Assembly: GCA_029747015.1 (NCBI GenBank)
Contig: JAKOGI010000120.1
Location: 1-64,000, forward strand
Direction: 5' to 3'
DNA from: Carnegiea gigantea
Lineage: Eukaryota; Streptophyta; Magnoliopsida; Caryophyllales; Cactaceae
DNA: 64,000 nucleotides
The notes below the pieces were generated by a model that was not told where the DNA came from, searched no databases, and was given only the letters and a program-made list of their open reading frames with translations. How positions within the stretch are numbered: the stretch's first letter is position 1; every line of letters begins with the position of its first letter. This document shows positions 1 to 64,000 of this stretch, piece after piece. The translations under genes and the position numbers were made by a program.

Positions 1-123
1 GCACGGTCACCCCGTGCCATCAAGCACGGCCGTGCCACTCCTGGCCGTGAGAAATTGCTTAATTTCTAGCTTCCTTCGACGTGAGTTAACTTGGGTTGCT
101 TCCCTTCCCTTGGACTTACATCA
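1..123 (+). repeat. 3' end (U5) of 5' LTR
   Basis: Matches the last part of the complete LTR at 1738-3271, including the GCACGG/CCGTGC hairpin block and the terminal ACATCA. The primer-binding site follows 4 bases later. The rest of this LTR is left of the window. Confidence 0.85.
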
Positions 124-127
124 TTTT

Positions 128-144
128 TGGTATTAGAGCAAGTT
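128..144 (+). other. Primer-binding site (tRNA-iMet), mutated
   Basis: TGGTATTAGAGCAAGTT lies just after the LTR end. It matches the initiator-Met tRNA 3' end pattern TGGTATCAGAGC except for one C to T change, so priming may be weakened. Confidence 0.8.
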
Positions 145-223
145 CAGATCCTTGCCTGAACCCCACGCTCCCAAATTCAATCCAAACACAGTCAAGCATA
201 AACCGTTCCTTCCTGCAATCACA

Positions 224-1690
224 ATGAGTACTAGCATGTCTGTGGAAGAGAAGCTTGAGGTTCTTTCCAAGCAAATGCAAGAAATAAGTGTGAGTAATCA
301 AGAACTCAAAGCTCGAAATGAATACTTGAGAAAACAACTTGGAAACTACCTGAAGCAAAAGCAAAAGGCGTGTGAAGAACCCATCCAATCCGAACCATGG
401 AGGCAAGAACAAGTGTTTAGCCATACTCTTGATTCATCTAGTGAAGATGAACCATTGAGAATGACTGGACAAGACTCACGGAATCAAGCTAGTGCAAATG
501 ATTTCAAGGTTGAAATTCCAGAATTTGAAGGCAAGCTTGATCCTGAAGATTTTTTGGATTGGTTACACATAGTTGAAAGAGTTTTTGAGTACATCCCAGA
601 AGATAAGAAGGTGAAGCTGATTGCTTTAAGGCTTCGTAAGTATGCTTCTCTATGGTGGACTAACTTGTGTGCCAAAAGAGTAAGAGAAAGGAGGTCCAAA
701 ATCAGAACCTGGGAGAAGATGAAGTCAAAGCTCAAGGCTAGATTTCTTCCTTCTACCTATGTTCAAGATTGCTACTCACAACTCCACCATTTGAACCAAG
801 GTAATTTGAGTGTAGAAGAATACACTCGTGAATTTGAAAAGCTTGTGATTAAGTGTGATTTGCAAGAGCCAGAAGAACAAACAATTGTCAGATACTTGGG
901 AGGTCTTGATCCTAGGTATGCTAATGTTGTTGATTTGCAAGCTTACACTTCTTTTGATGAAGTATGTATGCTAGCTCACAAGGTTGAGCAGCAAAAGAAG
1001 AGCAAACCGCCCTCACGGCATGAAAATCCAAATCCCTCACCATATGAACAAACCTTAAACAAAGAGAGTTCATCTTATGTCCCTCAACCCACGGCATCCC
1101 TTTCCCCTACTCCACAAAAGAACCAAACACCACTACAAAGCCTACTCCCGCAACTTAAACCCAAGCATGGCACTTCCCGATGTTTTAAGTGCCAAGGATT
1201 TGGACACATAGCCGCCGATTGTGTCAATCGAAGAAGCATCACTCTGGCTGAGTGGGAGGCAATTGAAAAGGAAGAAAAGGAGGAAGAAACTCAAGAAGAA
1301 GACCTTGAAGAAATTGAGATCACTGCTGATGAAGGTGAAATGCTACTCTTGGAGAAGATGTCTCCAAATTTTCAGGAAGAAGAGCATGAACAACATATGA
1401 ATATTCATGTTTGTATGTTATTCATTCCAAAGGAGCAAGACCATATCCCATCCTTTCCCCACAAAATCATTCCATTCACATCTATCCAGGATCTCGCATG
1501 CTCAGGTCCTAAACTTGCTCAATTTACTCTCCCAAAGCAAAATCCAAACCCACCCCCCATCCATTCATTTCAACACCCACTTCAGTTTCACATGGCTGAT
1601 GTGAGGAATACAGAAGCAAAATTTAAACCAAGCTTATTTGAAGAGTTGATCCTTTTTCAGCCTAGTTCACCTTTGTTTGCTGTTGGGTAG
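224..1690 (+). CDS. gag: Gag of CRM-like non-autonomous retrotransposon
   Basis: Structural Gag polyprotein expected to form the cytoplasmic virus-like particle and bind the element RNA. The frame is open from 152, but I choose the ATG at 224 because the protein start MSTSMSVEEKL is the same as in the complete element (ATG 30649). Seen in order: an N-terminal coiled coil (about residues 5-45), a capsid region with FEGKLDPEDFLDWL and the Leu-Trp-Trp-Thr patch, then a CCHC knuckle (C320-x2-C-x4-H-x4-C). After an acidic stretch ending ADEGEML the protein departs from the autonomous Gag-Pol and has an unrecognised tail of about 105 residues with the motif KFKPSLFEELILFQP. The stop TAG (1688-1690) is followed in the same frame by the LTR-encoded Pol tail (to 1909). 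About 488 residues; open along its whole length. Confidence 0.85.
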   Translation: MSTSMSVEEKLEVLSKQMQEISVSNQELKARNEYLRKQLGNYLKQKQKACEEPIQSEPWRQEQVFSHTLDSSSEDEPLRMTGQDSRNQASANDFKVEIPEFEGKLDPEDFLDWLHIVERVFEYIPEDKKVKLIALRLRKYASLWWTNLCAKRVRERRSKIRTWEKMKSKLKARFLPSTYVQDCYSQLHHLNQGNLSVEEYTREFEKLVIKCDLQEPEEQTIVRYLGGLDPRYANVVDLQAYTSFDEVCMLAHKVEQQKKSKPPSRHENPNPSPYEQTLNKESSSYVPQPTASLSPTPQKNQTPLQSLLPQLKPKHGTSRCFKCQGFGHIAADCVNRRSITLAEWEAIEKEEKEEETQEEDLEEIEITADEGEMLLLEKMSPNFQEEEHEQHMNIHVCMLFIPKEQDHIPSFPHKIIPFTSIQDLACSGPKLAQFTLPKQNPNPPPIHSFQHPLQFHMADVRNTEAKFKPSLFEELILFQPSSPLFAVG

Positions 1691-1724
1691 TACGTCCTTT
1701 CTGATTTGAGGATCAAATCATCCC

Positions 1725-1737
1725 AACAAGGGGAGAA
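1725..1737 (+). other. Polypurine tract
   Basis: AACAAGGGGAGAA directly before the 3' LTR, identical to that of the complete element at 28987-36592. It would prime plus-strand DNA synthesis. Confidence 0.8.
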
Positions 1738-3271
1738 TGATGGAGGTCCATCCTCAAGGTCTAAAAATGTTTCATTGATCCAAAATAATCAAGAAATCAA
1801 CTCCAAAGTCACGGCCATGAGTCACTTGATGGCAAACACACAAGGTGATACACCCGGGTTCTCATCCAGATTTTTTCCCGGTTTTTGCTATCTTATTACA
1901 TCGGCCTAAAGCATATTTTGGTGTCCGTTTTTTGGATGATTATCAAGTTCAGGATGTTAACTTTTAAGTCCAATTGGTTCATATCATTTGGAATTCATTT
2001 GGTTACTTAAAACAGTTCATCTCTTGAACCTGTCCGGATTGCACTGCAAAATGCACGGTTTGGTTTTCTGGTTTGTTCAGGGGGCAAATGACGTCCAAAT
2101 GCTACGATTCCAAATGGAGGGTAAACTAGACATCTTGAGGTTTCCAACGATGTAAGAAACGTAGCCAATAGTCATCATTTGAGGTGTCAAACATGCGTTG
2201 CAAGTGGAGGCAGAAACCGGCTGCTTGACACCCGGTTGCTTAGCCTGGTGGTTTTCCTCCTTCAAGGGGTTTGCTTAAGGTGGAAGGCTGCCAAGCCGGT
2301 CATTTTGAGCTGCTTGATTAAGCACCACTCAGCTACTTGAGAGAGAGACACGTGGAGCTAATGAAACGCCACCATTTTGCAAGCTCTCATTCGACCACTC
2401 AAGCATGACATGGCACACATGCAATTTTCAGCCGTTTTGAGGTGGCAGCCGTGCACTCTTACCTTCCTAGCTGGGAAATTGAGTCATCTACATTCCTTAA
2501 TGCATAGGAAAGGCTTAGGAAGATAAATTAAGTGCTTTGAAATATAAACTTTCAGCTTATGTATGTTTTAGTTTAAACCGTGTATTATTTAGTTTAATGA
2601 CTTTCCTTGCCTAGAAGGAAAGCCCTTTTCATGTAATCACAAGGCTATATAAGTGCCTTAGCTGCTCTTTTGTAAAATAATAAGTTTTGAGTATTAAAGT
2701 TGAGAGCAAAGACTTTGTGTCTTGTGATTTCTTAAACACTTAACTTGCTTATCCTTAATTGTGGTCGATTAAGGTGGTGACCAAGTGAGTCTTGATCTTT
2801 GGTTAGGTGGTGTATCTTATCCTAATCCAAGATTAAGGGCCCTAAGCTAAATGATTAGTGGTGTATCTTATCTAATCATCTAGCTTAGAACTATCCAAGG
2901 TTCATTAAACACTCTTGAAGTTCACAAACTAGTTCTTGGTTTCACTCCTCTTAAACCATGAATTACCTTTGTTCTTCTTAGTGTCTTTTTATCCTCCTTT
3001 ACTTCCCTCACTTCCTTTACTCCTTTGATTCCTCTTTTCCACACAAAATCAAGCCTTGACTTAGCTGATTGCATCGAACTTCCTTTAACCTTCAAAGCCA
3101 TCTCAAACCGTGGAAAGGGACTTACCTAGGCAAGCTAGGCAGTGAATTGGCACGGGCCCCCCGTGCCATCAAGCACGGCCGTGCCACCCCTGGCCGTGAG
3201 AGTTTGCTTGTTTTCTAGCCTCCTTTGACGTGAGTTTACTTGGGTTGTTCCTACCCTTGAGACTTACATCA
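1738..3271 (+). repeat. 3' LTR of gag-only CRM-like element (1534 bp)
   Basis: Starts TGATGGAGGTCC after the polypurine tract and ends GACTTACATCA. It is close in sequence and length to the LTRs at 28987-30533 and 35048-36592. Bases 1738-1909 read in frame as a Pol-type C-terminal tail ending PGFCYLITSA. A TATA box lies at 2646 and a palindromic hairpin block at 3149-3200. Confidence 0.9.
2646..2652 (+). promoter_or_regulatory. LTR TATA box
   Basis: TATATAA in the right part of the LTR, at the position equivalent to TATAAAA in the related LTRs (29912, 35971). It marks the likely end of U3; as a 3' LTR copy it would drive transcription into the flank. Confidence 0.55.
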
Positions 3272-3450
3272 CTGGGAAAGGCAAGTGGCACGGTCGTGCT
3301 TTTTGGCAGGGGGGGACCGTGCTGAAGTTCTGTCCAGTGAAAAATGTGGGCACGGTTTTGATGTTTTGTGGGGGAAATGTGTTTGGGTGTTTGGAAGGGT
3401 GTTGGGCAGAAAGCTTAGGCCTAGGGAAGCCTTAGCTCTGATACCAAATA
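3272..3450 (-). mobile_element. Leader stub of minus-strand CRM-like element
   Basis: Read on the minus strand, the LTR at 3451-4577 is followed by a primer-binding site (TGGTATCAGAGCT, plus 3434-3446) and about 170 bp of leader holding a GCACGGTC...CCGTGCC hairpin block (3287-3323). The leader stops where the plus-strand element ends at 3271, as expected if that element inserted here. The rest of this minus element is left of the window. Confidence 0.7.
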
Positions 3451-4577
3451 TGATGTATCCTCAAGGGGGGGTAGCCAAAGCAAGCCAAATCAGAATGCAA
3501 AGAGAACAAACGGATTCAAGCTTCGTTTGTAAACACAAGCTCAAAGTAGGATAGTTTTGTGAATAGAACCGAAACTAGCACCTCACTTGGATACAGAAAC
3601 ACCACCAAGTTTAGTACTAGGGCCCTTAACAACTCCTTGGATACAGAAACACCCCCAAAGAGAGGTTAAGACTCTTGCTAGATCACCACCCTACCCGGCC
3701 AAAGATAGAGATAAGCTAGAAGAGAGTTTGGGAGTTCAAAGGAGCAAAGCTCAACTTCAATCTATTTTCTCAACATGATGGCCGGCAAAAGGGCCTTGGG
3801 GGGCTTAAATACAAAGCTTCCTAGTACAAAACATAGGCCCTAGACTACCTTACAAGCTAAACTAGGCAAAAACCTGAAAATCAAAACAACACCAAAAACG
3901 GTTTAAACCGTGGCTTGACACATCTTCATTGTTGATCTTGAGGCTTAGGTGTCGACCTTGGGAGCTTGGGAGAATTCAATCAGCAGCTTGTCACTCTAAT
4001 CAAGTCATTTGCAAGTGGATTAAACCTTGATAAGAGCAAAAAGCACCCCAAAAAGAACAATATGCAGCTGCTGCCTTTACCCGGGTAAAAGGGAGTTTCT
4101 TCCCTTAATTTGCTGGTTAATAGCTCCACAACTGTGTAATTTGGCTGCGTTTTTTTATGGCCACTTGATAATATTTTTAATATGCTTTCAAGCCATAAAA
4201 GTTTCAGTCCAAATGGAGGAGCTTTGGGCGTCCAAACAGACCCATTTCCAGAACTGGGCAGAACTGAAACAGTTTTGAGCACTTGACTTCAACAGCTGAT
4301 TTGAGGTAGCAAATGACCTCCAAATGACTTGTAATTGGTCTTATTGGAAAGAAAACATCTTAAACTTAAAGTTAGGCCTCCTACATTCCAATCATATCCA
4401 TTGGAAGGTCATGTAAAAAGGTGTACAAAATCGGGTTTGTTCAGAGGCGGAAAACAGGATGAAGGCTGAAAATGACTAAGGCAAACTAGGCATGTTTTTT
4501 GCACTTTAGCCATTGATTCTGATTGTTTTGGAGCACCTTGAGGGTAGGTATTCATGGTCATGGATGGATCTCCATCA
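3451..4577 (-). repeat. 5' LTR of minus-strand CRM-like element (1127 bp)
   Basis: On the plus strand it runs from TGATGTATCC to CTCCATCA; on the minus strand it starts TGATGGAGATCC and ends GGATACATCA, next to its primer-binding site. It is inserted in the long LTR at 4578: the following bases (ttaccaag) continue the sequence seen uninterrupted near 20390. On the minus strand, 4577-4409 is an open frame of about 56 codons ending KPDFVHLFT, comparable with the LTR-encoded tails of the other families. A shorter LTR family than its neighbours. Confidence 0.8.
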
Positions 4578-4629
4578 TTACCAAGCAAGTAGATATGATT
4601 CAGCAATGCACTACAGCCAACAGTCATAA

Positions 4630-4631
<2 letters not shown>

Positions 4632-4667
<36 letters not shown>
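4632..4667. repeat. (AT)n microsatellite in LTR
   Basis: Uninterrupted AT dinucleotides. A longer tract occupies the same place in the other LTR copy at 20451-20508, so the tract predates duplication of the LTR and has since changed length. Confidence 0.95.
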
Positions 4668-4671
<4 letters not shown>

Positions 4672-4879
4672 ATATCGCATTAACTTGAAACGAACGGTTA
4701 GCAAGCTTAATTAAACTTACAAGGCATGAAACTCGATTACGTTCATGTATTACAATGAAAGGGTAAACATGCTCGTTTCAACATTCATAACTTATTTCCA
4801 TAGCTACAAGCATGATTTAACTAAATAGGCAGACATCGATTCGAGGTGTTCATTATTATTTCGAGGTCACTATTCTGGT

Positions 4880-5390
4880 ATAAAGTAACTAATCACACAA
4901 ATATCGATTCTAAGCATTCTCATTTCATTTCGAAGCTATTAGTCGAGCATGAATTAACTAAGCATACATGTGTCGATTCTAAACAGTCACATTTCATTTC
5001 GAAGCTATTACATGAGCATGAATTGACTAAGTGTACATGTATCGATTCTAAACATTCACATTTCAATTCGAGCCATTAAACGAGCATGAATTGACTAAGT
5101 GTACATGTATCGATTCTAAGCATTCATATTTCGTTTCAAAGCTATTAAACGAACATCAGTTAACTAAGTGTACATGCATCAATTCTAAACATTCACATTT
5201 CAATTCGAGTTATTAAACGAGCATGATTTGACTAAGTGTGCATGTATCGGTTCTTAGCATTCATATTTTGTTTCGAAGCTATAAACAAACATGAATTAAC
5301 CAAGTTTACATGTATTGATTCTAAACATTCACATTTCAATTCGAAGTTATTTTCAAGCGTTAGTTAACTAAACTAACATACATCGATTCA
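4880..5390. repeat. 68-bp tandem repeats in Tekay-like LTR
   Basis: Repeated phrase of the form GAGCATGAATTGACTAAG...ATTCGAAGCTATTAAAC. Starts near 4945, 5014 and 5082 give a period of 68-69 bp. The same array is in the sister LTR (about 20720-21235). Confidence 0.85.
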
Positions 5391-5934
5391 AGGCATGGTT
5401 AAGTTATTTCGAAGTCACTTTCAGGCATAAACTAACTAAACTTAACATGCATCGATTTAAACTAAATTCAACTGAAACAGAACATGCATAACCCCAATCA
5501 ATCTGACTAATCCTAAACTCACATGCAACGCAACTTAAGGGTTAAAACAGCTTTGAAACTACTAATACTTAGGAGGCGAGAAACACCCACCTAGATTCCA
5601 AGCTAAGGACCCATTCTAAGCATTTTGGGCTCCACTTTGGGCGTTGGAAAACCCTAATCCTCGACCCTTGCTCGCTGACCAAACCCTAATCCGAATGTCT
5701 TGGCAAACCCGAAACCCTAGCTTTCAAACCCTTGACTCATACAACTCTTGGTGGTCGCCAACACTCGAACCCACTAGTGGCACCTTGCCGGCGTCTACCT
5801 CCGCCATGTCCACCGTAGTCGCGACCCCTTTTCTAGCTTTCAATCTCTCAATCTCTCGAACTATCCATCGCTTGGTTGTAAAGGGCCGGCACGGTGCGAC
5901 CCAGGGTGGCGACGCCACCGTCGCCGCCTGCTCC

Positions 5935-7626
5935 TGATGGAAATCCCTCCATGCCCTTTGATTTAAAAGAAGCAAATCAATTAGATAATTTCATTTTGGT
6001 GTTTAAAGGATGAATAAATCATCCTTATTTTGTTTAAGACCTAAAATAGCAGGTCATGGTTTGCTTCCAGTAGCAAACCCGGTTTTGAGAGGTTAATTAC
6101 TTAAACTTCTTTAAAGTTTAAGTCCAATATTTTGCATTGAGATTGAAGTTCATGAAGTCAGCTTTTCACAAAATCAAGTTTCACCGCATTTGGACTTCAT
6201 TTACCCTCTCAAATTAGCCAATAAAACCAAGATATGCAAACTGCCAGTTCAAACAGAATGTACCAGATTTTTGGGTATGTGATTTGACAAGCTTAATGGT
6301 GGTTTAAACCTTGGATTTTTACCATCTTAGAAACCCCAAGATGTCTACTTTTAGGTCCAAGCATTGAATTCCAATCATGCTTAGTTGAAATAAAGAAATC
6401 AATCCATTTTGTCAAACCTGCCAGTTTTGGTCCAAAACTGCGCGGTAAAATGTTTTAGTAGAACTAACCTACTTAAACATAGTTTAACCTTGATTTCTTT
6501 GTTGGGGGGTTTGTACACACCCTAAGGTTTCCCCCCATGGCCTGAAAACGAAACCATGCTCACTTTTGGTTGGGTTTAAAGAAGCTAGAAAACCGGCCAG
6601 AAAACTGTCTCGTGAACCTGGTTTAAGCATGAGGTGTTTTTCCTTCTCAAGTGGGTTTTCCCAACTGCTTGGTTGCTTGCCTACATCACACCATGTGCAA
6701 CGCTGCTAGAAACACAATAATTTGCGGCTGAAGAAGCTTTGAAATGTGTGAACCAATGAGAAGACAAAGGAGAAAACAACACCATGCAATCCAATTGGTT
6801 AGCTGAAAAGGAGAATGCACTTTACGGCTGTCCAATGAGAATTCAGCAAGCATTCTGGTTGTATTAAGCTTAAGTATGAGTAGATTAATGTGTAATAAAC
6901 ATTAGCGTTGTATTCCTTTATGTTTTGAATATAATTTAATTAAGTTAAAGCTAAGTTAGCACACGGTTAGCCTAAACTGTTTGGATTAAGCATAATTAAT
7001 ACCTTTCCTCACTAGGAGGGAAAGGTGAGGTATGTGCTTGCTTGTGTGGCTGCTTGCTAGGTTGTTTTATTTAAGGAACACACGGCCACTTTGTATCAAT
7101 ATATCTGATTTGAATTAAAACCCCAAGTTGAGAGCATTTGTGCTTTCGTGCTTTTGCACACTTAAATACTAAACTTGCTTATCCTTAGCTAGGCCGGTTA
7201 GGGTGGCGTTCAAGTGAAGTCTTAAACTTGTTTAAGTGGTGTTTCTGTATCTTAATCAAGTTTAGGGGCCCTAAACTCAAACTTAGTGGTGTTTTTGTAT
7301 CTAAGTGAGGGTTTAGAACTATCCATCTACCTTGTTTATCTCACGGGTTCCTTGTTAACTTTGCTGAATTTCAGTTCACAAATCGTGTATTTTGCATTCT
7401 GGTTTGAGTTTACAATTAATCCCTTGAAGATACATCAAGTTCCTTTTCCTTTTCCCATTTAGAATCCCTTGATTCTAAATCCCATCCCTACCTCACGTTG
7501 TTGCTGCCTCACAAATAGCCCCCAACGTGCCGCTTTCCTTGATTTTTTCCTTGATTGTATTCTCCCTTGGTTTTAAGCTTTCACTCTTAATTTGAGTTCT
7601 AGCTTAGACCCTCGGCAATTACATCA
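5935..7626 (+). repeat. 5' LTR of 8.9-kb element (1692 bp)
   Basis: Starts TGATGGAAATCC and ends GGCAATTACATCA, followed by the primer-binding site. The 3' LTR at 13174 has the same length. No strong TATA box; a TTTATTTAAGG segment near 7065 is at the expected place. Confidence 0.9.
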
Positions 7627-7630
7627 TATT

Positions 7631-7646
7631 TGGTATCAGAGCAAGT
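7631..7646 (+). other. Primer-binding site (tRNA-iMet)
   Basis: TGGTATCAGAGCAAGT, 4 bases after the LTR end; initiator-Met tRNA type. Confidence 0.85.
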
Positions 7647-7751
7647 TTCTCCTTGTCCTGGTATTCGTCCCCAAGCTCCCCAAAACACAAATCCAAATCC
7701 ATTCCTTAAACACAAAGTCCAATTCTGTTCTACTCTTAAACCAGTTACACC

Positions 7752-8186
7752 ATGTGTACTAGTTCGAGTTTAGAAGAGAAACTGGATGCTATTTTGAAGA
7801 GCAATCACGAGATTACTTCTTCTAATCAAGAATTGAAGAGTTTAAATCAAGAGTTGCAAGCTCAAAACGAGTACCTACGCAAGCAGCTAGGTATCTTTCT
7901 CAAGCAAAAACAAAAGGCGTGTGAAGAACCTATCCAGTCTGAACCATGGAGGCAAAAACAAGTGTCTAGTCATACTTTGGATTCATCTAGTGAGGATGAA
8001 CCCTTAAGAATGACAAGACCAGACCCACGAATTGAAGCTACTTCAAATGATTTCAAAGTGGAAATTCCAAAATTTGAAGGCAAGCTTGATCCTGAAGATT
8101 TTTTGGATTGGTTACATACAGTTGAAAGAGTTTTTGAGCACAAGGACATCCCAGAAGACAAGAAGGTGAAGCTAATTGCTTTAAGG
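7752..8186 (+). pseudogene. gag: Gag pseudogene, first part (split by nested element)
   Basis: Begins MCTSSSLEEKLDAILK, a coiled-coil N-terminus like the Gag at 224 but with extra NQEL repeats. It continues through FEGKLDPEDFLDWLHTVERVF to KVKLIALR, where a retrotransposon interrupts the capsid region at 8187. The reading frame resumes after 12070. Relative to the gag at 224 the start region is distinct, so this is a related but separate family. Confidence 0.85.
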
Positions 8187-9342
8187 TGATGCATATTTCC
8201 ATATGCATCATTTTTATTCAAGACCAATTTCAAAGAAGAAAAGGGTCAAAGAAGATCATGCTTGGAAGTGTGCTTATTGGGTCTTATTAAGTGAGTTCAA
8301 AGACTCACGACACTATGAAGAGGTCAAAAAGAGGTTAAACTTTGCTAGAAATTTGGTGCCGAATTCATCCCTGCGGAACCCGATTTTTGTGACCAATTTT
8401 GGACAAGCTCAAGTGGACCCACAACTCGAGGGCCCATGTGCTTTTGAAGCTTAAGATGTCAGCTTTAAAATAAGCCCAATTTTATTTTATTTGGACATCA
8501 TTTGATTGGGCAAAATATCACTCAAAGATACGTTGTGCTGATCCAGTCCAGTCTGAGATAGGTGCATTGTTTGGGCCATAACTTTCAAACCGCTTATCCA
8601 AATTGAGCAAATGAGCCCAGTCTGGAAAATAGACTTCCAGGGCTTTCTAACAAGCCCAAGAACGCGTGATTTGGCCGAGTATTCTGGAAGTTATGCTCTG
8701 TTGAAGTTGAGGCAGTTGCAAGGATTAATGCTGGGAATATGAAGAGTCTTAGGTTACATATATTTGTGTGGCTGATATTGTGCACGTTTTAGATGCTTCT
8801 AGATTGATGTAATCAGCTGCAAAAATCCTAGAATATTCCTTGTAACCTCCCCCACCCCCTTTTATGATGTGTCTTTTCATTTTTCTTAGACTTTTCATTA
8901 GCTAGTTTTAATTGTTAGGAGTTATTTGAGTCTTTTGATTGTCTTTTGCTGAGTCTATAAAAGGGGAGGGGCATGTGAAGCTAATCATTCAGCATTGTAA
9001 GAGATTTCCAAAGTAATACAAGCACCTTTGAGAGTGATTCTCATTTGTGTCTCAAAAATTCCTAGTTCTATATCTTGAATTTGGCTAATTCAAGTGGTGT
9101 TCTAGGTTCTCTATCTTTTCCAATTGGAGTGATTCCTTGGTAAGACAAGAGAATTAGCCCAAGGTCAAGTCATTGAGTGGCTCCGTGAAGGATTATCTCA
9201 ATTACAAGATCTTGTTCTATCCCTTTTTCTTGTGTAGTGAAGTTCTTCATCCATCTCATCCATCTTTCATTTCTCTTTCCAATTTGGCTTATTTGAGTTG
9301 GAGTTTGATTTGGTTCACTTGCCCCCCCCCACATATACATCA
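8187..9342 (+). repeat. 5' LTR of nested TR-GAG (1156 bp)
   Basis: The first 24 bases are a perfect hairpin: TGATGCATAT, loop ttcc, ATATGCATCA. The LTR ends ATATACATCA. Bases 8203-8454 are the LTR copy of the reading frame that forms the end of the Gag ORF at the other LTR. Confidence 0.93.
8956..8962 (+). promoter_or_regulatory. LTR TATA box
   Basis: TATAAAA followed by GGGGAGGGGCATG; the same site is in the 3' LTR at 11679-11685. Likely promoter of the nested element. Confidence 0.65.
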
Positions 9343-9344
9343 AT

Positions 9345-9358
9345 TGGTATCAGAGCCA
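9345..9358 (+). other. Primer-binding site (tRNA-iMet)
   Basis: TGGTATCAGAGCCA, two bases after the LTR end. Full match to the initiator-Met tRNA pattern. Confidence 0.9.
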
Positions 9359-9467
9359 AGGCTCTTAAGTGACCCACATCACACCCACATACATCCCAAA
9401 AAGCCAAAATACAAAAAACAAAAAGAGGCACAAACCGGCAATCCGAGTCTTGAAGACCAGAGAAGCA

Positions 9468-9647
9468 GCACGGTGCCCCCGTGCCACAACACACGACCGT
9501 GCCATATTCTTTTTCCAGGAATCTTCAAGTCGAGACGGAGCACGGTGCCCCCGTGCCGCCAAGCACGACCGTGCCACTCTACTTTTCTGCATTTTCTTCA
9601 GCCGAAGCATAGCACGGCCTGACCGTGCCCCCTTGCACGACCGTGCC
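9468..9647 (+). repeat. Three GCACGG/CCGTGC hairpin blocks in leader
   Basis: Blocks at 9468-9506, 9540-9576 and 9612-9647 each pair GCACGG with CCGTGC around short C-rich loops and then give a second GCACGACCGTGC palindrome. The same block occurs once in U5 of other CRM-like LTRs. Position between primer-binding site and gag would suit RNA dimerisation or packaging; this role is inference. Confidence 0.75.
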
Positions 9648-9710
9648 ACCTTTGCCACAGCCAACTTACGTTTCAAATCAATCCACGAAGAACCCTAGAC
9701 CTCATCCTTC

Positions 9711-11177
9711 ATGCCGTCTTCAAAGAACTTGGAGAAAGAACTAGCTCTTATTGATATTGGATATGCTTGCTTTGCAATTCCAAAATTTCATGGCGAAAAG
9801 GAAGAGTTCGCAGGTTGGTTATCTAAGGTGGAACGAGTTTTTGCTTGTTGTATCCTTAATGACCAACAGAAGTTCGAAGTGGTTATTTCAAGATTGAGAG
9901 GTTGTGCACTTCAGTGGTGGAATAAATATAAGTTTGAGCGAAAAAAGAAAGGAAAAGAAAAGGTGAGAACTTGGAAGAAATTGAGTAGTAAGTTGAAGGG
10001 TTCCTTTTACCCATCCACTTACATGCCCATGAAAGAAAGTATCTCCGTTAAGCTCACCGGTTCATTCCCTTCCACCCCACAAAAAGAACCAACCCCACAA
10101 ATGATCTTTCCCCCACAACCTAGGAGGTGTCTCAAGTGCCAAGGGCTTGGACACTTATCCACGGATTGCCCAAATAACGAGGTCATTACCTTGGAAGAAA
10201 GGAAAGCCGTGAAAGAAGAGAACGATCAGGAGGAAAGCCTTGAAGAAGAAATTGCACTCAAGGTTGAAAAAGAAGAAATACTTCACTTAGAGAAGGTTTC
10301 TCAAAAGCCAAACAAAGATGAAGAGATCCTTGGAGAAAAAGCTTCAAGCCTAGTTGACCTACCTCTTGTTTTTGATGACTATGGTGATGAAGAGACCTTT
10401 GAACTTGAGGCCCAAAGATCCGAGTTGAAGCAAGAAGAGATTGTGCAAGAAATTGAGCAATCCTTCACCGAAGAAGGGTGCCAAGAAGATAATGAGGTGA
10501 ATTTGAGCATAACCCCAAGAATTGAAGAGCATGTAGTTAAAGACCTTGAAGTGATGAAGCCATGTAGGGTTGCTGAAAAGTTTGAGCAACTCTTGACCCA
10601 AGAAGAATTCACCTTAACCCCCATTCAACCTTCCAAACCCTTCAAACCACAAAAGGACCGACAAGCCTTAACCCTCATTCATCCTTCCCAAACCCTTGCC
10701 CCCAAAGAAGATTTCCCACTTCCGCCTCTTCTCCTCACCAGATATGACCCGGTTTATCATCCTCCCCTCACCCTCTTCTATATCTCTCTAGAGGTGATGC
10801 CCTTTGACCACTTCCTACAAGAGCTCCCATTTCATAAGCATGCCTCCCTTCATGAGAAGCTTGCCAACCCTTTGAGTTTGAGGACAAACTCAAAACAACC
10901 CGGGGAGTATGATGCATATTTCCATATGCATCATTTTTATTCAAGACCAATTTCAAAGAAGAAAAGGGTCAAAGAAGATCATGCTTGGAAGTGTGCTTAT
11001 TTGGTCTTATTAAGTGAGTTCAAAGACTCACGACACTATGAAGAGGTCAAAAAGAGGTTAAACTTTGCTAGAAATTTGGTGCCGAATTCATCCCTGCGGA
11101 ACCCGATTTTTGTGACCACTTTTGGACAAGCTCAAGTGGACCCACAACTTGAGGGCCCATGTGCTTTTGAAGCTTAA
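9711..11177 (+). CDS. gag: Gag-type protein of nested TR-GAG, C-terminus encoded in 3' LTR
   Basis: Open frame of 488 codons starting MPSSKNLEKE. Residues about 20-105 resemble the CRM-like capsid N-terminal part (FHGEKEEFAGWLSKVERVF, Leu-Gln-Trp-Trp). The following capsid part with the HLNQG...SVEEYTREFEKL region of the relatives is missing, so the capsid is internally shortened. A CCHC knuckle follows (C140, C143, H148, C153), then a long acidic stretch, a Pro-rich stretch and PLSLRTNSKQPGEYD, the equivalent of the Pol C-terminus (SDLRIK..QQGEND) of the complete element. The last 89 codons (from about 10910) are encoded by the 3' LTR. So the frame joins a Gag front to a Pol end with all enzymes removed. 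Intact, hence possibly expressed; function of the long tail is unknown. Confidence 0.85.
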   Translation: MPSSKNLEKELALIDIGYACFAIPKFHGEKEEFAGWLSKVERVFACCILNDQQKFEVVISRLRGCALQWWNKYKFERKKKGKEKVRTWKKLSSKLKGSFYPSTYMPMKESISVKLTGSFPSTPQKEPTPQMIFPPQPRRCLKCQGLGHLSTDCPNNEVITLEERKAVKEENDQEESLEEEIALKVEKEEILHLEKVSQKPNKDEEILGEKASSLVDLPLVFDDYGDEETFELEAQRSELKQEEIVQEIEQSFTEEGCQEDNEVNLSITPRIEEHVVKDLEVMKPCRVAEKFEQLLTQEEFTLTPIQPSKPFKPQKDRQALTLIHPSQTLAPKEDFPLPPLLLTRYDPVYHPPLTLFYISLEVMPFDHFLQELPFHKHASLHEKLANPLSLRTNSKQPGEYDAYFHMHHFYSRPISKKKRVKEDHAWKCAYLVLLSEFKDSRHYEEVKKRLNFARNLVPNSSLRNPIFVTTFGQAQVDPQLEGPCAFEA

Positions 11178-12065
11178 GATGTCAGCTTTAAAATAAGCCC
11201 AATTTTATTTAATTTGGACATCATTTGATTGGGCAAAATATCACTCAAAGATACGTTGTGCTGATCCAGTCCAGTCTGAGATAGGTGCATTGTTTGGGCC
11301 ATAACTTTCAAACCGCTTATCCAAATTGAGCAAATGAGCCCATTCTGGAAAATAGACTTCCAGGGCTTTCTAACAAGCCCAAGAACGCGTGATTTGGCCG
11401 AGTATTCTGGAAGTTATGCTCTGTTGAAGTTGAGGCAGCTGCAAGGATTAATTCTGGGAATATGAAGAGTCTTAGGTTACATATATTTGTGTGGCTGATA
11501 TTGTGCACGTTTTAGATGCTTCTAGATTGATGTAATCAGCTGCAAAAATCCTAGAATATTCCTTGTAACCTCCCCCACCCCCTTTTATGATGTGTCTTTT
11601 CATTTTTCTTAGACTTTTCATTAGCTAGTTTTAATTGTTAGGAGTTATTTGAGTCTTTTGATTGTCTTTTGCTGAGTCTATAAAAGGGGAGGGGCATGTG
11701 AAGCTAATCATTCAGCATTGTAAGAGATTTCCAAAGTAATACAAGCACCTTTGAGAGTGATTCTCATTTGTGTCTCAAAATTCCTAGTTCTATATCTTGA
11801 ATTGTGGCAAATTCAAGTGGTGTTCTAGGTTCTCTTCCTTTTCCAATTGGAGTGATTCCTTGGTTAAGACAAGAGAATTAGCCCAAGGTCAAGTCATTGA
11901 GTGGCTCCGTGAAGGATTATCTCAATTACAAGATCTTGTTCTATCCCCTTTTTCTTGTGTAGTGAAGTTCTTCATCCATCTCATCCATCTTTCATTTCTC
12001 TTTCCAATTTGGCTTATTTAAGTTGGAGTTTGATTTGGTTCACTTGCCCACCCACATATACATCA
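10910..12065 (+). repeat. 3' LTR of nested TR-GAG (1156 bp)
   Basis: Same ends and terminal hairpin as 8187-9342. It is preceded by CCCGGGGAGTA, a weaker polypurine tract than the AAGGGGAGAA of the related elements. Confidence 0.93.
11679..11685 (+). promoter_or_regulatory. LTR TATA box, 3' LTR copy
   Basis: TATAAAA, duplicate of 8956-8962. Confidence 0.6.
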
Positions 12066-12070
12066 TAAGG

Positions 12071-13135
12071 CTTCGTAAGTATGCTTCTCTTTGGTGGACT
12101 AACTTGTGTGCCAAAAGAGTAAGAGAAAGGAGGTCCAAAATGGGAGAAGATGAAATCAAAGCTCAAGGCTAGATTTTTTCCTTCTACCTATGTTCAAGAT
12201 TGCTACTCTCAACTCCACCATTTGAACCAAGGTAATTTGAGTGTAGAAGAATACACTCGTGAATTTGAAAAGCTTGTGATTAAGAGTGATATTCAAGAGC
12301 GACAAGAACAAACAATTGATAGATACTTGGGAGGTCTTGATCCTAGGTATGCTAATGTTGTTGATTTGCAAGCTTACACTTCTTTTGACGAAGTATGTGT
12401 GCTAGCTCACAAGGTTGAGCAGCAAAAGAAGAGCAAACCGCCCTCATGGCATGAAATCCCAAATTCCTCACCACATAAACAAACCTAAAACAAGGAGAGT
12501 TCATCTTATGCCCTAAACCCACGGCATCCCTTTCCCCTTCTCCACAAAAAAACCAAACTCCACAAAAAGGCCTACCCCCACAACTCACACTAAAACCCCT
12601 TTCTAAAAACATCCCAAAGTGTTTTAAGTGCCAAGGTTTTAGTCACTAAGCATAAAAATGTACAAACCGAAGGTTCGTCACCTTAGCAGAATAGAAGGCA
12701 ACCGAGGAGGTCGAATTAGAGGAGGAAAAAGAAGAGGATGAAGAAGATGATCTTGAGGAGATAGAGATTGAGGCAGATGAAGGTGAAATGCTCACCTTAA
12801 ACACTTACCACCCACCAAAAGACAAGGAACATCGTGGCCTACTCTTGATTTCTTTTGGTGAACCACCAACCTTTTTCCCCACTCCACCCATATCCCAAAC
12901 ACTCAATCAAAACTTCTGTCATTCAATTTCAGATCCATTACTACCAGCTCCTAATTCTGATTTAAGAGCATATGAAGAAGTGGTTCGAAGCAAGTTCCAC
13001 GAGTCCCCTAAATTCACCATTCCAATCAGCAAGGGGAAGGTAAAGAAAAGAGTCTCTAAGTTCAAAAGAGACTTATTTGATTGGCTGATTTCATTTCAGC
13101 CAAACTTGACTCAAGACGGGAAGGTAATTACTTAA
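12071..13135 (+). pseudogene. gag: Gag pseudogene, second part
   Basis: Continues the Gag interrupted at 8186. Against the intact gag at 224-1690 it has a small deletion near 12138 that shifts the frame, a stop at 12486-12488 (TTA to TAA), and stops in and just after the zinc knuckle (SH*A*KC keeps the C-x2-C-x4-H-x4-C spacing). The acidic stretch ends ADEGEML as in the gag at 224, and an open tail of about 116 codons (12788-13135) follows, with KFKRDLFDWLISFQP near its end. After the TAA the LTR-type tail SDLWTN..QQGEND continues in frame. Not functional as it stands. Confidence 0.85.
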
Positions 13136-13160
13136 TCAGATTTGTGGACAAATTTTTTTC

Positions 13161-13173
13161 AACAAGGGGAGAA
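13161..13173 (+). other. Polypurine tract
   Basis: AACAAGGGGAGAA immediately before the 3' LTR. Confidence 0.85.
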
Positions 13174-14865
13174 TGATGGAAATTCCTCCATGCCCCTTGA
13201 TTTAAAAGAAGCAAATCAATTAGGTAATTTCATTTTGGTGTTTAAAGGATGAATAAATCATCCTTATTTTGTTTAAGACCTAAAACAGCAAGTCATGGTT
13301 TGCTTCCAGCAGCAAATCCGGTATTGAGAGGTTAATTACTTAAACTTCTTTAAAGTTTAAGTCCAATATTTTGCACTGAGATTGAAGTTCATGAAGTCAG
13401 CTTTCCACAAAATCAAGTTTCACCCCATTTGGACTTCATTTACCCTCTCAAATTAGCCAATAAAACCAAGATATACAAACTGCCAGTTCAAACAGAATGT
13501 ACCCGGTTTTTGGGTATGTGATTTGACAAGCTTAATGGCGGTTTAAACCTTGGATTTTTACCTTCTTAGAAACCCCAATATGTCTACTTTCAGGTCCAAG
13601 CATTGAATTCCGATCATGCTTAGTCGAAATAAAGAAATCAATCCATTTTGTCAAACCTGCCAGTTATGGTCCAAAACTGCGCGGTAAAATATTTTAGTAG
13701 AATTAACCTACTTAAACATAGTTTAACCTTGATTTCTTTGTTGCGGGGTTTGTACACACCCTAAGGTTTCCTCCCATGGCCTGAAAACGAAATCATGCTC
13801 ACTTTTGGTTGGGTTTAAAGAAGCTAGAAAACTGGCCAGAAAACTGTCTAGTGAACCTGGTTTAACCATGAGGTGTTTTTCCTTCTCAAATGGGTTTTCC
13901 CAGCTACTTGGTTGCTTGCCTACATCACACCATGTGCAAGGCTGCTAGAAACACAATAATTTGCTGTTGAAGAAGCTTTGAAATGTGTGAACCAATGAGA
14001 AGACAAAGGAGAAAACAACACCATGCAATCTGATTGGTTAGCTGAAAAGGAGAATGCACTTTACGGCTGTCCAATGAGAATTCAGCAAGCATTCTGGTTG
14101 TATTAAGCTTAAGTATGAGTAGATTAATGTGTAATAAACATTAGAATTGTATTCCTTTATGTTTTGAATATAATTTAATTAAGTTAAAGCTAGGTTAGCA
14201 CACGGTTAGCCTAAACCGTGTGGATTAAGCATAATTAATACATTTCCTCACTAGGAGGGAAAGGCGAGGTATGTGCTTGCTTGTGTGGCTGCTTGCTAGG
14301 TTGTTTTATTTAAGGAACACACGGCCACTTTGTATCAATATATTTGATTTGAATCAAAAACCCAAGTTGAGAGCATTTGTGCTTTCGTGCTTTTGCACAC
14401 TTAAATACTAAACTTGCTTATCCTTAACTAGGCCGGTTATGGTGGTGTTCAAGTGAAGTCTTAAACTTGTTTAAGTGGTGTTTCTATATCTTAATCAAGT
14501 TTAGGGGCCCTAAACTCAAACTTTGTAGTGTTTCTGTATCTAAGTGAGGGTTTAGAACTATCCATCTACCTTGTTTATCTCGCGGGTTCCTTGTTAACTT
14601 TGCTGAATTTCAGTTCACAAACCGTGTACTTTGCATTCTGGTTTGAGTTTACAATTAATCCCTTGAAGATACATCAAGTTCCTTTTCCTTTTCCCATTTA
14701 GAATCCCTTGATTCTAAATCCCATCCCTACCTCACGTTGTTGCTGCCTCACAAACAGCCCCTAACGTGCCACTTTCCTTGGTTTTTTCCTTGATTGTATT
14801 CTCCCTTGGTTTTAAACTTTCACTCTTAATTTGAGTTCTAGCATAGACCCTCGGCAGTTACATCA
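13174..14865 (+). repeat. 3' LTR of 8.9-kb element (1692 bp)
   Basis: Starts TGATGGAAATTCC and ends GTTACATCA, followed by the target duplication gctcc. Same length as the 5' LTR at 5935. Confidence 0.92.
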
Positions 14866-14868
14866 GCT

Positions 14869-14870
<2 letters not shown>

Positions 14871-14902
<32 letters not shown>

Positions 14903-15380
14903 GTGCTTGCTGGGGAGGGCTCAACAGGGAGCCAGAACAAGAACCCCCCTCTCGCATTTTCTACCGTAAAAGAAAGGGGCTTAGCCCCTTTTTACTCTTT
15001 TTTTTGTCTCTAGTTGTTCAGTAATTGGTACCGCTAGTCTAGTTCATATCCCGAACTCTAAACCCGAATCGTTAATACGGTCTTCTATCGACTATTCGTT
15101 CCCAAATCTATAAAGGTTCAATTTATTAAACATTAAACTACTTCTAAGGTTGACAACCTAATTGTACTCGGGAAACGACTAAATTAAACTATCGGCACAA
15201 ACTAGCACGAATTAATCTCAAAATCAATAATAACAATAGTAATTCTTTTTAGTAAAATTATCATTCACATAAGCACATCGATAATAATTTAACTCGTAAA
15301 GTTAATAAAAAAATACGAATTTTATAACCTAGAAGGTAAGACAACCAGGTTAACTTAAAACAAAGAGGGCGAGTCTTACA
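14871..15380 (-). repeat. Tekay-like left LTR, second part
   Basis: Continues the LTR interrupted at 5934. It begins with a (CT)n tract (14872-14899) and ends GAGTCTTACA. The next bases, GTCTTCCCCCCTTAAAAGAA, are the complement of a polypurine tract. The similar (GA)n and Pro-coding segment in the Tekay LTRs at 45034 and 55720 supports the assignment. Confidence 0.75.
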
Positions 15381-18220
15381 GTCTTCCCCCCTTAAAAGAA
15401 TTTCATTCTCGAAATTCTAAACCTAAGTTCAGTCATTCCTACAATGTAAGCACACAAACTATGATCTACACGGTAGGTTTCCAAAATGTTTCATTTTGTA
15501 AACACTACTATTAAATCGAAAGAAAATGGCTTATGGTATCCCGTCTCCTCCTTGCCATTCCTCTTTAAGCGTCTATTCACTCTATTTAGGCACTGAGGGC
15601 AAATCGCATTGAAGAGGGGCAAATGAGTTGGCATGGACAACCATATTGAGCTTGCTCTTTTTTTTAAAAAAAAGAACATAGGCTTTCGATTATCTAGACT
15701 CAATTCGCATGGCAAGCAACAACTCTATGCATATGCACCTATAAATGGGCATCTAAAGGCATGCCAATCGGGACAATGACATCTTAAGGTCATGCGCTAG
15801 TAATCTCATTCTAAAACATGAATTTAGTCACTTTTGGGATCACGATGATTAACATGGAGACTCCTACAACACATTAAGAATAATAAGAGTGTCACATAGC
15901 ACCACATAGCATTACTCGAGCATAATAGCATCGCATAGCATCATCAATTCAGTATTCTCAGGTCTAGGAATTAGAAGTAACATGAAACTGGCTAATATAC
16001 ATTTATCAAGCAATTTTATAAAAACGAAAGCATATGTGATAAGCATTTCTATGTTTTTACATCAATCACAACCAACCTTTACGCCTCACATTCAAAGTAG
16101 CTTAGACAAGACATGTCAAGGTTATATGAAGGGGGTTTAACTTAATCAGGTTCATTCAAAAGCATGAAGATAGTAGGTCATTCTAAAGTTAAATCATTTA
16201 GTAGAAACTTAGGACGTCACACTAAGATAACAGAGACATCAAATTACGCCATGTTCGCAATAAAGGGACCTGAAGTAGTATGCGGATTCACATTGACATC
16301 ACGTAGGGCTAACAATAGAGCACTGAAGGTCAGGAATCACGAATAGCATAAACTAGCATAACATGTCGATAAGAACAACTTGGGAAGAAGTTACTAACAT
16401 AAGAATGTAAGTCAATGGTTTTAATGGTAGGGAGTCTTTCCATCAAGTTCCCTACTTGGGACTGATCGTCTCTTAAGTCATAGGTTCGTGCAAATGAATG
16501 GGTATGCTCCTAGATGAGTCATGGGGCTTGCAGCTTGTGGGTCTACATGTTTCCACTGCGCTACTCTGATCAAGCAAATAAGGGCAAGAATATATGAATG
16601 CAGGTTTCTAGGGTCGTCTCATCATGCTTCAAATACGGGCGTATGCAGTTACTTAGCTATAAAATGGAATCATAGAATTCACAGAAGGCAAACAATGAGT
16701 CAGACGTCATATCATGCTATGAATTACAAAACTTGTATTATCTAAATGACCATGTCATATACTAAACCAACTTAAGTCAGATAAACACTGAGAAGTGCAA
16801 CAACTTGTTCATAAAACACATAACTCGTCATGACCTAATTCCTATAGTGCATTAATGACCGTGCATGATAGACGTGAGTGTCCATATATAAAGTGATATG
16901 ACCCTGAATGCTCTGCCATGCTACTTTCTTACATATGAGATACATATATATATGGACGTGATTCATGTAAATGCAGCTCTATTGTTATCTAGTCATGCAT
17001 TACATACATCGAGTTCAACTAAGCCAATTTCAACACAAGGAAACAGTACTGAAGGGATGTAAATGATGATTCAAGAGTCACATTATGAAACTAACTACAT
17101 AAATCAAATCGCTCTAACTAACACTGTCCCATGTTTACTTAAATTCAAATCAAGCAATTGCAGAAACTCATTGTGTTGGCATATGTTCACAGACACGTCG
17201 ATGCCACATACAATAATCTTATCCATAGGTACTCTTATGGTCTCATGAAAAGGCATTTAGGTAAGTACACACGAATGCAACGCTCATTTCAAATCTAAGG
17301 TTGAGGTTATGCCTCGAGGTTTGTCCAAATAGTTTGGACAGCAACTAGAAGGAAGCTCAATTTCTAATTCAATATGGCATGGTGTGTGCACAAACACGAT
17401 GAGAGAAGCTTATATACAACTCTTGCTCTTACAATTACAACGGCTATCAAAGAAAACACAAGGTACATTTGTCAAACACATCAGCTTAGAACATTACAAC
17501 CTGATTAGAGCTAAAACTAGTAGAAGGGTGACACCTAATAGGGTCATTATTGCTAATCAAATGAGGTGTTAAGGACCTTAGTGTAAATAGCCAGGTTTAA
17601 GCTCATAGGGTTAACCCAAGCATCATTACAAAGCAAATGTGAGTCTTCGGTTACAACAATAAGACCCAACCAAACAATCAGAAAGGTTTCTAATGCGAAG
17701 GCATGACCCTAACTCACTAATCGGAAGACTTTAACTTTTAAGGTCCTTAGGCTTTCAAAAGGAAACAGTTTAACTGCTTCTGCCTCTCTCTCTGCCAACC
17801 TTCGAGTACGTCCGCTAACTCCGTTGTGGGGCCCGAGGAGCAAATCGTACTTTAGGAGCAAAGATGAGCTTAGAGCTGAGACCTTTCCAATCATTTCAAT
17901 TCATCATATGTTCTTTAAACTTTCAATTAAAATCACCAAGACATGTAAGCGAAACAACTTTTGATTGAGCTAATGCTTAACTTATCCACGAAAATACGAA
18001 CCACTCGGCCTAACCTTAGCAAATGGTTCTTTCATCCAACCATTCAGCCCACTCAAGCCACAACTAACTAGGTAAACGCGCTAACATTCATATAAAACTC
18101 ACATTTCCCCACAAGGCAAGCATGTATCACATCATCGTGAACGCGTTCCAAGGCAATTATATGAGATGCAAGACTCAGGTCGTAACCTATGGTCACAGGA
18201 CCATACTCTAATACCATCAA
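15381..18220 (-). mobile_element. Non-coding internal region of LARD-type element
   Basis: About 2.84 kb between polypurine tract complement (15381-15400) and degenerate primer-binding site. Only the first 30 bases resemble the end of Tekay pol (TTAAAAGAATTTC..CTCGAAATT). The rest has no ORF above about 75 codons that I can relate to gag, pol or the extra ORF of elements A and B. I see no gene here. Confidence 0.6.
18205..18216 (-). other. Degenerate primer-binding site
   Basis: Minus strand TGGTATTAGAGT, four bases from the LTR boundary at 18221; differs from the tRNA-iMet pattern at the C to T position and the last base. Confidence 0.6.
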
Positions 18221-20201
18221 TGTAACACCCCCAGCCCCTAGAGCCAGGAGCATTACGTTTTCTTAACTTTCTATTTAAATTGCAAGGCGAAACGGACAGA
18301 GTTTCCCCTAAAAACGAACCGTTTTCAGGTTAAAAGCCTTACAATAAACCCATTCAGATCAACGAAAGTGTAAAACATTTTAAAAGAAGCTCAACGGCTG
18401 CACGCCATAGTTCATAACCCAACGAGCAACTCGCTCGGAGTACATTAAACAAAATAGTTCATTAATACAGGAAAAGTGAAAGATACAACTCAACGATTCA
18501 CACAACCGGAGTCCTGGGGTTTACATCCCAAACCGTAACTGATTTCAACTAAAAAGACAACCGACTAGTAAGATGGTTGGCACGTATGGTCGTACAGAGC
18601 AACTCCTAAACCGAATACACTACATGAACCAGAACACTTGTTTACAAACATTACAATTCTAGGAATACATTACATGACTTCATTAAACACGTAAAGCCCC
18701 TTCAAATGGGCACACATAACACCTTGCAGGCAAGAATTGATTCCATCTTGACATAAGTGACTTGGCTCCTGCTTGTCGCAATGCAGACCTGGGGAAAATG
18801 GGGAAAGAGTAATGGGATGAGCAACCATATGCTTAGTGAGTATTCCTCGACCCCCTTAAAACCGAAACCGTTGCAGGCAGTAATATCTTTAATAGTCACA
18901 TATTATGTATTCATACTTTACTATTATATTAGGCAATTATAATCTCCAAGGACGGTTCGTTACCCATGAACCTCATTCTAGCCACCCAAACCCATTTCTA
19001 GGTCCCCAAATGAAGCAACCTCTTTACTAAAAAGCACTTAAACACATAAGCAAGCAGGGAGGCTAAGCACAAAGCTTTCTTTCATAGATTAAGCATAGGG
19101 GTCTTTCTTATTCATAAACATAACTACTTAGCATTCCATTCAAACTATGTATGAAACCTCATTCATATGATGCGCACATAAGGGTATCTCTTTTCATAAT
19201 CATACTTCTCATGGCATTTCATTCATATGATATGCATATGATGCACACATTTCAAGTCTCATTCAAATCTCATTCATAGGGTACGCATGGAGTATGCTTA
19301 TAAGGCTTTCTTTTTCATAATTGTATTTTACTTAGCATCTCATTCATAAGTTATACTTGGAATATGCACATAATGGTTTATTTTCATCAACATACTTTAC
19401 TTAGATCTCATTTATATGATATGACAAGTTATGCACAACAAGCTTTCTTTCTTTTAACTAAAAACACTTCATTTAGCCTCTTGAGGAGGCTCATAAAAAC
19501 TCTTCTCCTAGCCTCTTCAGGCTCATATTTTTAAAAGAATCTGTTTCATATTAGTCTCATAATGACCCTTAAAAACTTTCTTTCTGAAATACTTACAAAG
19601 GTGAAATGCCGACTGCTCTTCTTACTTAATAGGAAATTACTCTGGGTATAAGATCATCATAATATGCGGACTAGGTGAGATTTATTCTCAATCCCGAGTT
19701 AGACTATTGCTCATGCTAAGCTCTTATCCTTGGGATGGCAACTAACTTTTGGACCTTATCCCTCGTAAGGATTTCTAGGGCTTCCCACTACTAGGATACT
19801 CCCAAGGCTAGGGATTCCCCCGTTCAAGCAGGTTCACTCCCATCCATTGTCCCTATGCACAATATCTTAGTCAATTTAAAGCGTATGGCCATAACGGCTA
19901 TTAAGTTGGCTGCTTCTCACTGCGGAATCCTTTTTCATACAACGCACTCTCATTTATTTAAATTCATTAGGGATTTCCCCGTTCAAGCGAGTTCAACCCA
20001 AAAATTGTATTTGCATAGTTAAAATAGGCTATCATTTGCTAATAGTTATGGCTACTATTAGATACAAGCATGAAAACTTCCTTTTTCAAACTCACTCTCA
20101 CTCGCAATAAGAACCTTGATGATATAAAGGGTGGGGGTTTGCACGTAATACTTTCAAACACTTCATAATCAATCAATCTCAGCATAAGCCACATGTGGCC
20201 T

Positions 20202-20220
20202 CGCAATCCACACGATTGCG
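20202..20220. other. Conserved LTR hairpin CGCAATC/GATTGCG
   Basis: Perfect 7-bp stem with a cacac loop. The same hairpin is in the LTRs at 43612-43630 and 52593-52611. Confidence 0.7.
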
Positions 20221-20448
20221 GTTAATTCATAACCCAGGCTCCCTCCTCACACAACAACCGACCACATAAAATCTCGAACCACTGATAGTTATACCTCAAA
20301 CTATCTAACTACCATCTCAAGTCTCAATTTCACAATCTAGCATTCTAAACCCTAGGTGATACTGAAAAGGGGTATGTAAACTTACCAATGCATAACTTAC
20401 CAAGAAAGCAAATATGACTCGGCAATGCGCTATAGCCAACAGTTATAA

Positions 20449-20450
<2 letters not shown>

Positions 20451-20508
<58 letters not shown>
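20451..20508. repeat. (AT)n microsatellite in LTR
   Basis: 58 bp of AT repeats, counterpart of 4632-4667. Confidence 0.95.
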
Positions 20509-20510
<2 letters not shown>

Positions 20511-20719
20511 ATATCGCATTGACTTGAAACGAACGGTTAGCAAGCTGAATTAAACTTACAAGGCATGAAACTCGATTATGTTCATGTATTACAATGAAGG
20601 GGTAAACATGCTCGTTTCAACATTCATAACTTATTCCCATAGCTACAAGCATGATTTAACTAAATAGGGAGACATCGATTCGAGGTGTTCATTTATTATT
20701 TCGAAGACACTATTCAGGT

Positions 20720-21235
20720 ATAAACTAACTAATCACATAGATATCGATTCTAAGCATTCTCATTTCATTTTGAAGCTATTAATCAAGCATGAATTAACTA
20801 AGTGTACATGTGTCGATTCTAAACATTCACATTTCAATTCGAAGCCATTAAACGAGCATGAATTGACTAAGTGTACATGTATCGATTCTGAATATTCACA
20901 TTTCAATTCGAGCTATTAAACGACCATGAATTGACTAAGTCTACATGTAGCAATTCTAAGCATTCATATTTCATTTTGAGGCTATTAAACGAACATGAAT
21001 TAACTAAGTGTACATGTATCAATTCTAAACATTCACATTTCAATTCGAGCTATTAAACGAGCATGAATTGACTAAGTGTACATGTGTTGATTCTAAGCAT
21101 TCATATTTCGTTTCGAAGCTATTAAACTAACATGAATTAACTAAGTGTACATGTATCGATTCTAAACATTCATATTTCAATTCGAAGCTATTTTTAAGCG
21201 TTAGTTAACTAAACTAACATGTATCGATTTAAGGC
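20720..21235. repeat. 68-bp tandem repeats in Tekay-like LTR
   Basis: Same array as 4880-5390: repeated CATGAATTGACTAAGTGTAC units with ATTCGAGCTATTAAAC ends. Confidence 0.85.
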
Positions 21236-21654
21236 GTCGTTAGGTTATTTCGAAGTCACTTTCAGGTATAAACTAACTAAACTTAACATGCATCGATTTA
21301 AACTAAATTCAGTTGAAACAGAACATGCATAACCCCAATCGATCTGACTAATCCTAAACTGACATGCAACGCAACTTAAGGGTTAAAACAATTTCGAAAC
21401 TACTAATACTTAGGAGGCGAGAAACACCCACCTGGACTCTAAGCTAAGGACCCGTTCTAAGGGTTTTGGGCTCGACTTTGGGTGTTGGAAAACCCTAATC
21501 CTCGACCATTGCTCACTGACCAAACCCTAGTATGAATGTCTTGCCAAACCTGAAATCCTAGCTTTCAAACCCTTGACTCACACGGCTCTTGGTGGTCGGC
21601 AATACTCGAACCCACCGGTGGCACCTTGCCGGCGTCGACCTCCGTCATGTCCGC

Positions 21655-24427
21655 TGTAACGCCCCCAAATTAAACATGTTTCACTGCTTGTATTTTCCTT
21701 AATAAATCCCTTAATTACAATCTGGACAATTCAAAGATAGGGGCATTGCCGCCCTCCAAAAGGATAAGGCTCGAAGCATGAGTGCTATAAATAAGACAGT
21801 TAAGCATAGCTTCAATCATACACATACACACTTGATCAATCCACATATAATCAACTGTTAACCAACATAAGGTTTTTACACTATAGTAAAAACAATTCAC
21901 CATGTAATCTGCATCTCCATCCACTGAAGATTTCAATATACAGCTCTAAAAATATGCATACACTATATCAGTGTTGATCCATCCAGATTTCCTTGCTCAA
22001 CTTATTCCCTTCCGCTGGTTTACTAGCATGAAGATGATTCTTTGAGCATTTGCCTAAAACAAAACATGAAAAACATTTCGAACTGTGAGCCCAAACTCAG
22101 TGCATGCACTCTTGTATTGTTAAATGATCATTGAAACACTGGTTGGGCCCGCTTTGTAACTCATTTTAAGTTAAAATAGTGAATGAGATGAATGTAAAAC
22201 TGCATTATTAGTTATTATCTGATAGTGAACACCTTGATACTGTTACGATCTATAGATAGGTGTACACCTTCCAAGCCGATCAGGAGACCTGGCTTGAAGT
22301 CGCACGGGTAACTGAAGGGCAAATGCCCTATAGATGATAACTGATGGGGTCACTCATTAAGTGATAAATCACTGTATCAACTGATTCATTGATGTACTTA
22401 TCAAAACATGATAACGTTGATAAACACAATCTGATTTCTAAAAATACAAGCAATGGACGTACCTGAAGTTTTTAAAATGTTTCACTTGGTAATATGTATG
22501 CACAATGGAAAATGATAGACTAGGCCCCATTTCTGTTTAAGAAATGTAATTATAGATAAATGTAGTTAGTAAACCATGTTCACTGACATAATTTATAACT
22601 TTAATAGAAATTGATTAATTAAAAGGCTTCTACAATTCCAATGATTCAACATAAGGCAAGTTAAACCAAGATGATCTGAAAAATAAATCAGTTAGGGTTA
22701 TTGAACTTGAAATACAACAAATTGAAATAAAATAGATCACATTGGAATGATTGAGCTGATAATGAAAAGATTTCCATTGAAATAAACGAAATATGGGTTT
22801 TTGATGTTTCTGAAATGGATAATGGAAGATTCCGAAATGTATAATAGAAGGTTCAATGCCATGGGGTGTCGTGAGGTTCATAAAGGCTCAAATAACCTCT
22901 GTTTGATCCGTTAAGCACTGATTTCTTTCTTCACATAACACCGTTTGATGGTCTACTTTAGAAAATCTATATCATTCACTCCTGACCTCCAATTGAGATA
23001 TAAAACCCCAATATGAAAAGCTCATAATGTCCACTAAAACTTTTATTTAGGACACAAAGCATGATTCACATAGTAAGGTCCCTAAAATTAGGGTAGAACA
23101 CAGACGTGCACAATTTTAGTTCAATCTGCGCAGTCGTAGCAAAACGACCATAACGTTTTTCCAAAACTTAGATTAAGGTGATTCAAAAGGCATTTGAAAG
23201 ATAACTCATTGATCTATCCACATACCAAAAATCACAATTTTTCAATGACCCAATCAATACTAGTGTTTCCGTAAAGTCTCCTATTCACAAATGCTCCCAG
23301 TTTCAATGTATTTCTGCATAGTCCTCAGTAAATTGGTCATAACTTTGTCCACACAATCAAAATTGAGTAATTCCAAAGCCTATTGAAAGCTAACTCATCA
23401 AGCTATCACTACACCAAAATTCATGAATTTTTGATGTGCCAATTAATACCAGTTTTCTCCCGAAGGGACCCCTGTTTTAGGTCTGTTTACTGCTCAATAA
23501 TCACATTTTTCAATCTTTTCTTCACATAACCACCCACTAAAATCACTCTTTAACTTATATAAATCAGCATAAATATCTTGATATTCATTACCAATGTCAA
23601 AGATCATAAAATTCCATTTAAAACAATCAAAATCCATCATCACACCCTAAACTTGCATGAACATGAACACCCTCCATCTTTTCTTTCTTTCAAGATGATC
23701 CAACCAATACAACATCAAAATAACTCTTGATTGCATCAAAACAACATGATTAATAATCAAAAACAAGAATCAAAATCCAAAACACAATCAAAACCACAAG
23801 ATAAAGTTAGGGTTTACACACTTGAAGCTTGAATATATGAAGATGGAGGTGGTGGTTGATGTTTGTGTTTGTTGTGGGTGGTGGCCGGTGGTTGATGGGG
23901 TGGTGGCTGGTGGATGTGGTGGTGGCAGCAAGGGCTGCCCATGGGGGTACAGAAATGGAGGGGAAAGAGAGAGGAAGAGAGAGGAAGACTAGTCTTGCTT
24001 GTGAGGAATAAAAATGATTTTTATGCTTATCTTTAATACTTGGTTGATATATGCTCTTTGTTTTCGCCTTACTTATTTTACTTAACTGAAATTTAATCTC
24101 ATTAATGCATTTGGCCAACAGTAATTAAGCTTAATGAGCTTAGGCCCGAAAAATATACTTTATGCGAGTGAATTTTTTTTTGTAGCTCGAAATTAATTTT
24201 TTTTTTTTGTGATGCTATAAAAAATAATTTAATCTTTTAAACCATAATTATCGAGGCCTACTGTCAATTTTTCCGAAATTGTTACGGTAAATGAAACTCG
24301 AATTGTAAAGTGGGACCCACAATTGAATTTTTCCAACTGGGATGATTAAATGAGGTAAATAAATGTGAAAAATTAATAACATGGCTTAATTAGATAAATA
24401 AACATGATTTAGGGTCGGGCTACTACA
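21655..24427 (-). repeat. LTR of a second Tekay-like family (2773 bp)
   Basis: Begins TGTAACGCCCCC and ends GGCTACTACA, directly followed by a polypurine tract complement (GCCTTTCCCCCTTAAAGAG), so on the minus strand this is a 3' LTR. Its sequence differs from the LTRs at 18221 and 42100. It interrupts the LTR at 21654 (flank tccgc). On the minus strand it has a clear splice-acceptor-like TTTTGTTTTAG|G ending at 22054 with CTCAC upstream. Confidence 0.75.
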
Positions 24428-27400
24428 GCCTTTCCCCCTTAAAGAGTTTCGTCCTCAAAACTTATGAACTTTGCCAACACATGCAAGGTTATCTCAAATA
24501 AGTATGGGTACCTTGCTTACACTTCCCAAGTAGCTTCTGAGGAGGTATGAGTTGCTCAAAGTAATTTAATTGGAAAGATTTGCTTAATACTTAACTGCTT
24601 AATCTCGTGATCTAGTATCTGGAATGGGTGCTCGTGAAATACAAGACCCTTAATGACACAATGGGTTTGATTATGGCAGCGTGATTAGGAAATGAAATGC
24701 ACTGCCTGAGTTGTGAGATAAGGAACACGTTATGTACGTGTTTGAGTTATATAGGCAGATCCGGTAGACAAGCTATGCAATTCGACTTTTCGATAAACTA
24801 ACATGGTCTAAAAGAACTTGACCACAATTTAGTTACAGTTCAACCTCCTTACACCCTTAATTGATGAAACTTTCTGAATAACCTTGCTATATGCATGAAA
24901 GTCTAGGAATCTCCTTTTTTTTTATCAACATAGCTTTTCTACCACTTTCAATAGGATATTTTTAGGAATCTTCTGGCATGTGTCACCTTATTAAATGCTG
25001 GAGAAGATCTTCATGACCCATAAGATGATTTGTTGTCAATGTCTGCCGTCAGTTTGTCCAGATGTTTAATGAAGGATTCTCAGCTAGTGCTATCACAACG
25101 TTGACTGTTAGGAGTTCCCTACTATCTTCAAATGCAAATGTTGGTCGGAGGTCGTGAAGTACTACAGGCTCCAACTTAGAAGAGTTGATCCATTGATATT
25201 TTAGATGCTTACCCATCTGTTTCAGGATGATAAGAGCTGCAAAAGTTCAATCTAGTTCTAAAGGCTCTTTGAAGTGCTTGCCATAACAAGCTTAAAATCT
25301 ATGATCTCGGTCAGATACTATATCTGAGGGAATCCTATGACAAACTCCACTGAAATTGAATCTCTTTCTTAAGATTTTGCTTTATTCTTTGGAGCTCAGG
25401 ATCACTATCCTGATTCACTCTAATTTCCTCCATTAGGGAGAGCTCTACGGTAAGCACCGGTAATTGAACATTCACCTTTCTATTCAATACTAATTGAATG
25501 TCCAAGGCCTCAAGCTCTCTCAAGAGATTCAGTTGTGTAATCACTACAGCTTACAAGGTATATTGTGCCTTCCTATTTAGGGCGTCAGCCATAACATTTC
25601 TCTTTCTTGGTTGACATTGGATCTGCCATAATGGATTGAGCTTCTTCTAAGTGAAGATGTACTTGAAGCTTTGATGATCAGTATTGATTCTTGCATGGTA
25701 CCCCATATAAGTAATGTCTCTAATTTTCAATGCAAAAACTAGAGAAATGGGTAGGGTAATTATTCTCATAAGACTTGAGTTGTTAGAAGGCATAAGCCAT
25801 CACTTTATCTTCTTGCTAACTTTGTAACTTGCTTCAACAAATTGGTCAGGGAAGACAATATTTGTCAAATCCTTCTTGAAATCGATAAGTCCATGCTAAA
25901 CTCAAATAGTTTCTAAGCTTAGTGCATTAGTGGGTGTTGGGCACTTTGTAACCGCTTTCAGCTTGTACAAATCAACCTTAATCTCTTCCTTTGAAACCAT
26001 ATGCTCCATAAATACCATTGCTTCAAATCAGTACTCATGCTTTTTGTATTTGTTATGTAATTCATACCCCTTCAAGGTCTGCAACACTGTCTCAAATGAA
26101 CAGTATGCTTATCTCTATCCTTGGAGTAATTCAAGATGTCTTCTATAAACACCACCACAACTTGTCTAGATATGGTTTGAAACTCTATTTGTAGGATCTG
26201 TAAAGGCTGTAGGGCCATTAATTAGGCTAAAAGGCATCACAGTAAATTCATAGTGACCCAAACATGGTCTTTAATGCAGTCTTGGGGTTGTTTTGAGGTT
26301 TAAACCTAAGTTGACGGTACCTTGACCGTAAATCAATCTTGGAGAATACTCATGTTCTTTGCAGTTGATCAAATAAGTCACCTACTTAGGGAGATGGGTA
26401 TTTATTTTTTATGGTGATCGTGTTCAGCTCTCTGAAAATAATACATAGCCACAAGGTTCCATTCTTCTTCTTTACAAATAGAACTAGGCATCCCATTGAG
26501 GAACATTTGGATGGTCTGATAAATACTTTCTGTAATAGCTCATCTAACTGGATCTTCAGTTTTCTAAGCTCTGTTAGAGCTATATGATATGGGGCGTTGG
26601 AGATAGGTTGAGAATAAGGGATTAATTCAATCTCATAATCAATTTCTCTTTGCGGAGCACTCCTGGTAATTCTTCAGGAAAACATCTATAAATTCGTAAA
26701 CTATAGGGATATCTTCTGCTTTTTCCTTCCTTAGGATGAATGTTAATAGCATAACACTAATACACAGCATATCCTTGACATAAGAACTCACTTGTTTCGA
26801 TAACAGAATTTAAAGGACAAGGTTTTTCCTTTCTGTGACCATGAAACATATTTCTCTCCCTTGTTCATCTCTTGAAATAACCTCAGGGCCACCACAACCT
26901 ATTGACCCCATAAGTACACAACCAGCTCATTTCCAAAATGATATCAAAGTCTGATGAGTCAAATTGAATCAGAATTTCAGGGAAAACTATCCTACCAATA
27001 GTGATTGAAACAAATTTATGAGAGGTAGAACACTCAACTCTAGAATCATTGGATAAGTTGATTCCATAATTGGTTTCTGCCTCCTTATTCTCAAAGTTCA
27101 CTTGCATGGCAGGAACATAAATGAATGAATAGCAATTGAATCTACCATACCAGATATGACAACTTTCTTCTTGCTCAACATGTGATCCCTTTGTATAGCT
27201 GTAGGCCTTGAAGGTGAGAATCCTTGTCTACAGCCTTCAGCCTTCAGGAACAGGCAACAATGAGTTGCTCTGGCTACCGCACCACATACATTTGTTAGTT
27301 CCCATTCGGCACTCAGGAGCGCTGTGGTTAATTCTTCCACAAATCTGCTCCAAGTGAAACCAAACCCTAAGAGCCTATTCTTAACAGTGTTCCACCAAAT

Positions 27401-27500
27401 ATTGGTTTCACCAGTTAGATAAAATGTTCCAATGTTCACCCTTTTATCCCCTGGAACCTCTATTACAGTGAAAATTTTCTCCACTCCTCGAATCCATTCT
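24428..27500 (-). pseudogene. gag-pol: Degenerate Tekay-like gag-pol remnants
   Basis: Read on the minus strand, pieces appear in normal order: Gag capsid (27484-27300; EKIF..VPGDKRVNIGTFYLTGE, IWWNTVKNRLLG), aspartic protease end (27107-26883; FDIILEMSWL in place of DVILGMDWL), reverse transcriptase with the Leu-Phe-Val-Lys-Lys-Lys segment near 26470 and the motif before it near 26300, RNase H near 25700-25560, and the RNase H-integrase linker (25544-25335; LLRELEALDIQLVL, DPELQRIKQNL). Frameshifts and deletions shorten about 5 kb to 3 kb. It clearly belongs to a third Tekay-like copy, far older than A-C. No functional protein. Confidence 0.75.
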
Positions 27501-28924
27501 TAAGGTTACACTGCGTCATACTTTCCACTCTAGAGTTCTGTAGTATGAATCAGTTGAAGATATCTTTCCAAGGGGCAGTAACCCATCAAAATTTTTCACT
27601 GACACAATCCAAATGCATGGTAAAGATTTTGATTGTCAAACTTAAGCTTTATGCAAGTGATCTTCAATAGGAAACTAAGGTTGAATTAGCCAAAAAGGGT
27701 AGACACATCGCGTTTCCCTTAGCGATGGATCCCATAAGTTAGACAACAATCAACCCCTATACAAAGTGTAGTTAAGATCTACCTTCTGTTCAGGCGTGCT
27801 ACAAAATTATCATCTATTGATATGGATGCAACCCAATCATAATCCAGCTACTAGTAACAATTGAGCTCTTAAAAACAGGAAAAAAGTGATCAGAACTGAT
27901 GAAGATATGACATGAGAGTGAATGATGATGCAACTGGATGGAGAGATGCATGAAGACAAAAGGATGAAGCCCTTGGTCAAAGTGAGGACTATCCAACAGT
28001 TGATAATCCAACAAGGACAATGGTAAATGGTATGTTATCAGAAAGTGCAGTGAAATATTTTTAAGAGTAATGTCTACTTCACGGATGGAGGTGCAGTCAA
28101 TGGACTGCTTGCAAGAGTTTGGGCAATTTAAGCAAGTCTTAAATTGCAATGGATTGAAGCAAAATGTCTCTCTAAAGTGTCCTTGGTTTCTCTTATATGG
28201 AATCGTTGATAGTTAATGGTTTCAAAACTTATGTACCATAGAACAACTCTCTCTAAAATCCTATAATTCAGGCTATATTACATAAAGAACCCCCATATAG
28301 CTCACTTAGATGAAATTCGTGACTTACAGAAGAAAATATCTGCAATCAAGGAAGCATATTGAAGTAATGGCCACTTGGATCCATGAAACGCACAAAATGA
28401 CACCCATATGATGAGGAAATATAAGCTTAAAGTTGTACGTATCTACTGACTTGAACAATCTGTACCATCAGACTTCTAGGCTAAATTTCATTGACCACTG
28501 GCCTCCAAATGTACTGCAACATGGGTCAATGGAAAGCTTAATTTCTGTACTTTGACATAGACTAACTAAAACATCTCTATCTAATGGAATGCATAGGCTG
28601 CAAGTGGGATAAACTCAGACCTCGTGCACTGAGAATCTGACCAGTTTGCAGACTTGGACTTGCCTGGCAATTTTGAATGACCAAATGGCCACCAATCCGT
28701 TTGAAACTTACTTCACATGCAAGATATCTCCCTAACCATAAAGTTAGGATAGAAAACCCCTAGATAAATCATGCTGATCATGGACAAAAGTTACCTCAAA
28801 GTCGGACCTTGTGCACTGATCAAAACTGCCAAGTTGATTGAACTTGTGTATTCTGCCTATACTTAGTTTTCCCTATGCATTTAACCTTAAAAAAATGAGT
28901 CAAGGGCCCTTCATAGGACACATC
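27501..28924. other. Unassigned repeat-like DNA
   Basis: No convincing coding region, LTR boundary or primer-binding site. On the minus strand the first part could be leader of the degenerate element to its left. An ORF at 27814-28149 has low-complexity composition and no recognised motif. Its 5' LTR is not visible. Confidence 0.4.
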
Positions 28925-28986
28925 TGTAATAGCCCCCAACCCTAGGGCTAGGAGTGTTAGTGATTCTTAAATTCCTAGGGCGAAAC
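28925..28986 (-). repeat. Tekay-like LTR fragment, left piece
   Basis: Starts TGTAATAGCCCCC and follows the start of the LTR at 18221 (CTAG..CTAGGAG, AGGCGAAAC). No primer-binding site precedes it. Interrupted at 28986 by the complete CRM-like element; it resumes at 36593. Confidence 0.7.
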
Positions 28987-29911
28987 TGATGGAGGTCCAT
29001 CCTCAAGGTCTAATAATGTTTCATTGATCCAAAATAATCAAGAAATCAACTCCAAAGTCACGGCTATGAGTCACTTGATGGAAAACACACAAGGTGATGC
29101 ACCTGGGTTCTCATCCAGATTTTTACCCGGTTTTTGTTATCTTATTACATCGGCCTAAAGCACATTTTGGTGCCCGTTTTTTGGATGATTATCAAGTTCA
29201 GGATGTTAGCTTTTAAGTCCAATTGGTTTCATGTCATTTGGAATTCAATTGGTTACTTAAAACAGTTCATCTCTTGAACCTGTCCGGATTGCACTGCAAA
29301 ATGCACGGTTTTGGTTTTCTGGTTTGTTCATGGGGAAAACGACGTCGAAATGCTACGATTTCAATTGGAGGGCAAACTAGACATCTTGAGGTTTCCAACC
29401 ATGTAAGAAACGTAGCAATTAATCATCATTTGAGGTGTCAAGCATGCATTGCAAGTTGAGGTAGAAACCGGCTGACTGACACCCGGTTACTTAGCCTAGT
29501 AGTTTTCCTCCTTCAAGGGGTTTGCTTAAGGTGGAAGACTACCAACTAGGTCATTTTGAGCTGCTTGATGAAACACCACTCATCTACTTGTGAAAGAGAC
29601 ACGTGGAGCAAGTGAAAACACCACCATTTTGCAAGCTCTCATTCGACCACTCAAGCATGACATGGCACACATGCATTTTTCAGTCCTTTTGAGGTGGCTA
29701 GCCGTGCACTCTTGCCTTCCTAGCTGGGAAATTGAGTCATTTACGTTCCTTAGTGCAAAGGAAAAGGCTTAGGAAGATAAATTAAGTGCTTTGTAATATA
29801 AACTTTCAGCTTTGGTTTGTATTAGATTAAACCGTGTGCTAGGTAGTGATTAGCAAGCTTAATGACTTTCCTCCCTAGGAAGGAAAGCTCATTCGTGTAC
29901 TCTCAAGGCCA

Positions 29912-29918
29912 TATAAAA
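29912..29918 (+). promoter_or_regulatory. LTR TATA box
   Basis: TATAAAA in 5' LTR; the same site is at 35971-35977 in the 3' LTR. Likely promoter for the genomic RNA, with transcription starting about 30 bp downstream. Confidence 0.65.
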
Positions 29919-30410
29919 GGCTTGTATGTTCATTTGAAGAATATAGAGTTGATAATTCAGTTGAGAGTAAAGACCTTGTGTCTTGTGATTTCTTAAACAC
30001 TTAACTTGCTTATCCTTAATTGTGGCCGATTAAGGTGGTGACCAACTGAGTCTTGATCTTTGATTAGGTGGTGTATCTTATCCTAATCCAAGATTAAGGG
30101 CCCTAAGCTAAGTGATTAGTGGTGTATCTTATCTAATCATCTAGTTTAGAACTATCCAAAATTCATTAAACACACTTGAAGTTCTTAAGCTAGCTCTTGG
30201 TTTCTCTCCTCTCAAACCGTGAGTTCCCTCTTAATCTTCTTAGTGTTTTGAATCCTCCTTTTCTTTCCTCACATCCCTTACTCCTTTGCTTACTCATTTC
30301 CACACAAAATCAAGACCATGACAAAGCTAATTGCATCAAACTTCCATTAATCTTCAAAGCTACCTCAAACCGTGAAGAAGGAACTTCCTAGGCGAGCTAG
30401 GCAGCAAGTT

Positions 30411-30447
30411 GGCACGGTCCCCCCGTGCCGTCAAGCACGACCGTGCC
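30411..30447 (+). other. U5 double hairpin GCACGG/CCGTGC
   Basis: GGCACGG pairs with CCGTGCC around tcccc, then GCACGACCGTGC follows. Present at the same place in the 3' LTR (36471-36507), in the LTRs ending at 123, 3271 and 54916, and on the minus strand near 60747. Confidence 0.7.
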
Positions 30448-30537
30448 TCCCCTGGCCGTGAGTGTTTGTTTGTTTTCTAGTTTCCCTTGACGTGAGTAAC
30501 TTGGGTTGCTTCTTTCCCTTGAGACTTACATCAATTT

Positions 30538-30555
30538 TGGTATCAGAGCCAGGTT
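30538..30555 (+). other. Primer-binding site (tRNA-iMet)
   Basis: TGGTATCAGAGCCAGGTT, four bases after the LTR. Full initiator-Met tRNA type site. Confidence 0.92.
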
Positions 30556-30648
30556 CAGATCCTTGCCTGAACCCCACGCCATTCCCAGCTTAGCTCTGAA
30601 TTCATTTCAAACACAGTCAAGCACAAACCGTTCATTCCTGCGATCACA

Positions 30649-33588
30649 ATGAGTACTAGCATGTCTGTGGAAGAAAAACTTGAGGTTCTTTCCAAGCAAA
30701 TGCAAGAACTAAGTGTGAGTAATCAAGAACTTAAGGCTCGAAATGAGTACTTAAGGAAACAGCTTGGAAACCACATGAAACAAAAGCAGAAACTTCAAGA
30801 ATCACCAAGCATTCGGATTGGAACAGATTATGGCTATGAAGAGGAAGCTAGCAATGCGTTATCTGAAGAGGAAGTGCCATTTGAAATACAAAGAAGAGCA
30901 CGGCCTACTTTCAACTCTAATGAGATCAAGGTCGACATTCCTGAGTTCGAGGGTAAGTTAGATCCTGATGAGTTCATTGAATGGTTACAAACAGTGGAAC
31001 GTATCTTTGAGTTCAAGGAGATTCCAAAGGATAAGAAAGTCAAAATAGTTGCTCTTAGACTAAGGAAATATGCCTCCTTATGGTGGACAAACCTTAATGC
31101 TAAGAGAACTAGAGAAAGGAAGAGTAAGATTGCTACTTGGGGCAAAATGAAAGCCAAGATGAAGGCACGGTTTTTGCCTTCTACGTATGTCCAAGATCAA
31201 TATATGCTCTTTCATCATTTGAATCAAGGCAAGATGAGTGTTGAAGAATATACTCATGAGTTTGAGAAACTCATGATCAAATGTGACATTCATGAGCCTG
31301 AAGAGCAGACCATGGTTCGTTACCAAGGAGGGCTTGATCCCAGGATAGCCAACGTGGTTGAGTTGCAAGCTTATGCCACCTTTGACGAAGTGTGTGTCCT
31401 AGCACACAAGGTGGAGCAACAAAGAAAGTCTAGGATGAATGTTCTTGATTCATTCAAGCCCTATTCTACACCAAACCGTGGGCAACCCTTAAACAAGGGG
31501 AGTACCACACCTCAGCCTAAATCATCTACCCCTTTCCCATCTACCCCACAAAAGAACCAAGCTCCTCAAAGGCCACCACCACCAAACCCCCCACGTCCAA
31601 ACCCATACCCCGTAAGCCAAAGAAGGTGTTACAAGTGCCAAGGCTTAGGACATATCGCTTCTGATTGTCCTAGTCGAAAGGTAGTCACCTTAGCTGAATG
31701 GGAAGTCATAGAGGGAGAATTTGTCGAGGAGAAAGAAGAAGAAAAGGAAGAAGATGCTGAGAACGATCATGAAGATGATCAGGAGGAGTTTGTGGAAAAC
31801 GCAGATGAAGGTGAGATGTTAGTAATTCGAAGGGCATTGAGCAATCAACGAGTTGCTAAGGATGAACAACGTGAGAACATCTTTCACTCACGGTGTACAG
31901 TCCAAGGCAAAGTGTGCTCGTTAATCATCGATGGAGAAAGTTGTGCCAACGTTGTTTCATTAAGCATGATTAAGAAACTGAACCTTCAGTCCACGGCACA
32001 CCCACACCCATACAACATTCAATGGTTAAATCAAGGCAAGGGATTACAAGTTAACTCTCGTTGCTTGATATCATTCTCTCTTGGTAAGAACTACCAAGAT
32101 GAACTTTGGTGTGATATTATCCCCATGGATGCTTGCCATATTCTGTTAGGACGACCATGGATGTATGACAGGAAGGTTATGCATAATGGTTATCTTAATA
32201 CTTATTCTTTTACCAAAGATGGCAAGAAGAATACCCTGAATCCTATGTCACCATCCGAACTCCACAAAATGAAACCACAAAAAAGCCAAAATCAATTTGA
32301 CTTGCTTTTGACATATGTTGAACCACTTTTAAAGGCCTCTCAACATGAGTTCAAGGCCTTGAAAGAATGGATATTGCAAGTACAAGATGAGCCAGAAACA
32401 CCACTTCCGTCCTATCCCATAGCCAAGGTCATATTGAATCAGTTCAGTCACCTATTTCCAGATGAGATACCTTCGGGTTTACCCCCAAAGCGTGATATTC
32501 AACATCATATTGACCTTATCCCAGGATTCATTCTACCTAATAAACCAGCCTACAGGACAAATCCCAAAGAAACTCAAGAGATTCAACGTCAAGTTAAAGA
32601 ACTGATATTCAAGGGATTGGTACGAGAATCCTTAAGTCCGTGTGCTGTTACTGCTCTTTTGGTTCCGAAAAAAGATGGTAGTATGAGGATGTGTGTTGAT
32701 AGTAGGGCCATAAACAAGATCACTATCAAGTATAGGTACCCTACACCTAGGCTTGAAGATATGTTGGATGAGTTACATGGCTCTAAGGTGTTTAGCAAGA
32801 TTGATTTAAGGAGTGGTTATTATCAGATTCGTATTAGGGAGGGCGATGAATGGAAAACTGCTTTCAAGACTAAGGGCGGGTTATACGAATGGTTAGTCAT
32901 GCCTTTCGGTCTTTCCAATGCCCCTAGTACGTTTATGAGGTTGATGAATCAAGTATTTCGGCCATACTTGGGCAAATTTGTGGTCGTTTACTTCGATGAT
33001 ATATTGGTGTTCAGTAAGAATGAGCAAGAACATCAAGATCACTTAACTCAGGTGATGCTCGTTCTTGAAAAGGAGAAGCTATTTGGGAACCTAAAGAAGT
33101 GTACCTTCTTTACTCATGAGGTTACCTTCTTAGGTTATATTGTTTCTGAAAATGGTATTAAGGCGGATGAAAGCAAGATTGAGGCTATTCGAACTTGGCC
33201 TGTTCCTAAAAGTATTCATGATGTTCGAAGCTTTCATGGCTTGGCTTCTTTCTATAGGAGATTCATACGCAATTTCAGCACTATTCTAGCTCTTATGACT
33301 GAAGTTCTCAAGGGTTCCTCGTTCACTTGGAATCCTAAAGCCCAAGCGGCCTTTGAAGAAGTGAAAGAGAGGCTAACTCAAGCACCGGTTTTAGCTCTAC
33401 CATGTTTTAAGAAGGTCTTTGAAGTTGAATGCGATGCTTCTGGAGTTGGTATTGGAGGCATTCTTACTCAAGAAGGACACCCTTTGGCCTTCTTCAGTGA
33501 GAAGTTATGTGATACCAGGAAGAGATATTCAACTTATGACAAGGAGTTCTATGCCATCGTTCGATGCCTAGAACATTGGAACAATTAG
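30649..33588 (+). CDS. gag-pol: Gag-Pol part 1: Gag, protease, reverse transcriptase, RNase H (N-terminal part)
   Basis: Open frame of 979 codons. It starts with a coiled coil (MSTSMSVEEKL), then capsid (about residues 95-260), a CCHC knuckle from C327 (CYKCQGLGHIASDC) and an acidic linker. The aspartic protease has DGESCANV at D428 where CRM relatives usually have DGGSC, so one active-site Gly is Glu. Reverse transcriptase carries the YFDD box (Y781-D784) with PFGLSNAPSTFMRLMNQV before it and the tether segment after. RNase H begins with CDASGVGIGGIL and stops at LEHWNN. Gag and Pol are in one frame, as in other plant chromoviruses. The frame breaks at about 33585, where a few codons (normally HYL...EF) are missing, so no full-length polyprotein is made. 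Confidence 0.92.
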   Translation: MSTSMSVEEKLEVLSKQMQELSVSNQELKARNEYLRKQLGNHMKQKQKLQESPSIRIGTDYGYEEEASNALSEEEVPFEIQRRARPTFNSNEIKVDIPEFEGKLDPDEFIEWLQTVERIFEFKEIPKDKKVKIVALRLRKYASLWWTNLNAKRTRERKSKIATWGKMKAKMKARFLPSTYVQDQYMLFHHLNQGKMSVEEYTHEFEKLMIKCDIHEPEEQTMVRYQGGLDPRIANVVELQAYATFDEVCVLAHKVEQQRKSRMNVLDSFKPYSTPNRGQPLNKGSTTPQPKSSTPFPSTPQKNQAPQRPPPPNPPRPNPYPVSQRRCYKCQGLGHIASDCPSRKVVTLAEWEVIEGEFVEEKEEEKEEDAENDHEDDQEEFVENADEGEMLVIRRALSNQRVAKDEQRENIFHSRCTVQGKVCSLIIDGESCANVVSLSMIKKLNLQSTAHPHPYNIQWLNQGKGLQVNSRCLISFSLGKNYQDELWCDIIPMDACHILLGRPWMYDRKVMHNGYLNTYSFTKDGKKNTLNPMSPSELHKMKPQKSQNQFDLLLTYVEPLLKASQHEFKALKEWILQVQDEPETPLPSYPIAKVILNQFSHLFPDEIPSGLPPKRDIQHHIDLIPGFILPNKPAYRTNPKETQEIQRQVKELIFKGLVRESLSPCAVTALLVPKKDGSMRMCVDSRAINKITIKYRYPTPRLEDMLDELHGSKVFSKIDLRSGYYQIRIREGDEWKTAFKTKGGLYEWLVMPFGLSNAPSTFMRLMNQVFRPYLGKFVVVYFDDILVFSKNEQEHQDHLTQVMLVLEKEKLFGNLKKCTFFTHEVTFLGYIVSENGIKADESKIEAIRTWPVPKSIHDVRSFHGLASFYRRFIRNFSTILALMTEVLKGSSFTWNPKAQAAFEEVKERLTQAPVLALPCFKKVFEVECDASGVGIGGILTQEGHPLAFFSEKLCDTRKRYSTYDKEFYAIVRCLEHWNN

Positions 33589-35219
33589 TCAGTGAGTTCA
33601 TTCTGCACTCAGATCACGAGGCTTTGAAGTATATTCAAGGCCAACATAAGTTAAACTCACGCCATGCTAAATGGGTTGAGTTCCTGCAGTCCTTTCACTT
33701 TACTATTAAGCATAAGTCCGGCAAGTTAAATCAAGGCGCCGATGCCCTTTCTCGGCGTTATCTATTGATGTTCCAATTAGATGCTTGTATCCTTGGATTT
33801 GAGCATCTAAAGGCTTTATACCAGGATGATGAAGATTTTGGGGTGTTATACTCTGAGTGTACTAAACATCCCAAAGGGGATTTCTTAATTCAAGAAGAGT
33901 TTCTCTTTAAAGTTGCTCGGTTATGTGTCCCCAAATGCAGCACTCGCGAGTTGTTGATTCGAGAAGTCCATGCTGGATCTTTAGCTGGTCATTTTGGCGA
34001 AGACAAGACCCTAATCATGCTTAGGGAACATTATTATTGGCCAGGCATGGAGAAAGATGTTCAAGACATCATTAGAAGGTGCAGTACGTGTCAGATAGCG
34101 AAGAGTCATTCGCTCCCTCAGGGATTATACACGCCACTTCCTATTCCTATGTTGCCATGGGTAGACGTTAGTATGGATTTCATACTTGGTTTACCAAAAA
34201 CACAAAGGAATAAAGATTCTATCTTTGTGGTTGTGGATCGATTTTCGAAGATGGCTCATTTCATTCCCTGCAACAAGACTAATGATGCCACTCATGTTGC
34301 TGAGCTGTATTTCAAGGAGGTCATGAGACTTCATGGAATTCCTCGTTCCATCGTCTCAGATCGAGATACCAAGTTCCTAAGTCACTTTTGGATTACTTTG
34401 TGGAAAAAGTTGGGTACCAAACTCAAATACAGTACCACTTGTCATCCACAAACAGATAGGCAAACCGAGGTTACTAATCGAACCCTTGGTAATCTATTAA
34501 GGGTCTTGATTACAAACCACGCAAAAGATTGGGATCTGTTACTTCCACATGCTGAGTTTGCTTACAATAGGACTCCAAGCAAGGCTACTGGTCTATCACC
34601 CTTTAAAGTGATTTATGGGGTTGATCCCCTGAGCCCACTTGATCTTGTTCCACGACCATTAGATCAAAAGCCAAGTGCGGATGCCGCTACTAGGGTGGAA
34701 GAAATCCAGAAGTTGCATGAGTTAGTAAAGGCCAAGATTAAGAAAACTACACTTTCATACACGGCCCAAGCTAACAAGCACAAAAGAGAGAAGCTTTTTA
34801 AGCCAGGTGATTTGGTTTGGATTCATCTCCGTAAAGAACGTTTTCCTTCCAAAAGAAAAACTAAATTGATGCCTAGAGCGGATGGTCCATTCGAGATTTT
34901 GGAGAAGATTAACAATAATGCTTATAAGGTGGAGTTACCAGGAGATTATGGAGTATCAGCAACGTTTAATGTTGCTGATTTAAGCCCTTATAAAGCAGAT
35001 GGTTACCTTTCTGATTTGAGGATCAAATATTCCCAACAAGGGGAGAATGATGGAGGTCCATCCTCAAGGTCTAATAATGTTTCATTGATCCAAAATAATC
35101 AAGAAATCAACTCCAAAGTCACGGCTATGAGTCACTTGATGGAAAACACACAAGGTGGTGCACCCGGGTTCTCATCCAGATTTTTACCTGGTTTTTGTTA
35201 TCTTATTACATCGGCCTAA
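33564..35219 (+). CDS. pol: Gag-Pol part 2: RNase H end, integrase, LTR-encoded tail (frame-shifted)
   Basis: Downstream part of the same polyprotein in another frame; homologous sequence begins near 33592 (SEFILHSDHEAL). The RNase H end includes HAKWVEFLQSF and GADALSRR. Integrase has the HHCC finger (HAGSLAGHF...CSTCQ), the catalytic Asp in SMDFILGL and in VSDRDTKF, and the Glu in TDRQTEVTN (usual TDGQTE; Gly to Arg). The GPF module follows (ADGPFEILEKINNNAYKVELPG). No canonical chromodomain is visible. From 35048 the last 57 codons are encoded by the 3' LTR and end PGFCYLITSA. Extension of pol into the LTR is typical of the CRM lineage. There is no start codon of its own; it would be expressed only if the frame break were bypassed. 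Confidence 0.9.
   Translation: MPRTLEQLVSEFILHSDHEALKYIQGQHKLNSRHAKWVEFLQSFHFTIKHKSGKLNQGADALSRRYLLMFQLDACILGFEHLKALYQDDEDFGVLYSECTKHPKGDFLIQEEFLFKVARLCVPKCSTRELLIREVHAGSLAGHFGEDKTLIMLREHYYWPGMEKDVQDIIRRCSTCQIAKSHSLPQGLYTPLPIPMLPWVDVSMDFILGLPKTQRNKDSIFVVVDRFSKMAHFIPCNKTNDATHVAELYFKEVMRLHGIPRSIVSDRDTKFLSHFWITLWKKLGTKLKYSTTCHPQTDRQTEVTNRTLGNLLRVLITNHAKDWDLLLPHAEFAYNRTPSKATGLSPFKVIYGVDPLSPLDLVPRPLDQKPSADAATRVEEIQKLHELVKAKIKKTTLSYTAQANKHKREKLFKPGDLVWIHLRKERFPSKRKTKLMPRADGPFEILEKINNNAYKVELPGDYGVSATFNVADLSPYKADGYLSDLRIKYSQQGENDGGPSSRSNNVSLIQNNQEINSKVTAMSHLMENTQGGAPGFSSRFLPGFCYLITSA
35036..35047 (+). other. Polypurine tract
   Basis: ACAAGGGGAGAA ends at the first base before the 3' LTR. It is also coding (the QQGEN codons of Pol). 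Confidence 0.88.
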
Positions 35220-36592
35220 AGCACATTTTGGTGCCTGTTTTTTGGATGATTATCAAGTTCAGATGTTAGCTTTTAAGTCCAATTGGTTTCATATCATTTG
35301 GAATTCAATTGGTTACTTAAAACATTTCATCTCTTGAACCTGTCCGGATTGCACTGCAAAATGCACGGTTTTGGTTTTCTGGTTTGTTCATGGGGCAAAC
35401 GACGTCCAAATGCTACGATTCCAATTGGAGGACAAACTAGACATCTTGAGGTTTCCAACCATGTAAGAAACGTAGCAATTAGTCATCATTTGAGGTGTCA
35501 AGCATGCGTTACAAGTTGAGGCAGAAACCGGCTGACTGACACCCGGTTACTTAGCCTAGTAGTTTTCATCCTTCAAGGGGTTTGCTTAAGGTGGAAGACT
35601 GCCAACTAGGTCATTTTGAGCTGCTTGATGAAACACCACTCAGCTACTTGTGAGAGAGACACGTGGAGCAAGGGAAACACCAACATTTTGCAAGCTCTCA
35701 TTCGACCACTCAAGCATAACATGGCACACATGCATTTTTCAGTCCTTTTGAGGTGGCTAGCCATGCACTCTTGCCTTCCTAGCTGGGAAATTGAGTCATT
35801 TACATTCCTTAGTGCAAAGGAAAAGGCTTAGGAAGATAAATTAAGGGCTTTGTAATATAAACTTTCAGCTTTGGTTTGTATTAGATTAAACCGTGTGCTA
35901 GGTAGTGATTAGCAAGCTTAATGACTTTCCTCTCTTGGAAGGAAAGCTCATTCGTGTACTCTCAAGGCCATATAAAAGCCTTGTATGTTCATTTGAAGAA
36001 AATAGAGTTGATAATTCAGTTGAGAGTGAAGACCTTGTGTCTTGTGATTTCTTAAACACTTAACTTGCTTATCCTTAATTGTGGCCGATTAAGGTGGTGA
36101 CCAAGTGAGTCTTGATCTTTGATTAGGTGGTGTATCTTATCCTAAGCCAAGATTAAGGGCCCTAAGCTAAGTGATTAGTGGTGTATCTTATCTAATCATC
36201 TAGCTTAGAACTATCTAAAATTCATTAAACACACTTGAAGTTCTTAAGCTAGCTCTTGGTTTCTCTCCTCTCAAACCGTGAGCTCCCTCTTGATCTTCTT
36301 AGTGTTTTGAATCCTCCTTTTTCTTTCCTCACATCCCTTACTCCTTTAATTACTCATTTCCACACAAAATCTAGACCATGACAAAGCAATTTGCATCAAA
36401 CTTCCATTAATCTTCAAAGCTACCTCAAACCGTGAAGAAGGAACTTCCTAGGCGAGCTAGGCAGCAAGTTGGCACGGTCCCCCCGTGCCTTTAAGCACGA
36501 CCATGCCCCCCTGGCCGTGAGTGTTTGTTTGTTTTCTAGTATCCCTTGACGTGAGTAACTTGGGTTGCTTCTTTCCCTTGAGACTTACATCA
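35048..36592 (+). repeat. 3' LTR of complete CRM-like element (1545 bp)
   Basis: Same ends as the 5' LTR, followed by target duplication gaaac. Contains the last 57 Pol codons (35048-35219), TATA at 35971 and the hairpin block at 36471. Confidence 0.95.
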
Positions 36593-36822
36593 GAAACGGA
36601 CAGAGTTTCGCCTATAAACTGGCCATTTTTCAGGCTTACAACCTTACATCAAATCCCTTGCATGAAGTAGAAGTACAAAAGGATATCAAATCAAGCTCAA
36701 CGGCTACACACCGGAGACCATAACTCTATGGGCCACACGCTTGTAGTACAAGAGTTTATATCCCAAAAATAAACAATTTCAGCTAAAAGGACAATATACC
36801 ATTCAGATGGGTGGCTCATACG
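36593..36822 (-). repeat. Tekay-like LTR fragment, right piece
   Basis: Continues 28986 (GAAACGGACAGAGTTTC...) and follows 18285-18590 of the LARD LTR with many changes. It ends abruptly at 36822/36823, where Tekay integrase sequence of element A begins. Confidence 0.7.
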
Positions 36823-39800
36823 GCAATGAGGGTGGTAAGGCCAGTTGGTACGCAACCGTTCCTACATTCTGCAAGACTTCAAACGGTCCAATGAACCGTG
36901 GGCTTAGTTTCCCCTTTTGTCCAAATCTTATGCTTCCCTTGAGTGGGGACACTTTCAGAAATACATGGTCTCCAACTTCAAACTCCAGCGGCCTTCTCCT
37001 ATTATCCGCGCAGCTCTTTTGTCTACTCTGTGCAGCTTGCAATCTCTTACGGATTGTCTTGATTATTGCGATCGTTCGATTGATTAAGTCAACCTTGGAT
37101 GGCTCCCTTTCTCCTACTTCATTCCAACAAACCGGAGTTCTGCAACGTCTACCATATAGCGCCTCGAAAGGAGCCATGCCTATACTGGCATGGTGACTAT
37201 TATTGTACGCAAATTCAACCAGAGGTAGGTTATGATCCCAAGTTCCAGCAGAATCGAGGGCACATGCTCTCAACATATTCTCTAGGGTTTGAATAGTTCT
37301 TTCAGATTGACCGTCCGTTTGAGGATGGAAGGCCGTACTTAATCGTAATTCTGTGCCCATTGCTCTTTGAAAACCATGCCAGAAGCGGGATACAAACTTG
37401 GTGTCACGATCTGACACAATACTGAGTGGCACTCCATGCAGTCTAATTATCTCCTTAATGTATAGGTTAGCCAATTGCTCAGAGGTGAGAGTCGCCTTGA
37501 TGGGTAAGAAGTGTTCGGCCTTGGTCAATCTGTCAACTATAACCCACACACCGTCATGCTATCTGATGGTCTTTGGCATTCCAATCATGAAATTCATGGC
37601 GATGTGTTCCCATTTCCACTCGGGAATTGGCAAGGATTGTAGTAAACCTCAAGGTTTCTGATGCTCGGTTTTCACCTGTTGGCATGTAAGGCACCGAGCC
37701 ACGTACTCTGCGATATCCCTTTTCATGCCATTCCACCAGTAATGGGTCTTCAAGTCATGGTACATCTTTGTACTTCCAGGGTGTACAACAAGTGTGAAAT
37801 TGTGCGCCTCCTTTAGCAATTCCTTCTTGAGAGCTGTAATGTTCAGCGCACACAGTCTATTCCCGTAACAAAGTACTTCATTTTGGATGGAGAATTCCTT
37901 ATTCCTTCCTTCTTCCACGCCTTTCTTTATCTTCATAAGTTCAGGGTCATCCTTCTATTGTTGCTTGATCGTTTCGATCAATGGCGAAGAGACTTGAAGC
38001 GCTGCTAAGTAGCCTTGATTTCCTGACCGCACTACCTCTATTTGTAGCACGTCGAGCTCCCTTAGGAGTCTCTTTTCTTGTGTAAGTAAACAGGCTATAG
38101 ACCCCATGGATTTTCTACTTAGTGCGTCAGCCACCACGTTTGCTTTTCCAGGGTGATATTTGATCTCCATATCATAATCCTTAAGGAGTTCTAGCCATCT
38201 CCTTTGTCTCATGTTTAACTCTTTTTGAGTAAAGATGTATTTCAAGCTCTTGTGGTCAGTGTATACTTCACACCTTACTCCATAGAGATAATGTCTCTAG
38301 ATTTTTAAGGCAAACACAACCGCGGCCAATTCTAGATCATGTGTTGGATAATTCTCTTCGTGGGGCTTCAATTGGCGAGAGGCATAAGCAATAACTCTGT
38401 CTTTCTGCATTAATACACAACCCAGTCCCTTCTTGGACGCATCACTGTAGATTACAAATCCTTCATTGCCTTCAGGTATCGCCAATATTGGTGCAGATAC
38501 CATACGTTTCTTTAGCTCCTGAAAGCTATGTTCACACTCTGGGGTCCATTCAAATTTAGTGGTCTTCCGAAGTAGTTTGGTAATAGGTAAGGCTAGTTTT
38601 GAAAATCCTTCTACAAACCTTCGATAGTAGCCAGCTATACCTAAGAAGCTTCGCACTTCGGAGACGTTTGTTGGTCTTGGCCAGTTTACAATGGCCTCTA
38701 CCTTTGCCGGGTCCACCGAGATGCCATCTTTGGTTACTATGTGTCCCAAAAATTGCACCCTTTCCAACCAGAACTCACACTTTTTAAGTTTGGCATATAA
38801 TTTGTGCTCCTCGAGGGTTTTCAGCACCATTCGCAAGTGGTTTGCATGCTCTTCCCTAGTCTTGGTATACCAAGATATCATCGATGAACACCACTACAAA
38901 TTTATCTAGGAAGGGCCTAAGGACTCTGTTTATCAAGTCCATAAAGAAGGCAGGAGCGTTCGTTAGTCCGAACGGTAACACCAAAGAGTCGTAATGGCCA
39001 TATCGAGTGCGAAAAGCGGTTTTAGGCACGTCCTCCTTCTTAATCTTCAATTGATGGTACCCCGATCTCAAATCAATCTTCGAGAACACCGAAGCACCAG
39101 CCAATTGATCAAACAGGTTATCAATTCGAGAAAGTGGGCATTTATTCTTGACCGTTACCTTATTTAGTTCTCGATAGTCGATACATAACCTCAAACTCCC
39201 ATCTTTCTTCTTCACAAATAGTACTGGTGCTCCCCAGGGTGAAACATTAGGTCGAATTAACCCCTTATCTAGTAACTCTTGCAACTGAGTTTTCAACTCT
39301 GCCAATTCCGCAGGTGCCATTCGATAAGGTGCCTTGGATATTAGGGCAGTTCCAGGTACTAGTTCAATGGTGAATTCGATTTCTCTGTCGGGTGGTAGCC
39401 CCGGTACCTCTCGAAACACCTGTGGAAATTCCCTTGCTATCGGAATCTCACTCAAGTCCAGCTCCTTTAGTTCTGCGACCTCAATTGCACACAAATAGCC
39501 CTGACATCCTTTCTTCAACATTTTGAGTGCTTGCATAGCAGATACCGTTGGGATGGTCACGTGGTGGCCACTTCCCTTAAAGGTTACTCTTTCTCCATCG
39601 GAGGCCGAGAAGGTAACCAGCTTTCTCTCGCAGTGAATAGTAACTTTATATCTAGTTAACCAGTCCATCCCTAGAATAACGTCCCAACCTTGTATATCCA
39701 GCTGTACCAGGTCTACAGGGAGAATTCTCCCTTCCAATTGAATAGCACAGTCCTTAAGAACGAGATCGGTGTAGTAAGTAGACCCTAAGGGGGTAGTCAC

Positions 39801-40919
39801 ACATAATTGTACATCCATTTCACTAGGCTTGCTAGCAAGTTTCCTTGCAAAGGTAGGATTTACAAAAGAATGCGTGGCACCTGAATCAAATAAAACATGA
39901 GCATAAAGATGTTTAACAAAAAGGGTACCTGATACGGTGGTAGTGAGGTCCTCTGCCTCACCCCCTTCCAAGCTAAACACCCGGCCACCTGCTTGCGGCC
40001 TTTTTCCACCTCGTTTGCCTTCTGAAGTTGCATTCACAGGAGGCCGGCCTCTTTGTGGAACTGGATTAGCCCCCGTGCCTGAACCTTGTGTACTGTTCTG
40101 CCGATTCCACGCCTTTTTGGGGCAATTTGCAATTTTGTGGTCCGTAGATCCACACCCATAGCATTCTTGTGTGCCATATCGGCACCGACCGGAGTGCATA
40201 CGCCCACACTAGTTGCAGGGTTCTAGTGTCAGCCTTGGTACAACTTGCTTTCCTTTCCCCCGGTTGCCGAAGTTGCTGATCTTATTGCTTCCCTAGGTAC
40301 TGGACCCTCCTTGGTTAAACTTTCTTTTTGCTGGGCCTATCTGCCGACATTCCTCTTCGGTTTCAGCTATAACTCGGGCTGTCTTCACCGCCCTCTGGTG
40401 CATCTCCTGGAAGCTGGTGAAAACATGCCCAGCTATCATCCGCTTAATGGGTCCTTTAAGGCCTTGCTCGAAGTGGTCCATCTTCATTTCTTCAGTTGCG
40501 ACTTGATTAGGCGCAAAGCGACTAAGCTCGTTAAACTTTGCCGCATATTCTACCACACTCATTTAGCCTTGTTTCAACCGTAGAAATTCTTGTTCCTTCG
40601 CCCTCTTTACATCTCGTGGGTAATACTGAGCATCCATCATGGTTTTTAGTTGTTCCCAGGTTAGAGCTGGTTCACCAGCTCGAGGTTTGACAGTACCCCA
40701 CCAGAACTCCGCTTCCTTTTCGAACTGATGGGTCGCCAGACGTACTTTAAAATCTTCAGGGCAGTCCATTACTTCAAACAAATTCTCCATCCTTCTTAGC
40801 CATTGTTCATAGGCAAGAGGATCTGTTCCACCACTAAACCTTGGTGGTTTCAGCTTATTAAACCGACAAATCATCTCCAAGGCGGTTTGCGCCGCCACCT
40901 GTTCCCTTCGTGGAGGCAT
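36823..40919 (-). pseudogene. gag-pol: Tekay Gag-Pol of element A, truncated and with many stops
   Basis: Pieces on the minus strand: Gag 40919-40563 and 40562-40293; zinc knuckle, DSGA protease and reverse transcriptase 40199-38856 (447 codons); RNase H 38881-38297 and 38245-37955; integrase 37936-37649 and 37549-36823. The breaks are in-frame stops at Gln, Trp or Gly codons still intact in B or C (near 40564, 40295, 38296, 37954, 37648 and 37560), plus a 2-bp deletion just after the FIDD box near 38868. The last part of integrase and the chromodomain are absent: homology ends after LALPPSL at 36823. Clearly dead, and older or longer silenced than C. Confidence 0.9.
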
Positions 40920-41031
40920 TGGCTACACAGTCGTTTGTACAAAGTTGCTTAGTTTTTATTCATAAAAATAGATTGTCAAAGCATTTAAAAACATAGTATA
41001 ACATTAGACAGAATGTGTAGAGCTTTAAGTA

Positions 41032-41060
41032 TTCGTGCGATCCTATTTTGGTCGCACGAA
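41032..41060 (-). other. Hairpin between extra ORF and gag (element A)
   Basis: TTCGTGCGA and TCGCACGAA form a perfect 9-bp stem with an 11-nt loop. It lies between the stop of the extra ORF (41205) and the gag ATG (40919) and is unchanged in element B (50034-50062). It might affect translation or packaging; that is inference. Confidence 0.6.
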
Positions 41061-41204
41061 CACTTCTCAAAAATGCACTTTCACGAATCACGAAATATCG
41101 GGTATCACCCTTGTTTATTCATTTTCGAACGCACACTAACTATGTTTTATTTAGATACAATGCACACATTGGCGACTCCAGGCTACACAGCCCCTATTAC
41201 CATC

Positions 41205-41918
41205 CTAATTACCACCTGAGGAACCCTCCTCAGGGGGATCATCTACCGTTGGATCATTCGAGCCCTCAGACTCCACTGGGGCTAGTAGGTCCCATAATAC
41301 AAATGGTGGGGAGTACTCCACATCAGGTGCTCCATCCACCAGTTCTCTCATCCTCAGCATTGTGGCTTGCCAGCCCCGGGGGTATTGTGCACCGAAGGAA
41401 TCTATCCAACGTGCCCACAGAGTGGCTACTCGCTTGTATCGTCTTGCCTGAGGGTTTTCCGCGAACAGAAGTCTCATTTGACGATGTTCAATCTGATTTC
41501 TCTCTACTATTGTGATTGGTAGTTGTTGGGTAGTGGCAGGAGCAATTAAAGCCGTATTGATCATTTGCATGCCAGCATCGCTCCTTCCCAAGGGGGTATT
41601 TCCTAAGGAGTCCACCCGTCCTTCTGCTAACATTAGGAAATCCACTAATCCCCTGAAAGTAAACGGAGTATGAGCTCCCCTGCGTACATGAAATAGACGG
41701 AGGATGGAGGTGACCTCGCTCCATCTTGCCGTGTGTGGCATTGTTCCGATGAACTTGTAAGTCCAGTGGTTTTGAGTGACCTGTAAGGGTCTCCACTGGT
41801 TGCTCCTAATCATTGCTTCCCAAAAGAAGACCGCATTCCACACGGCCAGCCAGAATGGAAGGTACTCGAAATCATCAATGCTAAACACCATCCTACACCA
41901 CCACACAGGATTAGACAT
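41205..41918 (-). CDS. Extra ORF upstream of Tekay gag, unknown protein (copy A)
   Basis: Open frame of 237 codons in the same orientation as gag, between primer-binding site (42094) and gag ATG (40919). I do not recognise the protein. It is rich in Trp (12 residues), has an aromatic N-terminal part (MVFSIDDFEYLPFWLAVWNAVFFW), a basic middle (RRYKRVATLWARW) and an acidic end (DPTVDDPPEEG). No signal peptide, zinc knuckle or enzyme motif is seen. The copy in element B differs at only 14 of 237 residues and is also open, while gag-pol of A has many stops. The start could be MSNP (41918) or the Met ten codons on. Additional ORFs in this position are known in some plant retrotransposons (for example ORF1 of Ogre), but I cannot link this one to them. 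Confidence 0.7.
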   Translation of the reverse strand: MSNPVWWCRMVFSIDDFEYLPFWLAVWNAVFFWEAMIRSNQWRPLQVTQNHWTYKFIGTMPHTARWSEVTSILRLFHVRRGAHTPFTFRGLVDFLMLAEGRVDSLGNTPLGRSDAGMQMINTALIAPATTQQLPITIVERNQIEHRQMRLLFAENPQARRYKRVATLWARWIDSFGAQYPRGWQATMLRMRELVDGAPDVEYSPPFVLWDLLAPVESEGSNDPTVDDPPEEGSSGGN

Positions 41919-42080
41919 AAACTAACAAGCACGCATTTGAATGAGAGTCCTAAGCCATGTTCTAGTTCGTGCCCACAAGTATGCAAAACAAGCATATAGT
42001 AAGCTCAAGTAAACACTTTAAGGCACATACTTTCACACATTAACACTCCTAAGGTCACATCTATATGCATATGCAACCTA

Positions 42081-42094
42081 TGGCTCTGATACCA
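42081..42094 (-). other. Primer-binding site of element A
   Basis: Minus strand TGGTATCAGAGCCA, five bases from the LTR boundary at 42100. Confidence 0.9.
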
Positions 42095-43611
42095 CCTAAT
42101 GTAACACCCCCGACTACCTTTCAGGGATGTCACACCGCCAGGATCCCCCGAGGGAGACCCCTAAGGCTCTTCTTCTATTAACTTTCTTCTAAATTTTACC
42201 AAACTTTAGTTTAGGTTAGGAAAACCTGGGACGAAACCGGCAGAGTTCCGTCTGTAATTACAACAATTCCAAAATTCACATTATGAAATTCAGTGTACCT
42301 GTGAACTTTTAAACCAAAATGCAAAATAACTAGGAGTACCAACAAGTCACACACTCGTGGTGGGGCTTAAGCCCTTTACAAACCACTTATTACAAAAGAT
42401 TTACATAGGTTCGTACTGCCAGAGCCTTCGAGCCGCTATATGACCAACGTACGCACTTTCTTAAAACAAAACATCACTTCAGATGGCTTCACAACTTCAC
42501 ATTATAGGCACATCAGCAGAAGCTACTAGCGGTCCATTCATTCTTCACCTGGGGGAAAAAGGGGAGAGGAAATGGAGTAAGCCACCACATGCTCAGTGAG
42601 TGTTCCTCCACTCCTTAAAATAAAACCTTTTTCAAGCAATAATACCCATAATATTCACTTATCAAGCATTTAGCTAAAACTAACATGGTATTAGGCAACA
42701 TATTATAGGACACAGGTTGAGGAACATAAACATCGGATAAGTCACGACTTATGTATTCACTAGGCACATATGAATGTCATTTCACGATTCACTAGCATGT
42801 CACATATTCTATTTGAAGCCACATTCATTATATTTAAGAACATTTTCTTTAAATCTGCAATGAAACTTTCTTTGAACATTTGAAAGCGTTTCACAACCTT
42901 GAGGTTCTCAATCTTTTTGAAAGAGTTTACATTTCGCATTCGTCGTAAAACGACCCTTGTATGCATTTCATATTCATTTCATATGGCCTCTTTGGGCCCA
43001 TAAAACATTCTTTTTCTTTAAAACATATAAAATGGCAAAGGCCAATTGCTTTTCTTATCTTGGTAAGAAAATACTTCTGGCATAAGATCATTACAGGGTG
43101 CTGATTGGGTGAGAACTATTCTCGACCCCATAGTGAGACCTAACGCTCACGCTTAAGCTCTTACTCCCGGGATGGCTACATATAACATATCGGACCATTA
43201 CATTAGCCCTCATCAGGGCCTCTAAGGTTTATCCGGACTTATCCCCTAGGTTAACATTACATCATATCATATTGTCCGCAGCACATTATCTTAGCCACTT
43301 AAAGCGTATCGGCCATAACGGCTAGTAATTGTCCGTTTCAAACAATAAAATCATTCAACGTATAATTCCCATCTCTCTTTTGTTAAAAACATTTTAGGGA
43401 TTCCTCCCAAATACTATTTAAATAGCTAAAATAGGCCATAGCTCGTTACTAGACATGGCTATTGTTCATTTAAAACACATGAAAAGTCATTTGCTAAAAC
43501 ATCACCCTTCCACACACATGTTACATTTTAAACATACAAGAAAAAGGGAAATACACATATCACATTTAAACACTTCGTAATCATTTCAACACAATGAGCC
43601 ACACATGGCCT

Positions 43612-43630
43612 CGCAATCCACACGATTGCG
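43612..43630. other. Conserved LTR hairpin CGCAATC/GATTGCG
   Basis: Identical to 20202-20220 and 52593-52611, in otherwise diverged surroundings. Confidence 0.7.
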
Positions 43631-44059
43631 GTAATTTCATAACCCGAACTCCCTCCTCACAAGCACCGTACCACAAGACCTCGAACGCTCATGATTCTTT
43701 CCTCAAACCATCCAACTACCAACTCAATTCATCGATTCATTAATCACAACATATTATCATATTAGCTTATGTAAAAGGGAGCAAGGCTTAGGCTCTTACC
43801 TGAGCAACCAGCATCATTCAGCGAAGCGTTACAATAAGCGTGCATATAGCCACATTATTCATAATTCGACAACACTTTATTCAGTAAATCAAGCATAATT
43901 CGATTCTAAACATATACGTTGCATTTCGAATCAACTTCCCTAAGCATGAATGTACTAAAAAGAGTTCGAATTTATTTCGTTTACACACATAATACATTAG
44001 GTAGTTCAATTCGAATGGGAGCTACACACGTTAAACTAACTTCGTTTTTAATCCCTTTT

Positions 44060-44440
44060 CATATATTAGCTAAATAACTTGAATCGATGCTAAACATATC
44101 AAACTACCTTCGTTTCTAATACCTTTTCAAACAATAACTCATTAACTAGATTCGAAGCTAAATACGTTAAATTAACTTTGATTTTAATTCGTTTTAAACA
44201 ATAACTCTTTAACTCGAATCGAAGCTGAATATGTTAAATTAACTTCGATTTTAATTCTGTTTTAAACAATAACTCTTTAACTCGAATCGAAGCTAAATAT
44301 GTTAAATTAACTTCGATTTTAATTCCGTTTTAAACAATAACTCTTTAACTCGAATCGAAGCTAAATATGTTAAATTAACTTCGATTCTAATCCCGTTTTA
44401 AACAATAACTCATTATCTCGATTCAAAGCTAAATACGTCC
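44060..44440. repeat. 68-bp tandem array in Tekay LTR
   Basis: AACAATAACTC phrases start at 44130, 44197, 44265, 44333 and 44401, a period of 67-68 bp. Each unit holds AATCGAAGCTAAATATG. Lies in the predicted intron. Confidence 0.9.
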
Positions 44441-44815
44441 GCATAAATTCGGATTCACTGTTCACGCAGACTATGGTTTATGTACAGGATTCACATCGAT
44501 TCACAAATTCAGCCATGAAACAACCAATTGATTCGAACCTAAGCATGAATAACTTATTTCTTGTCATTTCTAACGAATTTAACAAGCCCTAACTTGACAT
44601 GCAACATCACACCGCTGAAAAATTAACTTCGAAAATAGTAATAACTTAGGAGGGAGAAACACTTACTTGGGTTAACCTAGTTTCAACCTCAAACGGTGAA
44701 TACCGATGCTCCTATACTGCTAAACCCGAACCCAAGCCCGTCAGCCAGCAATTTTCGAACCCTAGCCCTCGTTTTCGCGATGCTTCTGGCGGATTGAGGC
44801 TCGATTTTGGCTCTA

Positions 44816-44822
44816 ATTTATA
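44816..44822 (-). promoter_or_regulatory. Tekay LTR TATA box
   Basis: Minus strand TATAAAT within CTTCTCTATAAATTAGAG. Same site at 55502-55508 in the next LTR. It places the transcription start near 44790 and U3 to the right. Confidence 0.6.
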
Positions 44823-45033
44823 GAGAAGGCTGGGTTGAAGGTGGGTCGTCGGTTTCCGGCAGGTGAACGGCCGGTTCTGGGCGAGGGGACGCGTGGGTGA
44901 GAGGCTGTGCGAGGTGGATGAAGTTTGGTGGTGGAATGGGCGGCTGAGACGCGTGGTGTGAGGGACCGTTCGTCCCTTTCTCTCGCCGGTGACGCGTGCT
45001 GGCCGGCGGCAGCACCAGGTGGTCGGTCGCCGG

Positions 45034-45080
45034 TGAGAGAGAGAGAGAGAGTGAGAGAGATGCGTTAGAGAGAGAGAGAG
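45034..45080. repeat. (GA)n microsatellite in U3
   Basis: GA repeats with two interruptions; on the minus strand a CT tract some 210-260 bp upstream of the TATA box. Also at about 55720-55766. Confidence 0.9.
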
Positions 45081-45515
45081 CGTGCGGGGCGGGGTTCTGC
45101 CCGAAACTTCGGTCCCCCCTTTCCCCCTTTTCAATCCTTTTCCTTTTTCTTTTTTTTTTTGTTGTTTTGGGTTAAACTAGCAACATTCAACTAAATTCTG
45201 GTCCCGTACCCACTAATGGTTAGGCTAAACCCGAATTGAACGACCTACCATGTACATTTCGATTTAAACTTTGGGAATCAGCCAAGTAAAACGAAAAACG
45301 ATTTTAAAAACTGGGTTTAGCGTAGATTCAAATATTTTATAAATAAGTAGCGTCAATGATAACATTAGTCAAATAATCGTCCCTTTTATTGAAACTAGTT
45401 GTCAAAAACTCACACGGTCGGTTTAATACTTTCGTCGGATAACGAATCAAAAGCAACTGGTAAAATCAGCAACTAAACAGTTAGTCAGTAATAGCATGAA
45501 AGCATGGTCCTTACA

Positions 45516-45534
45516 CTCTCCCCCCTTAAAAGAA
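45516..45534 (-). other. Polypurine tract of element B
   Basis: Minus strand TTAAGGGGGGAGAG directly before TGTAAGG of the LTR. Confidence 0.85.
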
Positions 45535-46884
45535 TTTCGTCCTCGAAATTTGCTTACCTGTTGAAAATAATGCGGGATATTTCTCACGCATTTCGCTTTC
45601 TAACTCCCAAGTTGCTTCTGCCACCTTGTGATGTTTCCATAACACCTTAACATAGGGAATGCTCCTATTTCTGAGCTTCTTTTCCGTCTTCTTCAAAATC
45701 GGAATGGGTTCTTCTACATAGGTGAGATTTTCCTTAACTTGTAGGGGTTCATATCGGATGACATGATCCAGATCCGGAACATATTTCCTGAGACTGGATA
45801 CATGAAATACATCGTGGATGCCTTGCAATGAGGGTGGTAAGGCCAGTTGGTACGCAACCGTTCCTACTTTCTGCAAGACTTCAAACGGTCCAATGAACCG
45901 TGGGCTTAGTTTCCCCTTTTGTCCAAATCTTATGCTTCCCTTGAGTGGGGACACTTTCAGAAATACATGGTCTCCAATCTCAAACTCCAGCGGCCTTCTC
46001 CTATTATCCGCGTAGCTCTTTTGTCTACTCTGTGCAGCTTGCAATCTCTTGCGGATTGTCTTGATTATTCCGATCGTTCGATTGATTAAGTCAACCTTGG
46101 ATGGTTCCCTTTCTCCTACTTCATTCCAACAAACCGGAGTTCTGCAACGTCTACCATATAGCGCCTCGAAAGGAGCCATGCCTATACTGGCATGGTGACT
46201 ATTATTGTACGCAAATTCAACCAGAGGCAAGTTATGATCCCAAGTTCCAGCAGAATCGAGGGCACAGGCTCTCAACATATCCTCCAGAGTTTGAATAGTT
46301 CTTTCGGTTTGACCATCCGTTTGAGGATGGAAGGGCGTACTTAATCGTAATTTTGTGCCCATCGCTCTTTGAAACCCATGCCAGAAGCGAGATACAAACT
46401 TGGTATCGCGATCTGACACAATACTGAGTGGCACACCATGCAGTCTAACTATCTCCTTAATGTATAGGTTAGCTAGTTGCTCAGAGGTGAAAGTGGCCTT
46501 GATGGGCAAGAAGTGTGCAGCCTTAGTCAATCTGTCAACTATAACCCACACACTATCGTGCTGTTTGATGGTTTTCGGCATTCCAATCATGAAATCCATG
46601 GTGATGTGTTCCCATTTCCACTCAGGAATTGGCAAGGGTTGTAGTAAACCTCCAGGTTTCTGATGCTCGGTTTTCACCCGTTGGCACGTAAGGCATCGAG
46701 CCACGTACTCTGCGATATCCCTTTTCATGCCATTCCACCAGTAATGGGTCTTCAAGTCATGGTACATCTTCGTACTTCCAGGGTGTACAACAAGTGTGGA
46801 ATTGTGCGCCTCCTTTAACAATTCCTTCTTGAGAGCTGTTATGTTCGGCACACAAAGTCTATTCCATGTACCAAAGTACTTCAT
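45526..46884 (-). CDS. pol: Tekay integrase with chromodomain (element B)
   Basis: Open frame of 452 codons in phase with integrase homology from about 46855. Shows the HHCC finger ([12 protein letters not shown]...CLTCQ), catalytic residues in [17 protein letters not shown] and TDGQTERTI, the [10 protein letters not shown] module and, over about the last 70 residues, a chromodomain ([27 protein letters not shown]), which in Tekay is thought to direct integration to methylated-histone chromatin. It ends at the polypurine tract. Separated from the RNase H part by frameshifts between 46865 and 47090 (relative to C: one inserted base near 46867, single deletions near 47029 and 47089), so it is not made as part of Gag-Pol. 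Confidence 0.92.
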   Translation of the reverse strand: MKYFGTWNRLCVPNITALKKELLKEAHNSTLVVHPGSTKMYHDLKTHYWWNGMKRDIAEYVARCLTCQRVKTEHQKPGGLLQPLPIPEWKWEHITMDFMIGMPKTIKQHDSVWVIVDRLTKAAHFLPIKATFTSEQLANLYIKEIVRLHGVPLSIVSDRDTKFVSRFWHGFQRAMGTKLRLSTPFHPQTDGQTERTIQTLEDMLRACALDSAGTWDHNLPLVEFAYNNSHHASIGMAPFEALYGRRCRTPVCWNEVGEREPSKVDLINRTIGIIKTIRKRLQAAQSRQKSYADNRRRPLEFEIGDHVFLKVSPLKGSIRFGQKGKLSPRFIGPFEVLQKVGTVAYQLALPPSLQGIHDVFHVSSLRKYVPDLDHVIRYEPLQVKENLTYVEEPIPILKKTEKKLRNRSIPYVKVLWKHHKVAEATWELESEMREKYPALFSTGKQISRTKFF

Positions 46885-47063
46885 TTTGGATGGAGAATTC
46901 CTTATTCCTTCCTTCTTCCACGCCTTTCTTTATCTTCATAAGTTCAGGGTCATCCTTCTGCTGTTGCTTGATCGTTTCGATCAATGGCGAAGAGACTTGA
47001 AGCGCTGCCAAGTAGCCTTGATTTCCTGCAGCACTACCTCTATTTGTAGCATGTCGAGCTCCC

Positions 47064-49640
47064 TTAGGAGTCTCTTTTCTTGTGTAAGTAACAGGCTACA
47101 GACCCCATGGATTTTCTACTTAGTGCGTCAGCCACCACGTTTGCTTTTCCAGGGTGATATTTGTTCTCCATATCATAATCCTTAAGGAGTTCTAGCCATC
47201 TTCTTTGTCTCGTGTTTAACTCTTTTTGAGTAAAGATGTATTTCAAGCTCTTGTGGTCAGTGTATACTTCACACCTTACTCCATAGAGATAATGTCTCCA
47301 GATTTTTAAGGCAAACACAACCGCGGCCAAGTCTAGGTCATGTGTTGGATAATTCTCTTCGTAGGGCTTCAATTGGCGAGAGGCATAAGCAATAACTCTG
47401 TCTTTCTGCATTAATACACAGCCCAGTCCCTTCTTGGACGCATCACTGTAGATTACAAATCCTTCATTGCCTTCAGGTATTGCCAATATTGGTGCAGATA
47501 CCAAACGTTTCTTTAGCTCCTGAAAGCCATCTTCGCACTCCGGGGTCCATTCAAATTTAGTGGTCTTCCAAAGTAGTTTGGTAATAGGTAAGGCTAGTTT
47601 TGAAAATCCTTCTACAAACCTTCGATAGTAGCCAGCTATACCTAAGAAGCTTCGCACTTTGAAGACATTTGTTGGTCTTGGCCAGTGTACAATGGCCTCT
47701 ACCTTTGCCGGGTCCACCGAGATGCCATCTTTGGTTACTATGTGTCCCAGAAATTGCACCCTTTCTAACCAGAACTCACACTTTTTAAGTTTGGCATATA
47801 ATTTGTGCTCTTTTAGGGTTTTCAGCACCATTCGCAAGTGGTTTGCATGCTCTTCCCTAGTCTTGGAGTATACCAAGATATCATCGATGAACACCACTAC
47901 AAATTTATCTAGGAAGGGCCTAAGGACTCTGTTCATCAAGTCCATAAAGAAGGCAGGAGCGTTCGTTAGTCCGAACGGTAACACCAAAAAGTCGTAATGG
48001 CCATATCGAGTGCGAAAAGCGGTTTTAGGCACGTCCTCCTTCTTGATCTTCAATTGATGGTACCCCGATCTCAAATCAATCTTCGAGAACACCGAAGCAC
48101 CAGCCAATTGATCAAACAGGTCATCAATTCGAGGAAGTGGGTATTTATTCTTGACCGTTACCTTATTTAGTTCTCGATAGTCGATACATAACTTCAAACT
48201 CCCATCTTTCTTCTTCACAAAAAGTACTGGTGCTCCCCAGGGTGAAACACTAGGCTGAATTAACCCCTTATCTAGTAACTCTTGCAACTGAGTTTTCAAC
48301 TCTGCCAATTCCGCAGGTGCCATTCGATAAGGTGCCTTGGATATTGGGGCAGTTCCAGGTACTAGTTCAATGGTGAATTCGATTTCTCTGTCGGGTGGTA
48401 GCCCCGATACCTCTCGAAACACCTGTGGAAATTCCCTCGCTATCGGAATCTCACTCAAGTCCAGCTCCTTTAGTTCTGCGACCTCAATTGCACACAAATA
48501 GCCCTGACATCCTTTCTTCAACATTTTGAGTGCTTGCGTAGCAGATACCGTTGGGATGGTCACGTGGTGGCCACTTCCCTTAAAGGTTACTCTTTCTTCA
48601 TCGGAGGCCGAGAAGGTAACCAGCTTTCTCTCGCAGTCAATAGTAACTTTATGTCTAGTTAACCAGTCCATCCCTAGAATAACGTCCCAACCTTGTATAT
48701 CCAGCTGTACCAGGTCTACAGGGAGAATTCTCCCTTCCAATTGAATAGCACAGTCCTTAAGAACGAGATCGGTATAGTAAGTAGACCCTAAGGGGGTAGT
48801 CACACATAATTGTACATCCATTTCACTGGGCTTGCTAGCGAGTTTCCTTGCAAAGGTAGGATTTACAAAAGAATGTGTGGCACCTGAATCAAATAAAACA
48901 TAAGCATAAAGATGTTTAACAAAAAGGGTACCTGATACGGTGGCAGTGAGGGCCTCCGCCTCACCTCCTTCCAAGCTAAACACCCGGCCACCTGCTTGCG
49001 GCCTTTTTCCACCTCGTTTGCCTTCTGAACTAACATTCACAGGAGGCCGGTCTCTTTGTGGAACTGGATTAGCCCCCGTGCCTGAACCTTGTGTACTGTT
49101 CTGCCGATTCCACGCCTTCTTGGGGCAATTTGCAATTTTGTGGTCCGTAGATCCACACCCATAGCATTCTTGTGTGCCATATCGGCACCGACCGGAGTGC
49201 ATACGCCCACACTGGTTGCAGGGTTCCAGTGTCTGCCTTGGTACAACTTGCTTTCCTTTCCCTCGGTTGTCGAAGTTGCTGATCTTATTGCTTCCTTGGG
49301 TACTGGACCCTCCGTGGTTAAACTTTCTTTTTGCTGGGCCTATCTGCCGACTTTCCTCTTCGGTTTCAGCTATAACTCGGGCCATCTTCACCGCCCTCTG
49401 GTACATCTCCTGGAAGCTGGTGAAAACATGACCAACTATCATCCGCTTAATGGGTCCTTTAAGGCCTTGCTCGAAGTGGTCCATCTTCATTTCTTCAGTT
49501 GCGACTTGATTAGGCGCAAAGCGACTAAGCTCGTTAAACTTCGCTGCGTATTCTACCACACTCATTTGGCCTTGTTTCAACCATAGAAATTCTTGTTCCT
49601 TTGCCCTCTTTACATCTCGTGGGTAATACTGGGCATCCAT
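47064..49640 (-). CDS. gag-pol: Tekay Gag (most), protease, reverse transcriptase, RNase H (element B)
   Basis: 858 codons. Gag capsid part, [12 protein letters not shown] and a CCHC knuckle (C159, C162, H167, C172), protease DSGA (D251) with ILGMDWL flap-end motif, reverse transcriptase with FIDD (F584-D587), RNase H with [10 protein letters not shown]. The RNase H residue aligned with Glu in [10 protein letters not shown] of A and C is Asp here, so the active site may be weakened even apart from the frame breaks. The frame starts inside Gag at MDAQYYP because of lesions just upstream, and ends by frameshift after RKSMGSVAC. Confidence 0.92.
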
Positions 49641-49648
49641 CGTAGTTT

Positions 49649-49921
49649 TTAGTTGTTCCTAGGTAAGAGCTGGTTCACCAGCTTGGGTTTGACAGTGTCC
49701 CACCAGAATTCCGCTTCCTTTTCGAACTGATGGGTCGCCAGACGTACTTTAAAATCTTCGGGGCAGTCCATTACTTCAAACAAATTCTCCATCCTTCTTA
49801 GCCATTCTTCATAGGCAAGAGGATCTGTTCCACCACTAAACCTTGGTGGTTTCAGCTTATTAAACCGACAAATCATCTCCAAGGCGGTTTGTGCCGCCAC
49901 CTGTTCCCTTCGTGGAGGCAT
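49649..49921 (-). pseudogene. gag: Gag N-terminus of element B
   Basis: True gag start, MPPRREQVAAQTALEM, as in A and C. Continues to FWWDTVK, then a one-base deletion (near 49684) and a Trp to TAG change (near 49661) separate it from the main frame that starts at 49640. Confidence 0.88.
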
Positions 49922-50033
49922 TGGCTACACAGTCGTTTGTGCAAAGTTGCTTAGTTTTTATTCATAAAAATAGATTGTCAAAGCATTTAAAAACATAGTA
50001 TAACATTAGACAGAATGTGTAGAGCTTTAAGTA

Positions 50034-50062
50034 TTCGTGCGATCCTATTTTGGTCGCACGAA
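50034..50062 (-). other. Hairpin between extra ORF and gag (element B)
   Basis: Same 9-bp stem and 11-nt loop as 41032-41060. Confidence 0.6.
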
Positions 50063-50208
50063 CACTTCTCAAAAATACACTTTCACGAATCACAAAATAT
50101 CAGGTATCACCCTTGTTTATTCATTTTCGAACGCACACTAACTATGTTTTATTTAAATACAATGCACACATTGGCGACTCCAGGCTACACACAGCCCCTA
50201 TTACCATC

Positions 50209-51012
50209 CTAATTATCACATGAGGAACCCTCCTCAGGGGGATCATCTACCGTTGGATCATTCGAGCCCTCAGACTCCACTGGGGCTAGTAGGTCCCATA
50301 ATACAAATGGTGGGGAGTACTCCACATCAGGTGCTCCATCCACCAGTTCTCTCATCCTCAGCATTGTGGCTTGCCAGCCCCGGGGGTATTGTGCACCGAA
50401 GGAATCTATCCAACGTGCCCATAGAGTGGCTACTCGCTTGTATCGTCTTGCCTGAGGGTTTTCTGCGAACAAAAGTCTCATTTGACGATGTTCAATCTGA
50501 TTTCTCTCTACTATTGTGATTGGTAGTTGTTGGGTAGCGGCAGGAGCAATTAAAGCCGTATTGATCATTTGCATGGCAGCATCGCTCCTTCCCAAGGGGG
50601 TATATCCTAAGGAGTCCACCCGTCCTTCTGCTAACATTAGGAAATCCACTAATCCGCTGAAAGTAAATGGAGTATAAGCTCCCCTGCGTACATGAAATAG
50701 ACGGAGGATGGAGGTGACCTCGCTCCATCTTCCCGTGCGCGGCATTGTTCGGATGAACTTGTAAGTCCAGTGGTTTTGAGTGACCCATAAGGGTCTCCAC
50801 TGGTTGCTCCTAATCATTGCTTCCCAAAAGAAGACCGCATTCCACGCGGCCAGCCAGAATGGAAGGTACTCGAAATCATCAATGCTAAACACCATCCTAC
50901 ACCACCGCATGGGATTAGACATAACAAGCACGCATTTGAATGAAAGTCCTAAGCCATGTTCTAGTTCGTGCCCACAAGTATGCAAAACAAGCATATAGTA
51001 AGTCCTAGGCAC
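50209..51012 (-). CDS. Extra ORF upstream of Tekay gag, unknown protein (copy B)
   Basis: Open frame of 267 codons. The last 237 codons (from Met at 50922, MSNP) correspond to the ORF of element A with 14 substitutions, all but three in the first 120 residues; the first 30 codons are not in frame in A, so MSNP or the following Met is the likelier start. Trp-rich with acidic C-terminus. Lies between the primer-binding site (51080) and gag (49921), the same layout as A. Retention of an open frame in both copies suggests it was functional when the elements last moved. Function unknown. Confidence 0.7.
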   Translation of the reverse strand: MPRTYYMLVLHTCGHELEHGLGLSFKCVLVMSNPMRWCRMVFSIDDFEYLPFWLAAWNAVFFWEAMIRSNQWRPLWVTQNHWTYKFIRTMPRTGRWSEVTSILRLFHVRRGAYTPFTFSGLVDFLMLAEGRVDSLGYTPLGRSDAAMQMINTALIAPAATQQLPITIVERNQIEHRQMRLLFAENPQARRYKRVATLWARWIDSFGAQYPRGWQATMLRMRELVDGAPDVEYSPPFVLWDLLAPVESEGSNDPTVDDPPEEGSSCDN

Positions 51013-51066
51013 ATACTTTCACACATTAACACTCCCAAGGTCACATCTATATGCATATGCAACCTA

Positions 51067-51080
51067 TGGTTCTGATACCA
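51067..51080 (-). other. Primer-binding site of element B
   Basis: Minus strand TGGTATCAGAACCA, one G to A change from the site of A; five bases from the LTR. Confidence 0.88.
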
Positions 51081-52592
51081 CCTAATGTAACACCCCCGAC
51101 TACCTTCCAGGGATGTCACACCGCCAGGATCCCCCGAGGGAGACCCCTAAGGCTCTTCTTCTATTAATTTTCTTCTAAATTTTACCAAACTTTAGTTTAG
51201 GTTAGGAAAACCTAGGACGAAACCGGCAGAGTTCCGTCTGTAATTACAACAATTCCAAAATTCACATTATGAAATTCAGGGTACCTGTGAACTTTTAAAC
51301 CAAAATGCAAAATAACTAGGAGTACCAACAAGTCACACACTCGTGGTGGGGCTTAAGCCCTTTACAAACACTTATTACAAAAGATTTACATAGGTTCATA
51401 CTGCCAGAGCCTTTGAGCCACTACATGACCAACGTACGCACTTTCTTAAAACAAAACTCACTTCAGATGGCTTCACAACTTCACATTATAGGCACATCAG
51501 CGGAAGCTACTAGCAGTCCATTCATTCTTCACCTGGGGGAAAAAGGGGAGAGGAAATGGAGTGAGCCACCACATGCTCAATGAGTGTTCCTCCACTCCTT
51601 AAAACAAAACCTTTTTCAAGCAATAATACCCATAATATTCACTTATCAAGCATTTAGCTAATACTAACATGGTATTAGGCAACATATTATAGGACACAGG
51701 TTGAGGAACATAAACATCGGACAAGTCACGACTTATGTAGTCACTAGGCACATTTGAATGTCATTTCACGATTCACTAGCATGTCACATATTCTATTTGA
51801 AGCCACATTCATCATATTTAAGAACATTTTCTTTAAATCTGCAATGAAACTTTCTTTGAACATTTGAAAGCATTCCATAACCTTGAGGTTCTCAATCTTT
51901 TGAAAGAGTTTACATTTCGCATTCGTCGTAAAACGACCCTTGTATGCATTTCATATTCATTCCATGTGGCCTCCTTGGGCCCATAAAACATTCTTTTTCT
52001 TTAAAACATATAAAATGGCAAAGGCCAATTGCTTTTCTTATCTTGGTAAAAAAATACTTCTGGCATAAGATCATTACAGGGTGCTGATTGGGTGAGAACT
52101 ATTCTCGACCCCATAGTGAGACCTAACGCTCACGTTTAAGCTCTTACTCCCGGGATGGCTACATATAACATATCGGACCATTACATTAGCCCTCGTCAGG
52201 GCCTCTAGGTTTTATCCGGACTTATCCCCTAGGTTAACATTACATCATATCATATTGTCCGCAGCACATTATCTTAGCCACTTAAAGCGTATCGGCCATA
52301 ACGGCTAGTAATTTTCCGTTTCAAACAATAAAATCATTCAACGTATGATTCCCCATCTCCCTTTTGTTAAAACGTTTTAGGGATTCCTCCCAAACACTAT
52401 TTGAATAGCTAAAATAGGCCATAGCTCGTTACTAGACATGGCTATTATTCATTTAAAACACATGAAAAGTCATTTGCTAAAACATCACCCTTCCACACAC
52501 TTGTTACATTTTAAACATACAAGAAAAGGGAATACACATATCACATTTAAACACTTCGTAATCATTTCAACACAATGAGCCACACATGGCCT

Positions 52593-52611
52593 CGCAATCC
52601 ACACGATTGCG
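52593..52611. other. Conserved LTR hairpin CGCAATC/GATTGCG
   Basis: Third copy of the hairpin at 20202 and 43612. Confidence 0.7.
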
Positions 52612-53214
52612 GTAATTCCACAACCCGAACTCCCTCCTCATAAGCACCGTACCACAAGACCTCGAACGCTCATGATTCTTTCCTCAAACCATCCAACTAC
52701 CAACTCAATTCATCGATTCATTATTCACAACATATTATCATATTAGCTTGTGTAAAAGGAGCAAGGTTTAGGCTCTTACCTGAGCAACCAGCATCATTCA
52801 GCGAAGCATTACAATAAGCGTGCATATAGCCACATTTATTCATAATTCGACAACACTTTATTCAGTAAATCAAGCACAATTCGATTCTAAACATATACGT
52901 TGCATTTCGAATCAACTTCCCTAAGCATGAATGTACTAAAAAGAGTTCGAATTTATTTCGTTTACACACATAATACATTAGGTAGTTCAATTCGAATGGG
53001 AGCTACACACGTTAAACTAACTTCGTTTTTAATCCCTTTTCATATATTAGCTAAATAACTTGAATCGATGCTAAACATATCAAACTAACTTCGTTTCTAA
53101 TACCTTTTCAAACAATAACTCATTAACTGGATTCGAAGCTAAATATGTTAAATTAACTTTGATTTTAATTCCGTTTTAAACAATAGCTCTTTAACTCGAA
53201 TCGAAGCTGAATAA

Positions 53215-54916
53215 TGATGGAGTTCTGGTGGTCATCCCTCACTTCCATAATGTTTAGGCAAGAACCAAAAAGAAAAAAACAAGCCTAGACATCAAAATAC
53301 ACCATGCTGCCGGGTCAGATTGCACTTACCCGTGAAATCTGATTATGGTCACCTAATTTTGGGGTGACTTAAGTCCTTAATTTTGGTGTTCTCATAAACC
53401 CTAGGAAGTTAGGTTTCTAATAAAACAAGTTTCAGCCTCATTGGAGTTCATTTGGTCATCCAAAATCTATGTTTAAATCAAACTGCCCTGAAGACAGTTT
53501 ACATCCAGATTTTACCCGGTTTTGGAGATTATATTCCTTAATCTTCCATGAGGTTTAAGTGTCCAATTTTTGCATCCCTGAAAAGCTTAAGATCGTAGCT
53601 TTCATTTCCAATTGGAATTACCAGATTTGGAGTTCAATTGGTTAGTGAACTAAGCTAATTAGTAAACCTGTGTTGTTTTGGAGTCCAATCTGTACGGTTT
53701 TGGGAATCAAGCTGATTCAAGGGGCAAATGACGTCCAAATGCTACGATTCCAATTGGAGGGCAAACTAGACATCTTGAGGTTTCCAACCATGTAAGAAAC
53801 GTAGCAATTAGTCATCATTTGAGGTGTCAAACATGCGTTGCAAGTGGAGGCAAAAACCGGCTGCTTGACACCCGGTTGCTTAGCCTGGTGGTTTTCCTCC
53901 TTCAAGGGGTTTTCTTAAGGTGGAAGGCTGCCAAGCAGGTCATTTTGAGCTGCTTGATTAAGCACCACTCAGATACTTGAGAGAGAGACACGTGGAGCTA
54001 GTGAAACGCCACCATTTTGCAAGCTCTCATTCGACCACTCAAGCATGACATGGCACACATGCAATTTTCAGTCCTTTTGAGGTGGCAGCCGTGCACTCTT
54101 CCCTTCCTAGCTGGGAAATTGAGTCATCTACATTCCTTAATGCATAGGAAAGGCTTAGGAAGATAAATTAAGTGCTTTGTAATATAAACTTTCAGCTTAT
54201 GTGTGTTTTAGCTTAAACCGTGTATTACTAAGCATAGGATTAGTTTAATGACTTTCCTTGCCTAGAAGGAAAGCTCTTTTCATGTAATCACAAGGCTATA
54301 TAAATGCCTTGGCTGCTCTTTTGTAAAAACAACAAGTTTTGAGTATTAAAGTTGAGAGCAAAGACTTTGTGTCTTGTGATTTCTTAAACACTTAACTTGC
54401 TTATCCTTAATTGTGGTCGATTAAGGTGGTGACCAAGTGAGTCTTGATCTTTGGTTAGGTGGTGTATCTTATCCTAATCCAAGATTAAAGGCCCTAAGCT
54501 AAGTGATTAGTGGTGTATCTTATCTAATCACAAGGCTTAGAACTATCCAGATTCCATTGAATTCACTTAAAGTTCATGAAGTTAGCTTTGGGTTCCTTAA
54601 ACCAAAGCTCTCCTTTTTCATGTGTTCTAATCAGTGAACTTCATTCCCACATCTCCTTTTTGTTTTCATATTCATTTCAAGCTTAATCAAGGCCAAGAAT
54701 TCTTGCTTTGATTCAGTTTTGAGCCCAAACACAAAAACCATCTCAAAAAAACCGTGAAAATCACAAACTAGGCGTGCTTAGGCAGCAAGTTGGCACGGTG
54801 CCCCCGTGCCTTGAAGCACGACCGTGCCACCCCTGGTTCGTGAGTTTCCCACTTGTTTTGGTTGTGTTCCTGTTGTAAGTTAGCTTGGGTTGTTCCTACC
54901 CTTGAGACTTACATCA
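53215..54916 (+). mobile_element. CRM-like solo LTR (1702 bp)
   Basis: TGATGGAGTTCTGG...GACTTACATCA, with no internal sequence. Its right half follows the LTR at 1738-3271, including TATATAA (54297) and the hairpin block (54792-54828); its left half is different, so it is a separate subfamily. It sits in a 68-bp repeat of the Tekay LTR: the uninterrupted neighbour LTR reads GCTGAATATGTTAAA. No 5-bp target duplication is visible (GCTGAATAA before, ATGTTAAA after). Confidence 0.85.
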
Positions 54917-55501
54917 ATGTTAAATTAACTTCGATTTTAATTCTGTTTTAAACAATAACTCTTTAATTCGAATCGAAGCTAAATATGTTAAATTAACTTC
55001 GATTTTAATTCCGTTTTAAACAATAACTCTTTAACTCGAATCGAAGCTAAATATGTTAAATTAACTTCGATTCTAATTCCGTTTTAAACAATAACTCATT
55101 ATCTCGATTCAAAGCTAAGTACGTCCGCATAAATTCGGATTCACTGTTCACGCAGACTATGGTTTATGTACAGGATTCACATTGATTCACAAATTCAGGC
55201 ATGAAACAACCAAGTGATTCGAACCTAAGCATGAATAACTTATTTCTTATCATTTCTAATGAATTTAACAAGCCCTAACTTGACATGCAACATCACACCG
55301 CTGAAAAATTTTCTTTAAAAATAGTAATAACTTAGGAGGGAGAAACACTTACTTGGGTTAGCCCAGTTTCAACCTCAAACGGTGAATACCGATGCTCCCA
55401 CACTGCTAAACCCGAACCCAAGCCCGTCAGCCAGCAATTTTCGAACCCTAGCCCTCGGTTTCGCGATGCTTCTAGCGGATTGAGGCTCGATTTTGGCTCT
55501 A

Positions 55502-55508
55502 ATTTATA
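55502..55508 (-). promoter_or_regulatory. Tekay LTR TATA box
   Basis: Minus strand TATAAAT; counterpart of 44816-44822. Confidence 0.6.
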
Positions 55509-56206
55509 GAGAAGGCTGGGTTGAAGGTGGGTCGTCGGTTTCCGGCAGGTGGACGGCCGGTTCTGGGCGACGAGACGAGTGGGTGAGAGGCTGTGCGAGG
55601 TGGATGAAGTTTGGTGGTGGAATGGGCAGCTGAGACACGTGGTGTGAGGGACCGTTCGTCCCTTTCTCTCGCCGGTGACGCGTGCTGGCCGGCGGCAGCG
55701 CTAGGTGGCCGGTCGCCGGTGAGAGAGAGAGAGAGAGTGAGAGAGATGCGTTAGAGAGAGAGAGCGTGCGGGGGGGTTCTGCCCGACTTCGGTCCACCCT
55801 TTCCCCCTTTTCAATCCTTTTTCTTTTTCTTTTTTTTTTTTGTTGTTTTGGGTTAAACTAACAACATTCAACTAAATTTTGGTCCCGTACTCGCTAATGA
55901 TTAGGCTAAACCCGAATTGAACGACCTACCATGTACATTTCGGTTTAAACTTTGGGAATCAGCCAAGTAAAACGAAAAACGATTTTAAAAACTGGGTTTA
56001 GCGTAGATTCAAATATTTTATAAATAAGTAGCGTCAATGATAACATTAGTCAAATAATCATCCCTTTTATAGAAACTAGTCGTTAAAAACTCACACGGTC
56101 GATTTAATGCTTTCGTCGGATAACGAGTCAAAAGCAACTGGTAAAATCAGCAACTAAACAGTTAGTCAGCAATAGCATGAAAGCATTGTCCTTACACTCT
56201 CCCCCC

Positions 56207-57274
56207 TTAAAAGAATTTCGTCCTCGAAATTTGCTCACCTGTTAAAAATAATGCGGGATATTTCTCACGCATTTCTAACTCCGAAGTTGCTTCTGCCACC
56301 TTATGATGTTTCCATAACACCTTAACATAGGGAATGCTCCTATTTCTGAGCTTCTTTTCCGTCTTCTCCAAAATCGGAATGGGTTCTTCTACATAGGTGA
56401 GATTTTCCTTAACTTGTAGGGGTTCATATCGGATGACATGATCCGGATCCGGAACATATTTCCTGAGACTGGATACATGAAATACATCGTGGATGCCTTG
56501 CAATGAGGGTGGTAAGGCCAGTTGGTACGCAACCGTTCCTACTTTCTGCAAGACTTCAAACGGTCCAATGAACCGTGGGCTTAGTTTCCCCTTTTGTCTA
56601 AATCTTATGCTTCCCTTGAGTGGGGACACTTTCAGAAATACATGTTCTCCAACTTCAAACTCCAGCGGCCTTCTCCTATTATCCGCGTAGCTCTTTTGTC
56701 TACTCTGTGCAGCTTGCAATCTCTTGCGGATTGTCTTGATTATTCCGATCGTTCGATTGATTAAGTCAACCTTGGATGGCTCCCTTTCTCCTACTTCATT
56801 CCAACAAACCGGAGTTCTGCAACGTCTACCATATAGCGCCTCGAAAGGAGCCATGCCTATGCTGGCATGGTGACTATTATTGTACGCAAATTCAACCAGA
56901 GGCAGGTTATGATCCCAAGTTCCAGCAGAATCGAGGGCACAGGCTCTCAACATATCCTCCAGAGTTTGAATAGTTCTTTCGGTTTGACCGTCCGTCTGAG
57001 TATGGAAGGGCGTACTTAATTGTAATTTTGTGCCCATCGCTCTTTGAAACCCATGCCAGAAGCGAGATACAAACTTGGTATCGCGATCTGACACAATACT
57101 GAGTGGCACACCATGCAGTCTAACTATCTCCTTAATGTATAGGTTAGCTAGTTGCTCAGAGGTGAAAGTGGCCTTGATGGGCAAGAAGTGTGCAGCCTTA
57201 GTCAATATGTCAACTATAACCCACACACTATCATGCTGTTTGATGGTTTTTGGCATTCCAATCATAAAATCCAT
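56207..57274 (-). CDS. pol: Tekay integrase core and altered chromodomain (element C)
   Basis: 355 codons from MDFMIGMPK. It keeps [17 protein letters not shown] and GPFEVLQKV. In the chromodomain the conserved Trp of EATWE is Ser (EATSELEM) and two residues present in B are deleted, so histone binding is probably lost. A 10-bp deletion near 57338 separates it from the finger domain in the upstream frame. Ends at the polypurine tract complement (from 56197). Confidence 0.9.
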
Positions 57275-59868
57275 GGTGATGTGTTCCCATTTTCACTCAG
57301 GAATTGGCAAGGGTTGCAGTAAACCTCCAGGTTTCTTTTCACCCATTGGCACGTAAGGCATCGAGCCACGTACTCTGCGATATCCCTTTTCATGCCATTC
57401 CACCAGTAATGGGTCTTCAAGCCATGGTACATCTTTGTACTTCCAGGGTGTACAACAAGTGTGGAATTGTGCGCCTCCTTTAACAATTCCTTCTTGAGAG
57501 CTGTTATATTCGGCACACACAGTCTATTCCCGTACCAAAGTACTTCATTTTCGATGGAGAATTCCTTATTCCTTCCTTCTTCCACGCCTTTCTTTATCTT
57601 CATAAGTTCAGGGTCATCCTTCTGCTGTTGCTTGATCGTTTCGATCAATGGTGAAGAGACTTGAAGCGCTGCGAAGTAGCCTTGATTTCCTGACCGCACT
57701 ACCTCTATTTGTAGCACGTCGAGCTCCCTTAGGAGTTTCTTTTCTTGTGTAAGTAAACAGGCTACCGACCCCATGGATTTTCTGCTTAGTGCGTCAGCCA
57801 CCACGTTTGCTTTTCCAGGGTGATATTTGATCTCCATATCATAATCCTTAAGGAGTTCTAGCCATCTTCTTTGTCTCATGTTTAACTCTTTTTGAGTAAA
57901 GATGTATTTCAAGCTCTTGTGGTCAGTGTATACTTCACACCTTACTCCATAGAGATAATGTCTCCAGATTTTTAAGGCAAATACCACCGCGGCCAATTCT
58001 AGGTCATGTGTTGGATAATTCTCTTCGTAGGGCTTCAATTGGCGAGAGGCATAAGCAATAACTCTGTCTTTCTGCATTAATACACAACCCAGTCCCTTCT
58101 TGGACGCATCACTGTAGATTACAAATCCTTCATTGCCTTCAGGTATTGCCAATATTGGTGCAGATACCAAACGTTTCTTTAGCTCCTGAAAGCCATCTTC
58201 ACACTCCGGGGTCCATTCAAATTTAGTGGTCTTCCAAAGTAGTTTGGTAATAGGTAAGGCTAGTTTTGAAAATCCTTCTACAAACCTTCGATAGTAGCCA
58301 GCTATACCTAAGAAGCTTCGCACTTCGGAGACGTTTGTTGGTCTTGGCCAGTTTACAATGGCCTCTACCTTTGCCGGGTCCACCGAGATGCCATCTTTGG
58401 TTACTATGTGTCCCAGAAATTGCACCCTTTCTAACCAGAACTCACACTTTTTAAGTTTGGCATATAATTTGTGCTCCTCTAGGGTTTTCAGCACCATTCG
58501 CAAGTGGTTTGCATGCTCTTCCCTAGTCTTGGAGTATACCAAGATATCATCGATGAACACCACTACAAATTTATCTAGGAAGGGCCTAAGGACTCTGTTC
58601 ATCAAGTCCATAAAGAAGGCAGGAGCGTTCGTTAGTCCGAACGGTAACACCAAGAACTCGTAATGGCCATATCGAGTGCGAAAAGCGGTTTTAGGCACGT
58701 CCTCCTTCTTGATCTTCAATTGATGGTACCCCGATCTCAAATCAATCTTCGAGAACACCGAAGCACCAGCCAATTGATCAAACAGGTCATCAATTCGAGG
58801 AAGTGGGTATTTATTCTTGACCGTTACCTTATTTAGTTCTCGATAGTCGATACATAACCTCAAACTCCCATCTTTCTTCTTCACAAATAGTACTGGTGCT
58901 CCCCAGGGTGAAACACTAGGCTGAATTAACCCCTTATCTAGTAACTCTTGCAACTGAGTTTTCAACTCTGCCAATTCCGCAGGTGCCATTTGATAAGGTG
59001 CCTTGGATATTGGGGCAGTTCCAGGTACTAGTTCAATGGTGAATTCGATTTCTCTGTCGGGTGGTAGCCCCGATACCTCTCGAAACACCTGTGGAAATTC
59101 CCTCGCTATCGGAATCTCACTCAAGTCCAGCTCCTTTAGTTCTGCGACCTCAATTGTACACAAATAGCCCTGACATCCATTCTTCAACATTTTGAATGCT
59201 TGCATAACAGATACCGTTGGGATGGTCACTTGGTGGCCACTTCCCTTAAAGGTTACTCTTTCTCCATCGGAGGCCGAGAAGGTAACCAGCTTTCTCTTGC
59301 AGTCAATAGTAACTTTATGTCTAGTTAACCAGTCCATCCCTAGAATAACGTCCCAACCTTGTATATCCAGCTGTACCAGGTCTACAGGGAGAATTCTCCC
59401 TTCTAATTGAATAGCACAGTCCTTAAGAACGAGATCGGTATAGTAAGTAGACCCTAAGGGGGTAGTCACACATAATTGTACATCCATTTCACTGGGCTTG
59501 CTAGCAAGTTTCCTTGCAAAGGTAGGATTTACAAAAGAATGCGTGGCACCTGAATCAAATAAAACATGAGCATAAAGATGTTTAACAAAAAGGATACCTG
59601 ATACGGTGGCAGTGAGGTCCTCCGCCTCACCTCCTTCCAAGCTAAACACCCGGCCACCTGCTTGCGGCCTTTTTCCCCCTCGTTTGCCTTCTGAAGTTGC
59701 ATTCACAGGAGGTCGGCCTCTTTGTGGAACTGGATTAGCCCCCGTGCCTGAACCTTGTGTACTGTTCTGCCGATTCCACGCCTTCTTGGGGCAATTTGCA
59801 ATTTTGTGGTCCGTAGATCCACACCCATAGCATTCTTGTGTGCCATAGCGGCACCGACCGGAGTGCAT
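57262..59868 (-). CDS. pol: Tekay zinc knuckle, protease, reverse transcriptase, RNase H, integrase finger (element C)
   Basis: 868 open codons, the longest intact stretch of the array. Order: [14 protein letters not shown] knuckle, DSGATHSF protease, reverse transcriptase with [17 protein letters not shown] and [10 protein letters not shown], RNase H with [10 protein letters not shown] and the catalytic Glu ([10 protein letters not shown]), linker, integrase HHCC finger up to CLTCQ. The frame then runs out at the 10-bp deletion. No premature stop inside, in contrast to A. Confidence 0.92.
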
Positions 59869-60587
59869 ACGCCCACACTGGTTGCAGGGTTCCAGTGTCT
59901 GCCTTGGTACAACTTGCTTTCCTTTCCCCCGGTTGTCGAAGTTGCTGATCTTATTGCTTCCCTGGGTACTGACCCTCCTTGGTTAAACTTTCTTTTTGCT
60001 GGGCCTATCTGCCGACTTTCCTCTTCGGTTTCAGCTATAACTCGGGCTATCTTCATCGCCCTCTGGTACATCACTTGGAAGCTGGTGAAAACATGCCCAG
60101 CTATCATCCGCTTAATGGGTCCTTTAAGGCCTTGCTCAAAGTGGTCCATCTTCATTTCTTCAGTTGTGACTTGATTAGGCGCAAAGCGACTAGGCTCGTT
60201 AAACTTCGACGCGTATTCTACCACACTCACTTGGCCTTGTTTCAACCGTAGAAATTCTTGTTCCTTTGCTCTCTTTACATCTCGTGGGTAATACTGAGCA
60301 TCCATCATGGTTTTTAGTTGTTCCCAGGTTAGAGCTGGTTCACCAGCTCGAGGTTTGACAGTACCCCACCAGAACTCCGCTTCCTTTTCGAACTGATGGG
60401 TCGCCAGATGTACTTTAAAATCTTCGGGGCAGTCCATTACTTCAAACAAATTCTCTATCCTTCTTAGCCATTCTTCATAGGCAAGAGGATCTGTTCCACC
60501 ACTAAACCTTGGTGGTTTCAGCTTATTAAACCGACAAATCATCTCCAAGGCAGTTGGTGCCGCCACCTGTTCCCTTCGTGGAGGCAT
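59703..60587 (-). pseudogene. gag: Tekay Gag (element C), frameshifted
   Basis: Starts MPPRREQVAAPTALEM at 60587 (the open frame extends to 60638 only because LTR sequence is fused upstream). Capsid with CRFNKLKPPRFSGG, FWWGTVKPRAG and the coiled SVVEYASKFNE part. One base is missing near 59967 (compared with A and B) after FNQGG, which shifts the frame before the zinc knuckle; the proper frame continues in 59868-57262. Confidence 0.88.
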
Positions 60588-60593
60588 TGGCTT

Positions 60594-60681
60594 ACTTTCG
60601 TCGGATAACGAATCAAAAGCAACTGGTAAAATCAGCAACTAAACAGTTAGTCAGTAATAGCTTGAAAGCATGGTCCTTACA
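60594..60681 (-). repeat. Remnant of 5' LTR of element C (88 bp)
   Basis: Only the last bases of the Tekay LTR as read on plus (CTTTCGTCGGATAACG to GGTCCTTACA) remain, joined to a point just upstream of gag. The LTR body, primer-binding site, extra ORF and hairpin are deleted, so C has no promoter of its own. Confidence 0.88.
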
Positions 60682-62218
60682 AAGGATCCCAAGCTAACAC
60701 ACATCAAAAGAGATCAAAAACACAAAGGTTTGAGTCAGGTCAAGGTGGCACGGTCGTGCCTATGAGCACGGGTAGGCCGTGCCACTTTTCTGGTTGTGGA
60801 AACTGAAATTGGCTCACTTGAGCCCGGTTGTATGTTCTTGGTGATGGGTGTGTTTGCTAGGCCTTTTGGATGTTTTAGGCCGTGGAATGGGATGGAAGGA
60901 AGGGTATGAAGGATGAGGGAGTGAGGGGATTTGAGGGGGCTTCAAAGTAAAAGATTATTAACTTATAAACTTAAGCTAATAATCTTACCTTAATCCTCTC
61001 TTAACCCGGTTGAGGCAAGCATGAATAGGATAGGCTAAACTCAATGAAAGGAAATAGAAACACCACCAATCTTGAGTTTAGGGCCCTCAATCTTGACTAA
61101 GATACAGATATCACCACTTAATCAAGGTTAAGACTTGACTTGAACACCACCTTAATTGGCCTAATTAAGGATAAGCAAGCAAGAATTTGAGAGAGAAAGT
61201 TTTCAAGCTTTCAAACTGATTTTCATTCAACAAAAGCTGGTTTTTCTTGCTATGGCCGTGCATTCCTTTAGTAAGCATGTCAAGCAAGCACACAAGCAAG
61301 CAAGCACCTTACTAATCCTTTCCTTCCTAGGGAGGAAAGGTCTTGATTAGCTAAGCATACCCGGTTAAGAGCAAAACCGGTTGTTATCTAAATTGAGCTA
61401 GCTTAATTACATCCTTTAACATTAAGGAAAGCAAGACACATGATGTTTACATTATAATTAGCTTAAACATATGCCAAAGCAGCTGATAAACCTCCTCTCT
61501 TGCCATTGGACAGCCGAAAAGGGGACAAGCACTTTACGGCTAGCCAATTACAAAGAGGGAACATCTTCCATGGCAGCTTCTCTCCCATTGGTTGTTCTTC
61601 TCAAGGTTGTAGCTCATAATTGGGACTTTGGGATGTGTGCCCAGCCTTGAGGGGCGTGCCATAGCTGCTGAAGTGAAGAAAACCCACCGGAGAAGGCAAA
61701 ATAAAACTGGACTGTGAACCGGGTTCTTGGACAGTTTTGTAGCCGGTTTTGGGGCTTGGTTTAACCTTGACAAAAGTGAGTTTGACTCTGGTTTTAACCC
61801 ATGGGAAGAAAGTTTAGGATGTGTTTAAACCCTCCCAACTAGGAAATTAAGGTTAAACAAAGTTTAAGTGGGGTTTTCAAGCTAAAAGAAAAAACCGTGC
61901 AGATTGGGTGCAATTCTGACCGGTTTGGCAGAACACCTTGTTCCTCCTTTCTTTGACTTGGACAGTGGTGAACTAACATTGGGGCATGAAAGGGGACATC
62001 TTAAGGTTTATCAAAATGCAAAAATTAAGGACTCTAGCCTCCTTAAAGCTTAGAAAATCAAGTGCACAAAACCGGGTAAGGATTGGTTCTTGAACCCATG
62101 TGCACCACCTTGGGTTGCTTGGACAATTTGGACCAAGGCTTGTATCTTGGAGCTTGTATTGGACTTTGATTGACTTGTTGGACCTTCTTCATTGCTAATG
62201 GTGGTGGGGACTACATCA
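60682..62218 (-). repeat. LTR of minus-strand CRM-like element, cut by Tekay array
   Basis: Minus strand starts TGATGTAGTCCCC (62218) after a polypurine tract (AATAAGGGGAGGA) and should end about 10-20 bp beyond 60682, where the Tekay array joins. Hairpin block at 60747-60784. Minus-strand 62218-62050 reads as a tail of about 56 codons ending LPGFVHLIF, in frame with pol upstream apart from stops. Confidence 0.8.
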
Positions 62219-62559
62219 TCCTCCCCTTATTGAGAAGATTTGATCCTCAAATCGGCAAGGTAATCATCTTCGTGGGAAGCTTACAAATCAGCTACATTGA
62301 ATGTGGCTGACACACCATAATCACCTGGCAAATCAACTTTGTAAGCATTATCATTAATACGTTCGAGTACCTCAAAAGGACCATCTGCTCGTGGCATAAG
62401 CTTGTTCTTTCTTTTGGTTGGGAATCTCTGTTTCCTTAGATGGATCCACACGAGGTCTCCTGGTTGAAATGCAATCTTTCTCCTATGCTTGTTGGCTTGA
62501 GCTTGATAGGCTTCATTAGACTTTTCAATCTTACTCCTCACCAGCTCATGGACCTTCTT
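62219..62559 (-). pseudogene. pol: Integrase C-terminus of CRM-like element, interrupted
   Basis: Minus strand: KKVHELVRSKIEKS, GDLVWIHLRKQRFP, ADGPFEVLERIND and GVSATFNVADL, the end of a CRM-like integrase. A stop follows VADL; beyond it YLADLRIKSSQ, another stop and GEDD lead into the LTR. At 62560 an LTR of another element interrupts the codons (flank ttctt), so the rest of pol is separated, beyond the window. Confidence 0.85.
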
Positions 62560-63813
62560 TGATGTAATCCTTAGAGAATCACAAGAATTAGGTGAAGAAC
62601 ACTTATGAAAACAAGAGAAGGGATGTGTGTTTCTCAAGTTTAGATTAAGTGTTTAGGTTTGTTTGTGATGGAATTAAGTTAACTGATTAGGAATCCACCT
62701 AATCCTTAACTTAGGGTCCTTAACTTTGACTAGGAATCCACCTAATCAAAGATTAAGATTTCCAAGATCACCACCTTGAGTGACCAACTTAAGGATAAGC
62801 AAGGAAGGGATGAAAGATTAAGACTTCAAGTCTTAAGCTTAACACAAGTTTTTGCATTCAAAGTTGAGTGTTCTCAAAAAGAAGGCTACAAGGCCATTAA
62901 ATAGGCAAGGATGGCCGGTCATAAGAGGTTTCCTCCCTAGGAGGGTAACCTTCTATGCTAAGTAAAATAGCTTACATCCGGTTCTAATATAATCATAAAT
63001 AACCGGTGTAATACCTTGACAAACAACTGAATACTAACTTTGCTAGCTAATTAATCAAGAATACAAGCTTTCCTTTTGCTGAAGGAAGTCCATTTCGGCG
63101 CCCACCATAGGGAGAAGGGAAAAATCTAAAGTTAACATATGTCCTTGAAGTGGTCAAATCCAATTTTGCCTTGTGTTCTTCTCCCATTGGTTCACATGCT
63201 TCACATTCATTGGACCACCATGGAGTACGTGTGTAGGCTTATGACTGGACCCAAGATGTTGTTTTGAGGCTAAGCAACCCCTCTTTGCTAGGTAAAACCA
63301 GCCGGCTAAGCAAGGGATATGATTGGACCAAAATAAAGGTCCATTCGTACAGCGACACTCAGCTGCTTGTCGTGGTCCAATCAGGGCAATTTTTACCTTG
63401 TTAGAAAGCTGCTGAAGACTAGTTTAATCTCCAATTTGAATCATCGCATTTGGACTTCTGTAGCTCCCGTGATTAGCAAAACATTGAAGGTATATCACTG
63501 CAGGACAAAATCTGGATAGCCCGTGAAGATGCTTGAATTTCGTGGACCAAATGAACTCCAATTAACTTGAAACCACTTGGAATTGAATGCTGAAATCTAG
63601 CTCTTGAAGGGCAGCAAAAAAATTGGACTTTTAAAACATATTTAGGCCTCCATAATTAAGTAAACAAAACCGGGCTTAACATCTGATGATATCCCGGGTA
63701 AAGCAAAATGATCTTGCCTTGCCAAATGACTTTGGATCAAAGATTGGACTGATTTTCTGGGATCATTTGGGACCTCATGGACTAGATGATTAATCGTAGA
63801 TGGTCCTCCATCA
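62560..63813 (-). repeat. 3' LTR of another minus-strand CRM-like element (1254 bp)
   Basis: Plus strand TGATGTAATCC...GTCCTCCATCA; minus strand start TGATGGAGGACC follows polypurine tract CCCAACAAGGGGAGGA. Inserted in the integrase of the element at 62219. The other end is outside the window. Confidence 0.85.
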
Positions 63814-64000
63814 TCCTCCCCTTGTTGGGAAGATTTGGCCCTCAAATCTGATAGATAGTTGTCTGGTTCATACGGATTGAGATCAGAAACATTGAATGTG
63901 GCTGAGACTCCATAATCCCCTGGCAACTCGACTTTGTAAGCATTATTATTAATCCTTTCCAAAACTTCAAAGGGACCATCTGCTCGTGGTATCAGTTTAT
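63642..64000 (-). CDS. pol: Integrase C-terminus with LTR-encoded tail (partial at window edge)
   Basis: Minus strand, open from the window edge: ADGPFEVLERINNNAYKVELPG, GVSATFNVSDLNPYEPDNYLSDLRAKSSQQGEDD, then 57 codons inside the LTR (63813-63642) ending KPGFVYLIMEA. The junction and tail length match those of the complete element at 35048-35219. The upstream part of pol is beyond the window, so intactness is unknown. Confidence 0.85.
   Translation of the reverse strand, partial: KLIPRADGPFEVLERINNNAYKVELPGDYGVSATFNVSDLNPYEPDNYLSDLRAKSSQQGEDDGGPSTINHLVHEVPNDPRKSVQSLIQSHLARQDHFALPGISSDVKPGFVYLIMEA

What the first reader, a model, noticed from the sequence alone, without database searches (positions are those of the whole stretch)
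41205..51012. Conserved extra ORF between primer-binding site and gag in Tekay elements
Elements A (41205-41918) and B (50209-50922) both have an open frame of 237 codons upstream of gag, same strand, 14 residues different. Gag-pol of A carries at least six stops, yet this ORF is open in both copies. The protein is Trp-rich (12 Trp), with aromatic N-terminus and acidic C-terminus, and I recognise no domain. Tekay elements are normally described with gag-pol only, so this may be an undescribed accessory protein of a Tekay subfamily.
Basis: partly seen in the sequence, partly recalled or inferred. Interest (0 to 1): 0.75.

Follow-up and report, generated by a model that had tools for sequence, protein, structure and literature searches.

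The report
Extra gene in plant retrotransposon leader
A family of plant jumping genes carries, ahead of its usual genes, an extra small protein gene that natural selection has kept working; such extra genes are already known in related elements, but this particular protein showed no recognisable relatives and has no known job.

Summary
The ORF is real and coding. It lies on the minus strand between primer-binding site and gag in elements A and B. The start is probably Met10, not Met1: in a sister subfamily (17 of 17 copies) and in 3 of 3 copies of a deep subfamily a stop at codon 7 lies just before it. The protein is therefore about 228 aa.

Between two subfamilies of the same genome pN/pS is 0.15 in the N-terminal half, like the gag N-terminus (0.16); forward shifted frames give 1.6-1.8. 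At least 117 of 150 copies picked by gag carry the ORF upstream. It persists across subfamilies about 53% identical in protein. Many copies are broken, as expected for dead copies.

No Pfam, NCBIfam or PDB relative was found. Two low-confidence models agree on an all-helical protein; composition gives a basic body and acidic tail.

This is a new protein family of that known kind, as far as I could search. Most likely it is an accessory protein of the element's own life cycle; its biochemical role is open.

The parts
50209..50895 (-). 5' accessory ORF of element B, from the conserved Met10 (228 codons + stop); 237 codons if read from 50922
   Evidence: start, open frame, pN/pS 0.15 between subfamilies
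41205..41891 (-). 5' accessory ORF of element A, from Met10 (228 codons + stop); 237 codons if read from 41918
   Evidence: 14 differences from B over 237 residues
51071..51080 (-). Primer-binding-site motif (TGGTATCAGA) of B
   Evidence: exact motif in 62 of 70 copies, mostly 194 or 201-204 nt before Met10
42085..42094 (-). Primer-binding-site motif of A
49922..50208 (-). Intercistronic spacer of B between ORF stop and gag ATG; length varies 278-303 nt between copies, in all three frames
   Evidence: 64 of 70 copies measured; RNA fold of 49925-50208, z = -3.44
50029..50067 (-). Hairpin in the spacer of B (14-bp stem, 11-nt loop)
   Evidence: found in 71 of 73 copies, 10-14 of 14 positions paired (12 in 47 of them); no compensatory change seen
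47064..49921 (-). gag (ATG at 49921, frame broken near 49680) and protease-RT-RNaseH of B (open frame 49640-47064)
45526..46884 (-). Integrase of B with weak C-terminal chromodomain match
42100..45515 (-). LTR shared by B (as 3' LTR) and A (as 5' LTR), TGTAAGGACC...GGTGTTACA; the polypurine tract AAGGGGGGAGAG precedes it
51086..56196 (-). LTR between B and the third unit C, interrupted by an insertion at about 53213-54917
56197..60681 (-). Third tandem unit C: first ~89 nt of LTR joined to gag start; rest of LTR, PBS and accessory ORF missing
40563..40919 (-). gag N-terminal frame of A (used as control and as gag query)

Best explanation
It is the first cistron of a chromovirus-type Ty3/gypsy LTR retrotransposon and encodes a ~228-residue accessory protein that serves the element's own replication. 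Shown here: position, start, frame under purifying selection of about the strength seen on the gag N-terminus, and retention across subfamilies that have diverged to ~53% protein identity. Inferred from composition and weak models: a soluble all-helical protein with a basic body (calculated pI 9.7-10.7 for residues 1-180) and an acidic tail (net charge -10 to -13). My most likely role is a nucleic-acid-binding helper acting on the element's RNA or cDNA (export, packaging, nuclear import or protection from silencing). I give about 0.3 to that role and 0.85-0.9 to 'accessory protein under selection'. Inferred expression: ribosomes reach Met10, which has a strong start context, on the full-length RNA; gag-pol is made separately, from a spliced RNA or by re-initiation across the hairpin-containing spacer.
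For: Selection: pN/pS between two subfamilies over codons 10-120 is 0.069/0.472 = 0.15. Codon-position differences are 8.4, 7.1 and 31.3%. The two shifted forward frames give 1.63 and 1.76. The gag N-terminal 118 codons give 0.16 and the next 300 codons 0.27. Restricted to the 57 of 70 copies that are also gag-chosen, the ratio is still 0.15. Variants shared by 3 or more copies are 49 N to 69 S, against 98 N to 52 S for singletons, p = 1.2e-4. Start: at the Met10 codon A(-3) and G(+4) stand in 70 of 70 copies (the codon itself is lost in 2 of them), a stop lies at codon 7 in 17 of 17 copies of the second subfamily and 3 of 3 of the deep one, and several distant homologues start there. Spread: 150 of 150 scored places for each of two queries 53% identical to each other, from 1597 and 1578 candidates, the two lists partly overlapping. 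111 of 150 gag-chosen copies have an ORF of the first list just upstream, and six of six further ones read have it with frameshifts. Outside: 94 proteins from public contigs at E<=1, none with a name or Pfam domain shown. Two models each give nine helices at nearly the same places.
Against: No expression data, and no homologue of known function. Models are poor (mean pLDDT 52 and 55). A versus B alone gives pN/pS 0.025/0.032 (dN/dS 0.75), as expected for changes made after insertion but no support in itself. Three copies of the deep subfamily compared among themselves give 0.45-0.60, and two of these three have lost the Met10 start. Singletons in the 70 copies give 0.57, not 1, against 0.64 and 1.22 for the two shifted frames, so part of the low ratio may come from choosing copies by ORF score. 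One antisense frame also shows a low ratio, 0.24, probably because its third positions mirror those of the ORF. The lack of indels in the 70 copies is an effect of that choice: all six gag-chosen copies read outside the list had frameshifts. Five to nine ATGs lie between PBS and Met10 in the 62 copies measured, so simple scanning is not obvious.
Confidence: 0.85

Rival explanations
1. The ORF is an N-terminal extension of gag made by splicing or frameshifting, not a separate protein.
For: Two sequences from public contigs (P0012, P0016) join the ORF in frame to gag at the same point. The last ~60 nt before gag ATG, ending TGTGTAG|CC in most copies, stay alignable in a subfamily whose ORF protein is only ~53% identical, and look like a plant intron end.
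Against: The spacer changes length across all three frames. The ORF has its own stop, with a conserved acidic tail before it. The P0012/P0016 joint has no GT donor in the window copy and looks like a shared deletion.
Confidence: 0.07
2. A chance open frame in a young leader sequence.
For: Many copies are nearly identical, and A versus B alone is near neutral.
Against: pN/pS 0.15 with frame-specific third-position bias; deep conservation; 0 of 20,000 shuffles open.
Confidence: 0.02
3. A captured host gene picked up by the family.
For: Host-gene capture by LTR elements is known in plants (PMC7264820, parts 1 and 2 of 3 read).
Against: No Pfam, NCBIfam or PDB relative and no named cellular homologue in the searches made. 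Present in widely diverged subfamilies of the element.
Confidence: 0.06
4. The protein is a diverged duplicate of the gag capsid domain.
For: Predicted all-helical, adjacent to gag.
Against: Profile comparison with the gag N-terminus gives probability 0.3%; no Retrotrans_gag hit in 62 members. A distant fold match could not be tested with such poor models.
Confidence: 0.08

Closest known systems
ORF0 of rice RIRE3, RIRE8, Retrosat2 and FRetro3 (Tekay/Del-type elements)
   Same: Extra ORF between 5' LTR and the gag-pol ORF, LTRs of about 3 kb, no firm function (PMC3485330, passages read).
   Different: [quoted passage not shown] I had no ORF0 sequence to compare, so homology is untested. There ORF0 evolves faster than gag-pol; here the ORF and the gag N-terminus have similar pN/pS.
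Sunflower Tekay group-2 5'aORF
   Same: 5' position; present in 500 of 523 elements of its group; no known domain (PMC11728184, section 2.5 read).
   Different: 402 aa, 15.9% proline, mostly predicted disordered, with a nuclear localisation signal. The window protein is ~228 aa and predicted helical with an acidic tail.
eORF-5'F class of plant LTR elements
   Same: Sense ORF upstream of the polyprotein (PMC6317226, passages read).
   Different: That survey required 250 codons, so a 228-codon ORF would fall below it. It sorts the eORF proteins of Ty3/gypsy elements into 314 similarity groups.
ORF1 of Ogre/Tat elements
   Same: Extra ORF upstream of gag (a 1527-bp ORF in a Medicago Ogre family: PMC2533021, passage read).
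   Different: Different clade and tRNA primer; the plant mobile domain frequent in Ogre extra ORFs (PMC6317226, passage) was not hit by any of 62 members here.

Membership tests
Ty3/gypsy chromovirus | Protease-RT-RNaseH-integrase order | tested here: met
   RVP_2, RVT_1, RNaseH in one frame of B, then H2C2 and rve in the next
Ty3/gypsy chromovirus | Chromodomain at the integrase C-terminus, upstream of the PPT | tested here: inconclusive
   Chromo E = 0.017, 15.5 bits against a cut-off of 25.1, at residues 399-438; the PPT overlaps and follows the stop
Tekay/Del clade | RT/INT phylogeny within Tekay | not testable with these tools
Tekay/Del clade | Met-tRNA primer-binding site next to the 5' LTR | tested here: met
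   TGGTATCAGA at 42094 and 51080, five bases after the LTR end; that it matches tRNA-Met is recalled, and a tRNA-Met PBS is described for beet chromoviruses (PMC3605345, passage read); not specific to Tekay
5'aORF / ORF0 of Tekay elements | Sense ORF between PBS and gag | tested here: met
5'aORF / ORF0 of Tekay elements | Present in most copies of the family | tested here: met
   111 of 150 gag-chosen copies by list, plus 6 of 6 further ones read; unit C lacks it and 32 were not checked
5'aORF / ORF0 of Tekay elements | Sequence homology with published ORF0 or 5'aORF proteins | not tested
5'aORF / ORF0 of Tekay elements | Nuclear localisation signal | not tested
   no predictor at hand

The most novel reading that the evidence does not exclude
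A protein family not yet in Pfam or NCBIfam, founded deep in one plant lineage's chromoviruses, expressed from the unspliced genomic RNA while gag-pol is made from an RNA in which the ORF is removed as an intron ending at the conserved TGTGTAG before the gag ATG. That would make the ORF a splicing-controlled early protein, comparable in logic to retroviral regulatory proteins.
Probability: 0.2. Interest if true: 0.6.

Novelty: new member of a known kind. Interest (0 to 1): 0.42.

Why it matters
In the papers I saw, no 5'aORF of a plant LTR element has a demonstrated function, and the authors of one survey ask whether such ORFs have any (PMC6317226, passage). Here one genome holds a large, multi-subfamily set of copies with a selection signal like that on gag. 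So in this lineage the question 'do 5'aORFs do anything?' has a good answer, and the protein is small enough to test directly. The likely true start codon and the spacer tell annotators where to cut the gene.
Full report
WHAT WAS CHECKED. Both ORFs exist on the minus strand at the stated coordinates with 237 codons, 14 residue differences and 12 Trp each. Each sits between a PBS-like TGGTATCAGA (42094 in A, 51080 in B) and gag (40919 in A, 49921 in B). Gag, protease, RT, RNaseH and integrase are recognised by Pfam in B; the chromodomain only weakly.

START CODON. In the own genome the ORF query had 1597 candidates. The best 150 were scored and all matched. I fetched 70 of these 150. In a second subfamily (17 fetched, L039-L055) Met1 is absent and codon 7 is a stop in 17 of 17, after which Met10 opens the frame. 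Three copies of a deep subfamily, L079-L081, show the same stop; one has ATG at the Met10 codon, and two carry a single change there and so have lost it. Several proteins from other sources (P0001, P0003, P0011, P0021, P0025, P0054, P0082, P0084) begin at the same Met; P0012's frame runs on upstream. A at -3 and G at +4 stand in 70 of 70 copies. The gene is therefore about 228 codons: B 50895-50209, A 41891-41205; the nine codons before it look like a later extension in the window's subfamily.

SELECTION. Over codons 10-120 the two subfamilies differ by pN 0.069 and pS 0.472 (ratio 0.15), and by 8.4, 7.1 and 31.3% at the three codon positions. Forward shifted frames give 1.63 and 1.76. Antisense frames give 1.56, 1.92 and, in one case, 0.24; the last probably mirrors the ORF's third positions. 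The same copies give 0.16 for the gag N-terminus and 0.27 for the next 300 codons. After codon ~117 the subfamilies are nearly the same (3-6% differences against 15-21% before), which points to recombination inside the ORF. Changes shared by three or more copies are 49 N and 69 S, singletons 98 N and 52 S (Fisher p = 1.2e-4); the per-site ratio is 0.22 for shared and 0.57 for singleton changes, and in the shifted frames 1.15 and 1.08 for shared, 0.64 and 1.22 for singletons. Against the deep subfamily dN/dS is about 0.13-0.19 where it can be computed, but dS is near saturation, and for L081 it could not be computed. A versus B alone is 0.75, and the three deep-subfamily copies compared among themselves give 0.45-0.60, which I read as decay after insertion.

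INTACTNESS AND ITS BIAS. 60 of 70 fetched copies are open from Met10 to codon 230 with Met10 in place; 8 have one stop and 2 have lost Met10. From the table, 65 of 150 have no stop in the matched stretch and 27 more have only a single TGA with a frame of 230 or more residues, the pattern of the second subfamily, so about 92 of 150 look open from Met10 (my coding of the table, counted; the 17 copies of the second subfamily in hand bear it out). The 150 were ranked by ORF score, so frameshifted copies were lost. To test this I ranked copies by gag instead (15,902 candidates, best 150 scored). Of these, 111 have an ORF of the first list just upstream, and 39 do not. One of the 39 is unit C of the window, which lacks the ORF. 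I read six of the other 38: all six have the ORF, each with one or more frameshifts. So the ORF is present in at least 117 of 150 gag-chosen copies, with 32 unchecked. Of the 70 fetched copies 57 are also gag-chosen; 50 of these 57 are open from an ATG at Met10, and their pN/pS is unchanged at 0.15.

DEPTH. With P0011 (53% identical to B) as query the same genome gave 1578 candidates and 150 scored matches. They include a subfamily at about 78-89% identity to P0011, older copies at 54-75% mostly with several stops, and, at the foot of the list, copies of the window's own subfamily at 53-54%. L079-L081 carry the ORF followed by a spacer and gag. 94 proteins from public contigs match the family profile at E <= 1; none is shown with a name or Pfam domain.

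WHAT THE PROTEIN LOOKS LIKE. Length 228, no membrane-like stretch (maximum 19-residue hydropathy 1.12-1.24), residues 1-180 with calculated pI 9.7-10.7, the rest with net charge -10 to -13 (A, B, P0001 and P0011). Two AlphaFold2 models from different alignments give nearly the same nine helices but mean pLDDT of only 52.2 and 54.8, so no fold is claimed.

LEADER AND SPACER. In 62 of 70 copies an exact PBS motif was found, mostly 194 or 201-204 nt before Met10, with five to nine ATGs in between. The distance from ORF stop to gag ATG, measured in 64 of 70 copies, varies from 278 to 303 nt in all three frames. The spacer of B folds better than all 200 shuffles (z = -3.44) and holds a hairpin found in 71 of 73 copies, with 10-14 of 14 positions paired and no compensatory changes. 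The last ~60 nt before gag, ending TGTGTAG|CC in most copies, are the best-conserved part of the spacer between B and L079; in L050 the AG is lost. Read as a plant intron end this suggests that gag-pol could be made from a spliced RNA; this is an inference without transcript evidence.

MECHANISM. Shown: a selected, separate cistron with its own start and stop. Inferred: translation from full-length RNA, a soluble helical protein with a basic body, and an accessory role in the element's life cycle. A nucleic-acid-related role is my best guess at about 0.3.

KNOWN AND NEW. 5' extra ORFs in Tekay-type elements are in print: ORF0 of RIRE3, RIRE8, Retrosat2 and FRetro3 (PMC3485330, passages) and sunflower (PMC11728184, abstract, section 2.5 and passages). 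PMC7264820 (parts 1 and 2 of 3) treats mainly 3' extra ORFs. PMC6317226 (passages) describes eORFs as heterogeneous and of open function, with a 250-codon cut. PMC12786077 and PMC4093653 were seen as passages. I searched the held library seven times and found no description of this protein; with no sequence search of papers and no species name this is weak evidence of novelty. I file it as a new member of a known kind.

Noticed in passing
36823-60681; G000 contigs C569, C3965, C2827, C841, C466, C1848, C4412, C4190, C1616: The elements stand head to tail sharing LTRs (LTR-A-LTR-B-LTR-C here). 21 of the 150 ORF-chosen and 17 of the 150 gag-chosen copies have a same-strand neighbour 8.1-9.1 kb away, and the list shows similar rows (C2773, C1788, C674; spacings read by eye). 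Tandem LTR elements are described as common in plants (PMC11899658, abstract).
   Followed up: partly
60560-60681: Unit C: the first ~89 nt of the LTR are joined straight to the gag start, dropping the rest of the LTR, PBS and accessory ORF.
   Followed up: partly
50029-50067: Hairpin of 14 bp with an 11-nt loop in the spacer between accessory ORF and gag, found in 71 of 73 copies, not found in L074 and L079.
   Followed up: partly
L009-L055, about codon 117 of the ORF: Sharp drop of divergence between subfamilies within the ORF (15-21% to 3-6%), as left by recombination between element subfamilies.
   Followed up: no
P0012 and P0016 (proteins from public contigs): The accessory ORF is joined in frame to gag at the same point (QQLPI, then K/Q and RMI), probably a shared deletion derivative.
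   Followed up: no
28979-36592: A plus-strand element with 1.55-kb LTRs 96.7% alike adjoins the left part of unit A.
   Followed up: no
G000 contigs C1071 and C4295: Two neighbouring ORF copies on each contig score identically, with nearly the same spacing, so the contigs may be two haplotypes or a duplication of one region.
   Followed up: no
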